A DNA stretch of 21,665 nt from a virus: the IMG/VR virus record IMGVR_UViG_3300031785_000064, positions 1-21,665 of that record; one strand, given 5' to 3'. Position numbers and translations under genes: made by a program. Below are positions 1 to 21,665 of this stretch, piece after piece. Position 1 is the stretch's first letter. Each line of letters begins with the position of its first letter. The notes beneath the pieces were generated by a model, which did not search any database, was not told the DNA's origin, and saw nothing but the letters and a program-made list of their open reading frames with translations.

Positions 1-3000
1 AACAAACTGATTTGCGCTGCCCGGAGTAATTCTAGCTTCATCAAAAGCTTTATACAGCGCCTTAAGTTTACCTTCTTTAATAGCTTGATTATAATCAGCC
101 TCTTGAATCCGTTGTATAGCAATCTCAAGACTTTCCCCTGGTTGCGCAAGTATGTAACGAGCAGTAAGTTCTGCTTCTTTTTCGTCCATAAATATATTGC
201 CGTTAAAATCTTTACGCGGCCGACCAGTTTCAGGGTCATTCATCAAGAAGTCTATAAATTCATCAATACGCTGTTCAATAGCAGATTCCGACAGCGCACG
301 GCCGCCTCCAAAGTTTTTACGTTCACGTATTTGTAGGTACTGGTTTCCGTCTGGATCTTTGTTGTACTCGAACGCTTCTTTATATAAAGCGCGTAACTCC
401 TTAGCTTCGCGGGTGCTAAGTTGTTCTGTTGGTATTGTTTCATCTTCAACTTCCAACATTATTTTTTCTATGCGTTCAGAAGTCCATGAGTTTTCACCGG
501 AGCCAGTATCTATACCAAGGATGTCTACCATCTTATTGGTAAAGTATGCTTCTTTTGCCGGTGCTTCTTGGAGCATCCCACGTAACCCGGCTTTGCCAGC
601 GTCAGCCTGGAAAAAAGCTGCAATAGCTTGGCCAGCGGGCCCCATAAATTGAAGGCGGGCGTTTGCGGTAGAAATAAACTTTTTATAAAAACCTGTTGTC
701 TTACTAGCGTACGCTTTGTTACCGGCGCGCGTAGCTTTTTTTATCCAGTCATTATCGATAGCGTTAATTAAATCGCGGGACTCTATACGTTGTGAAGCAC
801 TCAAATACTGCCCCGTAGTGTCCTTACGTTGTACATTGCGTTTTTTATTCGTTGCAACAACGTCATCCATATACGTCTTAAAGAAACGGTCTTGTTTAAA
901 ACGGCCACCAAGAGCACGATTAACGGCAGCAAAGAATCTTTTTAGACGCCCAGCTATTCGTTTAAATTTAGACTGTGTACCGTCAGTAGCTTTTATTGTG
1001 CTGTCATAAACATACTTACTAACTTGGTCAGAAAACCACTCTTCAAACCCGATACCTTCATCCATGTATTGGACGGGGGCGCCTTCGGCTGCGCGAGCTT
1101 TCTTAAACGAATCAAACATACGTTTACGTAGTTGGGGGTTAGCCTCGATTTTTGAAATTTCTTCAGAGAAAAAGACGTGGCCGATTTCATGCCCGATAGC
1201 CAATGCGGCGCCTACATCACTTTGTGCATACTTGCGGCCAAAAAGTTTTTCATTGACTACAACAATTGCTGACTGGCCTGCTAAAAATTCTACGCCTGCT
1301 GCGTTCTCTGGATTTTTTTGCATTTTTTCAACGCGTTTACTTAACGACTCGCGCGCCCAAGCAAACCTACCCCCAGGACCGGTATACGCATCAAAATTAT
1401 TTTGTAACTCCGTCAAAGTTATAAAGTTCATAGGTGTTGAAATACCAAGAATTTTTTCAGCCTGGGTAATTACTTGTTGCGCAGCTTTGTCAAAACTACC
1501 AAACCGTCTTGGTTCAGGCACTTGCTTACGTTTTTTCTTTAGAGGGTCTACAAGTTGTTTATGCCAGGCTGTTGCGGTAACTGACGGATCAGCAACTTGG
1601 CCCATGCGGGCCCCCTCTTCTACAACTAAACGTGTTCTAGGAGCCCCGCGATCTTCCACAGGGGTTTTACGTGTCTTTTGTTTTACTTGTACTTTGGGGC
1701 GACCTTTTGAGACTACGGGGTCAGAGACCTTAAGTCCTAGTTCAGACGCGGCTAAACTAAGCTTGCTATTAGCTAGAGTTCTCTTGCGTTGTTCTGCGCT
1801 ATTACGATTCCACCACTTGATACCGTTTAAAGCTTTTTTCATTGCATCAATAGATGACTGCGGCATACCAGTAACCGGTATTTCAACAACGATATCGGCT
1901 ACTGTAGATGGTGCTTCGTCTACATCGTCTTGCAGTATTTCAGTAAGAAACGTATTTAACCTATCACCAGATATATCTCGACTGCCAGCGCCGTTTAGCG
2001 TGCGAACGTTATTGTTAGCGATCCATTGCCTTACTTCTTTTGGATCAGTTTTCGGTGTTACAACGATATAAGGCTTGTTTAACTGTTTTGCAAACTTAAC
2101 GGTTGCCTTAGAACCCGGTGTTAAATTGCCTGGGTCTCGGACTACAATTACTGTTCCATCAGAATCTTTTACATTTTTACGTGTACGAACTGCATAATTT
2201 GCACTCTTAGATTCTTTTAATCCATATGCTTGCCCGAGAAGTTCCGGTTTGTTTCCACTTTCTGTTTTAAAACCTAGAGGCGCTGTTCCACCAGTTGAAA
2301 TACCTAAGTCAGAAGCAACGTCTAAAAAAGAAACGTCAACACCGTCCTGCCCACCTGATATTACTTTGACTAGCGGCTTCATTTCCGGTGCCGCTTCACC
2401 ACGCATACGAAGTTCAAAAAATGTAGTGTACGTAACGTCTTGAGTTTCGCCCTCAAACACGCCTGCTTGTTGAGCCCTGTTAAGCACCATGCCAGGCAAT
2501 TGCTCAGTTAGCCCAGGCACAGATTCATCCTCTACACCAAACCGATCGCGAGTAAGCTCTCTATCTTTTGCTTCTTCAAGCTGTAGTTGTCGCTCATTAT
2601 CAAGCTCATCCCTAAAACCTTCTTGCAGGGCTAAGCTTTTTAGTTCCGCGTACTCTTCTCTAATACGAAGCCCACCAACAGTTCCCTCAAGGTCCTCGCC
2701 TAAACGGTAGTATAGTTCGTCCCGAGACATGTTTGCTACCTCTACAAAATACCGTGCAGCAACATCACCAGCTATTTGATCATCTGTTTTAGCGTTTATA
2801 GCTTCAATGCTTTGTTCAGTACGAGTGTCTGCTATAGGAAATGGGTCTCGCATCCCAACAACTTCGCGTAAAGACATACCTTGATTACCATTGAAAAACA
2901 CAAAACGACTTAGTACATCTTCAGGTAATCTTCTAGTGCCTGCTAAAACTTCTGTTATATCGAGTGGCTGACGGCGGCCGTTGCTGTCTGTATAGAAGAA

Positions 3001-6000
3001 GCTATACCCCCGCATAACAGCTTCTTGCATACCGCGGACAAGCCCCGCTTTTGCTAACCTAGGATCACCTGTATAAAGAGGGTCGCCAACAAGAGCCCGA
3101 TCTTCGATAGCGTTCAATCGAATACCGCCGTTTATTAACGTCATAAACTGAAATTTTATAACCGGCTTACCGCCTTTTGAACCAATCTTACCGCCAGAAA
3201 TTTCAAAGGGAGACTCTTTTATAAATTTGTCAGTTTGATTAGAGCGTTCAATGCTGGCCATAGTGCTGTCAAAAACTTTTTCGCTTCTGTTAGCACCTTC
3301 TTTATCTACGCGATATCCTTCATCTACTATAGCTCGGTCTTTAGGCACAGCTCTGATTACTACTTTTACAGCACCAGGGTTGTTAGCAATAATATTGTCA
3401 GCGATGTTTTCATCGCCTGGTTGAAACTCTGCATTTATATTACCGTCGATTTTAAAATCTGGATAAAAATTATAAAGAGCTGACTCAGTGCTATCAAAGA
3501 TAAGGTCATTAAGAGCTTTCAACGCCTGATCGTTCATGTACTTAGAAAACTGTAAAAAGTTTTGTACAATCGCCGGGCCTTCTGGCGCATAGTGATTAGC
3601 TATACGTAACGTGTAATACGCTGCTGCGTTAACCGGTGTAACGATACGGTTAACTTTTTCTACCTCAGTAGTTCGTTGATTTGTGTCTGTGTCTTCGTTG
3701 GGTACAAATTCTGTTTCCGTAATAAACAACGGATTTTCTGGAGACGCTTGGATAACAGTTTTGCGTTTATCTGGATCTAATAAAACTGTGTATCCTTCGC
3801 CGTCTTTACCAAGTGGGACAATACCATTTTGTACTAACCGCACGGCGGGTGTTGCTTCAATCTCAGCTGCTAGTTCAGCACCTGTAACTTGATCTGCGGC
3901 TTCAGTAGGGTCAAGCTGACTTACATCATCCACAACACCGCTACGTTCTGAAGTAGCTATGTTACGTTCTGCACTATCTACAAAAGCTTGATCCGCTGTA
4001 TTAAGCTCTGGTTCGGCGGTTTGAGTAGCTGGAGCTCTTTGCACAGGAGTAGGATCAGCAGGGGCTGGACGTTGCGGCGCTAGCGGTGCGGGTGCGGGTG
4101 CAGCTTCGGCTTCGGGCGCTACACTTGGTGCGCTCGTCCCAAACAATCTAGGGTCACGCATCTCAGCCATAGCAATATCGTTCATACGATTTTCATAAGT
4201 GGCGGTAGATTCGCCCTCTAACTGTGCGTATTCAGTATGAGCTTTTTCATGCAGTTCTACAAAACGAACCCAGTCATCAGGCTCATTGATGTATTCATTT
4301 ACAAACTCGTCTGGTAAAGGATTGACTCCTTCAACTCTTGGGCTTTCCCAAGGTTTTTTGTCAAACTGTGATCGTAGATACTCTTCGTCAATAAATATTG
4401 TGTCGTCGCCTTTACGATAAAAAGCGCCGACAAACACGTCTGGTTTACCGGTGCTTTTTTTATAGGCGCCGCGTCGTACTTTTGCCGGTGCATCACGACG
4501 TGTTCTATTAAAATCGCGAACATCTGCCTGACCTTCAGTTGCTCGTTGTTCTTCTTGAGCCATAGCCGCAAGGTCTGCTTGAGTAACGGGTTGCGCGTCT
4601 GGTTCTGCAACAGGTGGTTGCTCTCTAACAGGCGGGGCAGTGGGCGTTGGCGTAGGTGCAGGAGTCTGAATATTCCGGTCGTTAAACAGCGGGTTGTTAG
4701 GATCAATCTGTCTGCCAGACGCTGTTCGGCGGCGTTCAGGATTATTCAGCGGCACTTGAGTTGTTGTAGGTGCAGGAGTAGGTGCAGGAGTAGGTGCAGG
4801 AGTAGGTGGCGATGGGCGCCCCATTACTTCATTGAGAAATGCAGCCTCATCTGCTAATAGGTCGGCGTTGCGCTCACGCGCTTGGGTTACTTCTACATCT
4901 TGCGCTACTGGGAACAACTCTCCTTGTACACCTTGCTCGGGTGCGTCTAAGTCTACAGTAGGTTGTTCGGGTTGCGCCGGAGCCGTACCAAGGTTGCGTG
5001 TATCAAACAGCTCTGCTTGGGTAGACTCATCAACAGCTTGCGAATCAGCTACTGATTGAGATGTCTGGTCAAGCATTTGACGAGCTTGCGCAACTACTTT
5101 ATCCGCAGTCTCTTTAGTGCTTCTGGCTACGGCGGGTATGCCACCCACAACGCCGCCCGCAGTACCAAACGCACCACCAGCTACAGCACCTAAGAACGCA
5201 GCCTCGCCTCTACGCAAGTTTGCTTCCTGAGCTGAGTAATTATCGTCAACACTTCTACGTTGTTGGATAAGTATTTCTTCTTGGGCTAGTTCTGCGGCGC
5301 CTTCTTTAGCAGAGTTTTTAGCTACCTCTTTACCTAAGTTAGCGGCAAATGCTGCAAAAACACCTTGGCCGTCTTTACGCGCTTTTTTTGTAGCTAGTTT
5401 TAGAAAGCTGCCAACCATAGCAACTTCTGTTGCTGTATCAATCAAAGCTATTGGAGCACCAATAGCTAAGGCTTGGCGTGCACGATCGGAGTCAAGCTCT
5501 ACGCCTGCTTCATCAAACTCCCCAAAAGACTGACCTGAGCCAGAGATGTAAGAAGGTATAAACGCGCCAGTTATTGAACCTGCTTTTGCAGCACTAGCTA
5601 CAGATTTAGCTGTACCGGCAGCTACCGCAAGTTCATCTGGGGTGAGAGTAATACCCTTTCTTTGTTTTTCTGCTATTTCTTTCAATAGTTGTTTAGCGGC
5701 TGCTTTGCCAGAGGTGTTCATCAACCCCCGCCCCAACACAGCTGTTAATCCACCTACACCAGCACTAGCAGCTGTTACTGTTGCCATAGGCGTAACCATA
5801 CCAACACCACTAGTAGTGAGGTCTAAAAGCCCAGAAAAGGTAGGGGCAGCAACGAAATCTTCAAAACTTATAGTACCTTCAAGTAGCTGACCACCTTGTT
5901 CTCTAGCAAGACGACCAAGTTCAAGGTTTTCTAAAGCTGCGTCTTCGTCACCAGACAGCGTATTAAAAATAGCCCCCATGTAGTCCATGTCGGCTTGTAG

Positions 6001-6234
6001 CGTACGCATACCTGATTGAGCACCACGTCGGAACGTCTCTGCAAAAGTATCTGCAGGGGCAACCTCATCAGATGTAAATCTTCCGGTATCAAGCAACGGG
6101 CTGTCTACAGCACGCCGCGACTCGGTAGTTATACCTTCCCTAGTACGTCTTTGGGTATCGAGTAGCGGTTCACGGCCAGCACTGTCGTCAATGAACCTAC
6201 TGTCGTCAATAAATTTAGTAATTTCATCAGCCAT
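1..6234 (-). CDS. Giant polyvalent virion protein, C-terminus outside window (at least 2078 aa)
   Basis: The frame starts at ATG 6234, 11 bases after the preceding gene, and stays open for exactly 2078 codons to the window edge, so the stop lies further left. By reading the translation: Gly/Ala-rich hydrophobic segments at about residues 135-175, 255-285 and 345-370; Pro/Thr/Ala linkers near 476-490; a metalloprotease-type motif HEKAH at 662-666; a YpsA/SLOG-like Rossmann domain at about 1289-1436 (SGGQDGVD, later DSDGTVIVV); a second zincin motif HEIGH at 1682-1686 with acidic residues EEWFSD about 50 residues on, a plausible third zinc ligand. Position after three smaller virion-type genes matches T7 gp16 or P22 ejection proteins; the hydrophobic N-terminal part could form a membrane channel. 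The domain mix fits the known class of phage polyvalent proteins delivered with the DNA. The ribosome site is weak (no clear AGGAG), so translational coupling is likely. Exact enzymatic roles are inference. Confidence 0.85.
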   Translation of the reverse strand, partial: MADEITKFIDDSRFIDDSAGREPLLDTQRRTREGITTESRRAVDSPLLDTGRFTSDEVAPADTFAETFRRGAQSGMRTLQADMDYMGAIFNTLSGDEDAALENLELGRLAREQGGQLLEGTISFEDFVAAPTFSGLLDLTTSGVGMVTPMATVTAASAGVGGLTAVLGRGLMNTSGKAAAKQLLKEIAEKQRKGITLTPDELAVAAGTAKSVASAAKAGSITGAFIPSYISGSGQSFGEFDEAGVELDSDRARQALAIGAPIALIDTATEVAMVGSFLKLATKKARKDGQGVFAAFAANLGKEVAKNSAKEGAAELAQEEILIQQRRSVDDNYSAQEANLRRGEAAFLGAVAGGAFGTAGGVVGGIPAVARSTKETADKVVAQARQMLDQTSQSVADSQAVDESTQAELFDTRNLGTAPAQPEQPTVDLDAPEQGVQGELFPVAQDVEVTQARERNADLLADEAAFLNEVMGRPSPPTPAPTPAPTPAPTTTQVPLNNPERRRTASGRQIDPNNPLFNDRNIQTPAPTPTPTAPPVREQPPVAEPDAQPVTQADLAAMAQEEQRATEGQADVRDFNRTRRDAPAKVRRGAYKKSTGKPDVFVGAFYRKGDDTIFIDEEYLRSQFDKKPWESPRVEGVNPLPDEFVNEYINEPDDWVRFVELHEKAHTEYAQLEGESTATYENRMNDIAMAEMRDPRLFGTSAPSVAPEAEAAPAPAPLAPQRPAPADPTPVQRAPATQTAEPELNTADQAFVDSAERNIATSERSGVVDDVSQLDPTEAADQVTGAELAAEIEATPAVRLVQNGIVPLGKDGEGYTVLLDPDKRKTVIQASPENPLFITETEFVPNEDTDTNQRTTEVEKVNRIVTPVNAAAYYTLRIANHYAPEGPAIVQNFLQFSKYMNDQALKALNDLIFDSTESALYNFYPDFKIDGNINAEFQPGDENIADNIIANNPGAVKVVIRAVPKDRAIVDEGYRVDKEGANRSEKVFDSTMASIERSNQTDKFIKESPFEISGGKIGSKGGKPVIKFQFMTLINGGIRLNAIEDRALVGDPLYTGDPRLAKAGLVRGMQEAVMRGYSFFYTDSNGRRQPLDITEVLAGTRRLPEDVLSRFVFFNGNQGMSLREVVGMRDPFPIADTRTEQSIEAINAKTDDQIAGDVAARYFVEVANMSRDELYYRLGEDLEGTVGGLRIREEYAELKSLALQEGFRDELDNERQLQLEEAKDRELTRDRFGVEDESVPGLTEQLPGMVLNRAQQAGVFEGETQDVTYTTFFELRMRGEAAPEMKPLVKVISGGQDGVDVSFLDVASDLGISTGGTAPLGFKTESGNKPELLGQAYGLKESKSANYAVRTRKNVKDSDGTVIVVRDPGNLTPGSKATVKFAKQLNKPYIVVTPKTDPKEVRQWIANNNVRTLNGAGSRDISGDRLNTFLTEILQDDVDEAPSTVADIVVEIPVTGMPQSSIDAMKKALNGIKWWNRNSAEQRKRTLANSKLSLAASELGLKVSDPVVSKGRPKVQVKQKTRKTPVEDRGAPRTRLVVEEGARMGQVADPSVTATAWHKQLVDPLKKKRKQVPEPRRFGSFDKAAQQVITQAEKILGISTPMNFITLTELQNNFDAYTGPGGRFAWARESLSKRVEKMQKNPENAAGVEFLAGQSAIVVVNEKLFGRKYAQSDVGAALAIGHEIGHVFFSEEISKIEANPQLRKRMFDSFKKARAAEGAPVQYMDEGIGFEEWFSDQVSKYVYDSTIKATDGTQSKFKRIAGRLKRFFAAVNRALGGRFKQDRFFKTYMDDVVATNKKRNVQRKDTTGQYLSASQRIESRDLINAIDNDWIKKATRAGNKAYASKTTGFYKKFISTANARLQFMGPAGQAIAAFFQADAGKAGLRGMLQEAPAKEAYFTNKMVDILGIDTGSGENSWTSERIEKIMLEVEDETIPTEQLSTREAKELRALYKEAFEYNKDPDGNQYLQIRERKNFGGGRALSESAIEQRIDEFIDFLMNDPETGRPRKDFNGNIFMDEKEAELTARYILAQPGESLEIAIQRIQEADYNQAIKEGKLKALYKAFDEARITPGSANQFV
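4766..4809 (-). repeat. 12-bp tandem repeat encoding a Pro-Ala-Pro-Thr linker
   Basis: Three perfect copies plus a partial fourth copy of the unit gtaggtgcagga (plus strand). Read on the minus strand inside the giant gene they encode repeating PTPA residues at about residues 476-490. Similar proline/alanine runs occur at about 4640-4665 and 4080-4105. They look like flexible linkers between the hydrophobic N-terminal part and the first metalloprotease-like domain. Confidence 0.85.
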
Positions 6235-6245
6235 CTAAAACCAAT

Positions 6246-8519
6246 CTACCGATACCTAGCTTGTTTTTCTAACCGTTCAAGAATTTGTGGGCCGGTCTGG
6301 GGCATTAGTTGGCGGAACTTACCTACAGTCATAGTTCCTTCATATACTTCAGCGGCTTTCGGGCCCTTCTCAGTTTCAGTATTTCTCACACCAACTCTCT
6401 TCCCGTCTGCACTCATAATAAACAACGATGACGGGTTTTGTACCCAATCGCCGCCAGGAGATTTGGTGCGCCAAACATCTCTAAACCATTCTTTAATACC
6501 GTCCGAACCGCCATAAGCCAATTGATATATAACCCTATTTGTTTCGGCTGCTGTAAGCGAGTCAGACACCAGTTTATTAAACCTAGTGCCCACTCTGCTC
6601 GCAGCAGGACTACTTTGGAACAAGGCGTTTAGTTCTCGTATATGACCCGTCAAACTAGCGGCAAGATTTTCACCTTTAGTAGTGTTGTCTGGGTCGGTAA
6701 ACGTATCAGGATTAGAAAGAAGTGTTGCTATCTTGCCTTGAAGTTCTTGGAATTTAGACTGTTCAGCCGCTGTTCCTTCATTTAGTTCAAAAGCATCCTG
6801 TCGGGCAGCACGGTTGTTACTTTGTGATGTGTTCACTTTACCTGCTGCATCTATACGCTGATTGGCTCTATCCATCGCAGTTTTAGCAGCATCACCATAC
6901 ATTATGAAGTTAAGAGTTTCTCGATATAACTCTTGGGGGGTTTGATTAGATTTTCGTTCCCCGTATTTAGCAAAAGCAGCAGCAACATACTTGGCTTCTT
7001 TAGTTGGTATGTCCAAACGCATTAGGTCTTCACGTGTTGTGACCCCGTAAGCACGCAAAATCTGCGCTGCGTTAGCAGCATCGTTTCGATCCATTTTATC
7101 AAACAATGCATTAGCTTCTTTTTCAAGGTCACCTCTAATATCCGTAAGGACACTTGTTACGTCGTTAACGACTGTTTGTTGCTCATCGCTTGCTTTAGAA
7201 GGAGTTTTTATTGACTCCAAGGATGCTCTAGCTTTGTTGAGCAGCTTTGATTGGTTTTCATTTGCGCTTGGATTATTACCTCTACCTGTCCGTCGTGACT
7301 CTAAAGTTTGTATTCTATCCTCTAAAAAATCCTCAGCACTCATAGCAAGTTCTTCTAATTCCGCGTTTACAGAATCAAGACGAGACTGAGCGGCAGTAGG
7401 ATCATAGCTTGGATCGTCTTTTCCCTTCTCTATTCTTGCTTCAATCGCTGCTTTGCTCGCACGTAAGTTTTTAATTCTGCCTCTTATAGCAGAAACGCCC
7501 AAAGCATTATCGCTCATAGCGTCTAAACGAGCGTCTATAGTTGACACAGAAGGCGCTTCTGTAAGTGCCTCCGCGTTTGGATCAGTAACCTCTTTACCCT
7601 CAGGTAATTCAGCAGTAGGTGTTTCACTTTCAGTCGAATCAATTTTTTGTTCGGGCTCACCGCTTATTATAACATTTTGAAGACGTTTTATTAGTTCGGG
7701 CGACGCACCCAACGAAATAGCCGCGGCTTCTAATTCTTCGGCTGTAGTTTCAGGATTAGATATAATGTTCAAAACAGCGTCGCGTTTTGCTGCATTTTCT
7801 TCAGGAGAGTTACCAGTTAGTGTTTCACCCATAACCTCTGAAAGTATTGCGCGGTTAATGTCTTCTGCGTTTAGGGGGGTTTCCATCCCTACCAACTTAT
7901 CTATTAATTGAACATTTGATTGAAAATTGTCAGAAGCATTTAAACCCCTACCAGTAGCGCGGGCTATTCCAATACCAGAATTAACTAAGTTCGTAAGTTT
8001 ATCTGCCGTAAAAGTTACAGCTGGGTCATCATCGTTAGGAGTCCCAAACACTGAAAAGATTTTTGACAGGGCGCCGGGTTTATCTTCTTTAACATTCGCA
8101 ACATAAACAGGCTGCCCGCCCGGTCCCAAACGGGGGCTGCCGTCTTCATTTGGCGGCGCCAAAGAGAACCCATCAAAATTATTTCGTGTCACAGAACCAT
8201 CTACAGCTATGCCGTCTATCAAGCCGTTAGCAGAGTGTACATTGACTAATGTGTTAATAGCGTTTCTGCCCACTGGGTTTTTGAAAAGATCGTTAACTTG
8301 GGCTGTAGAAAGTTTAAAATCAAACTGTCCTTGATCGTCAAAAAGACCTACGCCGCTTAAATCTGACAGCACAGATAACGCATCGCCTACTCGGTCAGCT
8401 TGCCGTTGCTCATTAGCTTCTTGATTAAGTATCTTTCGAGACTCTATTTGAGTCTGAAGATACTCATTACGGGGTGTCGCATACCTTGTGTTAAGATTTG
8501 ATAGACCAAGTAAACTCAT
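6246..8519 (-). CDS. Large internal virion protein, T7 gp15-like in size and position
   Basis: A 757-residue protein of unknown family. Its start overlaps the stop of the preceding gene in an ATGA arrangement, so the two are probably translationally coupled, and the giant gene follows 11 bases after its TAG. No signal peptide or membrane segment is visible. The middle part (about 340-430) is charged and helical, with alternating Ala, Glu, Arg and Lys consistent with coiled coil; the rest is rich in Asn, Asp, Ala and Thr, typical of phage structural proteins. The size is close to T7 gp15 (about 750 residues), and it stands in the same place: after a small virion protein of about 200 residues and before a very large one. 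I infer that it is part of the DNA-ejection apparatus; a tail-associated protein is the alternative. No catalytic motif was recognised. Confidence 0.8.
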   Translation of the reverse strand: MSLLGLSNLNTRYATPRNEYLQTQIESRKILNQEANEQRQADRVGDALSVLSDLSGVGLFDDQGQFDFKLSTAQVNDLFKNPVGRNAINTLVNVHSANGLIDGIAVDGSVTRNNFDGFSLAPPNEDGSPRLGPGGQPVYVANVKEDKPGALSKIFSVFGTPNDDDPAVTFTADKLTNLVNSGIGIARATGRGLNASDNFQSNVQLIDKLVGMETPLNAEDINRAILSEVMGETLTGNSPEENAAKRDAVLNIISNPETTAEELEAAAISLGASPELIKRLQNVIISGEPEQKIDSTESETPTAELPEGKEVTDPNAEALTEAPSVSTIDARLDAMSDNALGVSAIRGRIKNLRASKAAIEARIEKGKDDPSYDPTAAQSRLDSVNAELEELAMSAEDFLEDRIQTLESRRTGRGNNPSANENQSKLLNKARASLESIKTPSKASDEQQTVVNDVTSVLTDIRGDLEKEANALFDKMDRNDAANAAQILRAYGVTTREDLMRLDIPTKEAKYVAAAFAKYGERKSNQTPQELYRETLNFIMYGDAAKTAMDRANQRIDAAGKVNTSQSNNRAARQDAFELNEGTAAEQSKFQELQGKIATLLSNPDTFTDPDNTTKGENLAASLTGHIRELNALFQSSPAASRVGTRFNKLVSDSLTAAETNRVIYQLAYGGSDGIKEWFRDVWRTKSPGGDWVQNPSSLFIMSADGKRVGVRNTETEKGPKAAEVYEGTMTVGKFRQLMPQTGPQILERLEKQARYR

Positions 8520-9052
8520 AATATACTCCAGATACTACTTTTGTAGTTAGCTTTAGCATTTGAATAAGCTTGATCGCGCGCTGCCTGCAGTTGCGCAGCA
8601 GTACCAAGCATGTTTGTAGCATCTCCGTATACTTTATTTCCTATGTTAGCAAGGTTAGACAACAAAGACATGTTCAGTTGTCTTTGCGCTATTCTTGCGT
8701 TGTTTACGTTACCTACCTCAGCTAAATTAGAACCTCTAGCAATAGCCTTATCCCGTTCTCTACGCTCTGCAGGAGTTAAGTCGGCACCGTAACGACTAGC
8801 TGCGCGGTCCATAACACCCGCAGTTAGTGTGCGATTTTGCCTAGCATCCTCTCTAGCCCTGTCAATCAAAGACGTATCGCTCATAGCACGGTCTATTAAC
8901 TGTCGTTCTAGGGGGGCAAAGTTATCTTGAAAATATTGATACTGTTGCTCTAACAGATCAGCATATGCTTTGTCAGGATCTGATACCGTCGGCAACGCAG
9001 ATGTGCCGTAACCTGAGTTCATAGCAGCAAGTGGTAGATTGTAAACTGACAT
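8516..9052 (-). CDS. Small internal virion-like protein A (178 aa)
   Basis: A 178-residue, helix-rich protein without membrane segments. The early part carries a motif of the type YFQDNFAPLERQLIDRA (about residues 39-55) that recalls sequences near the start of small internal or core proteins of podoviruses; the rest is rich in Ala, Arg, Asn and Gln. It overlaps the next gene by four bases (ATGA) and starts 13 bases after the 209-residue gene. The aromatic/Pro/Leu pattern resembles WTTNYGGILPEISRQL in that neighbour, so the two may be distant paralogues. Role in the ejected core or at the tail hub is inferred from position only. Confidence 0.75.
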   Translation of the reverse strand: MSVYNLPLAAMNSGYGTSALPTVSDPDKAYADLLEQQYQYFQDNFAPLERQLIDRAMSDTSLIDRAREDARQNRTLTAGVMDRAASRYGADLTPAERRERDKAIARGSNLAEVGNVNNARIAQRQLNMSLLSNLANIGNKVYGDATNMLGTAAQLQAARDQAYSNAKANYKSSIWSIL

Positions 9053-9065
9053 TATACTTTAGCTC

Positions 9066-9695
9066 CTATAAGAACGAGAACGCTGACTCACCTAGAGTAG
9101 CATCTCTTTTGCCGTCGGGCGCGGAATCATCCAACATCTTAGGTTGGAAGAACGAGCCTCCAGTTTCTATATTAGACTGGCCGCTCGAAACTACCGACTT
9201 CGCAATTTGTAAAATATTGTTTGCTCTAGCTATATCCCCACGTTGCTCGTCTGCTAGTCTTTTAAGGGCAGTGCCTTGCTCAATCTTAGCTAGCTGACTA
9301 AAGCCCCTGTTGCTTATAGATTTTTGTTGCTGTCCCATAGCAAGAACGTCCGCTTGCGCTTTATTTTGAAAATCAGAAGCTTGTGTGTCGGCTTGACTCA
9401 AACTTTGAAGTCGAGCCTGCTCAACATCACTTGTAAAACCTAAATCTTTTGTCCTAGCAAGACTAATCGGGCCAACAGTTTGCATAACATCCGCACCAGC
9501 TCTAGACCTAAGATTACTGCGCACATTTTCCTGTTGCAGTTGACGAGATATTTCTGGCAAAATTCCACCATAGTTAGTAGTCCAACGCTGCCACTCTGCA
9601 GAGGCAACCGCGGCCTGAGTTTTTTCAGCTTCAGTAGGTTTGTAATCCGACGCCTTTGGTTTTTTAATGCCCAAAATTTTTCCTAACAGCCCCAT
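9066..9695 (-). CDS. Small internal virion-like protein B (209 aa), T7 gp14-like position
   Basis: A 209-residue protein starting with MGLLGKILGIKKPK, a short basic N-terminus seen in many phage internal virion proteins, followed by a long Gln/Ala/Ser-rich helical stretch. The ribosome site AGGAGA lies about seven bases before the ATG and overlaps the stop codon of the preceding connector gene. Size and position before a 757-residue and a giant protein match T7 gp14 (about 196 residues), the smallest ejected protein. No enzyme motif is seen. Identity as an ejection protein is inference; a tail-stem component is possible. Confidence 0.75.
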   Translation of the reverse strand: MGLLGKILGIKKPKASDYKPTEAEKTQAAVASAEWQRWTTNYGGILPEISRQLQQENVRSNLRSRAGADVMQTVGPISLARTKDLGFTSDVEQARLQSLSQADTQASDFQNKAQADVLAMGQQQKSISNRGFSQLAKIEQGTALKRLADEQRGDIARANNILQIAKSVVSSGQSNIETGGSFFQPKMLDDSAPDGKRDATLGESAFSFL

Positions 9696-9704
9696 ATCAG
9701 TCTC

Positions 9705-10388
9705 CTAAATAAAAGATTTTCTGCCAGCATATTTACGTGTCTTACGCCCGCTGTGCAATCCACCATAACGTACTTTAGCAACCACTGGATTATCGGCCTG
9801 ACGAGCGCGCCGCTCCGCGTACACCATGCCGTTATTAAATAGCTCACTGTAAATTTGCGCCGCCCCTAGATCAGTCCAGTCTTTCGCGGGCATACGGCAC
9901 AACCGAAAGATAGCGCCGTTAATAATTGCATCTCTATAATCAGTCATTATTTCATCATCACAAGCAGTAGAAGTTTGAGTAGGTTTAAGTGCTACTCTAA
10001 TTTCTACGCCCTGTGAAACAGTGGCGCTGGGGACTGGTACAAGATTAACAATGCTCAAACCTTGTTTAATAAAGTACTCTGGAGTACCCGTGTCATTACG
10101 CCAGTTTTCTTTACGTTGCTCAAGCAAGCCACTTGAAACAGGTTCAAGAGTTTTACCTTCGTGTGTCATCCACACAATTCGATGTACAACCGTTCCGGTA
10201 GGTGGCTCTAAGTCGTATTCGTAGATACCAGCCACCACAGTAATTGGGTCCAGTTGTTGTTGATAAACGTCTGTCTTTTCACACAGCTCGATCGCAGCAG
10301 ACCGTATCGCTCTTTCAGCTATAACTTCAGGGCAAGCCGGAACCATTGAAATGACATCAGGTAACAATGTTTCATATTTTATGGCCAT
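9705..10388 (-). CDS. Neck/connector-type structural protein (227 aa)
   Basis: A 227-residue protein with an N-terminal helical part and a central beta-rich part (YEYDLEPPTGTVVHRIVWM and following), then a helical segment and a very basic C-terminus (SGRKTRKYAGRKSF). This layout is common in adaptor or nozzle-type proteins that bind below the portal. Its ATG shares one base with the stop of the upstream gene (TAATG) and an upstream GGAG serves as ribosome site, so both are probably made together. Comparable gene pairs follow the capsid gene in podovirus-like phages. I cannot assign it to a named family with certainty. Confidence 0.75.
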   Translation of the reverse strand: MAIKYETLLPDVISMVPACPEVIAERAIRSAAIELCEKTDVYQQQLDPITVVAGIYEYDLEPPTGTVVHRIVWMTHEGKTLEPVSSGLLEQRKENWRNDTGTPEYFIKQGLSIVNLVPVPSATVSQGVEIRVALKPTQTSTACDDEIMTDYRDAIINGAIFRLCRMPAKDWTDLGAAQIYSELFNNGMVYAERRARQADNPVVAKVRYGGLHSGRKTRKYAGRKSFI

Positions 10389-11068
10389 TAACCGACTCCT
10401 CGTCTTTCCACGTTAGGCGTATCTATAGAATCTCGTTGGTCTTTAGCGCCGATTAAACTTAAAAATATTCTGTAGTGGTTTGCTGCTCTTTGAGCATTTG
10501 CAGCAACCTCTGATTCTTTTAGATAGGACATATACAAGACATAATGCATTACAGCACCCGCGTACATATCATCTACGGTTAGGTTGTCGCTTGCAGTAAC
10601 GGTAGCTGGGTTTTTAGAATATATAATTTCTATATAAGAGTTACCGGCTACGCCTGGGAAGACATAGTAATTTTTAGGGTCTTGCTCGTCATAGATGTAG
10701 TTTTTAATTACATTTGTATGAGCAGCATCGCCCGTTACAGCTGGGTCATGCCAAGTAGGGGTCTGTGTGTCTAAGACATCGCGCGCGACTAGTCGAATTG
10801 CACGACCGCCTGTGCCACTAGATGCTGCTGACATATTACGTATGACGCGAAGCAGCCGGTTACCATCAGTAGGTATCGTTTGCTTTGTGCCGGTTACAAG
10901 AGTAACTGTAGTATTTTCAGATGTAGCGTCAGGCTTAAGAAGGGCTATCTCGCTTTGCGCGTCATTAAGCCACTTAATTAGCTCATCAGTCTCTGACCAA
11001 CGGATACCAGACGTATCCTGGAGCGTTTCTTTTACTCTAGCTAGTACGCTTTGTACCGTTGTAGTCAT
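10388..11068 (-). CDS. Head-tail adaptor-like protein (DUF6682-like)
   Basis: A 226-residue protein. The first 50 residues (VKETLQDTSGIRWSETDELI, then a WLNDAQSEIALLKPDA pattern) are typical of phage adaptor proteins that begin with helices and an invariant tryptophan, and resemble the family I remember as DUF6682. A beta-rich middle (LVTGTKQTIPTDGNRLLRV) and a C-terminal helical region with LYMSYLKESEVAANAQRAANHYRIF-like heptads follow. It probably joins the portal to the tail. An AGAGGTAG ribosome site precedes the ATG, ten bases after the previous stop; the stop overlaps the next start by one base. The family name is from memory. Confidence 0.78.
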   Translation of the reverse strand: MTTTVQSVLARVKETLQDTSGIRWSETDELIKWLNDAQSEIALLKPDATSENTTVTLVTGTKQTIPTDGNRLLRVIRNMSAASSGTGGRAIRLVARDVLDTQTPTWHDPAVTGDAAHTNVIKNYIYDEQDPKNYYVFPGVAGNSYIEIIYSKNPATVTASDNLTVDDMYAGAVMHYVLYMSYLKESEVAANAQRAANHYRIFLSLIGAKDQRDSIDTPNVERRGVG

Positions 11069-11078
11069 CTGCTACCTC

Positions 11079-11435
11079 TTATGAACGTAAAGCAGCCTCC
11101 CAGGCGGCATTACGTTGCTCCGAAGACAAGGTCCTTCCAGCCAGCTCATTAACAATAGCAGCTTTAGGAGTATTGTCTTTCTTAAATTTGCTAGCGTCGC
11201 CTTCTTCCATCAAAGCAACGAGTTTATCTACTAGTTCATTAAACGAAACATCGTTTGCTTCGTCTTCTTCTTGGGTTTCTGGTTCAGCAACGCTGTCTTC
11301 AACCCGTTTTGCTCCCAGTGCCATAGCCGCTAAAGCAGCATCTTCTGCTAAATCTTGCGGCTCGTTTGGGAAAAGAAACAGTACGGCGCCCCAATCGGTA
11401 GCAACCCTTAGTTCTTTATCAGATACAACCTTCAT
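11079..11435 (-). CDS. Small acidic post-capsid protein of unknown function (118 aa)
   Basis: A 118-residue protein with three parts: a short beta-like N-terminus (about 1-25), an acidic low-complexity middle (about 45-62, rich in Glu and Asp), and a helical C-terminus. The C-terminus follows a pattern common in small proteins next to phage capsid genes: a helix, EEGDASKFKKDNTPK, then a second helix ending in QRNAAWEAAL, possibly a small HeH/SAP-like fold. A clean AAAGGAAA ribosome site stands before the ATG. It is separated from the capsid gene by a strong hairpin, which may reduce its expression relative to capsid. Head decoration or head completion is possible, but not shown. Confidence 0.75.
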   Translation of the reverse strand: MKVVSDKELRVATDWGAVLFLFPNEPQDLAEDAALAAMALGAKRVEDSVAEPETQEEDEANDVSFNELVDKLVALMEEGDASKFKKDNTPKAAIVNELAGRTLSSEQRNAAWEAALRS

Positions 11436-11461
11436 GTGATTTCCTTTCTATGAAGAAGATG

Positions 11462-11497
11462 CCCCTCTCTGGAGGGAGGGTTTATTCCAGAGAGGGG
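11462..11497 (-). terminator. 12-bp perfect hairpin after the capsid gene
   Basis: Inverted arms at 11462-11473 and 11486-11497 pair perfectly over 12 bp around a 12-base loop, starting about nine bases after the capsid stop. On the minus strand the following bases are CATCTTCTTCAT, without a real U run, so it may be a partial terminator, an RNA 3' end stabiliser or a processing site rather than a full terminator. Confidence 0.65.
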
Positions 11498-11505
11498 ACT
11501 TATTC

Positions 11506-12660
11506 TTACTGAGCGGTATCGAGTGCGATAACACCAAAGTCCTGGACAGAGCCAGAAACATCAGAGTTATACTTCGGCTTACGAAGACCAAAAATCTTAC
11601 CGACAGAAATACCGGCTTGGTTTTCGTAATCGAAGGTGTCCTCGACAATCTCAGGCAGACCAATATCGGCCATAGCCAAGGCTTGTGCGCCACAGAACAG
11701 AGCACGTGCCCCGTTTACGTCAGCGTTCGCGCCCCATTTGTAACCAGCAGCACCTGCGTTAGACGAGGTACCGGCGGTTGCACCAGCTGTGTTGAAGACA
11801 TGACGGAACTCATGAACCATAATGCCATCTACCATCAGGCTGGATGAACCAGCAAACAAGCTGTTTGCATTACCGCGAACACCAGCGTTTCTGACGTTAG
11901 CCAGGAAGTCGGAGTCGAGTTTCAAATCAGCCATTTGCTGTGGGGTTACGAAGAGATGGAACATCTCGTCGTTACCTGCACCGCGGATACCACGAATGTA
12001 GTTATCTTTGGCGTAGGCTTTCAACTCAACAAGACACTTGTAAGTGATCGTGTCAGCAGCAGTGACCTGAGTCGTTGCAACACTGGATGTCACCAAGTTA
12101 CTTGTTGCGTCCCAACGCACGTGACGTGCGCTTGTAGGAGCAGACACATCCGAAGCAAACTCAAGGTCAACCAGCTCATGGCCAGCTGAAGAAGAGGTTG
12201 GGCGGAGTGCGCCGTTGTTTTTGAAAGTGTAAGCAACACCAGAAAGCGTCAGGAACGCCAGCTGGTCCATACGGTCAGCCATTGCATATGCAAGTGCGTC
12301 ACGTGATTGCTCACGGAAGTTCACAACCGTTTTCTGGTCGGCCATGCGTCCGGCGATGCGGTTAGCAAAGCGCAGCTGGTCCAGCTCGATTGTGATGTCG
12401 AAGGCACGCAGTGCTTCTTCATTACCTTCCAGAGTGTTGTCGCCGGTAATACCGTCGCCAGTCATATCTGCAAGCAATGTAATGTTAGCTTTTGTACCTT
12501 TGTTGCTTTTGGTCAGCTCGGTTACGCGCTGCACCATTGCGTTCTGACCAGTTCCGGCGAACTGATTAATGAACGACATGTTGCGGGCCACACGCCAGAA
12601 GTCGCGTGACCACACCTGAAGCTGATCACCTGTCAGCGTTCCGTAGTTAGTAGTAGCCAT
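11506..12660 (-). CDS. Major capsid protein, N4-gp56 family
   Basis: This 384-residue protein forms the icosahedral head shell. The N-terminal half carries the hallmark stretch of the N4-gp56 / DUF4043 capsid family: KGTKANITLLADMTGDG, then TLEGNEEALRAFDITI, DQLRFANRIAGRMADQKTV and NFREQSRDALAYAMADRMDQ, followed by AFLTLSGV. The C-terminal part holds the beta-rich region and a GFGVIALDTAQ-like end. I chose ATG 12660 (MATTNYGTL) because GGAGC lies at ideal spacing before it; a TTG 12 bases upstream would include the ribosome site in the coding part. It follows an acidic scaffold gene and a long structured leader, and precedes a strong hairpin. Its codons favour C in third position more than those of the neighbouring virion genes, as expected for the most abundant protein. 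Confidence 0.95.
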   Translation of the reverse strand: MATTNYGTLTGDQLQVWSRDFWRVARNMSFINQFAGTGQNAMVQRVTELTKSNKGTKANITLLADMTGDGITGDNTLEGNEEALRAFDITIELDQLRFANRIAGRMADQKTVVNFREQSRDALAYAMADRMDQLAFLTLSGVAYTFKNNGALRPTSSSAGHELVDLEFASDVSAPTSARHVRWDATSNLVTSSVATTQVTAADTITYKCLVELKAYAKDNYIRGIRGAGNDEMFHLFVTPQQMADLKLDSDFLANVRNAGVRGNANSLFAGSSSLMVDGIMVHEFRHVFNTAGATAGTSSNAGAAGYKWGANADVNGARALFCGAQALAMADIGLPEIVEDTFDYENQAGISVGKIFGLRKPKYNSDVSGSVQDFGVIALDTAQ

Positions 12661-12892
12661 TTTAAGCTCCAATTAAAGATGTGTTTCACTAACGGTTGAG
12701 ACCACCTCAACCATCGACCGTCTTTTTAATGGATAGACATACCCGTATACCTCGTATCGTGAGGAAACGTGTGGCGTATAGTTATCGAGTTACGAACTCG
12801 GCGCGTTTTACGCCCCGACGGGCGAGAACGATTTTTACCGTGACCGACCACGACCTGATATCGCACAGGTAAGCGAGTTAGTTTTATATTAG
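12661..12892 (-). promoter_or_regulatory. Structured untranslated leader upstream of the capsid gene
   Basis: About 230 bases without a convincing gene. Reading the minus strand, several hairpins can be drawn: 12811-12824 (5-bp GC stem), 12786-12800 (6-bp CGAGTT/AACTCG around a 3-base loop) and 12694-12712 (7-bp GGTTGAG/CTCAACC around 5 bases), the last about 35 bases before the capsid start. A weaker 4-bp pair lies at 12839-12852. The GGAG ribosome site at about 12666-12669 is left unpaired. It may hold a late promoter, but no convincing -35/-10 pair was found. Confidence 0.6.
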
Positions 12893-12905
12893 TTAAACTA
12901 ATATA
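12885..12905. repeat. 21-bp near-perfect palindrome, copy 1 of the TATTAGT-N3-ACTAATA dyad
   Basis: Arms TATATTAGTT and AACTAATATA of 10 bp surround a single central A. The inner 17 bp (12887-12903) have the same form, TATTAGT, three bases, ACTAATA, as the palindrome at 18560-18576. It overlaps the end of the possible 28-residue peptide and stands at the head of the capsid leader. Operator or RNA hairpin are both possible. Confidence 0.7.
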
Positions 12906-12979
12906 TCGCCGCAAGTAATAAGTAAAGCAATCAGCACTGAGGCTAACGCCATACCTACTACTTGTGACGGGAAATTCAT
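12893..12979 (-). CDS. Possible 28-aa membrane microprotein
   Basis: ATG 12979 overlaps the TGA of the scaffold gene (TGATG), with GGAG nine to ten bases upstream inside that gene. The peptide has 28 residues: a short polar start (MNFPSQVVG) and then one hydrophobic stretch (MALASVLIALLIT) long enough to enter a membrane. The stop lies in the palindrome 12885-12905. Overlapping start, ribosome site and hydrophobic content are in favour; very short length and no known relative are against. A small membrane or lysis-related protein is only a guess. Confidence 0.45.
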   Translation of the reverse strand: MNFPSQVVGMALASVLIALLITCGDILV

Positions 12980-14043
12980 CAGACGATATCTCCTCGCATG
13001 CGCCTAATAGTTGCTTCGGGCAGCGCGTTAAACTCGTCTTCGCTCATTTGCTCTAAGTTAATGACGTTTTCGCCACGTGACGAAGAGCCTTCACCTTCTA
13101 ATTCTGGCGGTTGGGCTTCCGCAGCTTTAAGTTTTTTAGCTACTGTAGCCTTTTTCTTGGCCGCCTGCTCTACTTGTGGCTTTGCTAGGGCTGATTCTGA
13201 TTCAGTTTCCCCTGCAGCCTCGAGGTTACGGTCCTTAACCACGTACTTAACCGCTCGGCCCAAAGCGTCAACGGGGTCATAGCCTTTAAGAATAAACGCG
13301 TCACGAAGTTCGACAACTTCATCTGTGTATTCTTGGCTAAACTCTGAAGAGTTTTGGTCAAATACTGGATAAGCTTCTTCCAGGTCTGCTGCAGCTTTCT
13401 GTAAAGCTGTAGCTTGAGCAGATTGTTGAACCGTTTGGCCCATTTTCTGCTCCATTTCCCAAGATATTTGAGTTTTTTCCGCAGCTCGAATTTCTTTACG
13501 GAGAGCGACAGCTTTTTCAGCTTCTCCGTCAAGAACGAGCTGTTGATATTCAATTTCTTTAGCATCGAAGTCATACTCCTCTGGCGCTTCAGCAGGTTGT
13601 TCGGCAGCAGCCTTCATTTCTTCTACCTGTTTCTGTAAAGCTTTCTGTTTAGCTAACACTTCATCAAGGCGAGACTTAGGCACCATAGGGCTTTTTGTCT
13701 CCGGTTCTGTTTTTTCAGCGGCAAGAGGCATTTCTTCCTCTTTATCATCGTCTGATTCGGGTTCCTCTTCAGGTTGCCCTTCATCAGGCTCAGTATCATC
13801 GCCGTCATCGTCTTCATTATCGGCTGTTTGGACTTCTTCGTCCGTAGTTTCCTCTGATTCTTCAGCTTCAGCGGTAATTTCTTCCGTTTCTTCAGCTTCT
13901 TCAGCTTTTTCTGGCTCCGGTTCGGGCTCTGGAAAGCTTAAATCTAGATTTTCTGGCGCCTCTAAGGGTTCTGCCCCCGGCATAACGTCAAAAGTAAGCG
14001 CTTTTTCCTCAGTCGCTTCCTGATTTTCCGTGTCTTTACTCAT
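12979..14043 (-). CDS. Capsid assembly scaffold protein (354 aa)
   Basis: A 354-residue protein between portal and capsid genes, the usual place of the scaffold that guides head assembly and then leaves. The first 125 residues are extremely acidic, with long Glu/Asp runs and Pro; residues about 125-225 are charged and helical with coiled-coil heptads (SRLDEVLAKQKALQKQVEEM); a Lys/Ala-rich hinge follows at about 285-320. The C-terminus, NVINLEQMSEDEFNALPEAT followed by a basic RRMRGD end, is typical of scaffold proteins of phages with P22-type portals. Ribosome site AGGAG precedes the ATG, nine bases after the portal stop. No protease gene is seen nearby, so removal may not need cleavage. Confidence 0.85.
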   Translation of the reverse strand: MSKDTENQEATEEKALTFDVMPGAEPLEAPENLDLSFPEPEPEPEKAEEAEETEEITAEAEESEETTDEEVQTADNEDDDGDDTEPDEGQPEEEPESDDDKEEEMPLAAEKTEPETKSPMVPKSRLDEVLAKQKALQKQVEEMKAAAEQPAEAPEEYDFDAKEIEYQQLVLDGEAEKAVALRKEIRAAEKTQISWEMEQKMGQTVQQSAQATALQKAAADLEEAYPVFDQNSSEFSQEYTDEVVELRDAFILKGYDPVDALGRAVKYVVKDRNLEAAGETESESALAKPQVEQAAKKKATVAKKLKAAEAQPPELEGEGSSSRGENVINLEQMSEDEFNALPEATIRRMRGDIV

Positions 14044-14052
14044 TACGCACTC

Positions 14053-16164
14053 CTAGTTTTGCGTGGTTTGGCCCGTTTTTGCGCCAGTGTTCATAGCAGT
14101 GGTGGCCAATTTTGCCGCTGCTTGAGTTCTAGCCTGTGATTCACGGGTTTCTTTAGTCATACCCGCAAGTTCACGACGCAAAGATAAGTTTTCTCTTGCT
14201 ATTTGAAGCTCTTGTTGCAGTTCAGCTACTTTAAGCTGTGGATCTGCCTGAGCTGCGCCAGCTTTTGCCTGAGTTAACTGAGCGTCTGCAGCTATTTTCA
14301 TAACCTCGGCCTCAAGTTTAGCGACTTGTAGCTGCGCTTCCTGCATAGCGAGCTGTTGCTGCATCTGCATAATCTGCATTTGCTGTTCAGACGGGTCTTG
14401 GCGGAGACGCGCTGCAAGCTCTGATTTCTTAGCGAGGTGTGAATACTGAACAATAGCATCGTCCGGTACAGCAACACCGGCTTGACGGAGTGCTAGAGCC
14501 TCCGCGAACTGTACTTCATCAAATGAATCACGCGCTGGCATAGTACTAATGACAACATCATACTCACCCAGAGTTAGATTATTAATAATGTCACCATCAT
14601 CGGTCAGCTGATTAATAATCATTTCTTCCCGTTGTTCCATCGGGTCATCATCTTTAGTAATTTTGATGACTCTTTCCTCAGTGTAAAAGGTTTGGATAAG
14701 GTCCAAAATCTTTTCGGCAAGGTACTGGCGGGTTTTGCGCAAGTTATCCAACGGCACCTGAATCATAATGACGCCGCGGTTCTGTTTTGCTTGTATCGCA
14801 ATACCAGAAACCTCAGCACCGTCGGTGCCAAGCATAGAGTCATTAATACCACTGATAGACTTTATATTAGCCTGCGCCTTTTGACTGATACGGTCGAGAC
14901 CGGTTGGGATCTGATTTGGTTGTATCTTCGCGGGCGGAGAAGACCCACGATTATACTCAAGAACCAAACCGGTCTCTGCCCCGTGTTCCTCCAAATCCTC
15001 AGCCTGCATATTAGTAAGAGAGCCTGACTCCACTACCCAACCACTGTTAGCTGTAGTGTTAACAATGTGTAACTCTTGTGAAGCGATCTTGTTCAGCTGC
15101 TCTTGAGGAGAAAGCAGATTGCGCACCATACCGAACGGGCGCCCGCGCCTGAAATAAGCAAAGAACGGGACAATAGTGAAGTCTTTATATGGAGACCAGT
15201 CGTCATGCAATACAACTTTATCGCACGTAACAGTCCAGCGTACTTTCTTTTTAGTCTTGCTATACATGTTGAGACCGTAGTCTTTCGCAAACTTTTTAGC
15301 TTTGCGGTCAGACCACGCCTCCGGCACTTCACGTTGGTCACCAGTAGTTGGGTCTACATAACATTCGACACGAGTGACTTTACGATGCTGGCGCTCAATA
15401 ACACGTAGGGCTTTGACAGTTCGATACTCATCTTCACCAGGGACAGTGGTACCGAGATAATCATCAGATTCATCCAAGTCCCCGTAGCGTGTCTCACTGT
15501 ATTCCACCGAGTCACGGCCGAAACTATTACCGTTCTCGGCAATAAACCGAAGGCGGTCCGCTTGTTCTTGTCCGTACATTTCCTCGATGTCATCGAGCGT
15601 CATCCAGCGGGTGTAGAAGAACTCGTTCCAAGTTTTTGGATCATAGTCTTTGGCGTCAGGGTCAATAACAACATCCAACGGATCGAGCGCTTTAACACGT
15701 ACTTCGCCTTCTACATGATCAGAAAAATCTATGCGCGCGTCAAAATAGCCGCGGCCGTCCATAATCAAACCATCAGAAAAAACTTGCTGCTCAACCCAAT
15801 CAAGTTTGTTGTTATCTGCAATTTGCATATACAACTTCGTAAGCGTATGCGCAACTTCTTCCGACCCGCCACGGCGAGGTTTGAACTTTATATCTGCACG
15901 TCGATTAGACTGCTCGCCTAGTACAGTATTAACTGTAGGTAATATTGTATTTATGGTTAGGGCCGGGCGACCTTCTGCATCAAGATTAGCGACATCCATA
16001 GCATCCCATTGTTCACCCTGATAATAAGCATCGCATTTTTTGGCTACATCAATGTAATCAATATGGCCGTTGTCGCGGGCTCGTGTATATCGGTCCCACT
16101 GGTCGTGCGCTAGTTTATCTTCTTCACCTGGGGTTAGTCGGGCTTTTTTACTATGTACTGTCAT
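14053..16164 (-). CDS. Portal protein, P22-like family
   Basis: About 703 residues, close to the P22 portal (725). Twelve copies form the ring at one head vertex through which DNA enters and leaves. The N-terminal part shows the family pattern: a helical stretch with CDAYYQGEQWD, then RPALTINTILPTVNTVLGEQ and NRRADIKFKPR. The C-terminal 130 residues form a long Gln/Ala-rich helix (QMQIMQMQQQLAMQEAQLQV), comparable to the helical barrel that extends into the P22 head. I prefer ATG 16164 (MTVHSKK), which begins one base after the terminase stop; a GTG at 16173 would add three residues and overlap that stop. No strong ribosome site is visible, so coupling to terminase translation is likely. The scaffold gene follows after nine bases. 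Confidence 0.93.
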   Translation of the reverse strand: MTVHSKKARLTPGEEDKLAHDQWDRYTRARDNGHIDYIDVAKKCDAYYQGEQWDAMDVANLDAEGRPALTINTILPTVNTVLGEQSNRRADIKFKPRRGGSEEVAHTLTKLYMQIADNNKLDWVEQQVFSDGLIMDGRGYFDARIDFSDHVEGEVRVKALDPLDVVIDPDAKDYDPKTWNEFFYTRWMTLDDIEEMYGQEQADRLRFIAENGNSFGRDSVEYSETRYGDLDESDDYLGTTVPGEDEYRTVKALRVIERQHRKVTRVECYVDPTTGDQREVPEAWSDRKAKKFAKDYGLNMYSKTKKKVRWTVTCDKVVLHDDWSPYKDFTIVPFFAYFRRGRPFGMVRNLLSPQEQLNKIASQELHIVNTTANSGWVVESGSLTNMQAEDLEEHGAETGLVLEYNRGSSPPAKIQPNQIPTGLDRISQKAQANIKSISGINDSMLGTDGAEVSGIAIQAKQNRGVIMIQVPLDNLRKTRQYLAEKILDLIQTFYTEERVIKITKDDDPMEQREEMIINQLTDDGDIINNLTLGEYDVVISTMPARDSFDEVQFAEALALRQAGVAVPDDAIVQYSHLAKKSELAARLRQDPSEQQMQIMQMQQQLAMQEAQLQVAKLEAEVMKIAADAQLTQAKAGAAQADPQLKVAELQQELQIARENLSLRRELAGMTKETRESQARTQAAAKLATTAMNTGAKTGQTTQN

Positions 16165-16165
16165 A

Positions 16166-17710
16166 TCACGCACTCATCGCTGACTTAATTTTAACTTCTT
16201 TACCAAGATAGCGGAGCTTGTCTCTCCAACTTGGCGGTTCAACAATACGTTCGTGGAATGTAGAAAACTCCGTCATCATTAATCCAATCCATGCCAACGC
16301 ATCAACTTGGTCATCATGAACACCATTGGGGAAACGTAAAAGTTCTGCCACCAACGGGCCAGTAAATACTTCGTTACGCGGCAAGAACACCATCCCCTGC
16401 TGCATACGACCTTGAATGGCTCGTGCTCGAGCTTCTTTATCGCGGCGACCTACTTTCAAATCTTTGAAGTAAGCCTCATTAAGACCACGCTCCCTAGTAC
16501 GTTTTTCTAGAAACGGACCAAGCGCCATCTCAATATGGCCTTTTTCGATTCCGATAATCGAAGGCCTCCATAATTCATAACAGTCTAAAATACGTTCGAC
16601 AAGCTCAAAACCATCGAACCGTCCACGGATGACATCGACAACAAATAGATTATCGTACTCGTCAATACCAACCACCATACCAACTGAGTAGTCATTTCTA
16701 TCTCGCTTTCCTATAGCTAAGTCCCACGCACAGTAATAACGTAGTCGATCTTGGTCGATGTCCTCTCTGTCGTAGTACTGGATCATGTCTCTTGTAAAGT
16801 AATCACCATCATCTGCAACTGGATTTTGCTGATACAACGCTGACCAATCTCTAGGGCCCACGGCTCGTTGTATACGCTCCAGTGCATTAAGGTCATATCG
16901 TTCTGGGTGAAGTGCTTCTCCGGCTTCGCGGAACTCTTCATCTTCTTCTGCTATAGCGGGGTACTTTACTACTTCCCATTCGTCGCCACCTTCAGACATA
17001 TTTTTAAGAAGGCGCCCGACTAAATCGTCATCATGCCAGCGGGTCATAATTACAAGTATACCGCCGCCAGGCGCAAGACGTGTATATGCGGTGGAGGTGT
17101 ACCAGTCCCATGTGCTTTCCCGGTTATTTTGTGACTCTGCGTCCTCGCGGTTTTTAACAGGGTCATCAATCACTAATACATGCGCACCTTTACCAGTAAT
17201 ACCACCACCAACACCAGCGGCAACATAGCCACCACCGGCAGACGTTAGCCAGGCTTCAGCTGACTGCGAGTCAGGATCCAGGCGTGTTTTGAATGTAGTC
17301 TTGAACGACGGTTCACGAAGAGTTTGCCGTACTTTACGGCTGAAGGTCATAGCCAACGCTCCAGAGTACGAACAGCTTATGAACTCGTGTTGTGGGTTAC
17401 GTCCTAAATGCCAGGCTGGAAAGCCGACACTAGCAATAGTTGATTTACCTAGCCGCGGTGGCATTTGTAATATGAGTCTTGGGCTTTTTTTATTTACAAC
17501 ATCTTCAGAAAATTTTTCTAGTCTTTTACATATATCTTTGTGTACCCAGCCAGCCATGTAGTCAGGGTTGTTTCGTTCGATAAATGGTAACAGTCGACGG
17601 CGGGTAAGGAACCGTGCTGCGAGTTCTTGCTTCGCTAGTTCTTCGGCCGTGGCCCGTTGTTCGACTTCTTGGGGTGTTGGCTGATCAGGATCAGGCATAG
17701 CGTCCTGCAT
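16166..17710 (-). CDS. terL: Terminase large subunit (packaging ATPase/nuclease)
   Basis: This enzyme pumps DNA into the procapsid through the portal and cuts the concatemer. Counting from ATG 17710 (514 residues): Walker A PPRLGKST at 84-91; Walker B VLVIDDP at 178-184; coupling motif MTRWHDDDL at 222-230; RNase H-like nuclease with Asp330 in CAWDLA, Glu389 in GIEKG, and HDDQVDAL at 465-472. All key residues are present. The gene follows the small subunit and overlaps or abuts the portal gene, the standard packaging order. There is no ribosome site before ATG 17710, and the same frame stays open upstream and encodes a zinc-ribbon-like segment (see 17711-17812), so the true start is probably upstream. 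Confidence 0.96.
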   Translation of the reverse strand: MQDAMPDPDQPTPQEVEQRATAEELAKQELAARFLTRRRLLPFIERNNPDYMAGWVHKDICKRLEKFSEDVVNKKSPRLILQMPPRLGKSTIASVGFPAWHLGRNPQHEFISCSYSGALAMTFSRKVRQTLREPSFKTTFKTRLDPDSQSAEAWLTSAGGGYVAAGVGGGITGKGAHVLVIDDPVKNREDAESQNNRESTWDWYTSTAYTRLAPGGGILVIMTRWHDDDLVGRLLKNMSEGGDEWEVVKYPAIAEEDEEFREAGEALHPERYDLNALERIQRAVGPRDWSALYQQNPVADDGDYFTRDMIQYYDREDIDQDRLRYYCAWDLAIGKRDRNDYSVGMVVGIDEYDNLFVVDVIRGRFDGFELVERILDCYELWRPSIIGIEKGHIEMALGPFLEKRTRERGLNEAYFKDLKVGRRDKEARARAIQGRMQQGMVFLPRNEVFTGPLVAELLRFPNGVHDDQVDALAWIGLMMTEFSTFHERIVEPPSWRDKLRYLGKEVKIKSAMSA

Positions 17711-17812
17711 ATCAGCAACACAATACGCACAGTACCCATCATCACCAGAGTAAAGTGTTTCTGGTTGAGACTTGTGGCAACGTTTGCACTCTATGTGTTG
17801 TACCTCAGTCAG
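17711..17812 (-). other. Probable N-terminal zinc-ribbon extension of the large terminase, non-AUG start
   Basis: Upstream of ATG 17710 the frame continues without a stop and encodes IECKRCHKSQPE, then LYSGDDGYCAYCVAD: two CxxC pairs about 15 residues apart, a zinc-ribbon pattern. No ATG, GTG or TTG exists between the previous in-frame stop (TAG near 17840) and this part. A CTG at 17812 (then TEVQH) has GGAG seven bases before it, inside the end of the small-subunit gene, and would overlap the TerS stop by eight bases. Such a start gives a protein of 548 residues. Alternatives are another non-AUG start or a frameshift out of TerS. Confidence 0.6.
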
Positions 17813-18311
17813 CTTTCGGCTCCAGATGATCGATAGTTTTGCCTGCTAGCTCCAACAACTCTTCGTCAGTCATACGTTCAAGTTGTTTGGATCCGTTTAT
17901 TTGTATGTTGACCAGCGGTTTTGTTTCTTCTTTAGCCAGCCCATGTAATTTGACAAGAGAGTCAGTAGTGTTCTTCATCTCTGTAGCGTTGGCGCTAGAG
18001 TTGAACGCTTTTATATACATCCAATGAGCGTCGGACATTTCGAACCGTACTTCTTCTCTGTTTTGCTCACGGAAGTACTCAATGGCTTTTGCAACAGCTG
18101 GACGTTTTTCGATGTCGTAAGCAGAACGCTCAGAGTACCCCGCAGCTCTGGCGGATGCTTTTATGTTCATACCACCAACGCGCGCGAGTACGTACGTCTC
18201 TTGTTGAGTCGTAAGTTCGTTTAAATTTAATCCGGCATATCGGAGGTGCGACTGAAATTCAACTTTAGGGTCGAGCTCAGTGATTTCCGTTTCTTTGGGC
18301 TGCAATTTCAT
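17805..18311 (-). CDS. terS: Terminase small subunit (DNA recognition)
   Basis: A 168-residue protein directly before the large subunit. Residues about 33-70 (TTQQETYVLARVGGMNIKAS, then ARAAGYSERSAYDIEKRPAV) match the helix-turn-helix of small terminase subunits, which bind the packaging site; the middle and C-terminal parts are helical (about 80-130) and charged, suited to ring formation and contact with TerL. Start ATG 18311 overlaps the previous gene by 35 bases; no strong ribosome site is seen, so coupling to the upstream gene is likely. The stop is followed at once by the zinc-ribbon coding segment of TerL. Confidence 0.88.
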   Translation of the reverse strand: MKLQPKETEITELDPKVEFQSHLRYAGLNLNELTTQQETYVLARVGGMNIKASARAAGYSERSAYDIEKRPAVAKAIEYFREQNREEVRFEMSDAHWMYIKAFNSSANATEMKNTTDSLVKLHGLAKEETKPLVNIQINGSKQLERMTDEELLELAGKTIDHLEPKAD

Positions 18312-18552
18312 CTCGGACCGAGTTATCTAGATTTATAAAAACAGGTAGACAATCATCCGGTAAGGAGTCGGACACGTCTTCCCACCAGTCAATAAAGTCT
18401 TCCTTGCTCCAGTCCATGGATTCAAACAACTCAACCACCATGTTGAAGTCGTAAGCAACTACCTCGCCACCTTGCATAAGGTTAGCTGTACCTATGATTG
18501 CACTGTCCAAACCGTCCAGGGCCACAACTTTTGTCTGTGAAGTAGTTATCAT
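18277..18552 (-). CDS. Small acidic protein of unknown function upstream of terS (91 aa)
   Basis: A 91-residue protein, strongly acidic, with a Trp-rich acidic helical segment (about 45-65: FESMDWSKEDFIDWWEDVSD). I do not recognise a family. It ends 35 bases inside terS in another frame, so the pair is coupled. The start at 18552 has no clear ribosome site; a palindrome (18560-18576) lies only seven bases before the ATG and could hide or control the start. Its position suggests a role in early packaging or late control, but nothing in the sequence shows this. Confidence 0.65.
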   Translation of the reverse strand: MITTSQTKVVALDGLDSAIIGTANLMQGGEVVAYDFNMVVELFESMDWSKEDFIDWWEDVSDSLPDDCLPVFINLDNSVRDEIAAQRNGNH

Positions 18553-18559
18553 GCTTAAT

Positions 18560-18576
18560 TATTAGTCGAACTAATA
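18560..18576. repeat. 17-bp palindrome, copy 2 of the TATTAGT-N3-ACTAATA dyad
   Basis: Seven-base arms TATTAGT and ACTAATA separated by CGA. It sits in the 25-base gap between the nuclease gene and the 91-residue gene. The arms and the spacing equal those of the inner part of the palindrome at 12885-12905 upstream of the capsid gene. It may be an operator for a phage regulator or an RNA hairpin between cistrons. Confidence 0.7.
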
Positions 18577-18577
18577 C

Positions 18578-19075
18578 CTAGTCACAAGAAAAATCATAAA
18601 TATTTTTTACCCACCAATAGAGCGAGGCTTCATCTAAGTTATTCTTTATTATATTTACGCGGGCGCAAACAAGTTGGATGTTGTCGATTGTGTAATCCTC
18701 GGTGCTGCGGATGCGGTCAATACTGGCGTTAAACTCTTTGCGTTCCCCGCGATCGTAATGGTGTGTCATATATACACCGCTCAAAGCACACCGGCCGCCT
18801 TGAGCCTCCCAACATGCTAAAACATCTTCAACAGATATTTCCCACTTATATTTACCCTTCTTTGTGACAGACGATTTATGTTTACTGTACAAGTCTTTTA
18901 GGAAAAAAACTGAGTCTTGCGAGTTGCGGTACATACGTCTATTAGAGACGCATTCGTTACAACGGTTTACACGGCCGGTTCCATCGGTATCGTTTTGAGA
19001 TTTAGCTATAGGGCCAAAATCTGATAGCGGCTTGGTCTCGCCGCAGTACAAACAAGTCTTACTCTTCACTGACAT
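18578..19075 (-). CDS. HNH-type endonuclease with N-terminal zinc finger
   Basis: A 165-residue protein. Residues Cys8/Cys11 and Cys39/Cys42 form a CxxC...CxxC zinc finger. The C-terminal half has the pattern of one HNH subgroup: GRCALSG (94-100), NASIDRI (116-122), DYTIDNIQLVC (127-137) and VNIIKNN (140-146). In this subgroup the first His is often replaced or shifted; here His105/His106 are the candidates, so the catalytic centre is not certain. HNH enzymes next to terminase genes often help cleavage during packaging; others are free-standing homing endonucleases. It is the first gene of the leftward block, has no clear ribosome site, and lies beside an AT-rich divergent region that probably holds its promoter. 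Confidence 0.82.
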   Translation of the reverse strand: MSVKSKTCLYCGETKPLSDFGPIAKSQNDTDGTGRVNRCNECVSNRRMYRNSQDSVFFLKDLYSKHKSSVTKKGKYKWEISVEDVLACWEAQGGRCALSGVYMTHHYDRGERKEFNASIDRIRSTEDYTIDNIQLVCARVNIIKNNLDEASLYWWVKNIYDFSCD

Positions 19076-19249
19076 AGTTTGTACTGACGCATCACTAGTA
19101 AAAAGTCTAGGAAAAATTTTTTAAAAATTTTTTTTCGTTTTTTACGTCAGAAACGCTGAGACATACCATCCCCTGCTGGCTGTCAGGGCGTCCCCGTCCC
19201 CCGATTGCACCATGGAACCTTGTTTTACATCCTACCCCGTGGGTCCCAT
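19076..19249. promoter_or_regulatory. Divergent intergenic region with AT tract and inverted repeats
   Basis: This region separates the leftward late block from the rightward small genes and should carry promoters for both. It holds alternating A and T runs at about 19111-19143, which are expected to bend DNA, flanked by CTGACG (19084-19089) and CGTCAG (19145-19150), an inverted pair. A 10-bp sequence CTGGCTGTCA at 19176-19185 is repeated inverted at 20097-20106. No unambiguous -35/-10 pair could be named. Confidence 0.55.
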
Positions 19250-19313
19250 ACGTCGAAAGCTAAAGCTTTCAACGTTTGACAGTTCTAGTGTCAAACAGAA
19301 AAAGGAGTTTGTT
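19250..19313 (+). promoter_or_regulatory. Leader module 1: UAAA-loop hairpin, TGACAGTT, ribosome site
   Basis: Hairpin GAAAGC-TAAA-GCTTTC (19255-19270), extended by ACGT/ACGT across a C-A mismatch. A second hairpin follows, GTTTGACA/TGTCAAAC (19274-19281 and 19289-19296, 8 bp). Then ACAGAAAAAGGAG and ATG 19314. The same order occurs at 19571, 20535 and 21321. Confidence 0.75.
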
Positions 19314-19583
19314 ATGACATATTTATCAGCAGTCACCACCGGGCTCGGCTTCTTCACAGGCGTCATGCTCGGATGGGTTCTCGTTGCAATCGCACTCTTC
19401 ACAGCCTACCTACTGGTCAAGTTCTTCAGCAAGCCTGAAGCACCTGATGTCACCGTCGAGGAGCGCAACCCTTTCGACGACTTCCTGCACCACTGGGACC
19501 ATATCCAGAACGAGCCAGCGTATGTACGTCGGAGCGAAGGCGAACAGCTTGAGTTCAACTTCAACCATGACGACAGAAGCTAA
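19314..19583 (+). CDS. Small membrane protein, first gene of the rightward block (89 aa)
   Basis: An 89-residue protein. Residues about 5-38 form one or two closely spaced hydrophobic segments (TTGLGFFTGVMLGWVLVAIA and following), then a short Lys-containing turn, and an acidic, aromatic C-terminus (NPFDDFLHHWDHI, ending NFNHDDRS) that would face the cytoplasm if the basic turn stays inside. I chose ATG 19314 because AAAGGAG stands seven bases before it; a longer reading from 19212 would run through the hairpin leader. Codons favour C in third position, unlike the virion genes on the other strand. The TAA stop forms the loop of the next hairpin. No known family; early phage membrane proteins often affect the host envelope or superinfection, which is only a possibility here. 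Confidence 0.8.
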   Translation: MTYLSAVTTGLGFFTGVMLGWVLVAIALFTAYLLVKFFSKPEAPDVTVEERNPFDDFLHHWDHIQNEPAYVRRSEGEQLEFNFNHDDRS

Positions 19584-19633
19584 AGCTTCCGTCGTCTGTC
19601 AATTCTTTTGCCTAGACAGAAAAGGAGATTGTT
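19571..19633 (+). promoter_or_regulatory. Leader module 2: UAAA-loop hairpin and ribosome site
   Basis: GAAGC-TAAA-GCTTC (19576-19589), extended outward by CGAC/GTCG across an A-C mismatch. The TAA in the loop is the stop codon of the preceding gene. A second pairing, TCTGTC (19595-19600) with GACAGA (19615-19620), ends directly before AAAGGAG. Start ATG is at 19634. Confidence 0.75.
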
Positions 19634-19825
19634 ATGGCGAAATATAAAGTATCCGTACCTCGGGTATGGAAATCGGATGGTAAAGAGAAGACCAGCTGGA
19701 AAGACCTCGGTCTTGCCATGGATGCCAAGAACGGTATCCGGGTCAATCTTAACTTTATGCCGTTGGTCAAGGATGGTGAACCTGAGTCTATCTTCTTGTT
19801 CCCCATCGAGAGTAAGGAGGAGTAA
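19634..19825 (+). CDS. Small beta-rich phage protein of unknown function (63 aa)
   Basis: A 63-residue protein that appears to be all beta: KYKVSVPRVWKSDGKEKTSW, then a Gly-containing turn, GIRVNLNFMPL and ESIFLFPIE. The layout of an aromatic/basic first half, KTSW, and a hydrophobic last strand is familiar from small conserved phage and plasmid proteins, but I cannot name a family with confidence. AAAGGAG lies before the ATG, and it is followed after two bases by the next gene, whose ribosome site (AAGGAGG) lies in its last codons. Both are probably made from the same leader module. Confidence 0.78.
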   Translation: MAKYKVSVPRVWKSDGKEKTSWKDLGLAMDAKNGIRVNLNFMPLVKDGEPESIFLFPIESKEE

Positions 19826-19827
19826 TC

Positions 19828-20004
19828 ATGAAACTCTCAACGTTGCTAGCCCGTGGCTATAATGCAACCAAGGTAGTGGCTTCGGTCACTACCGCCGTTG
19901 CCAAGAATACAGCTGCGGAAATCAAATCAGAAGCTACTCGCCTCGAACGCGAGAAAGCCGAAAAGATTCTGGCTCAGTTAAACAAAGATGAGTCAGCGTC
20001 CTAA
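19828..20004 (+). CDS. Small helical charged protein (58 aa)
   Basis: This 58-residue gene starts at ATG 19828 after an AAGGAGG site and ends at TAA 20004. The first half is Ala/Val/Thr-rich and weakly hydrophobic (KVVASVTTAVAKNTA); the second half is a charged helix with heptad-like Glu/Lys/Arg (EATRLEREKAEKILAQLNKD). It may be amphipathic, lying on a membrane or pairing as a coiled coil. It is the last gene before a strong terminator, which supports the reading frame. No family recognised. Confidence 0.7.
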   Translation: MKLSTLLARGYNATKVVASVTTAVAKNTAAEIKSEATRLEREKAEKILAQLNKDESAS

Positions 20005-20013
20005 CATCAATCA

Positions 20014-20046
20014 GGGAACCAGCCAAGCGGTTGGTTCCCTTTTCTT
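20014..20046 (+). terminator. Rho-independent terminator
   Basis: An 11-bp stem, GGGAACCAGCC with GGTTGGTTCCC (one G-U pair), closes an AAGC loop and is followed by TTTTCTTCT. It stands ten bases after the stop of the 58-residue gene and ends the first rightward transcription unit. Confidence 0.9.
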
Positions 20047-20055
20047 CTCGAAAGT

Positions 20056-20088
20056 AAAAAGGTCGGCCTTTGGCCGTCTCTTTTTTTT
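20056..20088 (+). terminator. Second, weaker terminator
   Basis: CGGCC-TTT-GGCCG (20064-20076) is followed within a few bases by a run of T (20081-20088); an A run precedes it, so some termination from the other direction is possible. It may back up the terminator at 20014 and isolate the following non-coding region from read-through. Confidence 0.75.
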
Positions 20089-20103
20089 AGGGGACGTGAC
20101 AGC

Positions 20104-20164
20104 CAGGGGCATTGTGTGCTGTCAGAGGGCATCGGTTCACTGTTCTGGGGCATCGCTCAGATGT
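20104..20164 (+). repeat. Three direct repeats of a GGGCATYG unit, 20-21 bp period
   Basis: GGGCATTG at 20107, GGGCATCG at 20127 and at 20148, each followed by five or six variable bases and TGT. The period of 20 then 21 bp equals two helical turns, so bound proteins would lie on one face of the DNA. Confidence 0.7.
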
Positions 20165-20220
20165 TCATGATCCGTTCTCAACGGTCACCTGTCCCTGGTC
20201 CTCTGTCCCCGGACGACGGT

Positions 20221-20515
20221 CGTGGTACCACGAAAATACAGGTTCTGGTACACACCTGGTACCGAAAATGGTACACGCTAAACCCTTGACCGTGAACCGT
20301 AAATCGTAAACCACTAACCTTTGGTACCATTGGTACCACCACCACACGGTTTAGTTTTAGAAAACGGTTTATTGATTTTGTTTTTTCAACATCAAAAGAC
20401 CCCCCCTAAAACTGGTACCAGTGGTACCACTAAACCTTTAACCAATAACATCAAACACTTAATCATGATTCATTGCTGGTACACAGCTGGTACCGACCGG
20501 TACCAAGCGGTACCA
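20221..20515. repeat. Cluster of twelve GGTACC/GGTACA sites
   Basis: GGTACC begins at 20224, 20258, 20323, 20332, 20414, 20423, 20489, 20499 and 20509; GGTACA begins at 20247, 20270 and 20478. Three are 12-bp perfect palindromes: 20221-20232, 20411-20422 and 20420-20431. Neighbouring sites lie 9-12 bp apart, about one helical turn. A 21-bp unit at 20245-20265 recurs at 20476-20496 with one change. Confidence 0.85.
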
Positions 20516-20534
20516 CGATAATGGACCGTGGTTC

Positions 20535-20603
20535 ACGCTTCATGGCTAAAGCATGAAGCGTCTGACAGTTTATGTGTATATCAACAGAAAAAGGAGATTT
20601 GAT
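20535..20603 (+). promoter_or_regulatory. Leader module 3: UAAA-loop hairpin and ribosome site
   Basis: ACGCTTCATG (20535-20544) pairs perfectly with CATGAAGCGT (20552-20561); the inner C-TAAA-G closes the loop with one bulged G. Then CTGACAGTT, a spacer, ACAGAAAAAGGAG and ATG 20604. This is the longest stem of the four modules. Confidence 0.75.
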
Positions 20604-20678
20604 ATGTTGAAATATTATGATGGTTTGTTGGGCATCTGCTTACTGCTGCTGCTCATGGTTGGATTTGGAATCATATAG
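20604..20678 (+). CDS. Membrane microprotein (24 aa)
   Basis: ATG 20604 has an AAAGGAG site at good spacing and a full leader module before it. The 24-residue product begins MLKYYDGL and is otherwise one hydrophobic stretch (LGICLLLLLMVGFGII), enough to cross a membrane. The stop TAG is followed at once by the AGGAGG site of the next gene, as in a tight operon. No relative recognised. Such microproteins in phages can act on host membrane enzymes or on lysis, but nothing here shows which. Confidence 0.65.
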   Translation: MLKYYDGLLGICLLLLLMVGFGII

Positions 20679-20690
20679 GAGGAAGAAACA

Positions 20691-20849
20691 ATGTATGAAT
20701 TTCAAATAGCACTGGAACTAATGCGTGACGCAAGACGCTATGGCGTAACGAAACACGTACTACAAACGGCCCGTAAGTACCGGGAACAAAATGCAACCGC
20801 ATCTCTCTCAGATTGTATCTGGGAGGGATATTGTGAATGGGTGAAGTAA
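20691..20849 (+). CDS. Small basic/helical protein of unknown function (52 aa)
   Basis: ATG 20691 follows AGGAGG by about eight bases. The 52-residue product is helical, with a basic middle (LMRDARRYGVTKHVLQTARK) and an aromatic end with two Cys (SDCIWEGYCEWVK). The end overlaps the start of the next gene by 13 bases (or one base, if that gene starts at ATG 20849). Family unknown; the regular overlap and good ribosome site support a real gene. Confidence 0.7.
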   Translation: MYEFQIALELMRDARRYGVTKHVLQTARKYREQNATASLSDCIWEGYCEWVK

Positions 20850-21349
20850 TGAATAGTTTGGATAAAGCAATGCAACTTATGTTGCAGGAAAAAAGAAATC
20901 AGTTGTGGAAAGTGTCCGCACGTATGGACAACGCAATGATTGAAGCCTTTGAAAGTAAGGGTCTTAAAGCAAACGACTACATGGAGATCGATAAGTATAG
21001 TGGCTTCGGCAACATGCGACTCAAGCCAGGCGTTGAAGATGAACTTAGTTGGGAGAACCAAGTGAAGCAAGCAAAAGCTAATTGTCTGCACTTGCACACA
21101 ACCGTTCATGAATACGTCAAAATTAAAATGGCTGAGTCAAAAGAAGAGAAGAAGAATAGACCACCAGACGAAGAGATGTTGGACTGGGAAGTCGACATGA
21201 ATGAAAACGTGGGCATGTTGATGCATGAGTGTGAGCAGTTAGAGTTTGCTGCCGAGTACTGGAAGCGAAACTACTTTGACTTGGCACAAGAACATCATGA
21301 GTTATCCAAGACACACTGCGCGCCCAACTCTAAAGAGTTGAGCGACTGA
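20837..21349 (+). CDS. Helical protein of unknown function (170 aa)
   Basis: The largest gene of the rightward block. The start may be ATG 20837 (MGEVMNSL), with GGGAGGG about ten bases before it, or ATG 20849 (MNSLDKAM), which overlaps the previous stop as TAATG; I keep the longer form. The product is rich in Lys, Glu, Met and Asn; helical segments at about 5-45 and 80-160 (VKQAKANCLHLHTTVHEYVK; MLDWEVDMNENVGMLMHECE) are separated by a Gly-containing loop (YSGFGNMRLKPG). No enzyme motif or membrane segment is seen. The TGA stop lies inside the TGACAG of the next leader module. Function unknown. Confidence 0.8.
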   Translation: MGEVMNSLDKAMQLMLQEKRNQLWKVSARMDNAMIEAFESKGLKANDYMEIDKYSGFGNMRLKPGVEDELSWENQVKQAKANCLHLHTTVHEYVKIKMAESKEEKKNRPPDEEMLDWEVDMNENVGMLMHECEQLEFAAEYWKRNYFDLAQEHHELSKTHCAPNSKELSD

Positions 21350-21379
21350 CAGCTTGTATGTTGAAGAAAGGAGGATGTC
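21321..21379 (+). promoter_or_regulatory. Leader module 4: UAAA-loop hairpin and ribosome site
   Basis: CAACTC-TAAA-GAGTTG (21325-21340), extended by CGC/GCG across a C-A mismatch. It lies in the last codons of the preceding gene; then CTGACAGC, a spacer and GAAAGGAGG before ATG 21380. Confidence 0.7.
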
Positions 21380-21535
21380 ATGGATGACATTGACTGGCTC
21401 AACGAATTACTCGTTGAGCACAACATCGAACCAATCCGTCAAGCCGATGGGTTATGGAATGAGGGAGACGAATCACCGTTATGGGAAGACGTTCAATTCA
21501 TTTCTAACCTAAAGGCAAGACTAATCACTCGCTAA
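21380..21535 (+). CDS. Small acidic protein of unknown function (51 aa)
   Basis: ATG 21380 has an AAGGAGG site four to five bases upstream. The 51-residue product is acidic with three Trp (MDDIDWLNELLVEHNIEP, then DGLWNEGDESPLWEDVQF) and a short basic end (LKARLITR). No family recognised. Small acidic early proteins of this kind sometimes bind host enzymes or mimic DNA, which would be speculation here. Confidence 0.72.
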   Translation: MDDIDWLNELLVEHNIEPIRQADGLWNEGDESPLWEDVQFISNLKARLITR

Positions 21536-21552
21536 CAGAAAAGGAGTTCAAT

Positions 21553-21665
21553 ATGACTGATTTAGCGAAAACAAACCACTTCGACCCTCTCTTGGAGGGC
21601 GAACGTGAAGAGCTGCTTCCTGCCAAGGAAACAACTCAAGACATGTTCAATGATGACTCGTACGC
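21553..21665 (+). CDS. Partial gene at right edge, start of an acidic protein
   Basis: ATG 21553 is preceded by ACAGAAAAGGAG, the same ribosome-site box as in the leader modules but without a hairpin, 17 bases after the previous stop. The 37 complete codons before the window edge encode an acidic, polar start (MTDLAKTNHFDPLLEGEREE, then LLPAKETTQDMFNDDS). The frame is open at the edge. Family not recognisable from this much. Confidence 0.7.
   Translation, partial: MTDLAKTNHFDPLLEGEREELLPAKETTQDMFNDDSY

Follow-up and report, generated by a model that had tools for sequence, protein, structure and literature searches.

The window analysed here is the whole of virus record IMGVR_UViG_3300031785_000064, which is 21,665 bases long with both ends open. 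Its gene order is terminase, portal, an acidic gene, capsid, one gene of 118 aa, a pair of adaptors, three genes of 209, 178 and 757 aa, and a giant gene that is truncated because the record extends no further (Table 1). The last four genes are packed almost without gaps. The original prediction, made from the letters alone, had described this frame of 2078 codons open to the edge, the three genes of 209, 178 and 757 residues before it and two HExxH motifs within it, and all of these hold. A chance reading was rejected, as no open frame exceeded 248 codons in 200 base shuffles and the composition of the protein, which has only six His residues, predicts 0.0014 HExxH motifs, compared with the two found at residues 662 (HEKAH) and 1682 (HEIGH). 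The acidic protein encoded between portal and capsid is probably the scaffold, given its place and composition. Using the portal as a query, we found 79 viral-contig loci in IMG/VR; the nearest named group is that of Pseudomonas phage KPP25, at 40%. On sequence evidence, the giant is the final gene of the head and ejection block of a KPP25-like podovirus.

Table 1. Genes and protein domains of the window, with residue numbers referring to the giant protein.
Feature	Positions	Strand	Observations
Giant gene	1..6234	-	2078 codons, ATG to record edge; 3′ end cut off by the edge
Helical stretch after peptidase, residues 1791-2028	151..864	-	Conserved in the family
Zincin metallopeptidase core, residues 1577-1790	865..1506	-	HEIGH at bases 1177-1191, Glu1732 at bases 1039-1041
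cpYpsA SLOG domain, residues 1291-1435	1930..2364	-	PF12694; retains motifs SGGQxGxD and KNVxDSDGT
Central family domain, residues 949-1135	2830..3390	-	Match of 1.8e-8 to a profile built from relatives without this gene
Pro-rich linker 2, residues 706-735	4030..4119	-	Pro content; disorder predicted
Accessory domain with HEKAH (residue 662)	4135..4449	-	HEKAH at bases 4237-4251; homologous to a domain of L197
Pro-rich linker 1, about residues 466-560	4555..4839	-	pLDDT below 50
N-core, residues 57-407	5014..6066	-	Conserved Gly/Ala-rich bundle with long helices; family alignments
757-aa gene	6246..8519	-	Position of a gp15-like tunnel protein; sequence almost unique
178-aa ejection-cassette gene	8516..9052	-	Weak phrog_596 match
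209-aa ejection-cassette gene	9066..9695	-	First gene past the identity break
Two SU10-adaptor-like genes	9705..11068	-	PF24175, 1.6e-13 and 2e-34
Major capsid protein gene	11506..12672	-	PF13252 7e-47; phrog_334 4.2e-88
Acidic protein gene, portal-capsid interval	12979..14043	-	No family match
Portal protein gene	14053..16173	-	phrog_156 6.8e-124; 40% to KPP25
Terminase large subunit gene	16166..17710	-	phrog_38 1.2e-117

The conservation of the head genes stops abruptly at the start of the cassette. Compared with the three nearest relatives that carry a giant, the terminase is 98% identical, the capsid 92-95% and the adaptors 77-88%, whereas of the last four genes the first two reach 31-32% and 40-43%, the third is absent or almost absent, and the fourth reaches 26-37%. 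Another pairing of genomes shows a milder drop in identity at the same place between adaptor and cassette. Since the last four genes diverge jointly at this break they behave as one unit, and variation affects the ejection cassette as a whole, which is expected if the products act together. Near-identical head genes beside four divergent ones suggest that the ejection proteins are exchanged, or diverge, jointly, and this block-wise divergence bears on the evolution of phage entry.

The giant itself contains three parts of a conserved backbone, the N-core, a central domain and a peptidase, and the record edge falls before the fourth part, the C-module. AlphaFold2 models the N-core with pLDDT mostly 90-97 at residues 64-150, 223-270 and 311-350. 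In fold searches at E≤0.001, the N-terminal model had zero matches in the PDB and 4 in BFVD, one of them named 'Large polyvalent protein associated domain'; the BFVD matches are of low TM and served as a hint only. The N-terminus had been predicted to be channel-like. Its long helices are indeed modelled with confidence, but the giant has 3 hydrophobic stretches of 19 residues versus 2.7 in shuffles, its hydropathy profile contains no clear membrane spans, and the N-core is not marked as membrane-spanning beyond chance. The peptidase core is better defined, with pLDDT mostly 85-96 and a match of 1.3e-112 to a family profile that includes the window's own protein. Across the first 12 relatives the form of its HEIGH motif does not vary, nor does Glu1732/Asp1736, and this arrangement of HExxH (or HExxxH) with a downstream Glu is that of the zincin metallopeptidases of polyvalent proteins. 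Curated peptidase models gave only weak M78, M48 and M13 matches among the relatives, and a fold search of the peptidase part against solved structures gave no match.

The Pro linkers of the original prediction were recovered as two Pro-rich stretches, at residues of about 466-555 and at 706-735, that are disordered in the structure prediction. Folded domains had also been anticipated around the motifs; the SLOG domain and peptidase core are predicted to be folded, but AlphaFold2 gave no confident model for the HEKAH domain. This domain is common to one relative only, L197, which carries it as HEQAH (E=2.8e-10, 34%), and searches of viral contigs and phage records with the HEKAH part found no close relative. 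In L197 the domain follows the central domain, while in the window's giant it precedes it, and it is therefore a movable module.

To place the giant in a family, we collected 73 distinct giants from the portal set and from a scan with the peptidase region, which found 259 relatives in viral contigs, of which 80 were kept. The N-core and/or peptidase core was present in 18 of 34 records with the shared portal; many of the others end before the giant gene. We read the contigs in this collection as mostly marine. Complete giants (n=60) span 1777-3219 aa with a median of about 2070 aa and share one order of N-core, variable part with central domain, zinc-peptidase core and C-module; the only exceptions are the distant copies in the named phages KPP25 and phiA008. 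The zinc-ligand pattern is kept in 72 of the 73 giants, counting 71 in the tested stretch and L141, whose HEIGH lies just outside it. Three giants use HEAxGH, a motif of the HExxxH type, which has been described in polyvalent peptidases (PMC5512222). Accessory domains vary among the relatives within variable slots. An N-terminal extension is present in 23 relatives and matches peptidoglycan hydrolases (SLT, phage lysozyme, GH19) in at least 8. A search of viral contigs with the whole protein found no close relative, and a distant DNA search with the middle of the giant gene found no match.

The SLOG-type domain of the original prediction was borne out by both sequence and fold. PF12694 matches the giant at E=5.5e-32 and 111 bits (curated cut-off, 26.2), and the model superposes on 3imk at E=6.2e-8 with a TM of 0.76 by target length. 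In an alignment with L210, L211, L212 and 3imk, the ligand-type motifs SGGQxGxD and RTxKNVxDSDGT are intact. The slot that holds the domain, from central domain to peptidase, is 435 residues and the longest of all giants (median 118). None of 50 related records contains SLOG, in a search that does detect the SLOG of L210. The latter is a phage giant of 3132 aa with SLOG at 513-653 and otherwise no similarity to the window's protein, and is, as far as sequence comparison can tell, a second and independent case of SLOG in a phage giant. Two NADAR matches fall inside giants of the family, at 23.7 and 14.9 bits, both below the curated cut-off of 35.1. One was discarded, with coordinates that fall within the peptidase core; a sub-threshold NADAR-like match in L166 lies by coordinates in the slot that matches the SLOG slot of the window's giant. 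A third NADAR match is a separate 136-codon frame outside the giants. PADLOC returned no match.

Part of the evidence for a virion protein comes from the C-module. In all 40 relatives tested it matches PHROG families annotated 'virion structural protein' (phrog_30152, phrog_6958), in the category head and packaging. In 4 of these 40 it also matches phrog_342, the T7 gp16 family, which T7 gp16 spans. Two relatives align to the C-terminal part of gp16 at 1.7e-8 and 3.7e-8, but a direct profile comparison of a small gp16 alignment with the C-module gave only P=0.005, and we take the gp16 link to be likely rather than proven. Named kin are found in KPP25 (Kochitakasuvirus; ORF088, 2009 aa) and Aeromonas phage phiA008 (gene0066, 2050 aa), with C-module matches of 3.6e-92 and 2.7e-111, a peptidase core matched wholly or partly and a weakly detectable N-core; the record annotation of ORF088 is 'structural protein'. 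The KPP25 giant differs in having HESMH outside the aligned part and a capsid-to-giant gene order unlike that of the window, and a tblastn search with the window's protein found no SLOG match in KPP25 or phiA008. By homology we take the giant to be a virion protein, with a likely link to T7 gp16 through the C-module of its relatives. The T7 gp16-like virion protein originally proposed is thus supported by the cassette position, the KPP25 annotation and the 40 C-modules, but the gp16 similarity itself is seen in relatives only, and a gp16-like C-module is assumed for the segment of the window's giant past the record edge.

Like T7 gp16, the giant ends an ejection cassette and is preceded by genes of about 200 and 750 aa, and the N-terminal hydrolase that is a hallmark of gp16 is found in some relatives; Pfam and PHROGs searches for an N-terminal transglycosylase in the window's giant gave no hydrolase match, and the zincin core had no match to gp16. 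Like the N4 virion RNA polymerase (vRNAP), it is a giant last ejection protein, in that case preceded by genes of 150 and 644 aa, and the N4 protein has been reported to carry a zincin domain (PMC5512222). The backbone blocks had no significant match to N4 vRNAP, and profile searches with the family blocks gave no reliable match to N4 vRNAP or T7 gp14, gp15 and gp16. Identity as an N4-type vRNAP was rejected, with no single-chain RNA polymerase domain found by Pfam, PHROGs or comparison with N4 vRNAP. A third likeness is to the polyvalent proteins of Iyer et al. 2017 (PMC5512222), which have several unrelated enzyme-type domains, a zincin hub and genes beside virion genes. The polyvalent architecture of the original prediction was supported in that the chain combines a zincin metallopeptidase with SLOG, relatives add hydrolases, and the gene lies among virion genes. 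The word SLOG is absent from the main text of that paper. The DarB-like antirestriction giants, known from Bcep22-like and Lastavirus podoviruses, are likewise encoded in the virion module, in phages with distantly related portals; backbone profiles had no significant match to a 2074-aa part of the SopranoGao giant. We read the giant as a probable gp16-like polyvalent carrier with a SLOG payload.

Taken together, we consider it probable that the giant serves a marine, KPP25-like podovirus as its largest and last ejection protein and works like T7 gp16 or N4 vRNAP. The giant would be packed in the head, exit through the tail after the smaller ejection proteins, and reach the inner membrane or cytoplasm before or along with the DNA. 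The N-core and C-module may attach the protein to the tunnel and the inner membrane, and the conserved peptidase would most likely cleave its own chain, freeing the payload domains after entry. SLOG, released or tethered, could then bind or break NAD-derived signal nucleotides, e.g. cyclic ADP-ribose, and so blunt early host immunity. A 2022 survey (PMC9503650) describes viral SLOG proteins as typically standalone and proposes a role for viral SLOG domains against cADPR-type signals; the binding or cleavage of NAD-derived nucleotides by cpYpsA SLOG is a prediction in that literature as it is here. A broader possibility, which we put forward tentatively, is that in some podoviruses the entry-channel protein is a conserved, self-cleaving carrier with exchangeable slots, preloaded with an anti-alarm SLOG, such that a sensor or enzyme of NAD-derived immune signals is inside the cell by the time the DNA enters. 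The payloads in the carrier slots would be SLOG here and perhaps the NADAR-like domain in L166.

A purely structural ejection protein, in which SLOG and peptidase serve as scaffolding folds or are active solely during head assembly and have no anti-defence role, is rather unlikely in our estimate. The peptidase belongs to the conserved backbone of nearly all giants (72 of 73), which fits a housekeeping role, and Iyer et al. (PMC5512222) propose autoproteolysis before packaging for P1 DdrB; SLOG is also rare, with its 0 of 50 related records. However, the ligand-type motifs of SLOG have been kept, which a dead spacer does not need, SLOG recurs in the second, unrelated giant L210, and the accessory domains differ among relatives in variable slots. 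The ejected carrier, if correct, links two subjects that are usually treated separately, ejection by short-tailed phages and counter-defence by polyvalent proteins. Its fixed part (N-core, central domain, zinc peptidase and C-module) with variable slots makes payloads readable from sequence, and SLOG in two unrelated giants would put a NAD-signal domain in the particle, in contrast to the typically standalone viral SLOG proteins of surveys.

We regard it as improbable that the giant acts outside the particle as a late-made host-takeover protein encoded beside the head genes. At 2000-3000 aa these proteins are large for head cargo, but the homologous KPP25 protein is annotated as structural, the PHROG category is head and packaging, and relatives are fused to peptidoglycan hydrolases. 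Virions of the podovirus JC1 yielded 51 peptides of its 4515-aa giant, a protein of the DarB-like group whose gene occupies a similar position (PMC9144972); this giant is an analogy to the window's giant and not an established homologue. An assembly artefact that joined a foreign SLOG-bearing piece into an ordinary giant would account for the middle part having no counterpart in close relatives, but was rejected as very improbable given one unbroken frame, a steady base composition across the region, and a family central domain and peptidase that flank SLOG on both sides. Outside viral contigs, we observed a 1904-aa copy of the giant in the bacterial genome of Motiliproteus coralliicola, in a similar gene order.

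One domain is shared by the giants of two loci of this family, lying after the N-core in L112 (residues 604-715) and before it in L119 (residues 379-490), a module relocated across the N-core. At the peptidase site, HEAxGH (HExxxH) replaces HExxH in three family members (L198, L173, and L199), and in the L146 giant each of the two matches to the peptidase profile contains HExxH. The structural protein of Pseudomonas phage BroderSalsa carries the C-module (8.4e-34), the C-terminal part of the backbone, and part of the core, and no HExxH was found in this protein; it is a small family member without the peptidase motif. A second SLOG-bearing giant (L210), preceded by genes of 463 and 295 aa, has a backbone unrelated to that of the window giant.

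Coordinates of the compared giants and other features
Feature	Location	Remark
Giant with relocated domain	L119:1345-9014	
Giant with relocated domain	L112:4139-11860	
HEAxGH member	L198:5738-12784	
HEAxGH member	L173:6806-12505	
HEAxGH member	L199:2-3982	
Giant, 3114 aa	L146:3407-12748	peptidase profile matched twice
Structural protein, 1039 aa	L224:4087-7206	Pseudomonas phage BroderSalsa
Phage giant, 3132 aa	L210:2443-11838	cpYpsA SLOG domain at residues 513-653
Capsid gene	window 11506-12672	listed start TTG

The bacterial genome of Motiliproteus coralliicola (L215) encodes a giant of 1904 aa whose neighbouring genes are similarly ordered, which suggests that some members of the family have a gammaproteobacterial host.

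Within the window, the adaptor shares 83-90% amino acid identity with its nearest relatives, whereas the 209-aa gene shares 31-34%, and identity remains low through the giant. The drop occurs at a single gene boundary, that between the adaptor and the 209-aa gene (9066-9705). For the capsid gene, an ATG (MATTNYG) four codons after the listed start is the more likely start. Right of the terminase, positions 17805-21665 hold small genes on both strands.

Follow-up and report, generated by a model that had tools for sequence, protein, structure and literature searches.

Covarying hairpins ahead of early genes in an uncultured marine phage: putative template-strand DNA start signals resembling those of N4

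The window, by which we mean the whole 21,665-nucleotide stretch of IMG/VR virus record IMGVR_UViG_3300031785_000064 that was analysed, carries a giant virion protein at one end and a series of short genes with hairpins in front of them at the other. The transcription units that the hairpins precede are at the leading end and count as early by position. The relevant features are as follows.

1 to 6234, minus strand: giant virion protein without cysteine, occupying the position of the N4 virion RNA polymerase (vRNAP); 2078 aa, truncated at the window end
19250 to 19275, minus strand: hairpin 1, template strand ACGTTGAAAGC-TTTA-GCTTTCGACGT, 11 pairs including one G.T
19277 to 19284, plus strand: TGACAGTT box, 12 nt after loop 1
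19314 to 19583, plus strand: gene 1 (early), downstream of hairpin 1 and coding for a small membrane-like protein; start assigned by eye past a AAAAGGAG site
19569 to 19596, minus strand: hairpin 2, 12 pairs on the template strand including one G.T
19597 to 19604, plus strand: TGTCAATT box, 12 nt after loop 2
19634 to 19825, plus strand: 63-aa early gene behind hairpin 2
20013 to 20076, plus strand: intrinsic-terminator-like hairpins between the hairpin-2 and hairpin-3 units
20535 to 20561, minus strand: hairpin 3, 10-bp stem with a 7-nt centre containing the constant TAAA
20563 to 20570, plus strand: TGACAGTT box, 12 nt after loop 3
20604 to 20678, plus strand: early gene behind hairpin 3, 24 aa, read by eye
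21321 to 21344, minus strand: hairpin 4, 10 pairs on the template strand including one G.T
21347 to 21354, plus strand: TGACAGCT box, 12 nt after loop 4
21380 to 21535, plus strand: early gene behind hairpin 4, 51 aa

A first-pass annotation had proposed four copies of a modular hairpin leader, and all four lie where it placed them, with TAAA loops at 19261-19264, 19581-19584, 20547-20550, and 21331-21334. Copies 1, 2, and 4 have inner stems of 5-6 covarying pairs and, as it described, an outer stem across a C-A mismatch. Copy 3 differs in shape: its 10-bp stem encloses 7 nt (GCTAAAG), so that only a bulge brings it into the common register. There were 3 perfect TAAA hairpins with stems of at least 5 in the window, versus a mean of 0.21 and a maximum of 2 across 200 dinucleotide shuffles. 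The motif CTAAAG alone was unremarkable (26 in the window versus 15.9 expected). No other sites of this kind occurred in the window or, beyond its own copies, in the close relative L006.

Each hairpin precedes the ATG of a short early gene by 45-53 nt, and the start of a TGACAG-like box falls exactly 12 nt past the loop in 4/4 window copies (12 nt in three of the four L006 copies and 13 nt in the other). This placement supports the earlier suggestion of a regulon-like set ahead of early genes. The 24-aa product behind hairpin 3 is the same small protein in L006, and the 63-aa gene of hairpin 2 is followed by a 58-aa gene that has no hairpin of its own. Hairpins 2 and 4 lie within or abut the preceding coding sequence: the TAA stop of gene 1 (19581-19583) is inside the loop of hairpin 2, and hairpin 4 overlaps the 3' end of an ORF at 20837-21349. 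A repeat-rich, origin-like stretch adjoins hairpin 3. We rejected intrinsic terminators, as a T-run is absent after all four hairpins, and a sigma-70 promoter at the TTGACA of copy 1, which comes without a -10.

A covariance model of the kind that the first-pass annotation had recommended was trained on seven copies (four from the window and three from L006), and it recovered the four window sites as well as the untrained fourth L006 site (E 0.013). No further sites better than E ~1 were found in 28 sources, barring some known places read on the other strand. In alignment A4, which comprises 7/10 copies and replaces an alignment in which MAFFT misplaced copies A3, B1, and B2, paired cells amounted to 79% versus 62% in shuffles, and the covariation score was 0.489 versus 0.171, with 0/500 shuffles scoring as high. 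The covariation supports selection on hairpin pairing, in agreement with the earlier observation of changed stems with kept pairing. Relatives keep pairing as well, which is the opposite of the loss that had been named as a refutation. With covarying stems, a near-constant distance to the gene, and no further such sites in the window or L006, the four hairpins are real.

Which strand forms the hairpin is informed by their irregularities. With DNA parameters, the template strand folded better than the coding strand for copies 1 (-9.2 versus -6.6 kcal/mol), 2 (-11.8 versus -9.4), and 4 (-8.4 versus -6.7), while copy 3 was equal on both strands (-10.1 versus -10.3). The coding-strand C.A mismatches of copies 1, 2, and 4 are G.T on the template strand, where the hairpins are unbroken. 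The window loop is TTTA on the template strand, a four-base variant lacking the 5'G, and the L006 template loops are GTTA in copies 2-4 and TTTA in copy 1.

An unbiased scan of relatives, covering 328 distinct early and 365 late windows, revealed a strand bias at the early end. Coding-strand loop ends were T..C 30 times versus G..A 5 times in early windows, and 2 versus 2 in the late-gene control. Mismatches were C.T 59 times versus A.G 19 times in early windows, and 14 versus 30 in the late control (Fisher p ~1e-6 for loops and 3e-6 for mismatches, with rows that are not independent and hairpins deduplicated by identical core only). The counts retain window hairpin 3 in a wrong register (TGGC) as one of the 30 T..C rows, along with a few rows resembling terminators or chance. 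A.C/G.T mismatches lacked strand bias across the family (26 versus 32). On the template strand, the T..C loops of the coding strand read as GNA/GNNA and its C.T mismatches as G.A, the pattern typical of stable DNA hairpins. We rejected the idea that the TTC loops are UUCG tetraloops, as the register is wrong.

The survey of relatives encompassed 89 regions, among them multiple pieces from a single contig. A T..C or T..A hairpin was present in 13/64 early-gene windows within 5 kb of TerL versus 2/59 further out (8 long regions). Loops of the N4 type (TTC, TCC, or TAC on the coding strand) were present in many relatives, and Aeromonas phage phiA008, which together with KPP25 is the closest cultured relative identified, has GATGGC-TGC-GCCATC ahead of its first gene. 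At a 14-point threshold there were 83 real hairpins versus 32 per shuffled set, such that about 4/10 rows are expected by chance, and at 20 points under the first, stricter scoring there were 27 versus 0 in 435 windows; these shuffles preserve base content only, not dinucleotides. An exact-triloop scan of whole contigs found no such hairpin in several relatives' contigs, and it carries no strand information, since it read each contig in both directions and a TNC loop in one direction is a GNA loop in the other. The window had no direct BLAST match among cultured phages. The portal is P22-like (PF16510), and relatives encode a primase-helicase.

Known systems offer a comparison. To our knowledge, essentially a single group of phages accounts for the DNA-hairpin promoters described so far. 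The N4 vRNAP promoter is a template-strand hairpin with a 5-7 bp stem in which most base identities are free, a 3-nt loop, and a GG start (coding strand) ~10 nt past the loop; its extrusion depends on gyrase supercoiling and host SSB. In the F plasmid, the folded single strand of Frpo is the start signal for the first genes after entry. The hairpins here, compared by description only, would share that role, although Frpo is much longer and is read by host RNA polymerase.

We read N4 P1-P3 from the genome as GTTGC-TTC-GCAAC, AAGAAGC-TCC-GCTTCTT, and AAGCTGC-TCC-GCAGCTT. Like these, the hairpins combine a variable stem in which pairing is kept with a constant loop and a C:G closing pair, and many relatives have the template-strand G..A loop. 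They too occur in several copies restricted to the early end, ~50 nt before early genes as in P1 and P3 (~20 in P2). Because of this match, the hairpins point to DNA. According to a review, N4 extrusion requires the C:G closing pair and a template-strand loop with 5'G and 3'A (PMC4496689). Unlike N4, the window loop TTTA has four bases and keeps the closing pair and 3'A but not the 5'G, the outer half of the stem lies across C.A, C.T, or TC/TC mismatches, and a TGACAG-like box is conserved, whereas a conserved or dominant GG at the N4 start distance was not seen among 30 aligned copies. Predicted hairpin promoters with 4-5 nt stems and 3-nt loops before early genes are described for LUZ7, LIT1, and PEV2 (PMC3715699). 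Those phages are schitoviruses with a vRNAP, unlike the family here, in which this Schitoviridae hallmark gene was not found among the sequences searched. Kochitakasuvirus KPP25, a distant relative by TerL and giant protein, has two perfect hairpins without mismatches at the same place, ahead of its first two early genes, but their coding-strand loop is GGA, which reverses the N4 arrangement.

We consider the chances about even that these are template-strand DNA hairpins acting as putative start signals for early transcription and working like N4 promoters. Entering DNA that is supercoiled (or single-stranded) would allow the inverted repeat to fold, with a compact loop (TTTA in the window, GNA/GNNA in relatives) and G.A or G.T stem pairs holding the template-strand arm. 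A polymerase would then recognise the loop and start RNA at a fixed distance downstream, possibly at or just before the TGACAG-like box, leaving a ~35-nt leader ahead of the ATG. We infer hairpin formation in the cell, the promoter role, and the start point from comparison of sequences. Speaking for this reading are the covariation, the strand bias and restriction to the early end, the match to N4, the more stable template-strand folds of copies 1, 2, and 4, the position of hairpins 2 and 4 at the preceding coding sequence, the lack of a sigma-70-like site within 250 nt upstream, and the phiA008 hairpin. The KPP25 strand exception, the searches that found no matching polymerase, TTTA without 5'G, the lack of a conserved GG, the A.C/G.T mismatches without strand bias, and the relatives' contigs in which the exact-triloop scan found no hairpin all count against a template-strand promoter.

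The first-pass annotation had instead favoured RNA function, that is, a leader hairpin carried by the mRNA ahead of the ribosome site, where it would confer stability, undergo processing, or bind a phage protein. An RNA hairpin would be expected to covary just as much, the distance of the hairpins upstream of the ATG suits a leader, and the KPP25 hairpins violate the template-strand loop rule. Nevertheless, we find an RNA leader unlikely because what is both irregular and conserved in these hairpins can be understood for the template strand, with its GNA loops and G.A pairs, and not for the transcript. We know of no RNA logic for coding-strand T..C loops with C.T and TC/TC mismatches. Also contrary to a leader, hairpins 2 and 4 overlap the end of the preceding gene, no sigma-70-like site was found on the coding strand within 250 nt upstream of any hairpin (2 in all versus 3.4 expected), and Rfam 15 gave 0 matches in the window at the curated threshold.

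The same strand bias would be expected of a template-strand DNA hairpin with another job, such as priming or replication start, or docking of the ejected giant or of a single-strand binding protein. The absence of a recognised polymerase, the primase-helicase of relatives, and the origin-like repeats beside hairpin 3 are in its favour. We judge it rather improbable, given placement tied to the ribosome sites of successive early genes and the fixed 12-nt spacing to the conserved box in the window copies.

If the hairpins are promoters, a polymerase must read them, yet our searches of family sequences turned up neither a vRNAP nor a T7-like RNA polymerase. The best match of a vRNAP profile to 2169 ORFs from 23 family loci had E 0.1. 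PHROG 2206 and PHROG 414 each matched 0/20 IMG/VR records, and the N4 positive control matched both. The motif ExDGxxxG was present in 11/11 schitovirus enzymes but in no giant or family ORF of at least 150 aa. PF00940 had no match in 27 records, though bacterial controls gave none either. Pfam and PHROG scans of large ORFs returned replication genes, tail fibres, and tail tip, with RNA polymerase only in N4 controls.

As a special case of the template-strand promoter reading, the enzyme could be hidden in the giant protein, with ends like those of N4 vRNAP and a middle diverged past recognition. Gene order is as in N4 (a ~643-aa protein, then the giant), 6/7 family giants are cysteine-free like N4, and the giant's N terminus matches the vRNAP profile (hhalign E 4e-5, probability 70%). 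PHROG 2206 matches in phiA008 (E 3.5e-9) and KPP25 (E 0.007). The giant has a cpYpsA domain at 1291-1435 and an HExxH at residue 1682, in register with the N4 C1 domain in a weak match (E 0.012, probability 3.5%). However, its middle is short and poorly conserved, neither ExDGxxxG nor another polymerase motif was found in it (the window piece being cut at the contig end), and two AlphaFold models of its pieces were unusable (pLDDT 45 and 43), leaving a hidden vRNAP quite doubtful. A PDB profile search with the C-terminus and a scan of IMG/VR with the window giant's middle gave no match.

Our broader proposal, which we advance tentatively, is that in a large marine podovirus family outside Schitoviridae, N4-like template-strand DNA hairpins stabilised by G.A pairs in both stem and loop start the early genes and are read by an unrecognised kind of polymerase or by the host enzyme. 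If true, this would imply that an abundant uncultured family either has a new polymerase that reads hairpins or puts the host polymerase to a new use. The same anatomy would then exist without the matching enzyme, with loop and stem chemistry varying from genome to genome. It would also offer a simple sequence rule for locating early promoters in marine phage contigs.

Four hairpins that the first-pass annotation had reported were found where it had placed them, on a podovirus-like phage; the window is an entire IMG/VR contig of 21,665 bases and is organized as follows.

Leftward, cut by the window's left end: gene for the giant virion protein (the giant)
Leftward: TerL, P22-like portal and capsid genes
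Rightward, starting at ~19.3 kb: short early genes
19250-19275: hairpin 1
19569-19596: hairpin 2
20535-20561: hairpin 3
21321-21344: hairpin 4

In copies 1, 2 and 4 the C-TAAA-G hairpin has 5-6 pairs, and beyond a C.A or A.C mismatch comes an outer stem; copy 3 is a single 10-bp stem enclosing GCTAAAG. Perfect TAAA hairpins with at least 5 pairs occurred three times in the window, versus a mean of 0.21 across 200 shuffles. Starting 12 nt past the loop is a box that reads, for copies 1 to 4 in order, TGACAGTT, TGTCAATT, TGACAGTT and TGACAGCT; 3' of these boxes lie a ribosome-site motif and then an ATG, 45-53 nt from the loop. Early gene 1 terminates at the TAA in the loop of hairpin 2 (19581-19583); in the relative L006 its counterpart ends ahead of the hairpin. 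A GGGTCCC(A/T)A box at 19240-19250 stands 5' of hairpin 1 and at the same place in the relatives looked at (L005, L006, L096, L099 and L108). Between terminator-like hairpins and hairpin 3, noncoding positions 20220-20520 are dense in GGTACC and GGTACACA repeats, and relatives have GTGTACC, GTGACACA or GGTGCAC variants at about this position; the stretch resembles an origin or iteron array.

Relatives keep the hairpin design with altered letters. L006 and L005, with TerL 91% and 98% identical to that of the window, each have four hairpins ahead of early genes, with loops TAAA, TAAC, TAAC (inside CTAACA) and TAAC in L006 and CTCG in all four copies of L005. Among seven gapless copies, both sides had changed in 7 of 11 pairs, and covariation exceeded that of all 500 shuffles. 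A covariance model built from these seven copies was searched against 28 sources, L084 and L095 being one contig. At E < 0.02 it recovered the four window and four L006 sites, including one L006 site outside the training set, and its sole other matches were two window sites on the opposite strand.

To compare strands, we scanned 85 to 26 nt 5' of each ATG with a ribosome-site motif, using a score symmetric for the two strands, covering 89 early regions from relatives (328 distinct scan windows) and, as a control, 71 late regions (365 scan windows). Coding-strand loops of the 83 early hairpins ended in T..C 30 times and G..A 5 times, with 59 C.T and 19 A.G mismatches; the 59 late hairpins gave 2 and 2 loops, and 14 and 30 mismatches. 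Shuffled early windows yielded the two mismatch kinds at similar rates (14.5 and 12.4 per set). On the template strand, early loops read GNA (GAA, GGA, GTA) or GNNA (GTTA, GTGA) and TC/TC internal loops become tandem GA/GA; in DNA, both the GNA loop and the tandem G.A pair stand out for their stability. The C.A mismatches of window copies 1, 2 and 4 likewise become G.T, leaving an unbroken template-strand fold that is more stable by 1.7-2.6 kcal/mol. Copy 3 showed no stability difference between strands, and A.C versus G.T mismatches showed no strand bias across the family of marine podovirus relatives (26 vs 32). In long regions, hairpins crowd the opening 5 kb on the early side: 13 of 64 scan windows there have one, versus 2 of 59 farther out.

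The promoters of the N4 virion RNA polymerase (vRNAP) read GTTGC-TTC-GCAAC, AAGAAGC-TCC-GCTTCTT and AAGCTGC-TCC-GCAGCTT on the coding strand of the N4 genome, and two of them we take to be P2 and P3. The other, P1, was identified from an oligonucleotide printed in PMC12633501. A review (PMC4496689) states that the N4 hairpin works on the template strand, that its stem bases are free so long as they pair, and that extrusion from supercoiled DNA requires a C:G closing pair with 5'G and 3'A in the loop. Many relatives of the window follow the same loop rule, as does L006 in three of four copies with a loop of four bases; the window retains both closing pair and 3'A, with T in place of 5'G. Aeromonas phage phiA008 has an N4-type TGC loop before its first gene. 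KPP25 (L141) is an exception: its two perfect 9-bp hairpins (24021-24041 and 24322-24342), ~50 nt 5' of the first two early genes and identical in all four aligned genomes of its genus, carry coding-strand GGA loops.

No polymerase turned up in the searches. Among 2169 ORFs from 23 family loci, a profile of 11 schitovirus vRNAPs had no match (best E 0.1), and PHROG 2206 and PHROG 414 matched N4 and none of 20 family contigs. The vRNAP motif ExDGxxxG, taken from PMC10654107, is present in each of the 11 enzymes from schitoviruses; no family giant has it, nor does any family ORF of at least 150 aa. An unseen enzyme is possible, because the window giant is cut short and the contigs are mostly fragments. 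The giant occupies the position of N4's vRNAP, after a ~643-aa protein as in N4, and like N4's lacks cysteine in six of seven family members, including the window's. Its N-terminal part matches that of vRNAP (hhalign E 4e-5; in phiA008, PHROG 2206 at E 3.5e-9) and its HExxH region does so weakly; its middle contains no polymerase motif, and structure prediction gave no usable model. In the giant, an ejected virion protein, residues 1291-1435 (window 1930-2364) match PF12694 (E 5.5e-32), a YpsA/SLOG domain in circularly permuted form; the two relatives' giants scanned with Pfam gave no such match. Within one phage family, the giants of L083, L091 and L119 differ at their N-termini: two open with a phrog_873 domain resembling a lysozyme or transglycosylase, another does not. 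The authors of the StenR_269 paper (PMC10747016) took a giant protein lacking cysteine as grounds for guessing at a vRNAP.

As tested, the window hairpins lie outside the N4 vRNAP promoter class, because their loop departs from the rule and the enzyme is missing. In the portions of the literature searched, N4-like hairpin promoters came from schitoviruses only, with no report of such hairpins in the window phage's family. The first-pass annotation had the hairpin acting as RNA within the mRNA leader, which is possible but leaves both the strand bias and the N4 likeness unexplained. We give roughly even chances that the elements are instead template-strand DNA hairpins marking early transcription starts, and those of the window may work like N4 vRNAP promoters.
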